The translations under genes and the position numbers were made by a program. Positions 1 through 64,000 of a DNA stretch of 64,000 nucleotides are shown here, one piece after another (positions within the stretch are counted from its first letter, which is position 1; each line of letters opens with the position of its first letter). Origin of the DNA: Roridomyces roridus (Eukaryota > Basidiomycota > Agaricomycetes > Agaricales > Mycenaceae); NCBI GenBank assembly GCA_029378245.1, contig JARKIF010000016.1, positions 1-64,000 of the forward strand. Direction: 5' to 3'. Under the pieces are notes generated by a model. It had not been told where the DNA came from, made no database searches, and was given only the letters and a program-made list of their open reading frames with translations.

Positions 1-771
1 GCTCGAGGATCGCTTTCCGCCCAGGAGCGTGCGGGTCGTTCTATTGGAGTTTTTTCCGGGGAGACTCTCCGAGCTCTGCACCGCGCCCTCATGACGAGCA
101 CTGCGACTCGGAGCGGGATCTACACTTCATTTGTCTGTGACGAGCACAAGAACGCATTTGGACACAGTGCGTTTGGCGGATCCTCATCTTCATTCTCATT
201 CTTACCGGCGTCGCGCATACCGACCTCATGGACAGAAATGTCCTCCCGAAGGAGGCCCAGCCGTCGCGCACGTCATTCTGTAATTCTACGGAGTGCGCGC
301 TCCAACATAGTCTCTCCACCGAGTCATTGATCACTCAGGTCGCTACAGTCCGGCGGCGAGCCTGTCGACTATTCGAAGCTGACCCGGCAGCAAATCGATT
401 CGCTCCCCATCGCAGTGATCGATTTCGGATGTATTCGTTTGGTGGAAAACGAGGTCAAGAGGATGAATGCGACGCTACATGCACTTGCCAAGCATTTTGG
501 AACGGACGAGACTGTTGGGGAACACGAAATCACCGCAGAGCAACTCGAGAATGATTCAAGGCCAGATTCGGTCGCACGCAAGGACGAATTTCACGCATCC
601 TGGCACTGGTCTAAATGGCTTCCCAGCACTTACCATTATCTGCTGTTGAGGCGCAGGAAATTGCAGACACGTGTCGTCACTGATTCACTCCTTCCATTTT
701 CATGGGGATTATTTGACGACGGAAGATCGGGAGCCCTCGATGGACGAGACTTTGATACTTACTTTGCTTAG
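1..771 (+). pseudogene. Kinase-like family A, copy A1 (5'-truncated by window edge, degenerate)
   Basis: The DNA aligns along its length with the catalytic half of A2 and A3, including the stretch for the HxDLxxRN loop (about 210-240), the I-D-F-G segment (about 412-425) and the C-terminal W-x-W-S-K-W-L-P-S-T block (about 600-630). These parts sit in different reading frames, because several small deletions occur around 60-200 and 330-400 relative to the paralogues, so no continuous protein can be read. The 5' part lies outside the window. It faces N1 tail to tail. I infer a decayed kinase-like gene. A real gene with unusual introns is unlikely, because the frame changes fall inside conserved blocks and lack splice signals. 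Confidence 0.8.
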
Positions 772-973
772 ATGCGTCAATACAACTTGAAGCGCTTGCA
801 CAGATCACGGACTACGAGGGAGAACAGTGAAATATGCCAGGTATACATGCCTCGGCTCTTGACTATCCGCACGACGATCTCAGACTCCGGTTCAAATCAT
901 GATTGTATTGCTGAGTATACTGGCAACCACTACCCGCTCACGTCTCGCACGCTCTGCGGCTCTCCTACGTCGA

Positions 974-1919
974 CTAAACCCCCACATGCGGCAAAAACGG
1001 ACCTGGCATTGCACTCTTGATCTTTCCGTCCAATCTCTTCACTGCCTGCAAGAATGCCGCTATCACCATCTTGTGGAAAGTGAGCGCATCGGAACCGGCC
1101 GCGCTCCCGGCTGTATACAGAACTTCCGGGAAACTATTTTCATCGACATCGTCGTCGTTCCATGGAAGACCGTTGGGCTCCATATCGAGGCACATCATAT
1201 TTCCCCAATCGCATGCCAGCACGTAAGGTGTGTCGTAGGCGCTGTGGTATTTGACAAGCTGTTTCAGGAGAACTGTGGCGTTTTCACCCAATTGGACGCC
1301 GTCCGCAATTTTCTGTTCAATCGCCGCCTCCAACGCATCCTCTGGGGAAGAAATTGGCAGTATCGCCGGGTCCCAGTCGGTGTCAATGCGTATAGCACCC
1401 CTGGAATATGATCAGTACGGCGTGTTTCATTATAAAGTGCCAAACTCACCAGTTCTTCAACTCCAGCGCGAGAACATCAACACTTTTGACCTTCCATAGA
1501 ACATCCACAACGGAGGAGTGCTCTTTGGAGCGAGTGAAGCAGAAGAACTGCGAGTCGTCCTGGATCAGCCGCTTCCGCACCAGATAGCGGGCCAAAATCT
1601 GGTTGACAGTGTGTAGAAGGTAGAGGCTGATAGCTCTCTCGACATCTCCCTCTCTTTCTATCTCATGAGACGCCTCCACCATGATCGGGTCGACCTTTTG
1701 GTCTAGGACCTGCTGAAGGTTCGGGTCATCAAGAACCCGGAGGAAGGAATCGTCGTCCATGCGGATCAAGAAATCTGGCGCAGTTTGCTCTGCTGTAGAA
1801 CTGCTACTGGGCTGGAGCGGCCAATACGGCGGTGATTTTCTAGGCAAGATCGGCATTGCTGATTCAAGTAGTTCCCGTGGATCGTCTGGGAGAAGCATGT
1901 GTCGCGATTGGGAGGTCAT
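974..1919 (-). CDS. N1: PD-(D/E)XK nuclease-like protein, 298 aa, two exons
   Basis: Exon 1 is 1919-1450 and exon 2 is 1400-974; the intron runs GTGAGT to ATTCCAG. The joined frame is 298 codons. Visible nuclease-type residues are an acidic helix E-G-D-V-E-R-A, then D139, then E153-L-K155 (D-x13-E-x-K), then Q204-L-V-K-Y208 (QxxxY). This order matches RecB/lambda-exonuclease-like members of the PD-(D/E)XK superfamily. The intron lies in phase 2, one codon after the ExK motif plus one residue, at the same position as in N2 and N3. The start at 1919 is chosen because the following M-L-L-P-D-D-P-R matches the N-terminus of N2; an ATG at 1976 is also in frame. It is divergent from A2 with 651 bp between starts. 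Substrate and role are unknown; nuclease activity is inferred from motifs only. Confidence 0.85.
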
Positions 1920-2570
1920 CGTATAGGCAGTTGCAAATGGAAGATGGGAGTGTTGAACACCGAGTCGTTCAGTCACGTATCGCAGGCTTTAATAGCTAAC
2001 AGAGACAAAAGCCAACCAGTTTGGGAACAATTGGATACGAAGAACAATAGCGGTTTCTTTGATGTGCATACTTGTTGCATTTGTGCGCGCCACCCGGCGA
2101 CTCGGTGTAATGAGAATCATTGGTCGCTATCCGATTGTTGCGATGAGCATCTCGTACAACCTCACTTTTGTGTAGGGAGGCACAAATCCCCGATTGGTTC
2201 GCTACCTTGTATTTTTCTCCGCCGTGCGGTGACATCGCGCGACTCCTTGTAACTCCTTGCCACGGAGCGGCGACTTGCTATTGTTGATCATGAGTGCTGA
2301 GTCCGAATGAACAACATGCCTAATACGTGAGAACCCTGGGGAAGCCAGCTGGCGGGAGTTGAGTGTGCGATGTGAATGGTGCGTTGCAAGGTGCGCTGAC
2401 ACTAAAATTGTGATTTAATTCGGTCATCTAAACACGTGATCGTATCAATCTCTCTCTTCTCCCACCTCGTCAAACCAGCTCAGCACGAGCATCAGACTCT
2501 CAAACTCGACCAGGTACGTCAAAGGACATGTCTCTCAACTGAACATTGTTCTGATTCAGTTCATCCAGCC
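1920..2570. promoter_or_regulatory. Shared upstream region of the divergent N1/A2 pair
   Basis: This 651 bp region lies between two start codons on opposite strands. It contains CACGTGATCGT (2433-2443), which has an E-box core and is also found upstream of A3 and A4, followed by a CT-rich stretch (2449-2465). A probable 5' UTR intron of A2 spans 2514-2559 (GTACGT to CTGATTCAG). I see no coding signal in it. Bidirectional promoter function is inferred from layout. Confidence 0.6.
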
Positions 2571-3713
2571 ATGCCGCCGGTCCCTCTCCCCGATCCGTCG
2601 ACACAATATCACGAAGGCGCTGCCTTCGAGCTATATCCTGATGTGGCACCCAATCCCACGGCTGGCAAACCGGGAAACCTCAAATTTACACAAGCTGACC
2701 GTGAAATCGAGGCTCAGCCCAACGGTCGTCTCAAACACTGTGCTCAATACACTGTGCCACCTCATGCACAATATCCGAGTCACCGCATCACTTTGCGGAA
2801 GGGCCTGTCTGTCGGCCTCTCGCACTTGCGATTCGCCCAAGTCTGGATGGTCGAATGCGAGGGGCGGATCATGGTGGCTCGCTTCTACGATCCCTTGTAT
2901 GTCTCCGACGACACGGGAGCATACGATATCTTCAGGCAGAGTAACGAGCGTGTGGGTACCGAGGTGGCTGCGTATACAGCTTTAACAAAGCTCCAAGGCA
3001 CCCTCGTCCCTCGCTTCGTTGGCTATTTCTTAGCCATGGTCCCAGCTCTCGGGCTCGAGGATCACTTTCCGCCAAGGAGCGCACAGGTCGTCCTCTTGGA
3101 GTTTCTCCCCGGGGATACTCTTCGCGCTCTTGGGCCTGGACCTCATGATGGGCAGGAGGAGGACGAGAACGAGGACTGGAACCCGAAGTGGAACACACGC
3201 TTCACTTTCGTCTGCGACGAACACAAGAACGCCATTTTGGACGCAGTGCTTCTGGCGAATCACCTTCTCATTCTTCGTGGTATTCAACATAGCGACCTCA
3301 TGGACAGAAATGTTCTCCTTAAGGAGACCCCACCGTCATCCTCGGCATTCTGTTCTTCCCCGGAGTGCGCGCTGCAACACAGTCTCTCCACCGAATCACT
3401 CATCCAAAAGCTCGAATCCCAGTCTGACGGCCAGCCCGTTGACTATTCGAAGCTAACACCGCAGCAAATCGATTCGCTCCCCATTGCAGTTATCGATTTC
3501 GGATCTGTCCGTCTGGTGGAATACGAGGTCAAGAGGTTGAGCAAATCCCTAAATGCACTCTCCAAGCGTTACGGAGCCGGCCGTGATCACACACTCACCG
3601 CAAAGCATTTCGAGAACGCTTCCAGGCCAGATTCAGTTTCCTGGAAGGACAAATTTTATGAATCCTGGCGCTGGTCTAAATGGCTTCCTAGTACTCACGA
3701 CTATTTATCTTGA
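2571..3713 (+). CDS. A2: kinase-like family A protein, 380 aa, the only intact A copy
   Basis: A single uninterrupted coding exon; the start M-P-P-V-P-L-P-D-P-S-T follows a probable 5' UTR intron. The same L-P-D-P-S-T-Q-Y block begins A3 and A4, which supports this start. The fold markers of a protein-kinase/APH-type domain are visible. They are V-A-R104-F-Y-D-P-L-Y, where R sits where the beta-3 lysine is expected, then the catalytic loop H240-S-D242-L-M-D-R-N247, then I-D309-F-G311. The protein ends in S-W-R-W-S-K-W-L-P-S-T. It belongs with the expanded, poorly described kinase-like families of Agaricomycetes; the substrate is unknown. Its start faces N1. It is tail to tail with B1, with 282 bp between the stops. 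Whether it is an active kinase is uncertain because of the lysine replacement. Confidence 0.85.
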   Translation: MPPVPLPDPSTQYHEGAAFELYPDVAPNPTAGKPGNLKFTQADREIEAQPNGRLKHCAQYTVPPHAQYPSHRITLRKGLSVGLSHLRFAQVWMVECEGRIMVARFYDPLYVSDDTGAYDIFRQSNERVGTEVAAYTALTKLQGTLVPRFVGYFLAMVPALGLEDHFPPRSAQVVLLEFLPGDTLRALGPGPHDGQEEDENEDWNPKWNTRFTFVCDEHKNAILDAVLLANHLLILRGIQHSDLMDRNVLLKETPPSSSAFCSSPECALQHSLSTESLIQKLESQSDGQPVDYSKLTPQQIDSLPIAVIDFGSVRLVEYEVKRLSKSLNALSKRYGAGRDHTLTAKHFENASRPDSVSWKDKFYESWRWSKWLPSTHDYLS

Positions 3714-3995
3714 CCCAAGGGAGTGGCGAGATCCTGCGATACATCCTGGCTGGGATAGTACTTTTAATCATATTATGGATGCACGATCTTCACTGAACGA
3801 TTGAATCGAATACTAGGGAGTACTTAGTAGGGCAAATTCTATCGCCTGAGATCCACTCTGTGTGTGGCTTTTTTGATCGCTGTCTCATCGTTTCAAACTT
3901 CAAAAGTCGAAAGCTCCGAGAGCGATCCGATTTTGAACTGCAGTGATTTCGGAAACATTTATTAGACAAATGTGCGAACATACAGGCCACTAGGG
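3714..3995. other. Convergent intergenic region A2/B1
   Basis: This 282 bp region holds the 3' ends of the convergent A2 and B1 transcripts. It is moderately AT-rich with no open frame of note and no repeat that I can see. Confidence 0.5.
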
Positions 3996-5009
3996 CTACG
4001 AGAACCAATACTTAGAGAACCACCCGGGTCCATTCTCGAGGAGGTCATAATCGCCGTCGGCATTTGGCGGCAAATACCACTTGGGACCAATGTCCACATG
4101 TTCAAAGTCGATGATGGCGATAGGTGAGGGTATGGTCGGGTGAAGCTCCCGTAAAAGCGTCGCCGGCGTCTGCCAGCGTAGCTTGCACGATAAATCGTGG
4201 CAAAAGGGCTCCTTTGAAGGTGGCCCCACCTTGAGAATTGTGTTCCTCTCGGCGAGGTCCTGGTGCCAAATCTGACGGCGTGCCAACTCGCGATCCGCGA
4301 TGCAACCGCTGCGTCGTACGGCCGCCCTGTGAGAAGCGCAGATAGACCACTCGGAGCTGTGGCGGAGATCTTCGCCCGGAATGTACTGCAAGAGTGTGAC
4401 GAACACGCTTCTCTTCTCGGGGATGGGAACCGAGGGCGGCTGTGGTGTGGGGTGTGCCCAACGGGTGGGGGGATAGTCCTCCGGAATGGTGTCGATAATG
4501 GTTAGGAAGCACCCGATGTACCGCGGGACGAGGTTGCCTTGCAAATCTTTAAGCAACTCGTATGACTTGTACTCCTTGACCAGTGACCTCGCGCAAAAGA
4601 GGAAGATGTCATAGAACCCGTCGTCCTCGACATACAACGGGTCGTAGATGCGCGCGACGTACGTTTGGTCTCCGGATTGCACTTTCCACACTTCAGGAAA
4701 GGGCGGGTCCTTCTCCCGACTGGCCGCGGTCAGTGGCTCTATGAGCTTTATCTGGAGAGTAGCGGATCCGGGCAGCGGTGTGACAAAGTGGTTTCCGCAA
4801 TTGCTCAAGCGACCATAGAGGTTTCGTTCGAGAGCCATGCCTTTGGCATCGAGCATGTTTTCTCTGTGCTCTGCGAGAGTGGCGCTTTCGAGAGGAGGCG
4901 GGTGCTCGTGCAGTGTTAATATCCTATCTTTCTGGTAGGTGTTGGACGCTGGTGGCACCGGTGGCACCCGCATGAACATCGTATCAGGGTCCGCTCTTTC
5001 GAAGTCCAT
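3996..5009 (-). CDS. B1: kinase-like family B protein, 337 aa
   Basis: One exon, 337 codons, the same length as B2 (8164-9177) and close to it in sequence along the whole length. Kinase-type markers are V-A-R120-I-Y-D-P-L-Y (Arg at the beta-3 Lys position, as in family A), the loop H249-Q-D251-L-A-E-R-N256, and I-I-D301-F-E303, where the DFG glycine is replaced by Glu. The N-terminus carries a proline-rich P-P-V-P-P-A-S-N-T-Y block. Families A and B share Y-D-P-L-Y-V and G-N/T-L-V-P-R-F/Y but diverge elsewhere. The gene is divergent from N2 (431 bp between starts) and convergent with A2. The catalytic Asp and Asn are kept, so phosphotransfer or ATP binding is possible. The substrate is not known. 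Confidence 0.85.
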   Translation of the reverse strand: MDFERADPDTMFMRVPPVPPASNTYQKDRILTLHEHPPPLESATLAEHRENMLDAKGMALERNLYGRLSNCGNHFVTPLPGSATLQIKLIEPLTAASREKDPPFPEVWKVQSGDQTYVARIYDPLYVEDDGFYDIFLFCARSLVKEYKSYELLKDLQGNLVPRYIGCFLTIIDTIPEDYPPTRWAHPTPQPPSVPIPEKRSVFVTLLQYIPGEDLRHSSEWSICASHRAAVRRSGCIADRELARRQIWHQDLAERNTILKVGPPSKEPFCHDLSCKLRWQTPATLLRELHPTIPSPIAIIDFEHVDIGPKWYLPPNADGDYDLLENGPGWFSKYWFS

Positions 5010-5440
5010 ATCTTCCTCGCAAGCGCGTCAGATGGCAGGTTTCCTCTCCAAGGCTGAAGAACTTACGGGTGAGAATCGTCTGAATCTCAGTTGTTCGGCG
5101 TGGCGTCTGTGTGGATGTTGTTGTGTACAGACGTGCGTCGTGCGAAGATGATCACTGTACTACATACGTGCCGTAAAGCATTCCCTTGAATCAACCTTCG
5201 AACAATAGAGCACTCAACTTGGAACAATTGTGTCTTCTTCTCGATAAGCGACAAGTTCGGCGTTTCAGTTTTTCTGCATGGCTTGTTCTCAATCCAACCT
5301 TACAATAACGTCCAATCCTGTTAGTTCCAGGTTATCGTGCGGCGGTGAAGGCTGGAGATCCGTACTCTTTCGTGGGCGACCAAGAGCATGTATAAAAGGT
5401 GCTGCACACGGTGAGGCTCCCAGTAGAGGCACCTCCTCAG
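5010..5440. promoter_or_regulatory. Shared upstream region of the divergent B1/N2 pair, TATA box for N2
   Basis: 431 bp between opposite start codons. A TATA box (TATAAAA, 5391-5397) lies 44 bp before the N2 ATG; the equivalent box occurs 40 bp before the N3 ATG. The stretches around 5220-5400 and 9380-9610 look related (GGAACAATTG-like, CTTCTCGATA/GCGC and GTGCGGCGG blocks), so the two B/N promoters probably came from one duplication. Confidence 0.6.
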
Positions 5441-6338
5441 ATGAAGACCATCACCGGCAGAGACCTCCTCAAACCTGATCCGCGCATACGCCCGGACGCA
5501 CGACTGCCTGGGAAGGGCACCGGGGAGGACATCGGCTACAGCAGCAGCTCAACAGCACTCGAGCCCATTCCTGTCGGCCTTTTGCGGCTCGATATGAGTC
5601 GTTTCGGGGCCCTGCTCGACAAGGAAGCTATGCAAACCGTGCTCGACAAAAGTTACCCTGATATCACCCTCGAGCGGACGCACCACCTCAATCTCGAAGG
5701 CGACATAGAACGTGCCTTAAACCTCTATATAGTCCACCCCGTGAACCTCATGTTTGAGGACTATCTTGACCGTGAGGGTGCGCCCAAACGGCGCATCTTG
5801 ACTTGCAAATCTCAAGTGACGGACAAACACAAGGGCTCTGTGCGGGTGGATATGGTCTGGTTCGTCGACAAGAAGGCAATCCTTGCGATGGAGGTCAAAA
5901 GAAGGTATGCATGTTTTCTGACCTCACGGCGGGGCGCTCACCCATGCGAACAGTCGTGCCATCCGCATGCATGAGTGGAGGGCTGCTCTGCCACCGGGCT
6001 ATACCTTGCAACAGCAAGAACAACGGCTACATGCCTTGGTGCAAACTGAGCGAGCGTCGGCTGCGCAGCGGGGAATCCATGATTTCAAATCTCTGATTTG
6101 TGGAAACGCGGAGAAAATCATGAGGCAAGTTCACAAGTATTTCAGACGTTACGATGCTCCGAATGCCCTCGTCTTTGACTGGAGCCACATGATTCTCCTG
6201 GATTTGAAACCGGGGGACACGACCATTCCACAGATTCACCCAGCAGATGGCGACGTGGACTGGACTTTCCGCAAGCTCCTCTTGGTTGCGCTGCTTGACG
6301 GACTGACCAGAGTCTGGAAGGATGAGGACGAGGCCTGA
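5441..6338 (+). CDS. N2: PD-(D/E)XK nuclease-like protein, 282 aa, two exons
   Basis: Exon 1 is 5441-5904 and exon 2 is 5954-6338; the 49-nt intron has a GTATGC donor and an acceptor ending CGAACAG. The joined protein is 282 aa, exactly as long as N3. The nuclease-type residues are E-G-D-I-E-R-A-L, D137, E151-V-K153 and Q213-V-H-K-Y217. The intron follows the ExK motif in phase 2 as in N1 and N3. After the splice a conserved A-I-R-x(3)-E-W-x(2)-A-L-P-P segment follows. No signal peptide or membrane segment is seen, so the protein is probably intracellular. It is divergent from B1. From position 5841 onward the gene is duplicated at 10,741 (N4). The biochemical role is inferred from motifs; DNA or RNA as target cannot be decided. 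Confidence 0.87.
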
Positions 6339-6770
6339 TAATCGCAGAAAGCAATGGCGGTCAATTGTCAGCAGCGGATTGGGCTCGGGAAATGCACAAG
6401 AAATATAACAGAATTTTTTTTGTAGAAAATGCAACGAAAATGTCGACGAACGGGGAATTTGATTTGTCAGCTTGTGAAAATCGAGAGGGAAAACGCGAGA
6501 AGAATGAATCAAATCTGCGATGATCGTGTGTCCGTGCTGTTCAAGCAGGTGACCGCTTTTATCACGCATAGATTATGCAACTACAAGCACGTGATCGTCA
6601 TCCAACTCGCTCTCTCTCCTTCTCTCTCTCTTCAACTCGTTGTAGTCACTTGTCAACTCTCTCTCTCTCGTGTCAGAGCAACTCAGACTCAGACTCTCAA
6701 AGTGGACCAGGTCGGAGGAACCACAAACTTCTGGCCGTGTTTGAGCCAGTTGTCTAGGTTGCAGGCACCG
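6339..6770 (+). promoter_or_regulatory. N2-A3 intergenic region with conserved motif and 5' UTR intron of A3
   Basis: 432 bp, almost identical to 11,850-12,130 plus 13,300-13,424 in the duplicated block. It holds CACGTGATCGT at 6588-6598, then a long CT-rich tract (about 6605-6670). A probable 47-nt 5' UTR intron at 6711-6757 (GTCGGA to GTCTAG) is placed as in A2. Confidence 0.55.
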
Positions 6771-7945
6771 ATGTCCGAACTCATTCCTCTCCCCGATCCG
6801 TCGACACAATATGGCGTAGGCGCCGCATTCGAGCTATTCGCACATGTGGCACCCCCTCCTAAAGAGGACGGCTCTGGACGCGTGAAGTTCACAAAGGCTG
6901 ACTGTGTGGCAGTTGAGTCTCAGCCTGACGGTCGTCTCCAACACTGTTCTCAATACACGGTGCAACCCCACTCAAAATATCCTTCACACCAAATCATTCT
7001 GCGGAAGGGCCTTTCTATTGGCCTGTCGCACCTGCGATTTGCTCAAGTGTGGATGGTCGAATGCGACGGGCGGACTATGGTCGCTCGGTTCTACGATCCA
7101 TTGTATGTCTTCGACGACACGGGAGCATACGACATCTTTCTGCAGACTAGGGAGCGGGTGGGCACCGAGGTGGCGGCCTATACAGCTCTCTCCAGGTTCC
7201 AGGGCTCCCTCATCCCTCGCTTCGTCGGCTGTTTCCTGGCCATGGTCTCGGCTCCACCCGGGCTCGAGGATCGCTTTCCGCCCAGGAGCGTAGAGATCGT
7301 TCTATTGGAGTTTTTCCCTGGGGAGAGTCTTCGCGCTCTTGGGGCGGGTCAAGATGAGAAGGACGAGGACGAGGACTGCGACCCGCAGCGGGACATACAC
7401 TTTACTTTCGTCTGCGACGAACACAAGACCGCAATTTTGGACGCAGTGCGTCTAGCGGATCACCTTTTCATTCTCAGTGGTGTTCATCATATCGACCTCA
7501 AGGACAGAAATGTCCTCCTCAAGGAGACTCTCCCTTCGCACACGGCATTTTGTTCCTCTGCGGAGTGCGCGCTGCAACACAGGCTTTCCGCCGAATCGTT
7601 GATCACTCAGCTCGCATCCCAGTCCGGCGGCGAGCCCGTCGAGTCGTCGACTATTCGGTGTTGACTCGGCAGCAAATTGATTCGATCCCCGTCGCAGTCA
7701 TTGATTTTGGATCTGTTCATCTGGTGGAACACGAGATCAAGAGGCTGAACAAAATGGTAACTGCGTTTGTCGAACGTTTTGCCAGCGATGGTGAACACGC
7801 GCCCCTTGAACCCACAATCACTGCAGCGCGTCTCGAGAATAATTCCAGGCCAGATTCAGAGGCGTGCCAGGAGAAGTTTCACAGATCCTGGCGATGGTCG
7901 AAATGGCTCCCTAGCACTCACGACTATCTTATGTCGAACAGGTGA
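6771..7945 (+). pseudogene. A3: kinase-like family A gene with an 8-bp frameshifting insertion
   Basis: Starts M-S-E-L-I-P-L-P-D-P-S-T and reads without a stop through the kinase loop (H-I-D-L-K-D-R-N at about 7490-7515). At 7643-7650 eight extra bases are present relative to A2 and A4, and the frame then ends at 7664. The rest, including I-D-F-G-S and the terminal R-W-S-K-W-L-P-S-T block, continues in another frame to 7945. If translated it would lose the DFG segment and C-lobe. The extra eight bases nearly repeat the preceding eight (CCCGTCGA then GTCGTCGA), which resembles a transposon excision footprint. The gene lies downstream of N2 on the same strand and is convergent with B2. It is not divergently paired with a nuclease gene. 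Confidence 0.8.
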
Positions 7946-8163
7946 GGAGCCTTTGATGGGAGTGGCACCATTTTTTTTTTTGCAATATGTGCTTTGTACT
8001 TCACCAGTAATAATGATCCGATCCAAATCTATAGCGGGAGTGCTCCGTACCTTCTACCCTATTCCACATTTTTGTCGCTCTCATTCTCATGTTGAATCTC
8101 GCTGATTCGATTTTGGAAAGTGTTTAAGTCGCCCAAAAAAAAATGCAAACAAACGACGTGGCA

Positions 8164-9177
8164 CTACGAGAACCAGTACTTGGACAACCACCGTGGTCCT
8201 TTCTCGTTGAGATCATAATCGCCGTCGGCGTTTGGCGGCGGACAATTTTTGCCTATGTCTGTATCCTCCATGTCTATGATGGTGATTGGGGAGGGTATGC
8301 TCGGATGAAGTTCGCGTAAAAGCGTCGTGGGCGTCTGCCAGCGTAGCTTGCACGATACATCGTCGCAGAAAGGCTCCTGCGAAGGTGACCCGGCCTTGAG
8401 AATCGTGTTCCTCTCGGCGAGGTCGTAGTGCCAAATGCGGCGGCGAAGAAACTCGCGCCCCGCGATACAGGCACTGCGCCGTATGACCGCTTTGTGAGGA
8501 GCGCAGATAGACCACTCGGAGCTGTGGCGAAGATCTTCGCCCGGGATGTACTGCAAGAGAGTGACGAAGACGCTTCGCTTCTCGGGGATGGGTACGGAGG
8601 GCGGCAGTGGCGTGCGATGCATCCAACGGATGGAAGGATAGTCCTCCGGAACGGTGTCGATAATGCTCAAGAAGCATCCGATGTACCGCGGGACGAGATT
8701 GCCTTGCACATCTTTGAGCAACTCGTATGCCTTGTACTCGTTGACCAGAGACCGTGCGCAAAAGAGGAAAATATCATAGAATCCCTCGTCGTCCTCGACA
8801 TACAAGGGGTCGTAGATGCGCGCGACGTACGTTTGCTCTCCGCATTGCACTTTCCACACTTCAGGAAAGGGCGGGTCCTTGTGGCGACTGGCAGTGGACA
8901 GCGGCTCGACGAGCTTTATTTGGAGAGTAGTGGATCCGGGCAGCGGAGCGACAAAATGGTTGCCGCAATTGCTGAGGCGACCGTGGAGCTTTCGTTCGAG
9001 AATCATGCCCTTGGCATCGAGCATGTTTTCTCTTTGCTCTGCGAGGGCAGCGCTGTCGAAAGGAGGCGGGTGTTCATGGAGTGTAAAAATCCTATTTTCC
9101 CGGTACGTATTGGACGCCGGTGGCACCGGTGGCACCGGCAGGAACATTGTAGTGAGATCTGCTCTGTCGTAGTCCAT
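8164..9177 (-). CDS. B2: kinase-like family B protein, 337 aa
   Basis: A full-length paralogue of B1 (same 337-codon length, conserved throughout). It carries the V-A-R-I-Y-D-P-L-Y segment, the loop H-Y-D-L-A-E-R-N and I-I-D-M-E in place of D-F-G, so both Phe and Gly of that motif are changed. The catalytic loop Asp and Asn are intact. It ends S-K-Y-W-F-S like B1. It is divergent from N3 (470 bp between starts) and convergent with A3 (218 bp between stops). A role together with the neighbouring nuclease-like protein is inferred from the repeated arrangement; the biochemical function is unknown. Confidence 0.85.
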   Translation of the reverse strand: MDYDRADLTTMFLPVPPVPPASNTYRENRIFTLHEHPPPFDSAALAEQRENMLDAKGMILERKLHGRLSNCGNHFVAPLPGSTTLQIKLVEPLSTASRHKDPPFPEVWKVQCGEQTYVARIYDPLYVEDDEGFYDIFLFCARSLVNEYKAYELLKDVQGNLVPRYIGCFLSIIDTVPEDYPSIRWMHRTPLPPSVPIPEKRSVFVTLLQYIPGEDLRHSSEWSICAPHKAVIRRSACIAGREFLRRRIWHYDLAERNTILKAGSPSQEPFCDDVSCKLRWQTPTTLLRELHPSIPSPITIIDMEDTDIGKNCPPPNADGDYDLNEKGPRWLSKYWFS

Positions 9178-9647
9178 ACCTGCCTCGCAAGTATGTCAGG
9201 GTGGTTGCTTATTCAAGGCTGAAGAAATTACTACAGATAAATAATCTTCTGGAATCGTTCGTGGCGTCTTGTGCGGATGGTGGTCAAGCTCAAGTGCGTT
9301 GTTATGTAAAGACGCAACGAACATGATCTGATGTTCCCGATTTCCGTTTGGGTGCCACGATCCCTTGAATCTGGAACAATGGAGGGATCAATTTGGAACA
9401 GCTAGGCTGTTCTTCTCGATGCGCAAAGAAGTTCGCGGCGCTTCGGTTTTTCTGTTTGACTTGTTCTTTATCCGGACTACAATAACATTGATGTTGGTTG
9501 AACGTCTATTGTGCGGCGGCGGAAGACCGAGATCCGTACTCTGTCATCCGTGGCAGCGAACCTTTGTAACCTGTGCACGGAATCGGACATAGCTCGTTGC
9601 CTATAAAAGTGCTGCCCCGTGTTCCTCAGTAAACACCCACTGCCAAG
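9178..9647. promoter_or_regulatory. Shared upstream region of the divergent B2/N3 pair, TATA box for N3
   Basis: 470 bp between opposite starts, with TATAAAA at 9602-9608, 40 bp before the N3 ATG. It shares blocks with the B1/N2 intergenic region. No coding signal is seen. Confidence 0.6.
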
Positions 9648-10548
9648 ATGGCCCTGGCTTCGAACTTTATCCGCGCAGACGTGCTTCTCACTCCTAATCT
9701 AGACATACGCCCGGACGCAATCCTGCGGGGGGTGGGGAATGACCCCCCCATCACCTACAGCGGCTTTTCGACCTCGAGGCAGCGCATCGCTGAGGGCCTT
9801 TTAAACCTCGATATGAATCGTTTGGCGGCCTTGTTCAACAATGGATCTGTGACAACTTTTCTGCAGTCCTCTGAATCCTCCTACCCTGTGCCCACTGTCG
9901 AGCGCACGCACAAAATCGACATCGAAGGGGACGTGGAGCGTGCACTGCACCTCTATCTGGTCAACCCCGTGAACCTCATCTTTGAGGACTATCTTCGCCG
10001 CCCAAGTGTACGACCTGGGCAGTCCTTGACTTGCAAATGTCAAGTCACGCAGGAGAAAGGCATGCCCTGGTCGCGCGTGGATATGCTCTGGTATGTCGCC
10101 AATAAAGTTATCCTCGCTATGGAAGTCAAAAGAAAGTCAGCATTTCTCTATTGTATGTCACGCTGGGGCACTCATCCATTGAAAAAGTGATGCGATTCGC
10201 CCGTATGAGTGGAACGATGCTCTTCCACCGAACTCTGCAGGCCTCACTCTGCAGCAGCAAGTGCAACAGCTGCAACAGGTGGTGAACTTGGAAAAACAGC
10301 AGGGGGATTTTGTTTCTCTGATTTTCGGAAAAGCGGAGAAAATTATGAGGCAGGTTACCAAGTATTTCACGGCGTTCAAGCCGCCCAACATCCTCATCTT
10401 TGACTGGAACAACATGATTCTCCTCGATATCAAGTCGGCGCCCAGCTCTGGTGATTTTCCACACATGTCCCAGACGGATGGGAGTGGTTACTGGACTTTC
10501 CGCCGAATGCTCTTAGCTGCGTTGATCGACGGGCTCAACAGAGCATGA
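9648..10548 (+). CDS. N3: PD-(D/E)XK nuclease-like protein, 282 aa, two exons
   Basis: Exon 1 is 9648-10135 and exon 2 is 10188-10548 (52-nt intron, GTCAGC to GAAAAAG), giving 282 aa. Motifs are E-G-D-V-E-R-A-L, D145, E159-V-K161 and Q218-V-T-K-Y222, with the same D-x13-E-x-K spacing as N1 and N2. The intron sits at the same phase-2 position. The splice was chosen because it restores the conserved A-I-R-P-Y-E-W-x(2)-A-L-P-P segment in frame. A Gln-rich helix (L-Q-Q-Q-V-Q-Q-L-Q-Q) follows. It is divergent from B2. It is the last intact gene before the duplicated, transposon-ridden block. Confidence 0.86.
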
Positions 10549-10740
10549 AGAGATTTTCGGAACGTGTCGGAGGATGCAATGGGAGTACTTGTAGTACTTG
10601 GGCTATGTAGGAAATGACGACAGTTAATATCTTGACTTTTACTACATACCGTCGCGAAATTACTTGTGTCTGTCAGTGTTTGCCGAGCAGGTGACCGCTT
10701 TCACGTCATTGATGATGATTGACTGTCGATACCCAAGCAG
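10549..10740. other. Junction between N3 and the duplicated block
   Basis: The stretch around 10,686-10,735 (GCAGGTGACCGCTTT...) resembles the sequence found before A3 (6546) and A4 (12,057), so it looks like a stray piece of the A upstream region placed just before the N4 breakpoint at 10,741. No gene is seen. Confidence 0.45.
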
Positions 10741-10872
10741 TGCGTGGATATGGTCTGGTTCGTCGACAAGAAGGCAATCCTTGCGATGGAGGTCAAAAGA
10801 AGGTATGCATGTTTTCTGACCTCACGGCGGGGCGCTCACCCATGCGAACAGTCGTGCCATCCGCATGCATGA

Positions 10873-11224
10873 TGTCGGAAAAAGCCGTTTTTGATTATAA
10901 TCCAATTATAATCAATTATACACCGATTATAAACAAATAATATCATAATCAAAACAGCCTTTTATAATTGAATTATAATTGAGGAGAATCTACGAACAAG
11001 TGGGCTGGATTTCCCAATCTCGGTGGTAATCTGGTTCACTGAGGCTGCTGTGTGACCTGTGCACTTCCTGGATACAGCGTGACGTGACCAGCATGTCCCC
11101 AGCGCAGTTTGATTGATTGTTGGCTTTCTCGCATGTTGATCAAAATTGATCACAATCTATTACAATCGCTTATCATCCCATAATAGCCACGTCCAATTAT
11201 AATTCGGATCACGTTTTTCCGACA
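10873..11224. mobile_element. MITE-1: 352-bp AT-rich element, 11-bp TIRs, 2-bp GA target duplication
   Basis: The ends are TGTCGGAAAAA and its inverted complement TTTTTCCGACA. The element is flanked by GA on both sides; N2 has a single GA at the same place (CATGAGTGG), which defines the insertion exactly. The interior is AT-rich, with repeated TTATAATT/AATTATAA palindromes near both ends and no coding capacity. The superfamily is not clear; a 2-bp duplication would fit Tc1/mariner, but TA is normally the target there. Confidence 0.85.
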
Positions 11225-11262
11225 GAGTGGAGGGCTGCTCTGCCACCGGGCTATACCTTGCA

Positions 11263-11518
11263 CACAGGGGGGAACCTCACTGTTCCGCACAGCGGGAATT
11301 TTATATTTCCGCAGTATTTCCGCATGATTTCCGCAACATTTCCGCGTGGCGGAAATGTGTTGATTTCATTACATAATCATAAGATTCTCTGCTAAATTGG
11401 CAGATTTTGATTTTTATCACCTATTTTCGGAGCTGGCGGAAATGTTGCGGAAATACTGCGGAAATGTTGCGTAAATAAAGTATTTCCGCGGTGCGGAAAA
11501 GATGCCTTCCCCCCTGTG
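11263..11518. mobile_element. MITE-2: 256-bp CACTA-like element, 12-bp TIRs, 3-bp GCA target duplication
   Basis: The ends are CACAGGGGGGAA and TTCCCCCCTGTG, flanked by a duplicated GCA that occurs once in N2. A CAC terminus with a 3-bp duplication is the pattern of CACTA (EnSpm) elements. The interior is full of TTCCGC in the left part and GCGGAA in the right part, so the whole element can fold back. No coding capacity, so non-autonomous. Confidence 0.85.
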
Positions 11519-11849
11519 GCAACAGCAAGAACAACGGCTACATGCCTTGGTGCAAACTGAGCGAGCGTCGGCTGCGCAGCGGGGAATCCATGATTTCAAA
11601 TCTCTGATTTGTGGAAATGCGGAGAAAATCATGAGGCAAGTTCACAAGTATTTCAGACGTTACGATGCTCCGAATGCCCTCGTCTTTGACTGGAGCCACA
11701 TGATTCTCCTGGATTTGAAACCGGGGGACACGACCATTCCACAGATTCACCCAGCGGATGGCGACGTGGACTGGACTTTCCGCAAGCTCCTCTTGGTTGC
11801 GCTGCTTGACGGACTGACCAGAGTCTGGAAGGATGAGGCCGAGGCCTGA

Positions 11850-12138
11850 TAATCGCAGAAAGCAATGGCGGTCAATTGTCAGCAGCGGATTGGGCTCGGG
11901 AAATGCACAAGAAATATAACAGAATTTTTTTTGTAGAAAATGCAACGAAAATGTCGACGAACGGGGAATTTGATTTGCCAGCTTCTGATAATCGAGAGGG
12001 GAAAACGCGAGAAGGATGAATCAGATCTGCGATGATCGTGTGTCCGTGTTGTTCAAGCAGGTGACCGCTTTTACCACGCATGGATGATTCAGATTATGCA
12101 CGTGATCGTCATCCAACTCTCTCTCTCGCTTTTCAACT
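11850..12138. promoter_or_regulatory. Duplicated A upstream region (5' part) before the MULE-like insertion
   Basis: Near-identical to 6339-6620. It contains CACGTGATCGT at 12,099-12,109 and the start of the CT-rich tract. The 1.15 kb insertion at 12,139 separates this from the transcription start region of A4. Confidence 0.6.
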
Positions 12139-13290
12139 GCAAAACATGTTATTACCGCCGACATCCGTTGAATCAGCGCGAGCTCAGAGGGCGTTGAATT
12201 GACCCAACTTTTTCGGAGACTCAAAGAGTTGAATTCCCCCTACTTTTCCCCATCACGAATATTGGTTTGCCTCAAGTTTGCCTCCATCTACTTGTTGAAT
12301 CTGTATATTGTTCACATTGAAATGCCTCAACTTTTTATTTCGGCCAAATTTCATTCCCATTGAATTAGCTTCTCAGTGTGTTGACTTGCCGATACCAATC
12401 CGATGAAGTGGCCAAGACTTCCTTCTTGAAATTGCGTCCAGTCTCTCAACAAATGTATTGAAGTATCCCTTGTTCACGAGCGAACACATCTTGTTGAATC
12501 ACCACCATTTCCTTCCCGCCTACCTAACTTGTTGAAATGGCACCTGTTTTTCGTTAGAGGATCCTCTTGAATTACCATATCTTTTCCACCGGTATCTAAT
12601 TGAACTGACCTACCTTTCAGGTCCACAATCACAGACCAGCATCTCCTCGTCCTCAAGTAGATGGACAACAGAGAAGTGCAGAGTGTTGCCTTTGTCCTTT
12701 CTTGTTTAAGTTATCAACCCCCAACAAATCGTCTCGGGTGGGGGCTTGGCCATGGCAAGATACGCAGGGTGGAGCTCGGATTGTAGGCAGGAAAAGTGAG
12801 GGTGTTTCAATAAGATTCCGCGGAGGAAGAAAACCTGGGTTGATTCAATAGGTAGTATACCTGCCCGAATGTGAGGGTAATTCAGCACAGTTCCTCAGGA
12901 CTGCATGTCTGTTTCAATTGCAACCCGTGAGGAAAAGTTGGGGTAAATCAACAGGTATACCGCAGAAAGTTGGGACAATCCAATAGGCGCCAAATTTTGC
13001 CAGGCGGCAATTCAACAGCGGTGAATTGGCAATTCAACCGACCTTGAACCGGCCTGTCAAAGGGTCCCGAGAGACGTGCAGAAAAACCTAGGTTCATTCA
13101 ACAGATGTGCCGCGAGGGTTCAACAAGGATGCGAAGCGAAGGCAAGGTGTTTCAACAGATTGATGTCGGTGTTTCAATCACTTCCTTCCACCGAAAGTTG
13201 GGGTCCATTCAACAGAAAAAGTCGGGGTGATTCAGAACTTTCGGAATGCGGTCTGATTCAACAGATGGCGGCGGTAATAACATATTTTCG
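12139..13290. mobile_element. MITE-3: 1152-bp MULE-like element, 38-bp imperfect TIRs, 9-bp target duplication
   Basis: TTTTCAACT flanks the element on both sides (12,130-12,138 and 13,291-13,299); the equivalent site before A3 has it once (TCTTCAACT). The TIRs share TGTTATTACCGCCG and GTTGAATCAG, with five mismatches over 38 positions. Nine-bp duplications with long TIRs are typical of Mutator-like elements. Inside, the left half is rich in GTTGAAT/TTGAAT units and the right half in ATTCAAC/ATTCAACAG units, with the switch near 12,715. The element is therefore one large degenerate palindrome. No transposase frame. Confidence 0.85.
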
Positions 13291-13424
13291 TTTTCAACTC
13301 GTTGTCAACTCTCTCTCTCTCTCGTGTCAGAGCAACTCAGACTCAGACCCTCAAAGTGGACCAGGTCGGAGGAACCACAAACTTCTGGCCGTGTTTGAGC
13401 CAGTTGTCTAGGTTGCAGGCACCG

Positions 13425-15227
13425 ATGTCCGAACTCATTCCTCTCCCCGATCCGTCGACACAATATGGCGTAGGCGCCACATTCGAGCTATTCGCACATG
13501 TGGCACCCCCTCCTAAAGAGGACGGCTCTGGACGCGTGAAGTTCACAAAGGCTGACTGTGCAGTTGAGTCTCAGCCTGACGGTCGTCTCCAACACTGTTC
13601 TCAATACACGGTGCAACCCCACTCAAAATATCCTTCACACCAAATCATTCTGCGGAAGGGCCTTTCTATTGGCCTGTCGCACCTGCGATTTGCTCAAGTG
13701 TGGATGGTCGAATGCGACGGGCGGACTATGCTCGCTCGTTTCTACGATCCACTGTATGTCCTCGACGACACAGGAGCATACAACATCTTCCTGCAGACTA
13801 ACGAGCGCGTGGAAACCGAGGTGGCAGCGTATACAGCTCTGTCCCGGTTCCAGGGATCCCTCATCCCTCGCTTCTTCGGTTACTTCTTAGCCATGGTCCC
13901 AGCTCCCCCCGGGCTCGAGGATCGCTTTCCGCCCAGGAGTGTGCAGGTCGTGCTCTTGGAGTTTTTCCCTGGGGAGAGTCTTCGCGCTCTTGGGGCGGGT
14001 CAAGATGAGAAGGACGAGGACGAGGACTGCGACCCGCAGCGGGACATACACTTTACTTTCGTCTGCGACGAACACAAGACCGCAATTTTGGACGCAGTGC
14101 GCCTAGCGAATCACCTTTTCATTCTCAGCGGTGTTCAGCATATCGACCTCTTGGACAGAAATGTGCTCCTCAAGGAGACTCGCCCGTCGCATACAGCATT
14201 CTGCTCTTCTGCGGAATGTGCGCTGCAACACAGGCTCTGCACCGAGTCGTTGATCACTCAGCTCGCATCCCAGTCCGGCGCCGAGCCCGTCGACTATTCG
14301 GTGCTGACTCTGCAGCAAATTGATTCGCTCCCCATCTAGTGATGGGTGGGTCCGGTTCAAAGAAACAGTTCGAACGTGAACCGAACTGAACCGAACGCCC
14401 GTTCAGCGTTCAGGTTCGGTAAATTGCTGAACCTGAACGCAAAGTTCGGTTCGGCGTTCGGGCGGGAGTGGGCGCGTTCGAACGCAAACGCAAAATTGAA
14501 CCGAAAGTCGCCATTCTTGAGACTTGGACTGCAATTTCAAGCTGATTACCAGCTGGAGACTCAACAGATTAGTGAAACCACTCGCACAGTCACCTTTAAT
14601 GCAACCAAAACCCAGGTCAGAGACTGGTGGGTCGGCGCTGGCTGTCTGATCAGTATTGATGGTGCATCAGAGCGGTGCGAGTCGGATTGCACAGACGTTG
14701 TGCATGTATAATTGCACTGGGTGACTAGTCCGTGTTAGTTAGTGCTTCCATAACCACATTTGAAGCTCATCTTACCCCGAAGTTGGCGTAGATTATCACC
14801 GGGAAAATCCGGGGTTCGAACGCGTTCGAACGCCGAACTGAACGCGAACGCGCGTTCAGGTTCAAGGTTCGGGAGTTCACTGAACCGAACGCTGCGTTCA
14901 CGTTCGGCGTTCAGCAAAAAGGTGTCCGAACGCGAACCGAACCGGACCGACCCATCACTATCCCCATCGCAGTCATTGATTTTGGGTCTGTTCATCTGGT
15001 GGAACACGAGATGAAGAGGTTGAACCAAATGGTAAATACGTTCGTTGCGTTACAGTGTTGCTACCGACGGTGAACACGTGCCCCTTGAACTCGCATTCAC
15101 TGCAACGCATTTCGATCACAAATCCTGGCCAGATTCAGAGGAGTGCAAGGACCAGTTTTACAGATCCTGGCGATGGTCTAAATGGCTTCCTAGCACTCAC
15201 GACTATTTACTGTCGACGCGCAGGTGA
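13425..15227 (+). pseudogene. A4: kinase-like family A copy split by a hAT-type element and frameshifted
   Basis: Near-identical to A3 from M-S-E-L-I-P-L-P-D-P-S-T onward, but without the A3 8-bp insertion and lacking one Val codon near 13,560. The frame runs through the loop H-I-D-L-L-D-R-N and stops at 14,339, inside an element inserted at 14,337. The coding sequence resumes at 14,961 with the I-D-F-G-S segment. A 2-nt deletion near 15,050 then shifts the frame before the terminal R-W-S-K-W-L-P-S-T block. Its upstream region carries the MULE-like insertion. No functional product is expected, although a truncated protein to 14,339 could be made. Confidence 0.87.
14337..14960. mobile_element. 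MITE-4: 624-bp hAT-like element, 22-bp TIRs, 8-bp target duplication
   Basis: TCCCCATC is duplicated (14,329-14,336 and 14,961-14,968) and single in A2 and A3. The TIRs begin TAGTGATGGGT and match over 22 positions with one mismatch. An 8-bp duplication and TAGTG-type ends are the hAT pattern. Both subterminal regions (about 14,350-14,500 and 14,815-14,945) are dense in GTTCGG/CCGAAC units, plausibly transposase-binding repeats; the middle is unique sequence with no transposase. Confidence 0.9.
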
Positions 15228-15408
15228 GCATACTATACCACTTTGAAATGGACCATCATGCACGAGTTGAGCGCCTTCCGGCCCACCAGCCCCGAAGATC
15301 CTAAATACATATAGATTTCCAGCAGATACATAACGGTACACATGTAGTACATCCGCGGTGCTCAAGTACAAAACAAGATACAGCAAAAAGTCCCTCAGAG
15401 ACCCATCC

Positions 15409-16848
15409 TCAGAAACTCGGTAGCTTCCTCGCCTTGAGGACAGCTACGTCAAGTCCCGGACATTCCTCGACGACCCTCTTCAGCTCCTCCTCGGAAACAC
15501 GCTCGTGATCCCGCGAGACGAAACGCAAAACTCGCAGCTGTCCGTGGCGGGAGCGTAGCATCACGGCGAGCATGGAGTCGATCCTTTCGTGCCATCTACA
15601 GGTAAACGATTGGAGATTGGGACACAGGGTGGCTTGCGAGTCGGTCCCAGAGATCGTCATCACATCCCAAATGTGGGAGAGGGACGGATTGCCCACGGGG
15701 ACGATGGCAAGATGCTCGAGGTTTGGGAGGGCCCGAAGGAGATCTGCAAAGGCAGACGAAGAGTCGAATTGACACCCCTGGCAGAGGATCAGGCTCCTCA
15801 ACCTGCACGAGGACCGGCTAATCAAGGGAAGCACCGCAGGAAAATTCGCTTCCATTAGTAGCTCCTCGAGACGTGGCGCTACGATGTGGCTGAGCAAACC
15901 ACAGCTATCCTCGACCCGAAGTCGACGTAGACGCGGTAATGAGATGGGTACGTCGGAAGGGGGGATTCTAGGTGCAGTAGAAAGGAGAGAGCAATCGACG
16001 AGGTTGGAACAAGTCGAAAGGATGTGCAGTTGATCCAGCGCCCTGAATGATCCACGGTAGCGAGTTATCTGCGCCCATGGGATTTGGAAACGAGGCGCAA
16101 GGCCCAGGAAGGTCGAGTCTGTAAAGATCACCTCCCGCAAGCTCGGAGCCTGCGAAAGGAAAGACACTTCGTGGTCGACGGAATAGATGTTCGTTGTATC
16201 CTCGAATGTGAACCTCGTGAGCTGAGGCACCCGACCGTAAATGTCTCGAAGTCGCATGAGTATCTTGGTGTTCTTGGAGGCGACCTTGACGTGTAACGCT
16301 CTCCACCGTAGGCAGTGTGTAACCAGCAAGCTCAATAGCGCCATCTCGTGCGCGTTCCCCTCCCAACGGAGAGTGATGTCGAGAGGGATGTGTGCAGAAC
16401 GGAGGAGCTGGGACTGCAGCATGGACATGGGATGGACGTCCGGGATGATTTCGATTGAACGCCAAAGGAGTGGGCTGGAGAGCACCAGAGATCTCCAAGA
16501 TTGGCAAATGTGGCCCAGAATCCAGGGAGGAGAGTCCCTCTCCGTTCCGCGGACACGGCGCGTAAACGAGGTCCAGGAGAAGATCTCGGACAACACGTCG
16601 ATGGGAACGCGCCGAATTGGCGCCAAAATCGCGGAATGCCTCTGTACCAAGTCTGCTACTTCGTCGCGCTCCGACAGCAGTTGCCCCAATGCAGCCTGGA
16701 GCTCGTCTATCTTGGCATTTAGGTCATCCAACCGACTCTGTTTCTCGCCGAGGAAGTGGCGGATGGGCAGGACGTCTGTGTCGAGAGGAGGGTCGTTACT
16801 CTCAAGCAGATGCGTCACCTCCAGCGAGGAGAGACGTGAAGGCCCCAT
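15409..16848 (-). CDS. F-box protein, 479 aa
   Basis: Single exon. The N-terminal part (about residues 20-65) is a coiled coil of the type L-x-E-K-Q-S-R-L-D-D-L-N-A-K-I. It is followed by an F-box-like segment (I-R-R-V-P-I-D-V-L-S-E-I-F, then I-C-Q-S-W-R-S-L-V-L-S-S-P-L-L-W) and a long Leu-rich C-terminal region. This is the standard Agaricomycete F-box layout; such proteins are thought to bring substrates to SCF ubiquitin ligases. The start is the ATG at 16,848 (M-G-P-S-R); the frame stays open further upstream to 17,025 without family similarity. The substrate is unknown. Confidence 0.85.
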   Translation of the reverse strand: MGPSRLSSLEVTHLLESNDPPLDTDVLPIRHFLGEKQSRLDDLNAKIDELQAALGQLLSERDEVADLVQRHSAILAPIRRVPIDVLSEIFSWTSFTRRVRGTERDSPPWILGHICQSWRSLVLSSPLLWRSIEIIPDVHPMSMLQSQLLRSAHIPLDITLRWEGNAHEMALLSLLVTHCLRWRALHVKVASKNTKILMRLRDIYGRVPQLTRFTFEDTTNIYSVDHEVSFLSQAPSLREVIFTDSTFLGLAPRFQIPWAQITRYRGSFRALDQLHILSTCSNLVDCSLLSTAPRIPPSDVPISLPRLRRLRVEDSCGLLSHIVAPRLEELLMEANFPAVLPLISRSSCRLRSLILCQGCQFDSSSAFADLLRALPNLEHLAIVPVGNPSLSHIWDVMTISGTDSQATLCPNLQSFTCRWHERIDSMLAVMLRSRHGQLRVLRFVSRDHERVSEEELKRVVEECPGLDVAVLKARKLPSF

Positions 16849-17091
16849 CCTAGTCTGTGTCTGACCGCGATTTCCGACTAGCCGCAGTTGAGTCGCAAGC
16901 GTAGGGCGGGTTTCCGCGCGAAAGACGCGGCGGGGACGAGCGAGCGAGGTTGGATGATGACAGTCAAGAACAAAGAGCCAACGCGATCTCATCGCCTCGT
17001 GGCTCCATATCTTACTTGATAACAAAACGCGACTGACGCGCTGCCTTTTGCGAATGGTTTTGCGTACATACGATAAATTGACTTGACAAAA

Positions 17092-19473
17092 CTAGACACA
17101 GACACCACCCAATTCCTCCGCAAAAACAACTGCAGCCTTCTCTCCGATCGCAATGGCACACGAATATGTGTTCTACGCGAAACAGGTCAATGAGAACCCT
17201 CCGAGCAACACAAGCACGTACGCAATTCACATTGCCCGGCGCGATGGACAAGTCGGCCACTTTGAGGTTCTTGACGCCGTACACATTGAGCTTGTTATCG
17301 ACCACACCACCTTGATCCCGCGGCTTCATGGCACACGTCCCGAGCTACAGTCGGCTTATAAGCAGGATGCCAGTTTGAGACTTGTCCCACGTACCGAATG
17401 CCAGGCAGTCTGCACAGCACCGCGCAAAAACTCGTCGATCGCAGCGTCGTCCTCCTTGGAGTACTCCATCTTTGGTGCGCCGAGTGGAACGGGCTGGGTC
17501 TCGGTCTCCCTCGCTGCGCTTCCCTGCGGGTATTTCGGATGCGCCGGCTCGAATGATCCACGGAAAGAAGGGAGCCGACGGGCGATTTCACGGCCTTTCT
17601 TGTAACCCCAGCGGAGCGCGGCGACTTCACCTGGGCTATGGGGAACGCCGTGAGTCTTAGATTCTCGATTCAGGTGAAATGCTTACCTGGAGAGGAATCC
17701 GGACTTGAAGTCAGGAGTGGCGCACGGGTTCGAGGAAGATATGTGGAAATGGCCGCGCGAGATGGGATAGCACTTCATGAATGGATGAATGGGAAAATAT
17801 GGGAAACCATAGAATGACTCACCAGGAAAGTCGCGATAGATACCGCTTTGAGGGAGGCGAGGGATGGGTCTCTGTATATGATGAATGGGAAGAAGGGATC
17901 ACGGTGCCAGTGTCCACCCACGACGAATTGAGGCCCATGGCGAGCGGACCAACGGACAGCACCGGTTTATCGGGCTTATCAGCAAACCCTTCGGTGTCCC
18001 AGTACTCCATAAACTCGGGGCCTAGTTCGGGGAGCTCGTTGAGACGAGGACGGAGCTTGAGCCCACCCTCTACACCACTACACATAAATCAGAAAAGGAC
18101 ACTTGAGCGAAATGAGGGTAGCATACTTGGTGCTCATCAACCCCGATCCGTCTGCTTCCCACTGCTCCTGCGCAGCCTTCAGTGTCGCGGGTTCTCCGCG
18201 GAAGAGGGCGTCCATCGTCTTCTCTCTGGAGTCTATAAGATAGAGCGGGCACAACAGGATGTGGTCTGCACAATCGTTCAGGCATGAACGATCCCGGAAA
18301 CGGAGGCATAACGGACCTTGGTAGCCTTCCCCAACGCCGGGCAAATCAACAACGAGAGGGATATCTGCCCGCTGAAGGATGTCCTTGCGCCCGATGCCAG
18401 ACCGTTCGAGGATGAGTGGGGAACCCATGGTGCCACCGGATACGATGACTAGCTCACGGGCTTTGGCGGTGAGGATGGTCTGAGGGGCAGAATCGTGGAC
18501 CTGGTTATTGAAAAGGTACTCGACGCCCGTGGCAACACCATCCCTGGGACAGATTAGGTTAAGGGAAAGGAAAGAGGGTGTGGATACTCACTTGATCACG
18601 ATACGATTGACGATACAACCGTCGCAGACTGTGAGGTTTGGCAAGTTCTTGTTGTACAGATAGTGGTGCTGGAACAACGCCGTGAGTATCAAGTCAATAA
18701 CAAGCTGAATAGCGACTTGCAGCTACATCAGAGCGACGTCCTTCGCTCGAGATCCATTTCGGGGTCCTCTGATAGACAAGTTAGCTGCGTGGAGACGATG
18801 AGGTACCTAACCATATACAAAGAACACATTCACTGATCCTTCGTAGAATCCGTTCCCTTCATGGGCGGCTGGGCGGTCTACCTCGATCTGGGATCCGACA
18901 TCGACGAATTCTTTCCAGACACCCAATCCACTACCACCAGGGCCGCCGCCGTAAGAGACCTTGAGCGGCCCGTTCGAGCCATGCGTAGGCATATCAGGAC
19001 CAAGTTCATATGTTTCACTCTGGCCGAAAAGTCAGAGCAGTACTAACAGCCGAGAGTCTGCGTACCTTTTGAAACAACGGGATTAGTTTCTCGGCATTCC
19101 AGCCTTCGTTTCCGAAAGTCTTCTCCCACTCATCGAGATCAGAGGCAGCAGGGCGGTTGTACACCATGAAGTTGATGGACGAGCTACCGCCCACGCACCG
19201 CCCGATAGGCACGCCCACAGCGCGCCCACCCACATCCTCCGAGGGAGGGGCCACATGAAGAACTGTAGTCTTGCTTCCAGGTGCGAGGTGTGACATGTAC
19301 ATCCCGGGCTGGATATGCTCCTTCTTGTCCTTGGTGGTCGGGCCGCATTCGAGCACCAAGATTGTGCGTTCAGGGAAGGTCTCTGCGAGTCGGGTGGCGG
19401 CGATACAAGCAGCAGTCCCGCCCCCGGCGAAGATCAAGTCGTATTCAGGTTGGATGGTGTGGGGGATTGACAT
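17092..19473 (-). CDS. GMC oxidoreductase, alcohol (methanol) oxidase type
   Basis: A many-exon gene. Exon 1 starts at 19,473 with M-S-I-P-H-T and the FAD-binding signature Y-D-L-I-F-A-G-G-G-T-A-A-C. It then carries L-A-P-G-S-K-T-T, G-G-R-A-V-G-V-P-I-G-R-C-V-G-G-S-S-S-I-N and N-R-P-A-A-S-D-L-D-E-W. Later pieces are G-P-D-M-P-T-H-G-S-N-G-P-L-K-V, S-P-L-I-L-E-R-S-G-I-G and G-H-F-H-I-S-S-S-N-P. The catalytic A-W-H-S-V-G-T-C lies near 17,395. The end is N-V-Y-G-V-K-N-L-K-V-A-D-L-S-I-A-P and, after a last 49-nt intron, N-T-Y-S-C-A-I-A-I-G-E-K-A-A. The compact N-terminus without a secretion signal and these blocks fit alcohol oxidases (CAZy AA3_3), which oxidise primary alcohols and release H2O2. 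Intermediate exon borders are not all fixed. Confidence 0.85.
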
Positions 19474-21339
19474 GACGTCTGGATGCGGGGTAAGTTCTTC
19501 TGTCGACGATTTATAGAAGTGAATCGGTACCGAGGCGGCGCCCTTGCAATGATGAATGTAGTTCCGTTGAACCTAGACCTCGATAGGCAGGAGACGCCGT
19601 GTCGTTTCCACGGCCGTGGGTGTCGACATTGCTGAGGACGGAGCAGAAGTATTTCGGGATGCAGTTACTCTTGAATTCAGCAAGTACACGAGCCCGGATT
19701 GAGACGTGGGGCTGCGTGAAGAACCAGGCAGTTGGACGCCACAAGGTGGCTCACGAGACTTGTCCTGTGAAATAGCTATTCATTCTCGAGATCGCGCGCG
19801 GGCGCCGAAGGTGGAGTGTCTCTCGTCACTGAAGGGCCATCTATTATTCAAATGGAATGGAGGTTGGATGAAGGGATTGTGAGGATCAGATCAGTCATCA
19901 AATGTCATTGCTTCAAACCAGGCCGCGTCCTCAACGCATCCTCCCTATTCGTTCCGAAATTTCCTCAGTCTTGAGTGGGATGCGACCAAATGCCGCGGAC
20001 AATCCATTTTGACACACCTGGAATACTGCTTACAGATCCCATTCTTCTTGGATCGACATTGGTTTCCATTGCCCAGGAGCATAACTGCACGAGCACTTGC
20101 CATATGGTTCTCATCTAGGCAGTGGATAGCACAGTCCAGTCTTCCCGCCTCTCTGGTGGGCATTTACGAGCAAACGACGCGCCGTACCCCGGAAGAGCTG
20201 GGATTCTCGCGGGAAGAAAGGACGTGAGTGGTGCGTAAGGGTTGAAGTTGAGGTTTCGTTGGTGCTTACCGTGTTTAGTGTATATCACCCGAGCTTGGCC
20301 GGTGGTCGGATGTCTGCTTGCGACAACTTTCGTCGCCGCTCTCGATCTACGCCTGCTATTCAGTTTTCTTGGGGTGCAGAAGCCGTGCGCCTAGCTCAAC
20401 AAGATACGAAGCATTGTACGTTGGCTTCCTACTGAATCATCTCGTATCCCGCAGACTGAATGATCGCTTCGTGCGCAGCGAATAATCGCCAGTATGCATG
20501 GACATACCAGTCTTCCCCACGACGCACCTACGCTGATTTACTCTCTGCACCACTTCGTCTGCTTGACGCATTCAGCACGACCATCTGCAGACCAAGCACT
20601 CTCATGGGCTCGTACACGGCATGGCGTGGTCGCTACCATCGACTACGGATCTACCCCTCCCTATACGGCGCTTCTGCCTGTATCGTGCATGGGGTTTTCA
20701 CCGGCTGCGTTAGAAGGGATTTCAATGGGTCATGGCAGCACGACTGTTTGACGCCTAAAGAAAGACCAAGGGCCTTTCCGAATCCCGTTCTGTACGAGGA
20801 TCTCGTTGCCGCCTGCGGTGACGATTACGCTCGAGCCTTGTGGGCGTATATACAACCTCTCGATTGGAACGACAGGGAACGACGAGTTGAGGTACGTCAC
20901 GTTCTCATTCAATGTACATGTTACCCGTGGGCTCAAATACTCGTCCCATCTAGAGCTCGGTCGGCTGTCCTACTCTGCAGCTCCGCGACGGCGGCTCTCT
21001 TGTGGACTCTGCAACGGCCCCGCCGTCTTCAACGACAGCGTTCCCACCAGTCTTTCCCTGGCACTATACTTCCTTTCAGTCTCTGCCTTTTCCAAGACGG
21101 CAGTATAATCTACGCCCTCCCTTATCTTATCTCGTGTCTTATGGCGATCTCGGGCAGTCTCAGAAATACACCCGGCGCTCCATCCCAGACCTCTGCGGCC
21201 CGCGCGGGTGTCACCCCACCCGCTTTGCTTCCGCCGATCCATTTTCGATTAAAATGGAGGCAGAACGTATAAAATGCGGGGGTTTCTCCAGCTGAACCCA
21301 TCTCTCCACCCACCCACTCACACTCCATACACATATACA
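19474..21339. other. Intergenic region without a supported gene
   Basis: 1.9 kb. Open frames occur, the longest 270 codons at 20,460-21,272, but they show no recognisable domain, no family match and a composition like translated non-coding DNA. A TATAAAA at 21,269-21,275 precedes the secreted-protein gene by about 65 bp and is its likely TATA box. Confidence 0.5.
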
Positions 21340-22236
21340 ATGCTCTTCTCCGCATCCTTCATCTCTACTCTCATGCTTGCCTCCGTCGTCCAGGCCGCCC
21401 CATCGTACGCACTTGCTGTCCGTTTTGGGCCGTTGTGCTAACTTCCTTCCTTAGGGGCCCAGACAATGCTTTGGAGGCGCGGGCGCCGTGCAAGTTCGGC
21501 TACTATCCCAACTACAGCAAGAACGGTGTCTGTACTCTTTGCCCTGTTGGTCAGTTTACTCTCTTCTTTGTCTTGCGTCGCGGTCTGACCATTCTATCCA
21601 GGCCACTACTGTCCCGATGGGCAAAGCCTGTCTAACTGCGGCACTGGTCAACATAATCCTAGTACGTTCTCTTTGAATGTACACATCACTCTCGCTGACG
21701 CATGACACAGACACCGGTACCATCAAGGGTCCTTGTCCCGACTGTCCCTCTGGTCAATATCAGCCCAACGAGGGTCAAGCAAACTGCATTCCCGCACCCA
21801 AAGGTGGATATGTCCCGTGTGAGTCTTGTCGACGTCGCATCGCCTCCGATCCTCATTGCCTCTTTCAGACCCGGGTGCGCACTCCTTCATCGCTGCTCCT
21901 GGTGGCTCGTTCCAGGGCGTGTATGTCTCACCTACCTATACATGCTATTCCTCATCTGACGCCCCTGATTCAGTATGGGCCAAAACCTCACCTGCACGAC
22001 CTGCTGCGGATACTCCGCCGTCGGCAACAACAACACCGTCGCGACCCGTTGTCCCAGTGGTACCTACGCGTCCGCCGGTTCTGGTAGCGCGTGCACGAAG
22101 ACCAAGGCCACTTGTGTTGTTCCTGCGACTTGCACACAGCTTGCGAATGGTACTTGCCGTGAGTATCTCTTGTCTTTTGTCTTGGACTGGGGCTTACTAC
22201 ATCGCTTTAGCTGCTGGGACGCAGAATCATTCTTGA
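21340..22236 (+). CDS. Secreted Cys-rich protein with ephrin-receptor/GCC2-GCC3-like repeats, six exons
   Basis: Exon 1 (21,340-21,404) encodes a signal peptide (M-L-F-S-A-S-F-I-S-T-L-M-L-A-S-V-V-Q-A). Exon 2 is 21,455-21,549, exon 3 is 21,602-21,661, and exon 4 starts at 21,711; two further introns follow. The last exon ends A-G-T-Q-N-H-S at 22,236. The mature part repeats C-x2-C-P-x-G-x-Y-x-P-type units (C-T-L-C-P-V-G, H-Y-C-P-D-G-Q, C-P-D-C-P-S-G-Q-Y-Q-P-N-E-G-Q-A-N-C), as in growth-factor-receptor Cys-rich repeats. A distal C-T-T-C-C-G-Y-S stretch follows. It is probably extracellular or wall-associated; the function is unknown. Confidence 0.82.
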
Positions 22237-22755
22237 TTCAAAGGATGGTGTCGGGGTGTTTGATCATTATTTCAGTCTGCTTTCCATGTCTACTTTGTAT
22301 CCATTTACCATCTGTTCCTCGTGCATCTCCAGAGCTACATAGTCCGAGTTTGTAAGCGACATCCTTCGACAGCGTGATCGTGTGCCTGTTTCTTACCACC
22401 CATGCCAACTTCTGGCCTCTCGTTTTCTTCAACCACTGCAACAAAAACCCGCGCGAGACAAGCATGAAAACGACAACTCCATGCTCTTGGTCCTTTTTTC
22501 TCCGGTAGACTTGGGTCAGCTTTAGTTTTGGTGAGTGAGCACCTATGTTTTGCTGCGCCTGCCAACCTTCTATACGGGCAGCCATCCCACCAAATCCTTG
22601 GACCATCGCTGTCTATGTGCATGCGGTACCCAGTCGTACAGGCGACGGTACTGGACTACATCGTCAGCCCAATGGTCACCTGAGACGCTCAAGAGTCAAG
22701 ATTCAAGAACTTGAAGAGTGCATCCTGGCGCAAAATATCGGACCACCGAATCCCA

Positions 22756-22925
22756 GGGCGGACCGTGCTCGCTCGTTCTACGGTTCATTACACGTCTTCG
22801 ACGACCGACATCTTCGCGCCCACCGGCGAGCTTGTGGTCATCGAGGTCGCTCCGAGTCTTCCAAAGCTCCAGGGCACCGCTCTGAGGAGGTTTCGGAATG
22901 CATATTGGCTGGGATACATTTGGAA
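22756..22925 (+). pseudogene. Relic of a family A kinase-like gene
   Basis: The DNA resembles the A genes over the segment coding G-R-T-M-L-A-R-F-Y-D-P-L-Y-V-x-D-D-T and then, after a gap, L-x-K-L-Q-G-T-L-x-x-R-F. For example GCTCGCTCGTTCTACG and CAAAGCTCCAGGGCACC have close counterparts in A4 and A2. No frame is kept. It lies directly before the first of two tandem F-box genes, and its last part (GCATATTGGCTGGGATAC) is repeated before the second one at 24,612. Confidence 0.6.
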
Positions 22926-22979
22926 ATGACGTGAACGGTCCGGTGACCGTACCCAGCTCTTTCTGTTTCTCCCATCCTC

Positions 22980-24233
22980 ATGGTGTCCATACCCCAGCTC
23001 CGCGAGGACCTCGAGTCGCTGGAAAGAGAGATTGAACGCCAGAAAGAGGTCCTCAGCGACCTCGAAAAGCAGCGTAGCGACGTCCAGAGCGAATTAAACT
23101 CCCTTATCGACCCCATCGCTCGGCTGCCGCCAGAGATTTTCTCTGACATCCTACTCAAGTCCCTTCCGATTCCTCCCACTTGGAGTTCCCTGGTCACTCT
23201 CCTGCTCGTGTGTCGTGCATGGAGCGCGCTTGCTCTCGCCACTCCCTCTTTGTGGAGCACCATCACCGACGAAGGGACGCCGAGAAATCAATTTGCAGGA
23301 TTGGCACAGAAGTGGCTCAGTCGCGCGCCGGGCGTCCCGATCTCGGTGATCTTTCGTCGCGACAACCTTTCGAGGTTCGCGCTCGAAGAATTCGAGGCTC
23401 TCGAAGTATATGCACCTCGAATTCAAAATATGTACCTCCACACCCTGTACAATGACAGTCTGGAAGGCATTGCCCGCTTTGGTGCTTTGCGCTCTTTAAC
23501 TGTCCGGTTCGCTGAAGAAGTTCCACCGGATCTCATCCTCGATTTCCTGCATGCTGCACCAAACCTTGTGAAACTCGAAATGCAAACCGTCGACTCTGAG
23601 CCGGTGCATGAGCCGGTGCCGGGGACAAGGCGCTTGACCCATAGCAGCCTGGAGCACCTGTGTTTCGGACGATGGGAAGAATATTATGCCCATTTTTCCG
23701 AGACCTCGATTCTGCCGCTTTTCACATTGCCCGCCCTCCGATCCCTGCTCATCTCTCTGGATCGAATCAGCGAGACCGACCTGCATGAATTTCTGTGGCG
23801 GTCTTCTCCACCCTTGCGTCATCTAGGCATACAGTTCAGGGTGGAGGATCTCCAGAGCCCAACGATTATATCGTGCCTCCAGCTCGTCCCTACCCTTACG
23901 GACCTCCAGATTCTTCTAGCTTTCACATCGAGTGGCTGGGGCCCGCCAGAGTCTTCCTTCGACCTATTGACTGCCACCCCGAATCTTCTTCCGGCCCTAC
24001 GAAATGTCGCAATCGAAGAAATGTTCAATCACGGGCCGGACCTATGTGGGCGCGTCGTCAGTTTCCTCGAAAACCGAACCTCGTCATTCCAATCCCTTGA
24101 GCTCATTGTTCCGGCAGTGGACGAGGATTTGTTTGACGATGCCACGTTAGCGGCTTTACGGGTGTTCGTAGGCAGAGGGGTATACGTGCACATTGGACCG
24201 CTGTCGACGAACTTCTTGAGCGCATCTACCTAG
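22980..24233 (+). CDS. F-box protein, 417 aa (tandem copy 1)
   Basis: Single exon. The N-terminal coiled coil (L-E-S-L-E-R-E-I-E-R-Q-K-E-V-L) is followed by an F-box-like stretch (I-A-R-L-P-P-E-I-F-S-D-I-L-L, then C-R-A-W-S-A-L-A-L-A-T-P-S-L-W-S) and a Leu-rich C-terminal region. It is closely related to the next gene over its whole length, including 60 bp upstream of the ATG, so the two come from a tandem duplication. A role as an SCF substrate adaptor is known for the family and inferred here. Confidence 0.87.
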   Translation: MVSIPQLREDLESLEREIERQKEVLSDLEKQRSDVQSELNSLIDPIARLPPEIFSDILLKSLPIPPTWSSLVTLLLVCRAWSALALATPSLWSTITDEGTPRNQFAGLAQKWLSRAPGVPISVIFRRDNLSRFALEEFEALEVYAPRIQNMYLHTLYNDSLEGIARFGALRSLTVRFAEEVPPDLILDFLHAAPNLVKLEMQTVDSEPVHEPVPGTRRLTHSSLEHLCFGRWEEYYAHFSETSILPLFTLPALRSLLISLDRISETDLHEFLWRSSPPLRHLGIQFRVEDLQSPTIISCLQLVPTLTDLQILLAFTSSGWGPPESSFDLLTATPNLLPALRNVAIEEMFNHGPDLCGRVVSFLENRTSSFQSLELIVPAVDEDLFDDATLAALRVFVGRGVYVHIGPLSTNFLSAST

Positions 24234-24695
24234 ACCCAGGGTACACTCTAAAATATGTTCCGTACCGTCTACGTATGCTTTGTGGAATCCATTTGCTACA
24301 TATCCATTCGAAAATTTCAAGTATGGGCTCGCCTCCGACCACATCATGATCTTCTTTCAAGTTCTTGCTTGTTTCCTGCATCTGCATCCACTCTGGCGGC
24401 TATGCCTCTTCTCGATTTGCCTCTTGAACTTGAGCTTCGACCGCAACAAGACCTGAGTGGGCAGCGTCGGAGTTCATGCCTTTGATTTTCTCCGGTACAC
24501 TAATTGTCAGTGAGATCTGAGAGACCGTGAGGCTCGGCACTACACGACGCACCAATGCAGAACAGCCCACTCTCCCACTTACGATTCACTCCAGTTCTGG
24601 TCCACCGCCAGGGCATATTGGCTGGGATACTTCTGGAGATGACGTTACGGTCCGGTGACCGTCGTTCTCCCGCTCTTCCTGTATCTCTCATACTC

Positions 24696-25922
24696 ATGGC
24701 CTCCATGCCCGAGCTCTACGAACGCCTCGAGTCGCTCGAGAGAGAGATTGAACGCCAGGAAGAGGTTCTCAGAGACCTCGAGAAGCAGCGCAGCGATGTC
24801 CAGAGCCAATTAAATTCCCATAGGGACCCAATGGCTCGACTTCCCCCAGAAATATCCTCTGACATCCTGCTCAAGTCCCTTCCGATGCCTCCCACCTGGA
24901 GGCCGCTGGTCCGTCTCCTGCTCGTGTGCCGTGCCTGGAGCGCGCTTGCTCTCGCCACTCCCTTTTTGTGGAGCACTATCACGGACGAAGGGATGCCGAG
25001 GAGTAATTTTGCGGGAGTAGTGCAGAGATGGCTCGGTCGCGCGCCTGGCCTCCCCATCTCGGTGCTCCTTCGCGATACCTCTTGGGCGGGGCTAGCCCTC
25101 CAGAAATTTCAGGCTCTCGAGGCATATGCGCCTCAAATTCAAAATCTGTACCTGCCTACCTTGCACGATACCAGTCTCGAAGGCATTGCCCGCTTTGGGG
25201 CTTTGAGATCTTTGACCATCCAGTACGCAGACCCACTTTCCCCCAACCTCCTCCTCGATCTACTACGTGGTCTGCCAAGCCTCGTAAAGCTCGAGACGTA
25301 CAACATCAAATACAGTCCGATGCAAGCGACGGCGAGGCAGTTGACCCATCCTAACTTGGAACACCTGCACTTCGGACGCTTGGAAGTTGCCCAGTTTTCC
25401 GAGACCTCCATCTTGCCGCTTCTCACATTGCCCGCCCTTCATTCACTGCTCATATCTCGGGATTTGATCAGCGACACCGACCTGCACCGCTTCCTCGTGC
25501 GGTCTTCCCCGCCCTTGCGCTATCTACGCGTACAATTCAGTGGGGAAGATTTCCGGAGCGAGACAATTGTCGCATGTCTCCAGCTCGTCCCCACCCTTAC
25601 AGATTTCCACATTCTTCCACCGTATTCTTCGGGTGGTTCGGACACTTCCCCGTCGCCCTTCGACTTATGGGCTATTGCTCCCCACCTTCTTCCAGCCTTG
25701 GAAAATCTCCTGATTCAAGACGACTTTTCATCTGCTACAGAGACATGTCGGCTTGCAGTCGAATTTTTGGGGAATCGGCCCCCGTCGTTCCAGTCCCTTC
25801 GACTGATGGTTTCCTCGAATGCAGAGTACTGGCTTGAAGAGGATGTGGTAGCAGCTTTACGGAGGTTCCGGGACGAAGGGGTGCGTGTCCATCTTGGAAC
25901 CGGGAAAAGGAATTTTTTGTGA
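24696..25922 (+). CDS. F-box protein, 408 aa (tandem copy 2)
   Basis: Paralogue of the preceding gene with the same order: coiled coil (E-S-L-E-R-E-I-E-R-Q-E-E-V-L-R-D), F-box-like block (M-A-R-L-P-P-E-I-S-S-D-I-L-L) and Leu-rich C-terminal part. The ATG at 24,696 aligns with the first Met of copy 1; the frame is open upstream to 24,555, but that part corresponds to the shared non-coding promoter DNA. Identity is highest in the N-terminal third, and the C-terminal substrate-binding part has diverged, as expected when target recognition changes. Confidence 0.86.
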   Translation: MASMPELYERLESLEREIERQEEVLRDLEKQRSDVQSQLNSHRDPMARLPPEISSDILLKSLPMPPTWRPLVRLLLVCRAWSALALATPFLWSTITDEGMPRSNFAGVVQRWLGRAPGLPISVLLRDTSWAGLALQKFQALEAYAPQIQNLYLPTLHDTSLEGIARFGALRSLTIQYADPLSPNLLLDLLRGLPSLVKLETYNIKYSPMQATARQLTHPNLEHLHFGRLEVAQFSETSILPLLTLPALHSLLISRDLISDTDLHRFLVRSSPPLRYLRVQFSGEDFRSETIVACLQLVPTLTDFHILPPYSSGGSDTSPSPFDLWAIAPHLLPALENLLIQDDFSSATETCRLAVEFLGNRPPSFQSLRLMVSSNAEYWLEEDVVAALRRFRDEGVRVHLGTGKRNFL

Positions 25923-26179
25923 GCAGTAGTACCTCCTATGTAAAATTCAGCCCCATCTCTTCTTTTTTGTTCGCAGCTTCCCGCGAAAGCAGCGAGGAGA
26001 GGTTAAAGGCGATTAGAAGGTCAGAAGACTGCTTGCAGGTAAAGAAGCAGCAATTTATTACGAATTGGCAGACCGGAACCTTGTCGATCTGTCCGCGGAA
26101 GCAAAATATTTGGTAGGAGAATGTAGAGACCCGACTGAGACACCACTTGTCTCCTTCTCTCATCCCCTCCCGCGTTACA

Positions 26180-27995
26180 ATGTACCCTACCAACAACAGC
26201 TATTCCTACCCCACGTCGAGAAGCGAGCCCGCCATGTCCTTCCAGTCCCCGCAAAGAGCCTTTCCAGACAGGTTTGCTCCAGAAGAATGGGTGCCGCCGC
26301 CTCCCGGCGTCGCCATCCAGGGCAGCCTCGACCCGACCACAGGAATCTTCTTCCCAGAGCCTCCCAAAGTCAGGACCGCGCTGGCATGCGACAAATGTCG
26401 GTCTCGCAAGGCCAAGGTAGCTTTCGCTCAGTGGATTACGACTTCATTCTAAATACTCGCCCCTAGTGCTCTGGGGAGCAGCCAACCTGCGGACGCTGTT
26501 CTTCCCGAGGCCTGGTCTGCGAATACACGAAAGAAAGGAGGACCCAGGGATTGTACGGGAGGCCGCGAGCCGCATCATCTGCGAACTACCCGCCCTCTCG
26601 CGAGTCGCCCTCGAGAGAACCAGACAGTAGAAGGCTACGTCGCAATACCACTGCCGCCAGACCACTCTCCTCAGTCCCATATCTTCCGTTCCCGGCACAT
26701 CTCAGCGCGTCCAACGCAGACAAACGCCTCTCGCTCCCCGCGTCGCTCACCAAGGACAGTGCCGAAGTATACCCTATGGACACGACGGACGACAACGGAT
26801 ACGAGGCGAGCAACGCCAACGACTCGGAGACCAGCTCGCGTCGCAGCAGCTACAGCACGCTGTTACGCAGCCCGCTCGACTGCTTTGAGCCTCATCGTCG
26901 GTACGGCGACGGCAAGTCTGTCCCTCTGGAATCTAGCTATGCTCTGGAGGGCATCCACAACGTCGTCCCGAATCTGATGTCCATGGATCATACGCTGCAT
27001 CCGCTTGGAGCGTCTCAGACGGCGTTTCCTGAGGCCCCACTTGGCCTAGGTATGGAGTTGCTGCTTGCGCCCGACTTGCACGCAGACAGCGGTAGCGGCT
27101 CAAGTGCGAGCGGATCGAGTTTTGACGGCGACAGCTCGGGGTGAGTATTTGTTTTCAGATCCTCTGCGGCTCGAAGCTGATTCTTGATAGGCCGAACAGC
27201 GCAGTTGAGGGCGGCTTCCCTCTCTTCCAGCAGGCACCAGCTGAAGAATCGCAGCCCTACTCCGACTCGCTGCAACAGTATCATCTGTCACCGCAACCCA
27301 AAGGGCAATTCTCCGCCCACTCGACCTCTGCTCTCCCTCCGTTCGATCCACGCGGCCAATACGACGTCCAGCAACACGACGCAGCGGGAGAGTACACCGA
27401 ATCCGGGCAGCAGTTACCCTATGCCGGGACTACCGGTGGCGGGCAGTGGAAACAGGATGAGGCACCGGAGCCGCTCTTCTCCTCTTATCCGTCGTGGAGG
27501 TATCAAAGCAGCTACGAGCGCGGCAAGGGTCCGTCGGGCCTGAATGTTCTGCGCGGATGGGTCGAGCCGCCGAGCATGCCTCTGGTGTCGCCTGGGCAGA
27601 CTACGGACGTCAAAATGGATCTCGCAATGCCGGTGCCGAGTAGGATGATATCACAGCGTGGCGTGAGCGGGTTGAGTGTGGTTATCCCGGAATCCGAGTC
27701 GGCTTCGTCGTTGATGAGTGCGGGAGGGAGCGTGCCTTCGAGCGCAGTGAGCGCCAACTCGAGCGCTCTGTCGTCTCCGTTCCGTCCGGCGGGTGAGCTG
27801 ATGGCTCGGACGCAGCCCACGATGAGGACACTGGCGGATTGCATACCGACCAGATCCGTGTCGAGCAGCCAGTCGCCGTCGGGTGCTGCTGCTTCTCCAG
27901 GCACGACCACGGGCGGTCGGAGAAGGGGCTGGACTGTAACTGGCGTCGCAGGGCAACCTGGTGCTCTTTTCGGTCGTCCTCCTGCTGCTCAGTGA
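26180..27995 (+). CDS. Zn2Cys6-type transcription factor, 571 aa, three exons (copy 1)
   Basis: Exons are 26,180-26,416, 26,467-27,140 and 27,191-27,995. The joined frame places C-D-K-C-R-S-R-K-A-K-C, then six residues, C-G-R-C, then six residues, C, which is the complete six-cysteine Zn2Cys6 cluster. It is split by intron 1 just before the third Cys. Downstream are Ser-rich low-complexity regions and three blocks shared with the copy at 61,164-63,058. These are L-G-L/F-G-M-E-L-L-L-A-P, A-V/I-E-G-G-F-P-L-F, and W-V-E-P-P-S-M-P-L with Q-R-G-V-S-G-L-S-V-V-I-P-E-S. It is a nuclear regulator of unknown targets. It is convergent with the broken tautomerase gene. Confidence 0.88.
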
Positions 27996-28814
27996 GCGGA
28001 GCATCCTCGTTACTGCAGCCTCGACACACCTTTTCCGACCCATTCGCATCCATCTACGATATCTCATGTCCCCATTCCTTTTGAAATAGTTTTGGACTGT
28101 AGCCGCACGAACAAAGGACTTGTACCTACCCAGTGTATCTTGATTCTTGCAAATCCTCATACAGCCTGAATTGGTGAGATGGTGGATTTGGGCATTGTTT
28201 CTTCCGTTTTCAGTGAAATATTGAGCTCAAGGACGTTGCTAAAGAGCGAAAGGAGTCGAAAATCGCCGAGATAAACCAGACGAGGTCTTGAGTGTACGGC
28301 ATTGTTTTGTTATGATGGCCGTCAGCTCTTGGCAAGAACGTTGATGTTACCCCTGGTCCTGTCCGCAGCCCGGTCGACTTTGACCGTTTGACGATACCGC
28401 TGCTTCTGGAAGACTTACTAGGAATTTCGCGGTCTTTCATCCCCGCGTCTCGGGCGACTTGTATGGCAGCCTGGAACTGGAAGACCCTCCCTGACGCCCA
28501 AATCCACGCGCTGGCGACTGTAGGCTCCCTGTACTTCTTTGGAGACTCTGGGCGCAGCTCCAATGGACTCTCGCGTATATTTCCTCTGCATTCACCCCCG
28601 AAATCGACGGCATTTTACAGGCTAGAAGATCACTTGTGCTGCGGACTGGCGGCTCGTGTTTATCGCGGCGAATTATTTAGTACTGCGGATTGTTCTCCAC
28701 TGACATATCGTGGCAATAGTGTGCAGATATCGACCGGCAGGCACTTTTTAAAGGAGCTGTGTGGCGGTTTATCTTCGATCCTTTGGACCTCCGCTATCGA
28801 CTCCCCTCATAGTC
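27996..28814. other. Intergenic region
   Basis: 820 bp without a supported gene. Open frames on both strands (for example 28,388-28,873 plus) overlap each other, lack recognisable domains and include part of the next gene in another frame. Confidence 0.45.
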
Positions 28815-29220
28815 ATGTCGCCTGTTCCGATGACCATGGCACTGGTAGGCGTTCTCTGCCTTGTCGTCAATAGGCTCATGATGGTCACAGAAACCAAGAT
28901 CCATATTCTGGGCGGACGGCCAAGTCAACGTCTTCATAGGCATCGGCGTCGCCAGTTTCATCGGCTTGCTCATCGTCCTCGGGGTCATTTTCCTCCTGGT
29001 CCGCCGCCGTCGTAGGATTGCGGCACAGCGGTTGAACGCGAATGACAAGATCGTCGCTGCGCCCCCTTCGAATCTCGAGGCTGTCCTTGCGAGGAACGAG
29101 AAACTGGAGGCTCAGATAGTCACGTTGCGTGAACGCGTGGAGCAGCTCGAGAGAGAGCAGGGATGCCCTGTGTATGTGAAGGAAGATCCGTTCACGGATC
29201 CCGATAGCAAAGGGAAGTGA
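28815..29220 (+). CDS. Small single-pass membrane protein with coiled coil, 119 aa
   Basis: A 30-nt first exon (28,815-28,844) is joined over a 46-nt intron (GTAGGC to GTCACAG) to 28,891-29,220, giving a continuous 119-codon frame. Residues about 20-45 form a Gly/Ile/Leu/Val membrane helix (G-I-G-V-A-S-F-I-G-L-L-I-V-L-G-V-I-F-L-L) followed by V-R-R-R-R-R, a strong positive stop-transfer. After that comes a heptad stretch (L-E-A-Q-I-V-T-L-R-E-R-V-E-Q-L-E-R-E). This predicts the C-terminus in the cytosol. Upstream exons coding an extracellular domain cannot be excluded. Function unknown. Confidence 0.62.
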
Positions 29221-29792
29221 TACGTTTGACGACCAGATGCATCTACGGATGGAGGTGAGTGCTATATACACTTGCCAGTGTACCCAACTCAACGTTCAAC
29301 GATCAGGAACCTTTTACCTCGTCGTAGGTTACCAAGACCGCAGTAACTGTAATGAACTTTCAATGAACTTTGAGAATCACTTTCCACATGCGACGTTGAC
29401 TGCTTCCCAACCTGATTCCTTTCGTCTCTCTGGCCTTGCTCCTGAAAATTCCGCGCATATTTACAAGTACCTTTCACACGCGTACGATACGGACCTGGGC
29501 GAATGCCATCAACTCCGCGGCTGCATGCGATATAATGCGTACTCCACCGTGCGACTGGCGATCCGCGTCAATCATTTATTCAATTTTACAAGCCATCTTT
29601 CGGTTGCAAGCCGTCATCACAGCTGGAGCCTAAAAACATGCTAGTTTGAACTTGGATCTGCGGTCGGGCCGACTGCGAAGAAGAAAATCTTATATCAAGA
29701 GTTCAACGATCTTGTAGTGATCAAGGTATACATCACACTGTGTTACATACGATAATGTACATTCTGGGGCCCCGCTCTTCCCTCGCAGCCTC

Positions 29793-30316
29793 TCATCGGA
29801 AAGCGACCTTGAAATCCTCGCGACCCCGCATCTCGGCGATCATATCCTGGAAGAAGACATCCCCCGCATCCGCCGAGGCCTGGAACTTGGGCAACATGGA
29901 GCGCATCCATTCCGCATCTTTTCCAGCCTCCGGAGCCATGAACCCCTGCTCGTAAGCAGCCGTCATTGATCCGTGCACAATAGCCGCCGTGAAGTGGGCC
30001 TTTGGGTCGTTCTGCACTGTGTCCTCGCCGACGCAGGCGCCCCATGCGCTCTCGACCTGGCGGCAGACCTCCTCCCATTGCGAATGCGACCGCGAGGGAC
30101 CGGCGCGGACGTAGGCTTGGATGACGTTGGTTTTGCCCCGAATGCTACTTGCCGCCCATGTAGTGGTCGATGTCCGGAGCTCGGGATGAAGCGGACGTTG
30201 ACGAAGACGGCGGGGACGATGAACATTTTGGTGTGGATGGCCGTAATGCGCTGTGCGAGGTCGGCGCGCTGGTCCTCGGTGAGAGGGTAGCTGTGTTGCA
30301 CTTCGTACATAGGCAT
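29793..30316 (-). pseudogene. Tautomerase_3 (cis-CaaD-like) gene with frame breaks
   Basis: It begins M-P-M-Y-E-V-Q-H-S-Y-P-L-T, with the N-terminal Pro used as catalytic base in the tautomerase superfamily. It is collinear with the intact gene at 60,285. The frame is lost after V-R-F near 30,175. The conserved H-Y-M-G-G-K block is in a second frame (about 30,150-30,165), and the rest, from G-K-T-N-V-I-Q to F-F-Q-D-M-I-A-E-M-R-G-R-E-D-F, is in a third frame ending at 29,793. No intron of realistic size explains this without removing conserved residues. The change is recent, since all three parts are well conserved; two sequencing errors would be an alternative. Confidence 0.72.
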
Positions 30317-31864
30317 GGTGGATAAGATACAAATCGAGTTGGTTACCCTGGCTTTTTATACTCTTCACAGGCTGACGGCAGAGAGGCTCCAAATTGAACC
30401 GGTACCCGGCCGCGTTTACTTTTTTTGATTCGAGAAGCCCTGGCAAATCTTGCCGATTCAATACATTTGTCGCATCCCTACCTTCGGAAAGGTGACCAGC
30501 TCAAGTATTGGAACAGACAGACCTGGAAAAAAATCGCCAACGAGTGGAAACTATTCTGTGTCTCCACTACCCGTTCCTTGGTCGTCGGAGCTCGGGAGAA
30601 ATGCACAACGAAGGGTGTATGGGTGGTATCCCATTCCATTTGATACGCGGCCATCTAAAATGGCGCAAGAAGCGGTATCAAGTTCCGTATCAAGGAAGAG
30701 ATGCGTCTGCGTATGTTCAACCATCATGCCGAAGGCGGCGGCAAGTTTGATCACCTCCCATGTGAGTTCAAGAACCCAATTTTGAGAAGACAATCCGGAT
30801 CTCCACGAGTTTCTCACCAAAGATTAACACTGTTGTCGCCAAGGCCTATGTAAGGTTGAGAGGTTGCCAATGTCAGGAATTCGGTCCCGGGTATGGGTAG
30901 ATAAAGGAACATAGATCTCTGCGCCAATGCGCATACTAGCACCGGCTTTTCAACAATAGCTAATACTATCAGCCCCAGATAATCATAATGAAAATCCAGA
31001 GTCATCTAGATTTTCCACTCGGAGTGTGCCGAACGAACCCATTCAAAGCTTTTGTTGCTCTCAATGTTCTCGGTTCGATTGTTGGTGTTCGAAATAAATG
31101 TCAGACCAACGTGGTCGCACTCTCTCCAGTAAATATAGCTTCATCCAGAGGTTTAAACCTGCATTACAATCGGGCCCTTGATAACCATTCCATTTTTCTC
31201 GGCGACACGCAGACCCCCATTTCTTCCTCGTCCGACATCGGATTTCGGATTGGAAGGACATGGACTGATGCCAATAAATACACCCGACTCTCTGCATGTT
31301 GCACTGCCAGCTCCGAGTAATCGTGTGGGATGTCAACGCGGTTCGAAGATGCGGTTTGTTGCGGGAAAATCGGCAAGACACACAAGCCGCTCGACCCCGC
31401 TCAAGCCTGATTTGGGTTACCGCCGAGCACGCGGCGATCAAATGTTGGTGTAATCACGCGCTAGCGCTTCGTCCACTCACTCATCTCAGTGTTCGTTCAA
31501 CTTCTCTCTTCTTCGCTGCCGCGGGGACACGGCGAAGAATCACCTTCCGAATGATCGTTGCGGAGTCGGCACCGACGACTAACGGCGGTGCATGACGGTG
31601 AAACACCATCGCAAACGTTTTCCACATGATGTAGCATCACAGGTCTTCCTCCCTCACAAAGCCTCGGACTGAGTTATCCTGGCCTTGTTCAAGCCGAGGC
31701 GAAGGCCTTGTTTCATTCAAATTTAGCATCTTGTCCCTTCTAGACGGCGGTCTTAGGCCTGGGGAGAACAGGACCGAGAGATGGAACTCCCGAGGTTGTC
31801 ACTAGTGACATGCGGTATATAAAGCCCTTCAAAATTTCAAAATCGTTGTCCAGTTCCACGCGTT
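30317..31864. other. Intergenic region
   Basis: 1.5 kb with no supported gene. A TATATAAA-like sequence at 31,814-31,821 lies about 45 bp before the following GMC gene and is its probable TATA box. Confidence 0.5.
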
Positions 31865-34252
31865 ATGCCCCCTTCCTTAATATCCTTGACTCTCCTCGCC
31901 ATCGCTTCGGCGGCGGCTGCTGGACCCAACCTCGAAAAGCGTGTCTCGGGGGTCACCACCTCCTCGAACGGCATAAATGGCAGCACATTCGACTACATTG
32001 TCGTCGGCGGAGGTCTTGCTGGTGCGCATTCTTCATTTGCTTTCGTATTCAAGACCCTGACCTTTTATCTGTCGCCAGGAATGACCGTCGCCTCAAGGCT
32101 GTCGGAGGACCCCGATATCACTGTCCTGCTCATCGAGGCGGGCGAAGACGACCGCACGAACCCTGAAATTTACGACATTTACGAGTACAGTCAAGCGTTT
32201 GACACCTCGATGAATTGGGCTTGGCCGACGAAGGAAGGGAAGACGATTAACGGGTGGGTCCATTCAGTAGTACGGCAATGTCCTTCTGACATTCATCCAT
32301 AGCGGAAAGACGCTGGGTGAGCCCTGACTTTCTTTTCCATCTTTTTTTTCTGGAATTTTTCTCAGGTGGAAGTTCGGTGAGTGATTTTTGTATCGTTCAG
32401 CAGACCGTGACTGAAGACCATACCAGTCAATAAACGGTGCTCATTGGACCCGCGGATTGAACGCACAATACGACGCCTGGTCCACTTTGCTCGAGGATGA
32501 TGAGGCAAGTGTCGGTTGGAACTGGGATGGCATGTTCGAATACATGAAAAAGGTGTGTTGGTCCACTTCAATTCTCAGTCAAGCTTATACTCTTCAGGCC
32601 GAGACTTTTTCTGCTCCTAATTCTCAACAGGCTGCCAAAGGCGCCCAGTCCATCGCATCGTATCACGGAACCAGTGGGCCGGTTCAAGTAACTTACCCCG
32701 ATCTGATGTACGGCGGCCCACAACAATCTGCCTTTGTCAACACCATCGTCAATCTCACCGGAATCAGCCATTTCAAGGACCTCAACGGCGGCACGCCGAA
32801 TTGCGTTTCGATTACCCCGCTTGTACGTTTCCTTGTTCTGCTCTAGTCTGCAACTACCTCTAACCCGACAAACCCGTAGAGCCTTGACTGGCATCGAGAC
32901 GATCACCGTTCTTCCTCCGTCGAGGCGTACCTTACCCCAGTTGAGACCGAACGTACTAACTGGGTCACATTGGCACGTCATATCGTGAGTTCTCCGCTGA
33001 ATCCCACCCAAACATCGCTTACAAACGTTGAACCAAGGTCACCAAGATCCAATGGTCCAATCCCGGAAGCGTTCCCCTCAAAGCTTCCGGTGTCGAATAC
33101 GCGTACTGGACCAACAGCACGACGCGCTACACCGCTCACGCGCGCAGGGAAGTCATCGTCGCCGCTGGCGCCATCCAAACCCCCGCTATCCTCCAACTTT
33201 CCGGCATCGGCGACTCTGCCGTCCTCGGACCTCTTGGTATCACCACGCAAATCGACCTCAAGACCGTCGGCCGCAACCTGCAGGAGCAGACGATGAACTC
33301 ACTCGGCGCCTGGGGGGAATTTTGATTATGGCGGAAGTGGTCCTTCGGATGCGATCGCGTACCCGAATATCTACCAGCTGTTCGGGTCGCAGGCGAGTAC
33401 CAAGGTTGCGCAGATTCAGGGGAATTTGTCCAACTGGGCGGCGTCGCAAGCGGGTTCGGCGCTTTCCGGCTGACGCGTTGGAGCAAATTTATCAGGTTCA
33501 GGCGGATCTTATTATCAATCAGAATGGTAGGTTCGATATCTTGTTCAACGAGATTTACCTAATTGGTGTTTCAGCGCCGGTGGCCGAACTGTTCTACGAC
33601 ACTGGATTCCCAGAGTGCGGTTCTCGCCTTTTCTTCGGTTTTTCGCTAAGTATGTTTCTAGTGACATTGGTATCGACCTGTGGGGACTTCTTGTCTGGTC
33701 CAGGGGGAATGTGGAAATCCACGTACGTGGTTTCAAAGTTGAAGCTCTTCCAGTATTGACATACAACCTACAGTCCACGGACCCTTTCACATACCCCAAT
33801 ATCCAAGTCAACTATTTCAGCGTACCGATGGATCTCGACATCCAGGTTGCAGCCACGCGCTTGGCTCGTAGGATTATCAGCAGCCCGCCTCTCAGGTTTG
33901 TATTCCTCGAATTCAATGCAGTTTACATAATTAATCGCTCAACAGCTCGCTCTCCACTGGGGAAACTATCCCGGGCAGCGCCGTACCCGACAACTCGCAG
34001 CGCGGTACGGACGCGGCCTGGCAAAAATGGATCAAGAACGGCTTCGCATCTGTTCACCACCCGATCGGGACGGCGGCGATGATGCGACGGGATCTTGGCG
34101 GCGTCGTGGACGCGCAGCTGACGATTTACGACACGGCGAATGTGAGGGTCGTCGATGCATCGGTGGTACCGCTTCAACTTAGCGCGCACTTGAGCTCGAC
34201 GTTGTATGGTGTTGCGGAGAAGGCGGCGGACTTGATCAAGGCGGCGCAATAG
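31865..34252 (+). pseudogene. Secreted GMC oxidoreductase (AA3 type) with one apparent frameshift
   Basis: A many-exon gene starting with a signal peptide (M-P-P-S-L-I-S-L-T-L-L-A-I-A-S-A-A-A-A), then Y-I-V-V-G-G-G-L-A-G, L-L-I-E-A-G and, over several short introns, G-S-S-I-N-G-A-H-W-T-R-G. It continues with E-V-I-V-A-A-G-A-I-Q-T-P-A-I-L-Q-L-S-G-I-G. The end has H-H-P-I-G-T-A-A-M (catalytic His) and S-A-H-L-S-S-T-L-Y-G-V-A-E-K-A-A-D. The family oxidises alcohols or sugars extracellularly with FAD and can supply H2O2. At about 33,310-33,317 one extra G in a G-run shifts the frame to a TGA (33,324); removing one base restores the conserved N-F-D-Y-G-G-S-G stretch. All other parts look functional, so it is either a very young pseudogene or a base-calling error. 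Confidence 0.75.
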
Positions 34253-34977
34253 AGTTTTTTGATTCGAGGACAGTTTACTGACGCGAACGGACGGACTTTG
34301 GTAGATTACAAGTGTAATATACAGCCGAGTAATGCATACACCTTTTGCCGATGACCCGGTCATTGATCCAGTGTGGTGAAATGACGGACACCAACGCTTT
34401 CTGACTTCTACTCTCATCACCACGGACTTGAACCGCCGTTTCACAACACCCGATCTCTTGAACGGATCTTTGCCTTGAAACATCGGATCTGATGTAAAGA
34501 TGTCGGCCACTGGATTGTCCAACTAAATTTGTTAAAAGGCTATGACCGGCTTCTCGAGCTCCTCGTCTCACTTGACGCAGACAGACGCCCACTTTCTCGT
34601 CCGACGTCGTGTGGTGTCACAAATCTCATGCGTGCGACGCCGTCTCGCTCAAGGTTCAAGAATCACCTCAGTTAAAACCACTGTTCCCGAAAGTCACCTT
34701 GTGTCGACCTTGTGCTTATCTCGAATTCCCTTCCATCCTGTGCGTTTAATTTCTGTTCGAACTTTGTTCCGAACAATTCTACATGTTGTGGCTGCCCATC
34801 GCATCTGCTGTCTTGTCCTTGCAGTGCCGCATCTGAATGATATCAGCCCTCTCACGCTGCGGGTTTTCATCACGTTGATCATTCTCATATCGGGTTATTT
34901 CCAGGCTTCCCGGATTACGGCCGGGCCTCTTCCCTCTTGCTTTCATCACCTCCACCGTCCCACCCCGAGGCGCAGTC
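34253..34977. other. Intergenic region
   Basis: 725 bp between the GMC gene and the kelch/BTB gene. It contains CT/TC-rich stretches and no supported gene. Confidence 0.45.
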
Positions 34978-37509
34978 ATGCATCGCTCACCGTCGGAAAT
35001 GGTCATACAACAGCGGGAAACTATCGGCGAGGTGCCCCCACAGCTAGAGGTGCGTCTACCGGGAAAATATTCAAATTATGCCGCTGATCGAGGCTCAGGG
35101 CGCGTCAACGACGTTGACCGGCTCCAAGTTGTATATGTTCGTGAGTATACAACTATCTGGACATTCCCTGTTCTTTATGGTATCGTAGGGCGGCTCCTTG
35201 GCTTCTGCATCCGAGCCAAGGCTCCTGTCGACTTTGTTCGAACTGGACCTTGACATCTGCAAGTGGGAGAGAATAAAACCTAGTGAGGGAGAGTTCGTCC
35301 AACTTCCCGAGGCACGATACTTCCACACGACCGATATCTGTGCGTAATTGCATTCATTTGCGTCTTTACCCTGGCGATATATTTACTTACTGCAACAGGG
35401 AGAAACTACCTAGTGGTATTCGGTGGCCTGGGCGACCGCGGGGTTAGCACCAGACCCGATCGTCTGCGGGTCCTGAACGACGTACGGCTCTTTGATCTGT
35501 CGACGCGACATTGGTTGCCTCCAATAACACACAATTCAATTCCGTCGCCCGGTAGCACCGACACACCACGTCCTCGTTACGCACACCTCTCGTGCGTGAC
35601 CTCGGATTATCTCGTCATAATCGGAGGCAAGGACTTTTTCGAAGAGGGGTTGGACGACATTTGCGTATATGACCTCGTCAAGCAGGAGTGGATACGAACA
35701 CACCCTTGTGTGCCGCCACTCGACACGAATCATGCCTTTGCCGGTACATCCCTCTGGCATGTTCGAAGGGAGTCGGTCGGCCCGGCACACCTTCCACCCC
35801 TTCCATATTCCGATCCAACGACAACGGAACATCCCCACGACATTTACTTGTACAATGTACGGCCATCGTGTTCATCGTTGCAAAGATAATTGAACCATGA
35901 CAGGGCGAGCCTCGGAAACTGGATATATTCTCCCCTTCTTCAACCGGCGAAATACAACCAAAAGACCCCGCGCCTGGCCAACCCCCCGGCCTCCGATGTC
36001 CCAGCGGTGGCATCTTGGGCAACACGCTCATCATATCCGGCAACTCCAACGACCACTGCAAACTCTGGGCCTATGATCTCGTTCACAAAACGTGGTCGCA
36101 TCTTGACACGGGCGATTTTCTCTCTGGCAGCAACGGGCCCTGGGCAAAGGGGTACCTGTGGCACGCACAGAATAAATTCATCCTCTTCAAAGGCGCCTCA
36201 TCGGATGGCCCGCTCAACCCCAACTGCAAAGTCATCACGTTTGTCGATCTGGAGGCGTTGGGTATTTACCAGCCGCCGACCCGCGAGTTGACCTTCGTCG
36301 AAGAGAAGAGAAGACTGGAGGCGCTGGGCACCGGGGAGATGGACTTTGAGTTCATCTGCGATGACGGACGAAAGATTCCTTGTTCCAAGAAGGTTGTCCT
36401 CGAGCGCTGGCCGTGGTTCAAGGAGCAGTTGGAAGTCTCCAGCGGATCAACGACAACAAAGCAGTACACGATGACGAAAACCAGCTGCTCCCTGGCATAC
36501 TCCTACCCCGTTACGATGGCGCTCCTTCAATACTTTACACTCTCACCCTAGGAACGTCCCTCCAACGTGCACCAGCCGTCTTGAGTCATCTGCTGCTCAT
36601 CTCCAGTGCAGACGCAAATCATCCAGAAAGTCATGGGGGGATAGCCCATCTCCAGTCGCTCGTAAAACACGCGATGCATCTGGCGCTTTCGGAGAGTGCG
36701 GTCACGGCGGCAGGAGTGTACGAGATCTCTGCTTCGTGTGGAGGGTGTCGCAGTTTGCAGATTCGGTGAGTCCCTTGTGTTTGGTTCAAGTTGTAATATT
36801 GACGATCCACTTTTTAGGGCCTTCAGGATTTCTAGAGTAAGTGAACGCGTTTCCCTGCGAATTCATTTACCAATCTGGGTAGGAGAACAAAAAGAAGAAA
36901 TCAAGGTCGAAATCACCTGCCGCCGGTATTCGTGGTCGGGCACGCTCAAATTCAGAAGGAAGTGTGCTGGTAGGGAACATACGTAGACCGCCACTGCCGA
37001 CGCGAGTGACAGAGCCGTCATTGAAGGCTCTCCAAGAGGACGACTCGGGTCTGCCGTCGAGTGCATTCACCCGACCTCTCGCAGCACCCAAAGGGCGGCG
37101 ACCACTTCCTGCTGTTCGTCCTTCGATCGAAGTTCCGCCAACTGTACCCAGAGCATCGCCTCCACGAGACTCCCCCAGTGGAGCCGCGTTGAAGAAGAAA
37201 TACCCAGACGTTCCTCCATTACCGGTCTCGGACTCTTCTACGGCCCAACAGCAGAGGAAACGATCACAGTCGGTCGGTTCGCGTATTCCACGACCTTCAT
37301 CGCGGAACGAGGGTGGTACTGGTACACGATCATTTCGCGTCGTGTCCCCTCGCGTCGGCGCGACAACGCCGCCACCGCCGGCGATAACGGTGACTATTGC
37401 GTCACCCAAGTTGTCTCCCCGTTCGCCAAGGGTGAGTCAAGTGGAGGGTCCAAGAGAGAGAAAGAAGTCACACAATCGAGTTAATTCGATAACTGGAGGC
37501 AGGATGTGA
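34978..37509 (+). CDS. Kelch-repeat and BTB-domain protein, multi-exon
   Basis: Exon 1 is 34,978-35,049, exon 2 is 35,099-35,140 and exon 3 starts at 35,189; more exons follow. Kelch-type blades are visible: G-A-S-T-T-L-T-G-S-K-L-Y-M-F-G-G, N-Y-L-V-V-F-G-G-L-G-D-R-G, S-D-Y-L-V-I-I-G-G-K-D-F-F and N-T-L-I-I-S-G-N-S-N-D-H. A BTB-type stretch begins F-I-C-D-D-G-R-K-I-P-C-S-K near 36,350. The C-terminal 180 residues are basic and Pro/Ser-rich. This layout is common in Agaricomycetes and may link substrates to cullin-3 ligases or to cell-polarity scaffolds. Exon borders between 35,870 and 36,870 are not settled. Confidence 0.78.
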
Positions 37510-37684
37510 ATGTATTCATAGCAGAGTGGGCATTTCATTTTGAAGCATCTAGCCAAATTATCGCGCGGGCATGCTAGCTAGCGGTCGTAGTATAGAATGA
37601 TATGGGTCGTTTTCGCGACGGCGTCGAGTGCTGGATTCTGTCTCAGAACTCGGGCCAGGGAAGGAAGAGAAGGGGACACACCGT

Positions 37685-37918
37685 TTAAGCTGGCACCATA
37701 AGCTCTCCCCATGTCCTGACTGCGACTATCCCGCCAATGAAGACGCTGACCCCGGTGAGCAAGCTCAGGTTTCCGGGCAGCTTGTCACGCGCAAAGATTT
37801 CGTTTTGGAGGAAGCGGCCAAAGGCGGAGGTGTTTCCGTCATCGAGGGTGCGGCCGTGTGTGGGGCGCTGGGCGACGTAGGCAGGGCCAGAGTTGGGTGG
37901 GGCTGAGCGACGGGCCAT
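37685..37918 (-). CDS. Small tail-anchored membrane protein, TOM6-like, 77 aa
   Basis: A single short exon. The basic/polar N-terminus (M-A-R-R-S-A-P-P-N-S-G-P) is followed near the C-terminus by a hydrophobic helix (L-S-L-L-T-G-V-S-V-F-I-G-G-I-V-A-V) and ends W-G-E-L-M-V-P-A. The size and the short end after the helix (x-W/F-x-E-x-x-x-P-A) resemble fungal TOM6, a small subunit of the mitochondrial outer-membrane translocase. The Met at 37,918 is preferred over one five codons upstream. The family assignment rests on pattern alone. Confidence 0.5.
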   Translation of the reverse strand: MARRSAPPNSGPAYVAQRPTHGRTLDDGNTSAFGRFLQNEIFARDKLPGNLSLLTGVSVFIGGIVAVRTWGELMVPA

Positions 37919-39343
37919 GACGGGGAGATGCAAAAAGCGTGACTGTCACACCTGCCATTTCGAGCTCTCTTGTGACTCCTACATGACGACACGTGCTCTC
38001 TCAGTTCTAACTTCTCCCTCCATCTCTGCGCAATTGTTTTTTAAAGATGAAGAGGAACACAGCCAATTTCATCGCTCATCAAGTAAACTGATCGCTTCAA
38101 TGAACGATTGGCTCGGTGTACCTCTGTGGCAGTCTCCCTGAATAGTCGGACGGTCCGAGTCCGACCTTGCGCGGTTGAACTGACGAGATCTCTCGAATCA
38201 GGACTTGAAGTTCTCGTCTCACTGTGCGGACAGACTTCCTGGAAGCTTACATTCTTCGTATCAATCTGCCTTTGGTCAATCTTCACGGAAGCAAACGCTC
38301 TGGGATCGTGATTTATCACAACTGTTCGTTCCACCAGAAAACCAGAAAACGAGCGATATTTTCGTCATTTTCCCTGTCACCGTCTTTTCATAGGTGGACC
38401 CACGAGGGATCCGGGAACGCGTCGGTTATTCGTCGCCGCCGGCCAAGTCTGCTGCGCCGCCAATGTCCAATGCCTGTCCCTCGCATATTCCGGGATCGCA
38501 ATTTTGGAACTCCCCTGCTCCGAGTACCACACACAGAAGCGCAGTCTCACTCTCATGTGAATGTCAGGCGGTTTGAGCCATCGAGGCACTGGCGAAGCTT
38601 TTTAGGCGCAGTGTTTTCGTGTACAGGGAAGTCACCCCAGGCAAATGCCGACCAAGAGAGTTTTTGCATCCCCAATCATGGACTTTCTTCCAATTCTCAG
38701 TTACTCTCGAGTTTTCTGGTTCTATTCCAGTTCTGACAGAATGCCACAAAAGAGCACAGGGAAAGTCTTTCGGAAAACCGCGGTGACAAAGAAAGCAAGT
38801 CGAAAGACTATATTGGTCGCCAGCCAACGTGCGGTCCCCGTTCCTCCAAGTGGGCGCACCGAGGCCATTCTGTCGGTCGGGGTCACAAAGTTCTGGAACA
38901 CACTTCTCAAACTTCACAATGTAGGCCGTCTTGTCCTCGGGAGTCGTCCCGGGGAACCTTAATCCGCAGCGCACAACTGGCCAGGTTTCGCACCGAGACC
39001 CGGCGACCGAGCTTTCCGGCTTGACAAAAGAAGAGCCAGTAGTGGATACCTTGAATGTTGGTCCTGGCTTCTTAGCATTAGCGACTTTGAACAAATAAAT
39101 GCCTTCGGCATCTCGCTGCGCATGCTGTAAGAAAAAAGCGATCGAGCGGTCCTCTATGGCCTCAAACAGGTAGTCCCACCCACATTACGAGTACGAGTTC
39201 AGTGGGGACTTGGACAACCGGTTCTTATGCCCAGTTTGGTTTATTCTGCAGCTTGTGTGTTCAATCTGCGATGGCTGCGAGTTACTTTCCTCAAGTTGTC
39301 GTCGCAAAAGTGAAGTGTTATAGGATTCTAAACTTGAATACAA
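37919..39343. other. Intergenic region
   Basis: 1.4 kb. A 176-codon minus-strand frame (39,094-38,564) and overlapping plus-strand frames exist, but neither shows a known domain or similarity to anything else in the window. I cannot support a gene. Confidence 0.4.
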
Positions 39344-40487
39344 CTAAAGCTTCCCCTTGATCATGCTCTTGATACCCTCCGGATCCAACACCGCCTTGGG
39401 ATACGGGAACACCAGCGTCCTCAAATGCTCCGACCCACCATCAACCGGAAGAACCTGGCCCGTGATATTCAACGCCGCATCGCTGAATAGAAATACAGCG
39501 GCATTAGCAACGTCGCCGATAACGCCCATGCGACCGCTGGGGTAGAGCATGTCCCGCTGGGCGCGCTCGTCGGCGGTTCCTTTGCTTTCGAGGCGGTCCA
39601 TGCCTTCGGTACCGTGGATGGGTCCGGGGGCGATGACGTTCGAGCGGACACCGTGAGGGCCTTCTTCGACGGCAAGGACGGCAGAGAGAGCGTCGATGCC
39701 GGCTTTGGCGGCGGAGACGTGGGCTTGGTAGGGTGTTCCTGGTGGACGAATTACAAAGATGCTTCGGTCCAGTGAAAATTACGTGCCTCGATAATGAAGC
39801 AGTCGCACTGACGTGAATGTACGCGCCTTTTGCGGCACGAATGTGAGGGAGCGTTGCCTTAATAGTGTTGTATGTGCCGATCTGATGTGGGTGCGGTGAG
39901 TTACCTCTGGCGCAAATAGAGACGCCTTACGGTGTCTATCTCGATAACAGTCCTGAAACCGTTCTCAGAGAGCCCCGAAATGGGGACTAGGAAATTGCCC
40001 GCAGCACCTACATTACAAAGTTTAGCTCCCGCGTACGCGCCGGAAAGCTGTAGACTCACCGCAAATGACGAAGTCAATGCGACCGAATGCCTCAATAGTT
40101 TTCTTCACGGCAGCCGCCAGGGTCTCGGGGTGGCGCACGTCGCCCTGGGCAGCGATGACTTTCCGTCCAGTCGCCTCCGAAAGCTCCTTCGCTGCCTGGG
40201 TCAGTCGGTCGACTCTGTGCACAAGGTGAGGATATGTCCATTACGACGAATAGGAAGCGCACTTGCGGCCGACTATGGTTGCATTGGCTCCATGACGAAG
40301 CTAAGAATAAGAAGAGGTGAGAACGGGAGAGAGTTTCCGGAAAGCATCCACGCACAATGGTCTCTGTCATCCCACGGCAGATGCCAGAGCCTCCACCGGT
40401 GCAGAAGAGCACCTTGCCATTGAAAATTTCCTCCTTGAATACGGAGGTCGAGGGCACGAACGGCACGACGTAGGGAGAGGGCACCAT
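39344..40487 (-). CDS. Peroxisomal 2,4-dienoyl-CoA reductase-like SDR (tandem copy 1)
   Basis: Multi-exon. The start [10 protein letters not shown] is in a CCCACCATGG context. The NADPH motif is [11 protein letters not shown], then A-N-A-T-I-V-G-R-K and G-D-V-R-H-P-E-T-L, followed by the F-V-I-C-G-A-A-G-N-F block. The active-site region is [12 protein letters not shown], with His rather than Tyr before A-A-K as in peroxisomal DECR2/SPS19 types, and the end carries G-Q-V-L-P-V-D-G-G. It would reduce 2,4-dienoyl-CoA esters during beta-oxidation of unsaturated fatty acids. The C-terminus is G-K-L, a weak variant of the S-K-L peroxisomal signal. Exons are split by about five introns. Confidence 0.85.
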
Positions 40488-41135
40488 GGTGGGTGTTGGC
40501 GTGTCGGACAACGGCTACTTTGGTCCCGAGGCCGGATCATTGTCGCTGATATAAGCTTTGCTTTTGATTCACAACCTCCACCTCAGTGTCGCTCTGGCTT
40601 GGTGGTGCGATTCCCGACATCTTGCGGCAACCCTTCTTGTTATCCACATGGATATCCAGGCGATAAATCTTAGAACATCTCAGCAACAACCACGGTACAT
40701 CGCACCGAGCTGCGCTCCTGTCTCCAGGTTCAAACATCCCGAGTTGGATCCACGTCAATCCACTTCGGCGCATGAACTCCAACCTCAATGGCTTTCGGAT
40801 GGAACTCCAGACCATCCCATCATTCAACTTCATCTGTTGCCCCAATACCAGAGTTTCCGCCTTCTCAATCCACGCCGTGCATTCCAACTTGGGTCCATCT
40901 GATTCATGCTGCCGTCGTTTGAGGCGCTTCATCATCTTGAAATCTGTCATTGCGCTCGGTGATCCGCGTGACCGCGTCTGAGCGAAATTCTTGGTGCATC
41001 TTGGTCCGGAGAGCAAGCAAAATTCTTGGAGATGAGACTGACAACCCAGTCCAAGGAGGGCGAGTGTTATGTCTTCTCTGAATATTCGTTCAAGCTGATC
41101 ACCGTGCATTTCCTAGCTCTAACAGTTAAATACAC
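40488..41135. other. Spacer between the tandem SDR genes
   Basis: 648 bp. Overlapping frames on both strands (such as 41,109-40,537 minus) have no recognisable content. It should hold the 3' end of copy 2 and the promoter of copy 1. Confidence 0.5.
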
Positions 41136-42275
41136 CTAGAGCTTCCCCTTGATCATGCTCTTGATACCCTCCGGATCCAACACCGCCTTGGGATACGGGA
41201 GCACCAGCATCCCCAAATGCACTGACCCACCGTCGACCGGAAGAACCTGGCCCGTAATATTCAACGCCGCATCGCTGAACAGAAACACAGCAGCATTAGC
41301 GACGTCGCCGATGACGCCCATGCGACCACTGGGGTAGAGTAGGTCCCACTGGGCGCGCTCGTCGGCGGTTCCTTTGTTTTCGAGGCGGTCCATGCCTTCG
41401 GTACCGTGGATGGGTCCGGGGGCGATGACGTTCGAGCGGACACCGTGAGGGCCTTCTTCAACGGCAAGGACGGCAGAGAGAGCGTCGATTCCCGCTTTGG
41501 CCGCGGAGACGTGGGCTTGGTAGGGTGTTCCTGGTGGACGAATTGGAAGATGGTTCGTTCCAGTGGAGAATACTTACCTCGATAGTGCAGCGTTGCACTG
41601 ACGTGGATGTACGCCCCTTTTGCGGCGCGGATATGCGGAAGCGTTGCCTTGATGGTGTTGTATGTTCCGATCTGGTGTCCGTGCGGTGAGTATATCTCTG
41701 GCGCAAATAGAGACGCCGTACGGTGTCTATCTCGATAACAGTTCTGAAACCATTCTCAGAGAGCCCCGAAATGGGGGCAAGGAAATTGCCCGCCGCACCT
41801 ACATTACAAAGTTTAGTTCGCCGCGTACAGTGCTAAAGAAATGCAGACGCACCGCAAATGACGAAATCAATGCGCCCGAATGCCTCAATAGTCTTCTTCA
41901 CCGCGGCCGCCAGGGTCTCGGGTTGACGCACGTCGCCCTGGGCAGCGATGACTTTCCGTCCAGTCGCCGCCGAAAGCTCCTTTGCTGCCTGTGTCAGTCT
42001 GTCGACTCTGTGCAAAAGGGTGAGGATATGTCCATGGCGACGAATAGGAAGCGCACTTGCGGCCGATGATGGTTGCATTGGCTCCATGACGAAGCTAAGA
42101 AGGGATGAGAACGGGAGGGAGTTTCCGGAAAGCAGGCACGCACAATGGCTTCTGTCATCCCACGGCAGATGCCAGAGCCTCCACCGGTGCAGAAGAGTAC
42201 CTTGCCATTGAAAATCTCCTCCTTGAATACGGAGGTCGACGGCACGAATGGGACGACGTAGGGAGAGGGCGCCAT
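41136..42275 (-). CDS. Peroxisomal 2,4-dienoyl-CoA reductase-like SDR (tandem copy 2)
   Basis: Near-identical to copy 1 in exons, and introns are in the same places. It starts [10 protein letters not shown] at 42,275 and ends I-K-G-K-L. The cofactor motif G-G-G-S-G-I-C, the G-D-V-R-Q-P-E-T-L block and the D-G-G end are all kept and no frame break is seen, so both copies look active. Introns and flanks have diverged more than exons, which argues for purifying selection on both. The same fatty-acid role as copy 1 is inferred. Confidence 0.85.
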
Positions 42276-45200
42276 GGTGGGTGTCGGGCGGAGAAGCACT
42301 GCTAGTTGGCCCGAGAGACCCCGAGGGGTTTGCAGTCATTCTCGTCTCCAAGATGTCAACGCCGTATCGCACTTGGCCGCCGCCGCCCCGTGGCACTTTC
42401 GGGAATCGTCGAGAGAATTACCATGCCATCGCACTTTCTACGCTCTATTCGGACTTTTGAACCAGGCGATTTACCTTTGCATAATTCCGGGCTCCTATTC
42501 CTCCCTGGTCGCGTGGCCCCTTGGTCCCGCTGAATCTAGAGCTTGCCCAGAACCTCCGATATTTGACTACACCGATAACCTCACTCTTGATCCCAACCGT
42601 CAACATGCCAAGCCGCTATTCTCGCTCATGAGCGCCCATTCTGTCCTTGATCCTGGGCACAGACTAATCCTGGTTGCAGTGGAACCTAAATTCTCTGCTC
42701 CGTTCTTCCGCGACGACGGAATACTACCGAACGCCAAGTCGCGCCGCCGCCGTATCGACTGGGATCGGGTTTCTTTGCATCCACAAATTTAGTACAGCTC
42801 CCACCGACAGTGCCCGTGACTGTGTGTCCGTTTCGTCGCTCCAGAAGAAGGTTCAGAGGACTCTCTTTCCCCTTCGCATCATCTAGTTGGACAGATCTGT
42901 TTCAATTTTCCTCTTTTGTCCCTCTCGGTCAATGTTGCGCTGCTGCCTCGTTGCTCATCAACTTCTCGCTTGTTGACCCGAGGCCTTCCGGCATTTACAT
43001 ATCGCCTGAGCGTTTACGGTTTTGGACTCGCCTTGTCGAAAAAAATGCCACATTCTGTCGCGTCGGGTCCGAATCTCACTTCGGCGGTGCGATGGCTATC
43101 CATCTCACCACGCACAACTGCCTCCCTGACCGAGGTTGAGACGGCGAACAGAAATGAAATTGCCGCGCCCGACAGCAGTGAGCACCTCCACCACGGGACT
43201 CCCCACTTGCACGCCGCACAATCTCCCGTGGTACGAGTCTTTCGGGCCAGGAACCCGCACCGATGCGCCCCAACAAGCAGGCAGCCCGGGAAATTTGCCG
43301 CATAAGCACATATCGATATGGAGCGAGTTCGTGCACGATCGTCCCGCTACGCCGCATCCGTCCTCGTCGCCCATCTCATCTCTGATGGTGGTGGTACCAT
43401 TCCGTGGCTTTCCGTCATGTCACGCACGAGGGGTTTTGCTTGCAGGTAGGAGTACGACGAACGAGGTAAGAGTACTTGGGTGCGGAGGTACATTCCGTGA
43501 TTCATCCATCTCATCACGGCCACCAGACGCGTACCAGAACCACTACAGGTATGGCACAACACTGAAGCTCCCGCGGTCGAGTCAAAACGAGTCAAACTCG
43601 GACTCTGATTCCCAGCCCTGATCATGAGAGTACTTCGGACACAAAGGGCTATTAGGTGGGCAAGTGGGGATCGTCAGTGCTCTCACCCTTCGGAAAACCC
43701 GGCGGATGTCATTGCCATTTTGGTGTATTCGGGTGATCGGTGGTGACGTGACCAGTGCTTATTGTTCTCTTTCGTACATGGCCTACTACCTGCCACTACC
43801 CCCGCGAGTGCCGACTGCCGTGCGAAGTCGGGTTGGGTGGTGAGAGCGACTCGGATTGCGTTCGGAACATGATTCGTTAATTAACACAAGATGTTGATCA
43901 GCGGAGTCCACCAGGCCGGCGGCCAGGGCCTGGGACTAGAACTTCTTTTCAACCAAAGACATCAACTCGACAAGTGGGCAGGAAAACTAGAGACGGCCAG
44001 ATGGGGTGATGCAATGACATCAAATTTCCGACTTGTCCGTGTCTCATTGCTTGCCGCCCACGGACATCCCCGGATAACTGGTTGCGTTCTGCTGCGTACA
44101 GCGTGTTGTGTCAAGAGTGAGGTTCTTCTTGCTTCTTTCCTGCCCGAATACCCGTATTGGCGATTCATCCGAGTTGAAACCTACTTTATATCAGTTGCCG
44201 GCGACCTACTCTTCGCCAAGGGATCTTCGTTGTTGACGATTGGTGCATGCTTAACAACTCGCTAACCGCAACTTGTTTTTTTTCAAACCTGAGCTGACCC
44301 TAACTGAAAATTTTCGCAACAGAGCCTGTCGTCGCGCCACTGTGGCGGTCGCATCCTGCGGCGGTTGTTACCGTTTCGCATTCGATTTTCTCTGGAAACC
44401 TTGTCTCTTTTACGCAACTTGTGCGTCTCTAGGCCCTCAAGCGCGGTCATATTTGGACGTCGCTTGAAAGTACGTCTTCATTCTTGCACATTTTATTCCC
44501 TTCGTTCCCCCGCAACGGGTATCACATCAAGAATTTCTGTCTCAAACGGCTAACATGTTTCTGTCCTTTCTCTTTCCTTTTACATTTCGATCTCCGCTAT
44601 CTGGCGAGACCCGCTGATGAGGCTGATTAATTGGGTACGCCGTGATGGCCTGACGTACATTTTGATGCTGATCTCATACCCGCGGCGTTTACAGCAGCAG
44701 CGTCCCCATACGGCAACCCGATCCATTCCTTCTTCCAAAATCTCTCGTACATTTTCCCCACGACAGACGGTTGGCTCCCTTTGGCTCCGTTGTTGTCCGC
44801 CACGTGCAAGATGGGTGTTTCCACCGAGTGGCGTTCGCGGGAGCGCCGGGTGCACACTTCGGCATTCACCCCATTTCACCAATGATCTCGAAAGAGCAGG
44901 AGACAGGCAGGCAGGCAAGAGAAAACTGCGCACAAAAAAACAAACACAACCTCCCTCGCTTAGCGCCCGATTGATCATCCTTGCATTATGCCATGTGTGA
45001 AAATGCCGCCCCCCGGCGGCCGCCTGGCGCACGCGCGTGATATCTTCCTGGAGGGAGCCGACAAAACGAAAATCGCAGTGCTGATGCAAATGAATGAGAT
45101 TGGCGCGGACTCACGCAAAGGCTAACGAGGTGAATACATTTCGACTCAATTGCAACGCCACGGACGGCATCTTGCAATTCAAAGGAATTTAAATCGAGGA

Positions 45201-46884
45201 GGGACGGAACGAGTGGCGGTGAGACTTCTTTGAGAAGGCAAGTAGAATTCGAAGTGCTGTTGGTGAGAGTGTCTGCTGACTCCCAAGACCGCACCCTCCC
45301 CCCGTGCATACGGGGCATTCGAACCTCCGCTATTTCCGCCCATGTCGGTTTGATCACTCGTGTGATAAATTTCGCCCTTGGGGGTCCAGCGCGGGGATGT
45401 ATGCCCGTCTAAATCCTCGAGTCTACGCCAATTAAGCGCCGCGATGGCGTGTGATTGAATGCCTCCAAGTATTTACCAAGAGACTTGAAATGAACAGATT
45501 GGCAGAATATGCTCAACTTGTTAATTGCGATTGCAAAGTTAGCCCAGCAGACTCGGACAACCGAAAATCCAGTGGTGCGTACCGCGTGATACCATTACCC
45601 GTCTTCTCTCGGGTGAACAAACACATCTGCTATCAACGGGGGAAAATGCTTTATGTGGGACCGAGGAAATATAGATTAGATTGGCTCTCGAAGTCGCGAG
45701 CATTCAATCCTCTCAGTATTGAATACTGAATGCCCATAAATTGAACACCTGGAAGAAGACATGGTGGCGGTGATACCTCGCCCGGAAGTTGTTCTCAAGT
45801 TGCATTGTTCCACCATTCCGATTCGACGAGTCTGTTGGTGGTATTCTTAACCCGGAGCCTGTTTTCCTTGCGGCCCCGCCGATGTCTCGGACCTCCGGAT
45901 CGCACATGTATGGGAGGGACAACCACCTGCCAAACGCCGCTTCCCCGCCAAGACCCCACTCTGCCATGCGGAGTAGAACGTTATATGTTGTACCCCAGGA
46001 TTTCAATCTCCGAATCAAAATTCAAACACAGAGTATTACATCAGCTGAGGTTGAAAAACAATGTGGGGCAAATACGTCCGTTCGCGTCTCAGGTAGAGTT
46101 TCGAATCGACAAGAAACCTCCGCGGGGACGTCACTGTTCAAGTTCGAGTTTACGCTCAACTGCTTGCCCTTCCTCCTCCTCCCTGAGCTCACCTACCAAG
46201 ACCAGCGCACAGACGGATAAAGGCGGGCCGCTGACCTATCCCAGATGTGTCGCGTCCGACGAAAAGCGTGAGTTGGTCAGCCCACAAACCCCTGTAAAAT
46301 CTTCAATTGAACCGACCTGTGATTGGGGGATTTGCGATGACAAAGTCGAGGTTGAATTGCAACGTCGATCCTATTCAATTGCAAATTCGCAAAAGACCGC
46401 CCCGGTGGTGGCGGTTACTCAGCTCAAGTCCTCGGAATGATGCGGAATTCAGGAGCAATTGCAACCACTATACTCACCTCCTCCTACTCCTCCTAAAACC
46501 AGGTACACTCACCACGGAGCCTAGCTTCCACCGATGTTGTTTCTTATTGTCTCTTGTCGCCTTGTTTTCCTAGATCGATCCAGAGTTTGAAATTTCGGCG
46601 GCTCGGGGGCTAATTGCCGGACTGACGTCGGTTGACTCGGGAAGCGGCAGAGGAACGCGTCGTTTTATTGGAGACTTGGAGAGAGGACAATGTACAATCA
46701 GGGTGGTATATAATAGTATGGCGTACATGGATAGGTTTAAGGTACAGTAGGCGGTGGGTAGCGTAGAGTGTGTATGATACAGATACTTCTTCGAGCAGTT
46801 TTGGTTTTTTTCATCGCAAGAGCGGAAACCCGTCCAAAAAGAGGTCATCATCGGAAGAAACGAAGAGTGAAGAACGAGAAACGG
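42276..46884. other. Long region without a supported gene
   Basis: 4.6 kb. Many short frames on both strands, none with a recognisable domain or a convincing intron/exon pattern. The right end contains the 3' region of the HMG-box gene. I see no repeat or transposon structure by eye. Confidence 0.4.
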
Positions 46885-48043
46885 TCAAAGCAACTTGTCT
46901 GCCCGCCAGTACGAGTTGTAGTCCTCTCCTCTCGCAGTGCTGCTGCTACTGCCATGCCCATCACTCGTCGGTGGGTCCATGAGATCGAGAAGACCAATCC
47001 CGCCGGCACCGACAAGCGCGCGTGGCGCAGCGTACCCGCTCCCAAACCCAGCGCTGATACCAAACCCGCCACCTCCTCCTCCAGAGCCCCCGCCGCCACT
47101 GCTTGAAGCCGCATACGAGGGCGAGGCGCTGGAGAATGACGGGGAGGCGGAAGATGCCGAACTGGAACTCGAGCTGTATGCAGAGTGGGAGTAGCCAGCA
47201 GACGAGGGAAGGGACGAGGAGGTGGTGTAGGGAGAATACCGGGGAGAGTGGGAGGAACCACGCGCTGGTCCTTCACGTGGAGAGGGCGCAGAGGGATAGG
47301 CGTTGCCTCCACTGCCGCCGTTCCCGTACGAAGAGTGGTGAGAGGACGAAAAGAAGCCACCGTTACTCGAGGCTGGGAGGGGCGTCCAGTGCTGAGACGG
47401 GGAGAGTGAAAGGGGCATGGTCATGGCGGGGATAGACTGTGCCTTCCTGAGACCAGCGTGGGCATCGTAGGCTGAGCCAGAGGGATAGTACTGGCCACCA
47501 CGAGGGTTCTCGAAGGGCGGGTAGGGATAGGACGCAGTGCGAGCGTGGCTGTAGCCATAGTCTGACGAGGCGTGCGAGTAGCGTGGATGAGAGTTGTCTG
47601 GGAGTTGTGGCGGCTCCTCAGCGTCTGGGCTGCTCTCGGCCTCGTCAGTGTCGCCACGCGCAGCGACGTCGGGCTTGCGACGCTTGCGAGTATTGTTGGG
47701 ACGTCTGCGGTAAACGTAGTCTGGGTACTTGGCATTGAACGTCTCCTTGAGCTGCTTGGCCTGGGTCTGGTAGAACTGCTTGTCATTCTGTAGGACGCGT
47801 CAGACGGGACAAACGCGAGAAAAAAGAGTGGCGCACGGGCAGCATGGCCTTCCACTCCTGGGAGAGGATCTTAGAGATGTCTCCGGTGCGCATGGACTGG
47901 TTCTCTGCAGAGACCTGGGGACGGCGGCGACGAGCGAAGATCATAAAGGCGTTCATGGGACGCTTTGGGGTGCCATCTGGGTTAAGAGTCTGGGAAGTGA
48001 GCGCGGCGTCGTCGGCGTAGAGGGAGTAGTCTTCGTCGTCCAT
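46885..48043 (-). CDS. HMG-box (SOX/MATA-type) transcription factor, 369 aa, two exons
   Basis: Exon 1 is 48,043-47,837 and exon 2 is 47,787-46,885 (49-nt intron inside the box). The HMG box covers about residues 24-95: K-R-P-M-N-A-F-M-I-F-A-R-R-R-R, I-S-K-I-L-S-Q-E-W-K-A-M-L, then across the splice K-Q-F-Y-Q-T-Q-A-K-Q-L-K-E, ending Y-V-Y-R-R-R-P with a basic tail R-K-R-R-K. The rest is Ser/Gly/Tyr-rich low complexity, with runs of Ser and Gly (about residues 230-320). This kind of factor binds the minor groove of DNA and in mushrooms often acts in mating or development. The specific target is unknown, and nothing here shows a mating-type locus. Confidence 0.9.
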
Positions 48044-51000
48044 TGTGGGGTGTATGTCTCATTCCGGGCGGGCCTTTTGAGGGAAAGCGTGACTTGTACG
48101 GATCGGGCTAGTTTGTGAAGAACCCCTTTGCCCCTGGCCCCAATCCATGGCAACCCATCAAAGATCTTCGCAAAGATGAGATCTCGCGGCTGTGTCCCCA
48201 GAACCTCCGTCCCAGTCGTAACCCATCTAAACCCGCAAGGTAGACATGACGTAAAACACTCCAGCGAACCTCGCCGCGAGGAGGCCTTGGGGGGCAGTAG
48301 GACCCACAACTCATCCTTCCATGAGCACGCCATTTTTCACATTCAAAAATATTCAAAAAATTTAAAAAGAATCCCTTCTTCTAGCGTCGCAGAAGCAGCA
48401 ATCGCATGCAATATTTTTTGGTTCTATTTTCGAGTCCCGGCGGGTGTCGAGACGTGAGATCAATCAGCGACAGAGGCGGCGTGGTTGGTTGCGGGGACCG
48501 GCATAGCTCGCGCATCCCGACCCGCCATTGCTACTACCTGCGATCACACGAGGTCGATCCACGGGACTGTGTGAGGCGCGGTGAACTGTGATACACAACT
48601 AATCGTGGGGCATGCATGCTTCGCCCAACGTCCACTTCTCCACCACCTGCTACCGCCACAACAACGCAAGGATCTTCGCGCCGCCACGCAAGTTGGTTCA
48701 CATCTACCACCTTGAACGAGTGTAAATTTTTAGTGTTTCGTCGCCGGAGAACAGCCAAGCAGGACAGATGGACGCAAAACCCCGGTCCCCTTCGCAGTCT
48801 GGCAGAACAGCTTTTCGCGGATTTCCACGCAAGTCTGCAACTGGAGGAAAATCCCAGCTCAAAAACATCCATGCAATCTCGATGTTGTACCACACACTTG
48901 GACTCCCCCGTTTTGCCGCCAGCAGCTCACGACTGCGGATAGCTGAGACAAGGCTGTACGACGACCAACACCCAACGGTTGCAGTCCGTCGTCGTCCAAG
49001 GTTGTAGTTGGCTGTTGCGATCAGCGAGTTACATAGCTCGCCGAATTCCGAGACGTCAGTATAGGCATCAGACTAGCAGAACAAAAATCGACGGAGACTC
49101 GGGAGAGCCAATCTTTTCCACTCCGATGACCGCTCGCTCCCCTCTATCGGATGTTGGAGTAGTCTGTCCATGTTGAACTGCAGTTGTGCCGGCACGACAT
49201 CAAATCAAGTTGAATTCTTCCAACAGTCCAGCCACGCTCTCAGCTTACCCTACTGCTGCGCTGAAAAAAGCAAAGTTCAAGGTTGAACACCGGAAGCTTA
49301 AGAACATGACGCACGTCGTAAACGGCGGAGATCGTGTAGATAATCACAAGTTCTGTCGCCTCGCTGTCCGCCGCTGGCACCGCCGGGGCGGGAAGACCGA
49401 AGCCAAACCAAAACGCACTAACTGTAAACAAACGCCGCGTCCTCTGTACCCGAGGCCCGACCTGGCTGTCTCTCTGTCTGTCTGTTTGGCTATCCGTCAG
49501 TGACCGGCCCGCGGTTGCGGACGGGAGGACGGGAGTGTGCATGGCGCCGGAGCACGATACCAGGTCGGACATCGGAACAACTGGGAGAGCTGAGAGCTTT
49601 TTATAAACTCCGACTCACGGACGTCGACGGCGGGCGGCGGGTGGGAGCCAAGTAAACGAGAGTCTGGCTCCACACGGCAAGTTGCTGTTGTTTTCTGAGA
49701 TGCCGGCTGTACGGGGACTGAGTCGGGCATTCGGGTGTAGTAGCAATTAGGCGGGGTGGGTCGGGGCCCAGAGTATGAGTGCGCCGTTTGAACATTTCCA
49801 GGATGAGAATCTTCGGGAGTTTGCAAACGCCTGAGAGCGCCTAGACAAATTTGCGAGAGCCAATGCCCCGGTATCCAACTTGAACAAGTCTGGGGTAATT
49901 TTCCAATAAAAAATCGGACATATGATACCTAATACGCGTATACCCCAAAAATCATTGTCGCGATGCATGATCAAAATGCATATCCCTCGAGGATGGCCTT
50001 GTGTGGTTTACCGCCAATTTGGAAGCGCAAATAGGACATAGGGTATTAGGGCAGAACAAAAGATGAGGAGGAGGCACGAACGGCAGGAGCTCGAACGAAA
50101 CGAAACAAAAGAGCATAGGAGAAGTCGAACAGAGCAACCAGTGCACCACCGAGGATCCGCGGATTGTATTGAGTCTCAATTGTAAGACAGGACGAACAAG
50201 GTTCGCTCACATCAGATCGAAAACGGACGCAGTTTTTTTAGGGGTTTGCAGGAGAGGAGCCTGAGTAGAAAGGACCGGAACTAGCGTCGGCCGCCGGCGG
50301 GAGTCGGATATCGAAGCAGAGATTCAGAGACATCGAGATTCCGGCACCGAGAAGAAAAACAAGACTCGAAACAAACGTAAGAGAGTGGGAATCGAACTGT
50401 GCGAGAAAGAACCGTTGAAGCATCAATGATTTTGGTCACCCCGTCAATACGTGCGCCCGCGCGTACATATGTCTGGGACAAGAAAAGAACTGGCAGGACC
50501 CAGACCCAAAGATGAGAAGCTCGTAGGATGAAACATGGTGTTTTGTGCCCGTTCGAATGATGAACCTAAAGTCAGACGCACGAGCGCCACGAACGAAGCA
50601 GGATGTGGAGAATTCGCTGTCAATCAGTTTCACCGAGCAGGGAGCGGCGGGCGTTGCTGCTCTCGTCGAACCCGCGTTTCGTCGTCGTCCGCTGGTGGTG
50701 CGCCCGGCTAGAAGGCAGTACAATCCCAGACAGATGAACAAAATGTAGGCCGCTGTTCATCATGATTTCGAGTGGTGCGGGCCCGGGCATTGACACTTTG
50801 GAGGCGGAAGCTAGGGGGAAAGACTGGGACACAGCTGAGAGACTGCAACGGAGAATGCTGGGTAAACGGGAGTTGAACTTGAGAACCCATCCCCATTAGA
50901 TCAAATTGCGTCTTTTGAGCGAAAGGACCAATCCAACATCTTTACAGCGGAAGTAAAATTTTTGGTCGCTGTGATAGCCGACCTTCCCCATTGGTGCCAG

Positions 51001-52105
51001 AGAACAAGGATCGCCCACCGAAGAGGCCGTCCGCAATCCCCGCACCCCGAGCCTCGCGAAAGAAGAGGCGAACAGACTCGCCTCGCCCTCGCTAGATTGA
51101 CTCTTGACGTAAAATGGCGAGGGCACGTTTTTGCTTCGAACGAAGTACAGCTCTTGATGTGACGGACGAGGGCCAAACGTGTTTTGCGAAACAATCGGTC
51201 TGCAGATAAGCTTTTAGATGTCTTCGTAGCCTGGCAACGACGGGCGCATATTTATCAATGAGAGAACCACAGCGATGCCTCGCAGCCTCAGAAATTGGCG
51301 CTTCACCACTGCTGCGGAAAGCGAAGGGAAACATGACCTCCAGCTGCTTTAATTGCGCTTGAGAGATGGCTGGTCAGATCGAAGCACTACGATGGAATGT
51401 ACCTCGTACCGAACCGCTTAAGCCCGTGAATACGGCGCGCGTGTCAAGAATTACGACGTAGAAGCGCTCGACTTTCCTTGTAGAAAAATATCGTCGGGTA
51501 ACGCAGGACAGCACCGACCAAACGAGCATTTAAAGGACAGTCCTCGGCCGAGGAAGATGAACGCTGCGCTTGACAACGACGAAAAAGGAAAGGTGCGGAA
51601 TGGACTCGGAAAGTCTGAATGTTCCCAAGGACCAGGAGTTCAAAGTGGATCGAACAGGAAGAAAACTGAGCTCCACTGGCTCGAAGGAAAAGTAGCGAGG
51701 CCGAAGATTTGCGTGAGGAAGAAGTATTTGAGTTTGAATGCGGTTTTACAAGCTCGAATTCGTGTCCACAGGAGGTAATTTTACGGGTGGAGTCGTCCGA
51801 AAACAGATAGTTGATCTCCAGTAGCACAGAAAAATCACCGAAGCACAGTTTGGAACACGCTGCAACGTCGTTTCTGTCCAGACCCGCGTAGCGACACAAC
51901 ACCCGCGGTCAATCTCAGTGGCGTGTGAGAGCAATGCCAGATATCTAGCGGGACGTCCGGATTTTCGTGCGGGATCGTCGAGCGGAGCACAGAATCGTTG
52001 GATATGTATTGTCCGGGGTTTACTTGGAACGATGTATGACGATGGTGAGAGAGAGAGAAAGAGTCTAGACCCTAATCACGTGCCGTAACACCCTTTTCTC
52101 GGAAT
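48044..52105. promoter_or_regulatory. 4 kb gene-poor region upstream of the HMG-box gene
   Basis: No supported coding sequence over 4.06 kb between two divergent genes (HMG-box, minus; uridine phosphorylase, plus). All open frames are short and mutually overlapping. A GAGAGAGAGA run lies just before the phosphorylase gene (about 52,048-52,062). Long upstream regions are usual for developmental regulators; regulatory function is inferred from position only. Confidence 0.4.
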
Positions 52106-53721
52106 ATGAAGCAGACTCTGACAGACGCTAGTGCGTAGCTTTCCACGCCCGATAGTACCGTCTCCCACACTGCCTAGACTTCCCCCGTACGGCCGACCTT
52201 CGGGTCTACCATCTTGGCCTCCGTCCGGGCGAGGTCGCAAACAGAATCGTACGCCCAAGTACCACATCTACCAGTCATTGTTGTTCACCTCAGATTCCGT
52301 CGACCAGGTAACAGTGGGCTCCCCATCTCGAGCACGCGCGATTTCCGCGCACTTTGATGAACAACCCAAGCCCTTTGAGCTCGCGTCCGAACGCGGTTTT
52401 TTGACCATCACTGGCCGATACAAGGGAGTCCCAATCTCCGTCATCAGTATCGGGATGGGCCATCCCAATGTAATTTGAACCTCTGGTCTCAAGGAACAGC
52501 CTAATTCGACGGCCAGGTCGACTTTTTCGTTCGCGAGGTTCGCGAATGCCTCAGTGGCGACATGCTCATTGTTCGGTCCGTCTTTTCATCCACATCCGCT
52601 TCGCACAATCTACGAGCCGCCACCCCCTTCGAGCTTCGCACAAACCGCTCATGCTGATACTATTCCTCAAGCCTAGGCTCCTGTGGAAGCCTCATCGACG
52701 TACCAGTGGGCTCCGTCGTGGTCCCTAAATCTTCGGTGGCCGTAGAACGCAATCTTGATTTTGACTTTGTGAATCCTCAAGAATCCACCGAGAAGCCTTA
52801 TAGAATCAGCAAACCGGCACGCCGTTCTTCCATTCATCTGCGCCCACTTACGTTTCTTTGGAAAGGTCCTGGCAGATCCCGAGTTGCATGCCCAGGTCCG
52901 TTCTCTTTTTCGAGGTCCATATCAGCCTGCTGATACTTGATCAGGTACACAAGTCGCTCGCTGCCGCCAAGCCTGTGGACGACGGGAAACCTATAGTCCC
53001 CAGCACCACCAATGCGTCCGCTGACAGGCAAGTCGATCTTTAATCCGCCAGTCCTGAACCTCCCTGATGTGTAATCTAGCTTCTATTCTTCTCAAGGGCG
53101 ACAGACCTCCTTCCCCGATCAAAACGAAAACCTCATCGAACTTCTACAAGAATCGGTCAACGACCTAGCGACATTCGAGGTATTCCTTCTATTAAATAGC
53201 CACGCGCTCATTTTCTCGCGGGTAATTACTAATCCGTGCCTATGTAGATGGAGACCTTTTGGCTGTATCACCTGGCTGCCTGCTGGAGCGGACGCAAGGC
53301 GTCTTCTATGAACGCCCATGCCCCACCTCTGGCCGCAGCGCCTGTGCAGCCCACGGCGTCCCAGCATTCCCCGGCGGCCAAAGCTCCAGACTCTGGCTCG
53401 AACGCCCTCGCAGGCCACGAGACCATCATACGTGCAGCTGCTGCCCAAATGGTGTTTGCCTCCCGCACTTCGCAGGACTTTATCACTCCTGAGGATGTCG
53501 CCGTTCTAGAAGAATGGACCGGCAAGGTTCGTCTCTTGTTTCCGTCTATCTACCCCCTGGAAAAAGCTGATGGCGTGGATAGGGCGTGCTCGACGCACTC
53601 GCAGAAATGGTCATTGCACCCGACGTAAGTTCTGTTCCGTGCCTCTGAGACCAGAGAAGCCTCACTTTGTTCCTGACAGCGTGTTCACGCCGACCAGGGG
53701 ACTGTGTGGGAGCTGGCCTGA
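52106..53721 (+). CDS. Uridine phosphorylase (PNP/UDP family), multi-exon
   Basis: Exon 1 is only 25 nt (52,106-52,130), exon 2 is 52,178-52,248 and exon 3 starts at 52,308; several more follow, with the stop at 53,721. The spliced protein reads N-F-P-R-T-A-D, V-Y-H-L-G-L-R-P-G-E-V-A-N-R-I-V-T-V-G-S-P-S-R-A, then L-T-I-T-G-R-Y-K-G-V-P-I-S-V. Next come F-F-V-R-E-V-R-E-C, L-G-S-C-G-S-L-I-D-V-P-V-G-S-V, Q-G-R-Q-T-S-F-P-D and M-E-T-F-W-L-Y-H-L-A. These are the phosphate-, ribose- and base-binding blocks of nucleoside phosphorylases. The enzyme splits uridine to uracil and ribose-1-phosphate in pyrimidine salvage. Two introns appear to use GC donors (52,817 and 53,028). An Ala/Pro-rich insertion lies near 53,300-53,420. 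Confidence 0.85.
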
Positions 53722-54024
53722 AAACAACGAATTCGAAATTTTCACCGTCGACCTAGTCCTTCAGGGTTGAACATTAGTTAGACATTCCGACATATCATTA
53801 CGCTAAATCATTTTTTCCAACTACGTGTGACACACCGTGTACCTGCTGGTGTCTTCACACCGGATACTTCCGCACAACTGGTAAGATCACCAAGAGAGAT
53901 CTTACCGCGGTCTGCCTGGCGCGAGGCAGAAAAAACACGCAAAGTATTAACGAAATCCATTAGCGAGGGGGATACAAGGGTCGTTTTATATGCCCCATCG
54001 AGCAAAAGAAAAGAAAAACTCTAC

Positions 54025-55989
54025 CTAGTCTTCCCGCCAAAAAACATCGGTAACCCCAAGCGATTTCAGCACTTCAACCTCCTCTTTTTCAATGAGCGCA
54101 CACCCCTCTACTCGGACATAGCTGACACGCGTAGCGGGGCAACTCGCGACTGCCATAGCAGCAGCAATAAGCTGCCCTTGTGACGTATTCTGCGCCAAAA
54201 CAGCGGCCTCGCCTCCCTGCCGACGGAGTTTCTTCAAAGGCCGGATTGTCCGCCCTGTGCCAACACCCGAACCCGCGCTCGTCTCCGCCGTCTCCGCCCT
54301 TGACAGCCCCGCGCTCGATCTCGATCCCGATCCTCCCGCTCCACCGGCTCTTCTCCCATGGTCACTCCCTCCATTCCTCGCGATCACAACACCGACCAGG
54401 TCACTCACGGTCACGTCTGCGCAACGCCATAACGTGATCGCCTCGAGACGTGGACACATGCGCGGTTGTCCACCACCGCTGGCGTGCTGCAGCCCTTGAA
54501 GTAGCGTCCCCACGCCCATGCACGCGTCAAGCGTGAGCGTCTCCAACGCCGGCATGTATCCGAGCAGCGCCTCAGTCTTGCCGAGTTCCGGCGATACTGA
54601 AAAGTGACATAAAGTCAGATGCTTCAGGAGCGGGAGGCGCGGGTCACGGAACATGGATTCGAGGCGCGGGAGGACGGGGAGTTTCCCGCGCGTGGCGACA
54701 TGCGTGAGCTCCAGGGTCTCGAGGACGGGGAACGTGAATTTACGAAGGACACAGCCGATGGTATCCTCGTGCAGGCATTGGAGGCTCAGGTCGCGGATAG
54801 AGCTCAACGAGATGGCGCGATTCCCGAAGAAGGGGCTCGGCGGGCCAGATTCGGGGTAATTGCGCAGCAACATGATGTTCGAGCGCTGGGCAGGAAACTC
54901 GTCGACGCTGATATCGAATCTCTCGAGTGATGGGATATTGAGGAAGGCTAGGAAATAATGGATGTCTGTCCTGAAAGGATACGACCACTCCAAGCTCCGC
55001 AGATGGACCAAATTGATGATGGTTGACTCGGAAACATATGCATCCACAAAAGGGACTGTGTTCGACAGGACGAGCTCCTCCAATTTCGGGGTGCAACCGA
55101 GGAATTGCAAGAGTTGCGATAGACGCAACATGTAACAGTTGGGCCCTTCGGACGAGGATTTTTTCGATGGAAAGGCGAGCTCGAGGGTCGTCAAGTTGGA
55201 AAGGAAGTATTTGGGAATGTTGAACAGTGGTAGTTGGTCAAGTCGTAGACACGTCAACTTGGTCATGGCGCTCCCGGAAACGGAGTCTTGCAATTTGGAA
55301 GGGAGGAGGGAAGGCGATGAAAGTGCAGAGGGACCGATGGAGGAAATGGAAAGATTGAGAGCCCGCAAGGACGAGAACTCGCTGATAGGAAGGGCCAGGA
55401 GACTGACGAGTCTTTGCATGGCTTCCGGTCCATGCGATTGGAGTGTAAGAATACAAATGCGTCCAATGTGGGGGGTTAAGTGAATGAAAAATCTTTCGGA
55501 GCGACGATTTTCGTCCTGGTGCGTCAGAGCAGCTGTAGGGATGAACGTAACATCCAACGGTGCCTGTTTCGAACGCGAAAGGAACGCGACGAGAGGGCGG
55601 GAGTTCCATACGACACCCTGGGCGCAGGAGACCTTGGACCACATCTGCGACGTTCCGAGGGCAATACTGCGCCATTTGGATGAGACGTGGGAGATGGCCA
55701 CCGGTGTATGATGATACAACTCCATGTCGGTGGAGTCCATCGCAGTTGCGTGAAGGAAGATCTGGATGAGAAGTTCTGCGGGGAGCCAATGGATAGGTTG
55801 CGTTTCGCTGTCGAGTTCTTTCTGTCTGGCCTCGAGTTCCTGTCTCTCGGACGCGACCGAATCCTTCAACCGCTGCATATCATCGAGGATGCGCTGGAAC
55901 TCGGCCTCGCGGGCGCGAAGGACTTTGAGTTGGGCTTGAACGATGGCGGCTTCCCTTTCTATGACTTCTTTGCTACGTCTGTCGGTCAT
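54025..55989 (-). CDS. F-box protein, 654 aa
   Basis: Single exon. The N-terminal coiled coil (residues about 5-60, I-V-Q-A-Q-L-K-V-L-R-A-R-E-A-E) is followed by an F-box-like block (I-H-W-L-P-A-E-L-L-I-Q-I-F-L, then S-H-V-S-S-K-W-R-S-I-A-L-G-T) and long Leu-rich repeats up to about residue 530. A Gly/Ser/Arg/Ala-rich low-complexity insertion sits at about 565-610. It is larger than the other three F-box proteins of the window and not a close copy of them. The Met at 55,989 (M-T-D-R-R) begins the helix; the frame is open up to 56,061. Confidence 0.85.
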   Translation of the reverse strand: MTDRRSKEVIEREAAIVQAQLKVLRAREAEFQRILDDMQRLKDSVASERQELEARQKELDSETQPIHWLPAELLIQIFLHATAMDSTDMELYHHTPVAISHVSSKWRSIALGTSQMWSKVSCAQGVVWNSRPLVAFLSRSKQAPLDVTFIPTAALTHQDENRRSERFFIHLTPHIGRICILTLQSHGPEAMQRLVSLLALPISEFSSLRALNLSISSIGPSALSSPSLLPSKLQDSVSGSAMTKLTCLRLDQLPLFNIPKYFLSNLTTLELAFPSKKSSSEGPNCYMLRLSQLLQFLGCTPKLEELVLSNTVPFVDAYVSESTIINLVHLRSLEWSYPFRTDIHYFLAFLNIPSLERFDISVDEFPAQRSNIMLLRNYPESGPPSPFFGNRAISLSSIRDLSLQCLHEDTIGCVLRKFTFPVLETLELTHVATRGKLPVLPRLESMFRDPRLPLLKHLTLCHFSVSPELGKTEALLGYMPALETLTLDACMGVGTLLQGLQHASGGGQPRMCPRLEAITLWRCADVTVSDLVGVVIARNGGSDHGRRAGGAGGSGSRSSAGLSRAETAETSAGSGVGTGRTIRPLKKLRRQGGEAAVLAQNTSQGQLIAAAMAVASCPATRVSYVRVEGCALIEKEEVEVLKSLGVTDVFWRED

Positions 55990-56309
55990 GGCGGACGATG
56001 GACGTGGTGGATGAAAGCAAAGCGAGCTTACCAAATACTCTCGGCTATCAGTCGTAAACAAGGGAGCCGATCGGCCCGGGCCGGAGGCTTACCTTGGTTC
56101 AACCTTGGTTCACAACCTTTCGTAGACTCAACTCAGTCCCACTGACATTTTTATTTCTGACAGATAAACAAAAAAGACATTTTGGTATACCGGCGTAATA
56201 CTGATAATTGGCAGATTCAAGCGTCCATTTTCCCTTTGTTTTCCATCAAGAATGTTGAACCCTGGACAGACATATGAAGCTCCTCATGAAACTGTTTGAA
56301 CGAAAGTAC

Positions 56310-56955
56310 TCACTGTGCGAACCAAGCCTGGTCTGAGGCCACACAATTGCCACCATGCGCGTTTTGGGTCGACTGGCAGTTGGGGGCGATAAAGCTGATC
56401 AAAGAGGCCCAGTCGACACGGCAATATTCCAAATCCGTGGTCAGCTGGTTGACGAAGAAGCTGAGGCAGCTCTGGTATTGCATGACGATGGTGTTGTTTA
56501 CGCCCGTGCCGAGAACGAAATCAGCAGCTGCCGCAACATGAGCACGAGCGAACGAAATCATATGGATAAAATACTTACCGACGTTCTGGCTGTCGAAAAG
56601 CAGAGCGTCGGCGATGACCGTGCAGTCAGGCGGGTTGGGTCCTCCGCCCGAAGGAGTGAAGCAGTTGGTGTTGCAAGTGTTGCCGCAGGTGTCGACGATG
56701 GCCTGCCTGCCAAGCACGCGCGACTCGATGGTGGTCCCGGGGCAAGTAACGTGCTGGACCTTGACCTTGTTGTCCTGACCGATGTAGTTCTCGGACTCGA
56801 CGATCTGTCCGGCACAGACAGAGTCTGTGGAGAATGAGCAGTTGAACCATGTTGCGACGTCGAAGCCTACCTCCTCCAGGGGGGAGAACGGTCACACTGG
56901 CACCAGAGATCTGGAAGAACAGAGCAGCAGCTGAGAGGAGGAGAGTAGGCAACAT
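56310..56955 (-). CDS. Secreted Cys-rich protein, three exons
   Basis: Exons are 56,955-56,871, 56,824-56,579 and 56,527-56,310. The N-terminus is a signal peptide (M-L-P-T-L-L-L-S-A-A-A-L-F-F-Q). The mature part has pairs of cysteines, for example V-D-T-C-G-N-T-C-N-T-N-C-F-T-P and later Y-Q-S-C, E-Y-C, P-N-C and G-N-C, and ends Q-A-W-F-A-Q. Splice sites were chosen because each gives a 46-51 nt intron and a continuous frame. If intron 1 is instead retained, a second frame continues the Cys-rich pattern (F-N-C-S-F-S-T-D-S-V-C), so a one-base frameshift is an alternative reading. I do not recognise the family. Confidence 0.65.
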
Positions 56956-57697
56956 TGTAGTACGAATGGGACCGTGGAGCAATCCTGCAGAACTCCAGTC
57001 GCTTTTATACTGCAAGGCCGCGGGGAGGGATGGCCGTTGACATAAGTTGGCCACGGCGTGAAACGGTCAAGGGGAGAGTCAATGGACGGCAACGGTTGCA
57101 TTCTGATGATATCATGGATTTGAAGCGCTGTTTCGACGGGATTCGAGGCCAGCTGACCCCGTACCCGGCTCCGCACCTTCCTCTGGTTGGTCGGTATACT
57201 TTTCCCCCACGCGTATTTGGGTCGATGCAAGGTACCCGTCGTTTGTTGAACAACCCAAGTTGATGCTAAGACCGTGCGCGGCGCGAGTTGGCCGCCCAAC
57301 TTTAGGCAACAACGTGCGGTCTCAGGTCCCCGTCGATTTCCACGGCTGCCTCGAACTTGTGGACGAGAGAGATTCTGAAATACATATGACGGACACGAAC
57401 GTCGACTGGCCCTGGATATTCAATACTCGGTCCCGTACATCCAGATGGCCAGGCCTCGAATTTAAAATTAGTGCCGGTGCGGGGAACCAAGTATCTTTAG
57501 AAGACATGGGTGAGTCCAGGGCGAGAGAACATTGGAGAATTTCGTGCGAGACCTGTGGAATCCACAAGGAATTCAACTGCCAGCGTCGTCGATGAGGTGG
57601 ATCAAGTTCAAGGCACGAAAACCAAACATGGCAAAAACAACTCTGATCGTCCGGCTTGATGTCGGCATTTCGGCATACTGACTTAACCTCCACCTTC
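56956..57697. other. Intergenic region
   Basis: 742 bp between divergent genes, with no supported gene. The first part should be the promoter of the secreted protein; a TATA-like TTTTATAC occurs at about 57,002-57,009. Confidence 0.45.
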
Positions 57698-58402
57698 ATG
57701 TCTTCTTTGCTCTCCTCCGGTCTTGCCCACACCGCTCTATTGGTAATTGATGTTCAGCAAGGTCTGGATTGACTCATCCAGTCTCTAATGTCTTTGTCCG
57801 ATAATATGTCCTCAGCGTTCATCTACGAAGCAGCTCTCGCCAAGGAAGAATTGTCGACCCCAAACATGGAATCCAACATCACCGCTCTCCTCGCTGCCTT
57901 TCGCGCCAAAGGACTGCCCGTAATCCACGTCCACCACGTGAACACAACCGAGACCGGCGGCTTATGGAACGAGGAATCTCATCCCGAGGGCGTGCGGCCA
58001 CAGGACTACGTCGCACCCCAGCCAGGAGAGTCTGTCCTGCGCAAATACAACAAAAGCTCGGGATTCACTGCACTCCTCGTCACCGATGGGAGGACGAGTC
58101 TCAAGGAGGTTCTGGACGCAAAAGGAATCAATACAATCGTTATTGTGGGCTTGTCTTCGGCGCATTGCGTCAGCTCTACTGCGCGTTCGGGGCACGACGC
58201 CGGGTTCTCAGTCGTCGTCGTCGGGGATGCGTCTGGGACGTATGGGGAGACGCCTGTGCCGAAACATAGCAGTATCAAAGGAGATGCCGACGGTGGTAAG
58301 GCGTGGAGCGCGCAGACCGCACACGCCTTGGCGTTGGGTCACTTGAGTACCGGCGAATTGGCTCAAGTGGTAAGCACTGAAACGGTTTTAACATTTGTGT
58401 AA
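57698..58402 (+). CDS. Isochorismatase-fold cysteine hydrolase, two exons
   Basis: A first exon from 57,698 encodes M-S-S-L-L-S-S-G-L-A-H-T-A-L-L-V-I-D-V-Q-Q with the catalytic Asp of this fold. A 54-nt intron (GTCTGG to ATGTCCTCAG) removes an in-frame TGA. Exon 2 carries the catalytic Lys (L-R-K-Y-N-K-S-S-G-F) and Cys (G-L-S-S-A-H-C-V-S-S-T-A-R-S), completing the Asp-Lys-Cys triad. The end is A-Q-V-V-S-T-E-T-V-L. Family members hydrolyse amides, ureas or vinyl ethers (nicotinamidase, isochorismatase); the substrate here is not evident. Confidence 0.83.
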
Positions 58403-58652
58403 TGGTCTAGCTGAATTCATCGGCGTGTTGCATAGTCTACCTCTCGTCGTACTGCGTGGGCGCAGTTGAAGCCCTGCACGGTATCGCAAACCCCGCTTCT
58501 GAGCTCGGGTCGACCTACTTTTAGTTCTCATGAATTCGGCACTCCGATGTCAAGAAGCCCATCTTTGGAACAAATCACAATTAACATCACTGACACCGTC
58601 TTGTCCAGTCAGCTGAATCTCCCAGGACTCCCCACACGGACCACGATAACCG

Positions 58653-59188
58653 ATGTCGACCCCCGACCCTAAGCAGCTTCAAGTCGCCCATACCTTCCTG
58701 GAGCATCTCAACGCTCTCGATTACGATGCGTTGGGCGCGCTTCTCGCCCCGCATTTCAAGCACCAGTACCTGCCTGGGACGATAAACCCGCCGGACGGGA
58801 AGAGGATCGGGGAAAGGACGAGTTTATTGGGGTGTTGAGGTACAACTACGAGCAGGTGTTCGATAAAGTCACGGTGAGAATCGATTCTCTTGCATCTGGT
58901 TTACGCCATTGAATGAATGCTCTACCCAGTACGGCCCACCTCTGAACGTCACTCGCGGCTCTGACGCCGTCGTATTCCACGTCCGTTCAGCCCTATGGCA
59001 ACTTCACTCGTGAACTTATTCGTGCGCAGCTGAAATCCGACGGCATTTCCAAGTCTGGCAAGAAGTACGACAACGAGTATATGATCACCTTTCATTTTGA
59101 AGGAGACAAGATCGTCAAGCTGGATGAGTTTGTCGATTCGAGCTACTCCAAGGCGTATTTCGGGGCGCTTATGGCGGAAAAGCAGTGA
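58653..59188 (+). pseudogene. SnoaL/NTF2-like protein gene, tandem copy 1, frameshifted
   Basis: It starts M-S-T-P-D-P-K-Q-L-Q-V-A-H like copy 2, then L-A-P-H-F-K-H-Q-Y-L-P-G-T. At about 58,800-58,820 one base is missing relative to copy 2, so the frame ends at 58,838. In another frame the protein continues as G-K-D-E-F-I-G-V-L-R-Y-N-Y-E-Q-V-F-D-K-V-T and, after introns, F-H-F-E-G-D-K-I-V-K-L-D-E-F-V-D-S-S-Y to 59,188. The small alpha+beta SnoaL-like fold is used in polyketide cyclases and limonene-epoxide-hydrolase relatives; the function here is unknown. Confidence 0.7.
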
Positions 59189-59445
59189 GTGGCATTTTGA
59201 TTTTTTCTTGCCTCGATTTGAACCAATTGAATAGGGCGAGCTCTTAGTCTATGATTCAACTCGAATTGATTGAAGTTGCTTTTACATTTCGTGCGGATAA
59301 AGTTAGAGCGATTCTCAAGGTTCGACTTGTCTCTCTATTTTTGCCTACCCGTCGGCGCCATCTCGCACATGAACATGCAATCCATTCATTAGTCTCTGTG
59401 GCTTTGTTACAATGGACTCGGCGAACAATCCTCCCTCTGACATCC

Positions 59446-59978
59446 ATGTCGTCCCCCGACCCCAAGCAGCTCCAAGTGGCTCATGCAGTTCTAGACCATC
59501 TGAACGTCCTGGATTACACAGCACTAGCCGAGTTCCTCGCGCCCGACTTTAAGCACAGATACTTGCCCAGTACGATCCACGCGGCGGACGGCAAGGTGGA
59601 GCGGGGGAAGGACGAGTGGCTTGAGGTGGTCAAGTACAACTCTAGCCAATTGTTCGAGAAAGTGACGGTGAGCTCACATGCCTTACTGTCAGTGTTGCTA
59701 GTAGCGAACTGTAGCTCTTAGTATGGTCCGCCCTTGGATGTGATCCACGGCGCAAGCTCCGTCGTATTCCATGTTCGTTTGTTTGTCTTGTCATTACGGT
59801 TTAAATCTGACGCGCCGCTCAGCTGACGTCCGTTGGCATGTCCAAGTCGGGAAAGCAATACAAAAACGAATATATGGTCACGTTCCATTTCGAAGGCGAT
59901 AAGATTGTCAAGTTGAACGAGTTTGTCGACTCGAGCTACTCTATCGCCTACTTTGCGGCGCTCAGAGCGGAACTGTGA
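59446..59978 (+). CDS. SnoaL/NTF2-like protein, tandem copy 2, three exons
   Basis: It starts M-S-S-P-D-P-K-Q-L-Q-V-A-H and continues L-A-P-D-F-K-H-R-Y-L-P and R-G-K-D-E-W-L-E-V-V-K-Y. A first intron begins at about 59,669 (GTGAGC). The middle exon (Y-G-P-P-L-D-V-I-H-G) and the last exon from 59,822 (L-T-S-V-G-M-S-K-S-G-K) complete it, ending R-A-E-L at 59,978. It contains the F-H-F-E-G-D-K-I-V-K-L beta strand typical of SnoaL-like domains. No signal peptide. It lies between copy 1 and the tautomerase gene, all on the same strand. Confidence 0.75.
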
Positions 59979-60284
59979 GTGTTGGCTGTCCTGTAACTAA
60001 TATTTAAATCAGAACGTAGATCTGCTTGAGAGTGATTACCATTTTGAAATAAACAAAAGGATTCGGCGATTGTGACAAAGCCCGAGGGAAGATCGTGAAT
60101 TCGACGCTGGGTCAACATTGTCCCCAGAGGCTGCGGGCACAGAAAGACCGAAGCCTATATTGGATACACAGAGCGAGAAAACCTCGATCGAGGTGTGGGG
60201 TCCCGGACTCTTTCGGAGAAATGTCAGATCAGAGCCAAAAAGCACTCCTATAAGAGGACAAGAGAGACCTTTGTTCCGGCCACA

Positions 60285-60815
60285 ATGCCCATCTACGACG
60301 TCTTCCACAGCTACCCCCTCACCGATGTGCAGTGCGACGACCTCGCCCGCCGGATCACAGACCTCCACACATCCACATTCACCGTGACCTCCGGCTTGGT
60401 GCATGTCCGCTTCACCGAGTACGGAGAAAAGAAGCATTATATGGGCGGAAAGAAGATGACGGGACAGATGAACATGGTCGTGGGCAAAGTGCGCACGGGG
60501 TCTAACCGCAGTCAAGACCAATGGGAAGCGCTGTGCCGCCAGATCGAGGCCGCGTGGATCGCCAGCGTCGGCGCCGACGTAATCAAGAGCGAGCCAAAGG
60601 CCACATTAGCCGCTGTCTTCGTGCACGGTGGGCTGGCGGCGGTGTACGAGCAGGGTTTCATGGCCCCTGTAGCTGGAAAGGACGGGGAGTGGTTGTGCAA
60701 GAATTTCTGTGCTTTCGAAAAGTTGGCGGAGGCCGGGAACCCATTCTTCCAGGACATGGTAGCAGAGATAAGGGCGCGCGAGGACTTGAGTTTTGTGTTG
60801 AAGGGAGTCGCGTAG
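60285..60815 (+). CDS. Tautomerase_3 (cis-CaaD-like) protein, 176 aa
   Basis: Single exon. Met is followed by Pro (M-P-I-Y-D-V-F-H-S-Y-P-L-T), and Pro becomes the catalytic N-terminal base after Met removal in this superfamily. Further conserved parts are V-R-F-T-E-Y, H-Y-M-G-G-K, G-S-N-R-S, and G-L-A-A-V-Y-E-Q-G-F-M-A-P, with F-F-Q-D-M-V-A-E-I-R-A-R-E-D-L near the end. Members tautomerise or dehalogenate small unsaturated acids; the natural fungal substrate is unknown. It is the intact paralogue of the broken gene at 29,793 and is convergent with a Zn2Cys6 regulator (348 bp between the stops). Confidence 0.85.
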   Translation: MPIYDVFHSYPLTDVQCDDLARRITDLHTSTFTVTSGLVHVRFTEYGEKKHYMGGKKMTGQMNMVVGKVRTGSNRSQDQWEALCRQIEAAWIASVGADVIKSEPKATLAAVFVHGGLAAVYEQGFMAPVAGKDGEWLCKNFCAFEKLAEAGNPFFQDMVAEIRAREDLSFVLKGVA

Positions 60816-61163
60816 TAGTCGTCGAGAACAACCAACCCACTGTACATCAAATTGATCCGCACATGTATCTTTCTCCCTCACCATGTCTCAGACTCTCAAC
60901 GAATGCTCGAATGCAGAAGAAACCAATATCATACATTTTGTTTCGCACTCCTCATCTCGGGGTCTGAGCTATCTGCGGGTCCGTCTGCTACTAATAGGTC
61001 GAATGTTATACAAGAGTGGGGTGCTTGCGGCAAACTAGATGAACAAGATACGGTGAAGGGAGGCAGGAGACGGAGGCAGAAAGATATGAGGTGCGTCAAG
61101 CGGAGACGCGCCACCAGAGTAGCTGATGCAAGATAGGTCCAAGGATGAGCTGGAAGAGCCAAC

Positions 61164-63058
61164 TCAAACGTCCCCCGCGCTGCTCACGGTTCTCCCCCTC
61201 TTCCGACCGCCTCTGCTGCTCCCGGTCCCTCGTGGAGAAACACCAGACTCGACTTGTCCACTCGACGAGGCCCTTCCAATAGACGGTGGCGCGACTCCCT
61301 TATCTGCCTTTGTCTGCCTCCCCGCGCTGGTCTCCTCCTCCCCCGGCACATCAATATCCTCAGGCACCGAACTGAGCGGAGAAGACGCCGCACTGCTTGC
61401 GCTCGTACTCGGGCTCGCCGCACTCGAAGGCACGCTCTCGTCCTTACTCGACGACGACGATCCCTCCGACGTTGGTTCCTCCACCTCCAGCCTTTCGGAT
61501 GACTCGGGAATCACGACACTTAACCCACTCACGCCCCGTTGCATCAGCGCCCTGCTCGGTACAGGCATCACAACCTCTGGCATATCCCGCATAGGCACAG
61601 GCCTAGGCAAGGGCATGCTCGGTGGCTCGACCCACCCGATGGTGTCTACTGAGGGCAACGGCTTCAGCGTGTAGTCGTGTGCTTTGGTTCCCCAGGTCGG
61701 GTACACCAGGTTGGGGACGGTGGGCGTGAAGGATACGTGCGACGTCACCTGCTGCTGGTACTGCGAGAAGAGAGTGGTATCGCGGGAGTCGACGTAGCCA
61801 TACTGCCCAGCCAGCAGCTCGTTCGAGACACCTTGCAGACCTTGCATGTCGAATGCCGAGTGGTTAGAGCTCGGGCCAGAGTCAAAGAACGTCGAGGACG
61901 GCTCAAAATGCGTTTGGGGACGATATTGTCGATGCGGGGACTGGGGCGATACGGAGTGCGGCGCGTGGTGCCCCTGGTGAAAGAGAGGGAAGCCGCCCTC
62001 GATTGCGCTGTCCGGACTATAGTCATGAATATCCAGGCGGCACAAGGGAAGATATGACACACCCTACACTCGAATTGTCGCTCGACCCGCTCGTACTCGA
62101 GCTACTTCCGCTACCTGGACGGAAGTAATCCCTTGGTCCAAGGCTTTGTTGCTGCGGAGCAAGCAGCAACTCCATACCGAACCCAAGCGGAGCCGTAGGG
62201 TGGGCTGAAGGCACACCAAACGACTGCGGACGCAATGCCAGGTCGATGTGCATCAGCGCTGGGTCGACGTTATGCATACCGCCGCCCTGCAGAGCGTAGC
62301 CTGATTCCAGAGGAAGCGGTTTCCCAGCGTCGTCGAAGAACTGCCTATGCGAATCAAAGTCGTCATGCCCGCCGTCAAAGCTGTTGTAGCTGCTGCGGCG
62401 CGATCTGGGGTCGGACTTGTCGTACGCGTCGTAGCTTCCGTCGCTCGCATTCATTGAGATGAGATTCATGTCGTCCAGGTCAAGCGGGGTGGGGAGCGAG
62501 AAGCGTTTGGCAGAGTTGGTGAGGTGGGCTGGGAAAACGAGGGGAAGAGGGACGCAAGAAGAAAGTGGCTCGCCAAAAGTGCTATTTCGGCGCCGTTTTT
62601 TGGCCGCCCTTTCGTGCGAGGGCCTTTGGGAAGGGGAATCGCCTGTCTGACGACCAGGTGGTCGGCCTCTGGGCCTGCCAAAACCCCGATTGGGTGCCCG
62701 GGGCTTGATATCTTTTGAGTACTCGCAGAGCAGCCCTCGGGCAACGCAACGTGCGCAGGATGGATGGTCTCCCGAACACTACGTTGATGTTTTAGAGCGT
62801 AGACGGAAAGCGAAATGAGCTCGAGCCGACCTTGGCCTTTCTCGACCGGCAGCTGTCGCACGCCTGCGTGGTCCTAATCCGTGGATTCTCTGGCATGTGG
62901 TAGAAGATGCCCGTTGTCGGATCGAGGTTTCCTGAAATGCGTGGTACTGGCGGGGGTGGGAGGGTGTCTGGAAAGTCGTCGAGATTGAGAGGAGGCAGCC
63001 TGAGGTCGAGGGCGTCGTAGCTGGGGACGCGGTAGGGATAGAGCGAGTCGGAATACAT
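61164..63058 (-). CDS. Zn2Cys6-type transcription factor, 598 aa, three exons (copy 2)
   Basis: Exons are 63,058-62,831, 62,778-62,063 and 62,016-61,164. The cluster is C-D-S-C-R-S-R-K-A-K-C, six residues, C-A-R-C, six residues, C, split by intron 1 before the third Cys exactly as in copy 1. N-L-D-P-T-T-G-I-F precedes the cluster in both copies. Later shared blocks are L-G-F-G-M-E-L-L-L-A-P, A-I-E-G-G-F-P-L-F, W-V-E-P-P-S-M-P-L and Q-R-G-V-S-G-L-S-V-V-I-P-E-S. A basic R-P-R-G-R-P-P-G-R stretch follows the cluster and could be an AT-hook. It is a nuclear regulator with unknown targets, convergent with the tautomerase_3 gene. Confidence 0.88.
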
Positions 63059-64000
63059 GATGATGGGTGGGGACGAGGTGGGTGTCCCAATCGGGGTTTC
63101 TGCAAACGACTAAATAATAAAATAATTGATTCCGCGGACAGAAAATTGACTTGGAGTCCGGGGACTCAGTTGGTAATTTATTGGCCGTGAGCGAACCGAG
63201 GATAGAAGCCTTCTTGTGCCTTTAACAGATGCTTCTTTCAACCTTGTGTCAGTCTTCGCGCCTTCTAATCGCCTTTCCAACTGCTCCGCGGACACTCAAT
63301 CTTTTAACCTCGCCAGCTCTTTTTATGCTCGTCTCGCTCGCGGGAGGCCCCCGGCGTTGAGCTGGGTCGCCGTCTGCCGTACGTGGATCTTTCAAATGAA
63401 CAGCGTCCAGAAAATTTCCAGTCCCGTCCTCTTTACGTAAATTTCCCGCCACCTCCCCGACTCGAATCCTCGAAATGAACGTTGTAAACCCCAGTCTGGA
63501 GCTTACTTACAATATCAACCCTCCAATTCATTGCTACGAGTGCTATGCCTGCTTAAGGCTGTTTCCGCTATCTGCGGCGCAGGAGGCTGCAGATTGACGT
63601 CTCGCAGTCTAATTGACTGAACACTCAGCCCACCGTTAACTCGTTCTGTGCCTGGTAGGAATCCCAGGTAGTTGCCGAATGCCTCATTCCCTTTCAGCTC
63701 GTTCAGTTCTCAACATGTTTTGATTGTCCTGCTTGTTCAGTTCATCACTCGACACTACGACAATCGTTGACAACGATTCGTTCACCGGCGTTCAGGCCCT
63801 CCGATCTAGTCCATGCACTAATCCTCCTCAGGTCATGACCAGTAAGTACTAAGTCTTAGCCACAGCTCGTAGCCTGATGTCGTGCTAACTTCCAATAACC
63901 TCTAGCTGCCCTTCAGGCTGGACTCGGCTTCTACGCTATCTAATACCCACTGTGATAATTCAAGAGCTATAGCCATCCCCTCGACTAAACAGGGCCTCCT
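63059..64000. other. Right-hand end of the window, no firm gene
   Basis: About 940 bp. It begins with the promoter of the Zn2Cys6 gene. Near the end, a splice-like pair at 63,842 (GTAAGT) and 63,904 (CTAACTTCC...CTCTAG) joins M-T-T to A-L-Q-A-G-L-G-F-Y-A-I-stop. This may be the 3' end of a short gene whose earlier exons I cannot define. Confidence 0.3.

Follow-up and report, generated by a model that had tools for sequence, protein, structure and literature searches.

Gene content and layout of the cluster

The analysed window is a stretch of 64,000 nucleotides from Roridomyces roridus, and its beginning is occupied by a dense cluster of genes of two types: N genes, which encode PD-(D/E)XK nuclease-like proteins, and A and B genes, which encode kinase-like proteins. 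Three N genes stand head to head with a kinase-like gene (N1/A2, B1/N2 and B2/N3), the distance between the two start codons being 651, 431 and 470 bp, respectively; gene models and spacing were confirmed for window positions 974–10548. The window and contig C68 begin inside A1, the remnant of an A-type gene (1–642, plus strand) that carries frameshifts on both haplotypes. It is followed by N1 (974–1919, minus strand; 298 aa; intron 1401–1449), for which the NCBI model (P0006) is shorter than the one presented here, by the first divergent intergenic region (1920–2570, 651 bp; GAACAAT at 2025, 2042 and 2545) and by A2 (2571–3713, plus strand; 380 aa). The second pair consists of B1 (3996–5009, minus strand; 337 aa), an intergenic region of 431 bp (5010–5440; GAACAAT at 5200 and 5222) and N2 (5441–6338, plus strand; 282 aa; intron 5905–5953), which, as spliced here, shows 100% identity to NCBI protein P0001 over the length of N2. 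A3 (6771–7945, plus strand) lies in tandem after N2, and A2 is the only one of the four A-type genes that is placed head to head with an N gene. The third pair comprises B2 (8164–9177, minus strand; 337 aa), an intergenic region of 470 bp (9178–9647; GAACAAT at 9374) and N3 (9648–10548, plus strand; 282 aa; intron 10136–10187).

The cluster is wider than first annotated, since it also includes the A1 remnant, a 5'-truncated copy of N2 starting from about residue 136 (N4; 10744–11849, plus strand; two short inserts) and a broken A-type gene, A4 (13425–15228, plus strand), which is a recent duplicate of A3 (93% identical DNA across 1,046 aligned bases). In the 90.8-Mb assembly, all returned A/B or N matches at E ≤ 0.001 were located in the cluster or on contigs C453, C242 and C419, which match the cluster almost exactly. 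Inspection of splice signals by eye raises the suspicion of a 5' UTR intron before the A and B starts.

Relationships of the A/B and N proteins

The kinase-like character attributed to A and B in the first-pass annotation was borne out by kinase-fold similarity, but the two groups, described there as unrelated families occupying the same position, are one family: a search with B2 found A2 (E 4e-29), the reciprocal search with A2 found B2 (E 4e-28), and A and B proteins can be aligned together (six-row alignment). Residues E147, H250, D252, N257 and D302 are invariant in the A/B alignment, and the position of the β3 lysine is occupied by arginine (Arg120) in 9/9 rows, some of which are alleles of each other; the catalytic residues of protein kinases at these positions are β3 Lys, αC Glu, HxD, Asn and metal-binding Asp. 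The invariant arginine at the β3 position makes kinase activity of the A/B proteins doubtful. A search with B2 alone against PDB sequences matched no kinase. The A/B proteins also share a conserved set of C-x2-H plus C-x4-C.

B homologues are present in Mycena vulgaris and M. filopes (P0004, P0005); the searches found no N homologue in these two species or in any other. The family PF17667 (Pkinase_fungal), the FunK1 fungal kinases, also belongs to the kinase fold and is abundant in the R. roridus genome, with 101 matching pieces, but no such piece falls on a contig of the cluster, and the PF17667 profile gave no match at E ≤ 10 with the A and B proteins tested. A simple pattern search for a Crinkler header, an LFLAK-like or HVLV motif, was negative for all A, B and N proteins tested.

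The N proteins had been annotated as nuclease-like, and this assignment holds for the motif in all three of them and, in comparison with a matrix derived from bacterial HsdR, for N2 and N3, with weaker evidence for N1. D-x13-E-x-K followed by QxxKY is found in 3/3 N proteins (N1, N2 and N3), the residues in N2 being D137, E151, K153, Q213 and Y217. In the matrix scan, N2 and N3 ranked first and second among 436 ORFs; the N1 score of 7.5 is not outstanding and is lower than those of five unrelated ORFs. The similarity between N and the catalytic block of HsdR, the subunit of type I restriction systems (Pfam HSDR_N), is gapless across 21 residues, including D-x13-E-x-K, and QxxxY is present in most HsdR rows. 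The Pfam HSDR_N match of N reached 13.7 bits, under the cut-off of 25.1 bits, hhalign gave no match between N and HsdR, and a search of the genome for the PF04313 family returned no match. The predicted N model was of poor quality (pLDDT 42.8), with a helix, three strands and helices in order, and gave no useful structure match. Taken at the level of motifs, the data support an HsdR-like PD-(D/E)XK core with QxxxY in the N proteins. Unlike in type I restriction, no helicase, HsdM or HsdS partner occurs among the ORFs examined.

Duplication history and allelic decay

B1–N2 and B2–N3 represent a single 2.44-kb tandem duplication (72.5% identity), and their intergenic DNA can be aligned as well (63% identity). 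The three divergent pairs, separated by 431–651 bp, that had been reported earlier thus stand as regards layout and spacing, but their count was overstated, since two of them are products of one event and there are at most two independent arrangements. Simple arithmetic gives a chance of 1/4 for two divergent arrangements out of two, if the neighbouring kinase gene may point either way; head-to-head orientation by itself is weak evidence. No similarity of the N1/A2 intergenic region to the other two divergent regions was detectable, so this region lends no support to a single ancestral divergent pair, and the dS values, which are higher for N2/N3 (0.58–1.00) than for B1/B2 (0.34–0.56), fit poorly with one simple joint duplication.

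It is a fair possibility, though less likely than not, that N and A/B are functionally independent families sharing one tandem-duplication hotspot, the head-to-head layout being a by-product of duplicated blocks. The single event behind B1/N2 and B2/N3 is consistent with this explanation, as are the promoters of A2 and A3, which are alike even though A3 forms no divergent pair with an N gene, and the unlikeness of the N1/A2 region to the other two, k-mers common to all three divergent regions being in no excess over shuffles. A distantly related kinase array on contigs C498/C90 points in the same direction, since no N-like ORF was found by eye or by matrix scan within 10 kb around each. Such independence would not readily explain the occurrence of both families at only one place in 90.8 Mb, the fusion of the same domain pair in SPOK and Crinkler-type proteins, as far as their published descriptions go, or the clustering of GAACAAT, 6 of whose 15 copies in the window fall in the three divergent regions, a pattern noticed post hoc. 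If the pairing is incidental, the locus would still be a clear example of a gene cluster heavily hit by transposons, so far known from a single species, in which one partner evolves fast and the other slowly.

Several genes are intact on both haplotypes and nearly identical between them: N1 shows no differences (946/946 bases), the N2 alleles have 3 differences in 898 bases and the A2 alleles 2 in 1143. Other genes are decayed. A1, A3, A4 and N4 are broken in the window, where the frameshifted A3 is 11 bp longer than the intact allele of the other haplotype, and the inserts of N4 (at about 10873–11224 and 11258–11519) are missing from the other haplotype. The genes broken on the latter, which is represented by contigs C453 and C242, are A1, A4 (cut in the third codon by about 4.3 kb), B1 (a 344-bp insertion and a frameshift), B2 (cut by a 2.6-kb insert carrying reverse-transcriptase-like frames) and N3 (interrupted by a DNA transposon). 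The cluster has received insertions of several transposons.

The number of broken genes would suit a relic cluster, in which once-functional genes are in decay and have been kept by chance, but this is rather unlikely, given that both haplotypes retain intact copies of N1, N2 and A2 and that B1/B2, A2/A3 and N2/N3 all have omega values well under 1. It is improbable, too, that the cluster serves in allorecognition (heterokaryon incompatibility) or as a conflict locus, where a mismatch between allelic or paralogous N and kinase-like proteins would lead to cell damage. The haplotypes do differ by several gene-breaking insertions within the cluster, and N evolves faster than its kinase-like partners; at the same time, the surviving alleles are near-identical across haplotypes, whereas recognition alleles kept in balance for a long time would show the opposite, and no recognition domain was matched in the cluster proteins.

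Comparison with SPOK and Crinkler-type proteins and a possible role of the cluster

Judging by its published description, SPOK is the closest analogue of the cluster. The SPOK spore killers of Podospora and Fusarium, whose killing and resistance have been shown (PMC6660238, PMC9972908, PMC12693581), are described as single proteins in which an HsdR-like nuclease domain kills and a kinase domain protects (PMC6660238). The features that SPOK, so described, has in common with the cluster include an HsdR-like PD-(D/E)XK nuclease with QxxxY (the distance from the lysine to the Gln is 54 in SPOK3 and 49, 60 and 57 in N1, N2 and N3), a kinase-like part retaining the catalytic Asp, several duplicated copies, one of them broken and with a transposon, and a 5' UTR intron, which in the cluster is merely suspected. 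In contrast to the separate nuclease and kinase genes of the cluster, SPOK is one polypeptide, and according to the same descriptions it has an N-terminal coiled coil, and its kinase part is preceded by a C-x3-C-x13-C-x5-H-x7-H cluster; the latter pattern, strict or relaxed, was absent in A2, A3 (intact allele), B1, B2 and P0002–P0005.

In Crinkler-type REase–kinase proteins, as described in PMC5289972, a REase-superfamily domain thought to be toxic is fused to a protein kinase domain thought to be regulatory. The same combination occurs here on separate genes. It is very improbable that the cluster encodes effectors of the Crinkler type, or an anti-transposon system descended from such effectors, whose nuclease and kinase would act independently of each other; among Crinkler-type C-termini, about one in six is reported to be of the REase–kinase kind (PMC5289972), which favours such an origin, while the separate genes and the missing header patterns argue against it.

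Our best guess, offered tentatively and by analogy, is a two-gene version of a SPOK-like system, composed of a nuclease toxin (N) and a kinase-fold antidote or regulator (A/B). The cluster consists of two types of gene that have undergone tandem duplication, and on this reading N may act as a DNA-cutting toxin and the neighbouring A/B protein may restrain it, possibly by phosphorylation of N or its target or, because the β3 lysine is replaced by arginine, by binding N. We infer that N may be catalytic and toxic and that it may be in contact with A/B proteins, with spore killing, allorecognition or defence as conceivable outcomes. The suggestion that the pairs act together gains from the fusion of the same two domains, with a toxic nuclease, in SPOK and Crinkler-type proteins, so far as these are described (PMC6660238, PMC9972908, PMC5289972), and loses from the other haplotype, where B1 and B2 are both broken beside an intact N2; consequently, B does not act as a strict antidote to N2, unless its place is taken by A2 or A3. 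The more specific proposal, a two-gene killer-meiotic-drive or toxin–antidote system that would correspond to an unfused SPOK and whose A- and B-type antidotes would be interchangeable across haplotypes, seems unlikely.

No characterised driver in Agaricomycetes was evident in the literature searched, as judged by titles, and the SPOK-like reading, if true, would extend SPOK-type conflict systems to this group. How SPOK acts as poison and antidote at once is called unresolved in passages of PMC6660238 and PMC12693581; a natural split version would make it possible to express, remove and combine each activity freely.

Layout and duplication history of the cluster

Reading from left to right, the cluster in the window (bases 1–64,000 of contig C68 of Roridomyces roridus; Mycenaceae, Agaricomycetes) comprises the A1 remnant (+), N1 (−), A2 (+), B1 (−), N2 (+), A3 (+, frameshifted), B2 (−), N3 (+), the N4 fragment (+) and A4 (+, broken), where N denotes nuclease-like and A and B kinase-like genes. 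The start-codon spacings that the first-pass annotation had given for the head-to-head pairs were borne out (N1/A2, 651 bp; B1/N2, 431 bp; B2/N3, 470 bp). N1, N2 and N3 each contain one intron, at or just 3′ of the ExK codons, and encode proteins of 298, 282 and 282 aa after splicing; an NCBI protein from R. roridus, encoded on a contig of 1.30 Mb, is identical to N2. The window also contains, at 22947–25922, two adjoining ORFs of 428 and 463 aa, similar to each other, which by eye resemble F-box-type proteins and are probably tandem duplicates.

The co-location of N and A/B genes exceeds chance, since matches to them at E ≤ 0.001 were found nowhere in the 90.8 Mb assembly but in this cluster and in contigs that match it almost exactly, as judged by a search scoring only the best first-look candidates; weaker kinase matches (E 0.011 to 0.84) lie on contigs C498, C90, C138 and C469. 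Head-to-head orientation is much weaker evidence than co-location. B1-N2 and B2-N3 are one duplicated block (72.5% over 2,444 bp), which takes in the intergenic DNA (63% identity between B1/N2 and B2/N3). The N1/A2 intergenic region showed no similarity to the other two divergent regions, with local scores at the shuffle mean, and the A2 promoter resembles that of A3 (score reached in 0 of 200 shuffles), a gene not head to head with any N. Six of the 15 window copies of GAACAAT fall in the three divergent regions, which together span 1.55 kb (2025–2048, 2545–2551, 5200–5228 and 9374–9380), a clustering noticed post hoc that may hint at shared control and is taken as a lead; the 7- to 10-mers shared among these regions, taken together, showed no excess over shuffles.

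Nei–Gojobori estimates with bootstrap ranges, made with the intact A3 allele for A2/A3, gave dS 0.45 (0.34–0.56) and omega 0.24 for B1/B2, dS 0.52 (0.42–0.67) and omega 0.34 for A2/A3, and dS 0.75 (0.58–1.00) and omega 0.48 for N2/N3; N evolves fastest, and the N, A and B pairs are all under constraint. For dS, the ranges of N and A overlap and those of N and B are disjoint, a result that either weakens the case for a single, simple duplication of B with N or points to later conversion between the B copies. For the deeper paralogues, synonymous sites are saturated; their dN values (0.73 for N1-N2, 0.70 for A2-B1) are compatible with, but no proof of, an ancient duplication of a paired N and kinase gene. 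The two Mycena homologues branch between the A and B proteins in a tree of seven proteins (weak support, 0.77), so that A and B may have diverged at about the time of the split from Mycena.

Features of the N and kinase-like proteins

The N proteins are probably nucleases of the HsdR type. HSDR_N was the sole Pfam family to appear, for N2 alone and weakly (E 0.056, below the cut-off). All three proteins contain D-x13-E-x-K followed by Q-x2-K-Y, the distance from the lysine to the glutamine being 49 to 60 residues. None of the 148 window ORFs with a length of 120 aa or more has this strict pattern (the ORFs were read unspliced, which excludes N itself from the count); among 5000 shuffles per protein it arose 0 times for N1, 0 for N2 and once for N3. 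A looser pattern occurred in one of the 148 ORFs and in 0.7 to 1.6% of shuffles. A 21-column matrix was built from the eight equally spaced rows of a ten-row HsdR sample (one from E. coli K-12 and nine from plasmid records, these taken out of 24 rows listed). Its best window coincides with the D..ExK site in each N protein, and, of the 436 ORFs that reach 100 aa in the window and in stretches L055–L059, it places N2 first and N3 second; the score was reached by 0 (N2), 1 (N3) and 55 (N1) of 3000 shuffles. The N1 score (7.5) lies under those of five unrelated ORFs, and its assignment therefore depends on its being homologous to N2 and N3. One helix (86–111), three strands (120–153) and further helices are predicted in an order that fits the core, in a poor model (pLDDT 42.8); structure searches with this low-confidence model gave no usable match, and hhalign of the three N proteins against the ten HsdR rows yielded no alignment. 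Given the positive motif and matrix results, the poor model and the null hhalign result, we consider the catalytic signature good and the nuclease fold predicted only.

The A/B proteins have conserved C-x2-H and C-x4-C motifs (B2 residues 225–228 and 271–276), the second of them flanked by the catalytic loop and the metal-binding Asp; they may form a metal site within an unusual insert of the kinase. Tandem arrays of another, distantly related kinase-like family, which retains the beta-3 lysine, are present on C498 (L055, 85001–95000) and C90 (L056, 341001–351000); they are largely alike, perhaps alleles, and no N-like ORF was found in these two stretches.

Comparison with fused nuclease-kinase proteins

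SPOK3 is described as having a PD-(D/E)XK domain with a QxxxY motif and HsdR as the best HHPred match; its killing requires this domain and is abolished by K240A, and resistance requires a kinase-like domain preceded by a Cys-His cluster, the D667A allele being toxic (PMC6660238). SPOK is reported to cause DNA disruption in E. coli, lost on mutation of the nuclease domain, and genotoxic stress in yeast (PMC9972908); some Fusarium homologues reportedly have toxin and antidote activity, the nuclease-kinase architecture being described as widespread (PMC12693581). About a sixth of Crinkler-type C-termini are reported to couple REase and kinase, with the REase likely the toxic part (PMC5289972). 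The cluster shares these two parts, nuclease and kinase, but has them on separate, adjacent genes. For this reason the most economical reading, which we put forward tentatively, is that N would act as a nuclease toxin and the adjoining gene would supply its kinase-fold partner. Identification of the cluster with SPOK itself was rejected: there is no nuclease-kinase fusion, and the SPOK Cys-His cluster was looked for and is absent from the A/B proteins searched.

Protein searches recovered homologues of the kinase-like proteins from two Mycena species, but N from R. roridus only, as one protein among 2046 candidates scored and, in a further search, two among 7995; since N changes fast, a word-based search would miss distant homologues. 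Among the titles listed in the literature searches, in part the best 20 of 72 and 20 of 27 papers, none dealt with a two-gene nuclease-kinase system in fungi.

A second haplotype of the cluster

The assembly contains a second version of the cluster on contigs C453 (281,367 bases), inverted relative to window 1–9996 with pieces at 98.4 to 99.4%, and C242, which continues it from window 9991. Because their ends are matching inverted repeats, the two contigs appear to flank a single transposon insertion in N3; they presumably come from one nucleus. On this haplotype the transposon cuts N3, 344 bp have been inserted into B1, which is also frameshifted, 2.6 kb into B2 and about 4.3 kb into A4 (at its third codon), and A1 carries frameshifts. 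Intact here are N1, identical to the window copy, N2 with 3 differences over 898 bases, A2 with 2 over 1143, and A3. The B2 insert (C453, 10035–12647) contains reverse-transcriptase-like frames, as judged by eye, and NCBI predicts a shortened kinase (P0002) at this allele despite it.

On the window haplotype A1, A3, A4 and N4 are broken and N1–N3, A2, B1 and B2 intact. The pattern on both haplotypes therefore rejects a strict dependence of N2 on B1, the other haplotype having an intact N2 and a broken B1. On both, each intact N is adjoined by an intact kinase gene; this is only suggestive of a link, because the same numbers of losses dealt at random leave every intact N with an intact kinase neighbour in 0.14 of cases. 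That two duplicating families are neighbours incidentally is a rival explanation, which we rank close behind the reading as a toxin and its partner.

Terminal inverted repeats bound three inserts that C242 lacks, at window 10873–11224 (TGTCGGAAAAA ends), 11258–11519 (CACAGGGGGG ends) and 12141–13288 (a 1.15-kb element whose arms measure 74 bases). The genome has many PF17667 (FunK1-type) kinases (101 matching pieces); among these matches small contigs repeat large ones, e.g., C190 and C1 with equal scores, and allelic contigs thus seem more widespread in the assembly.
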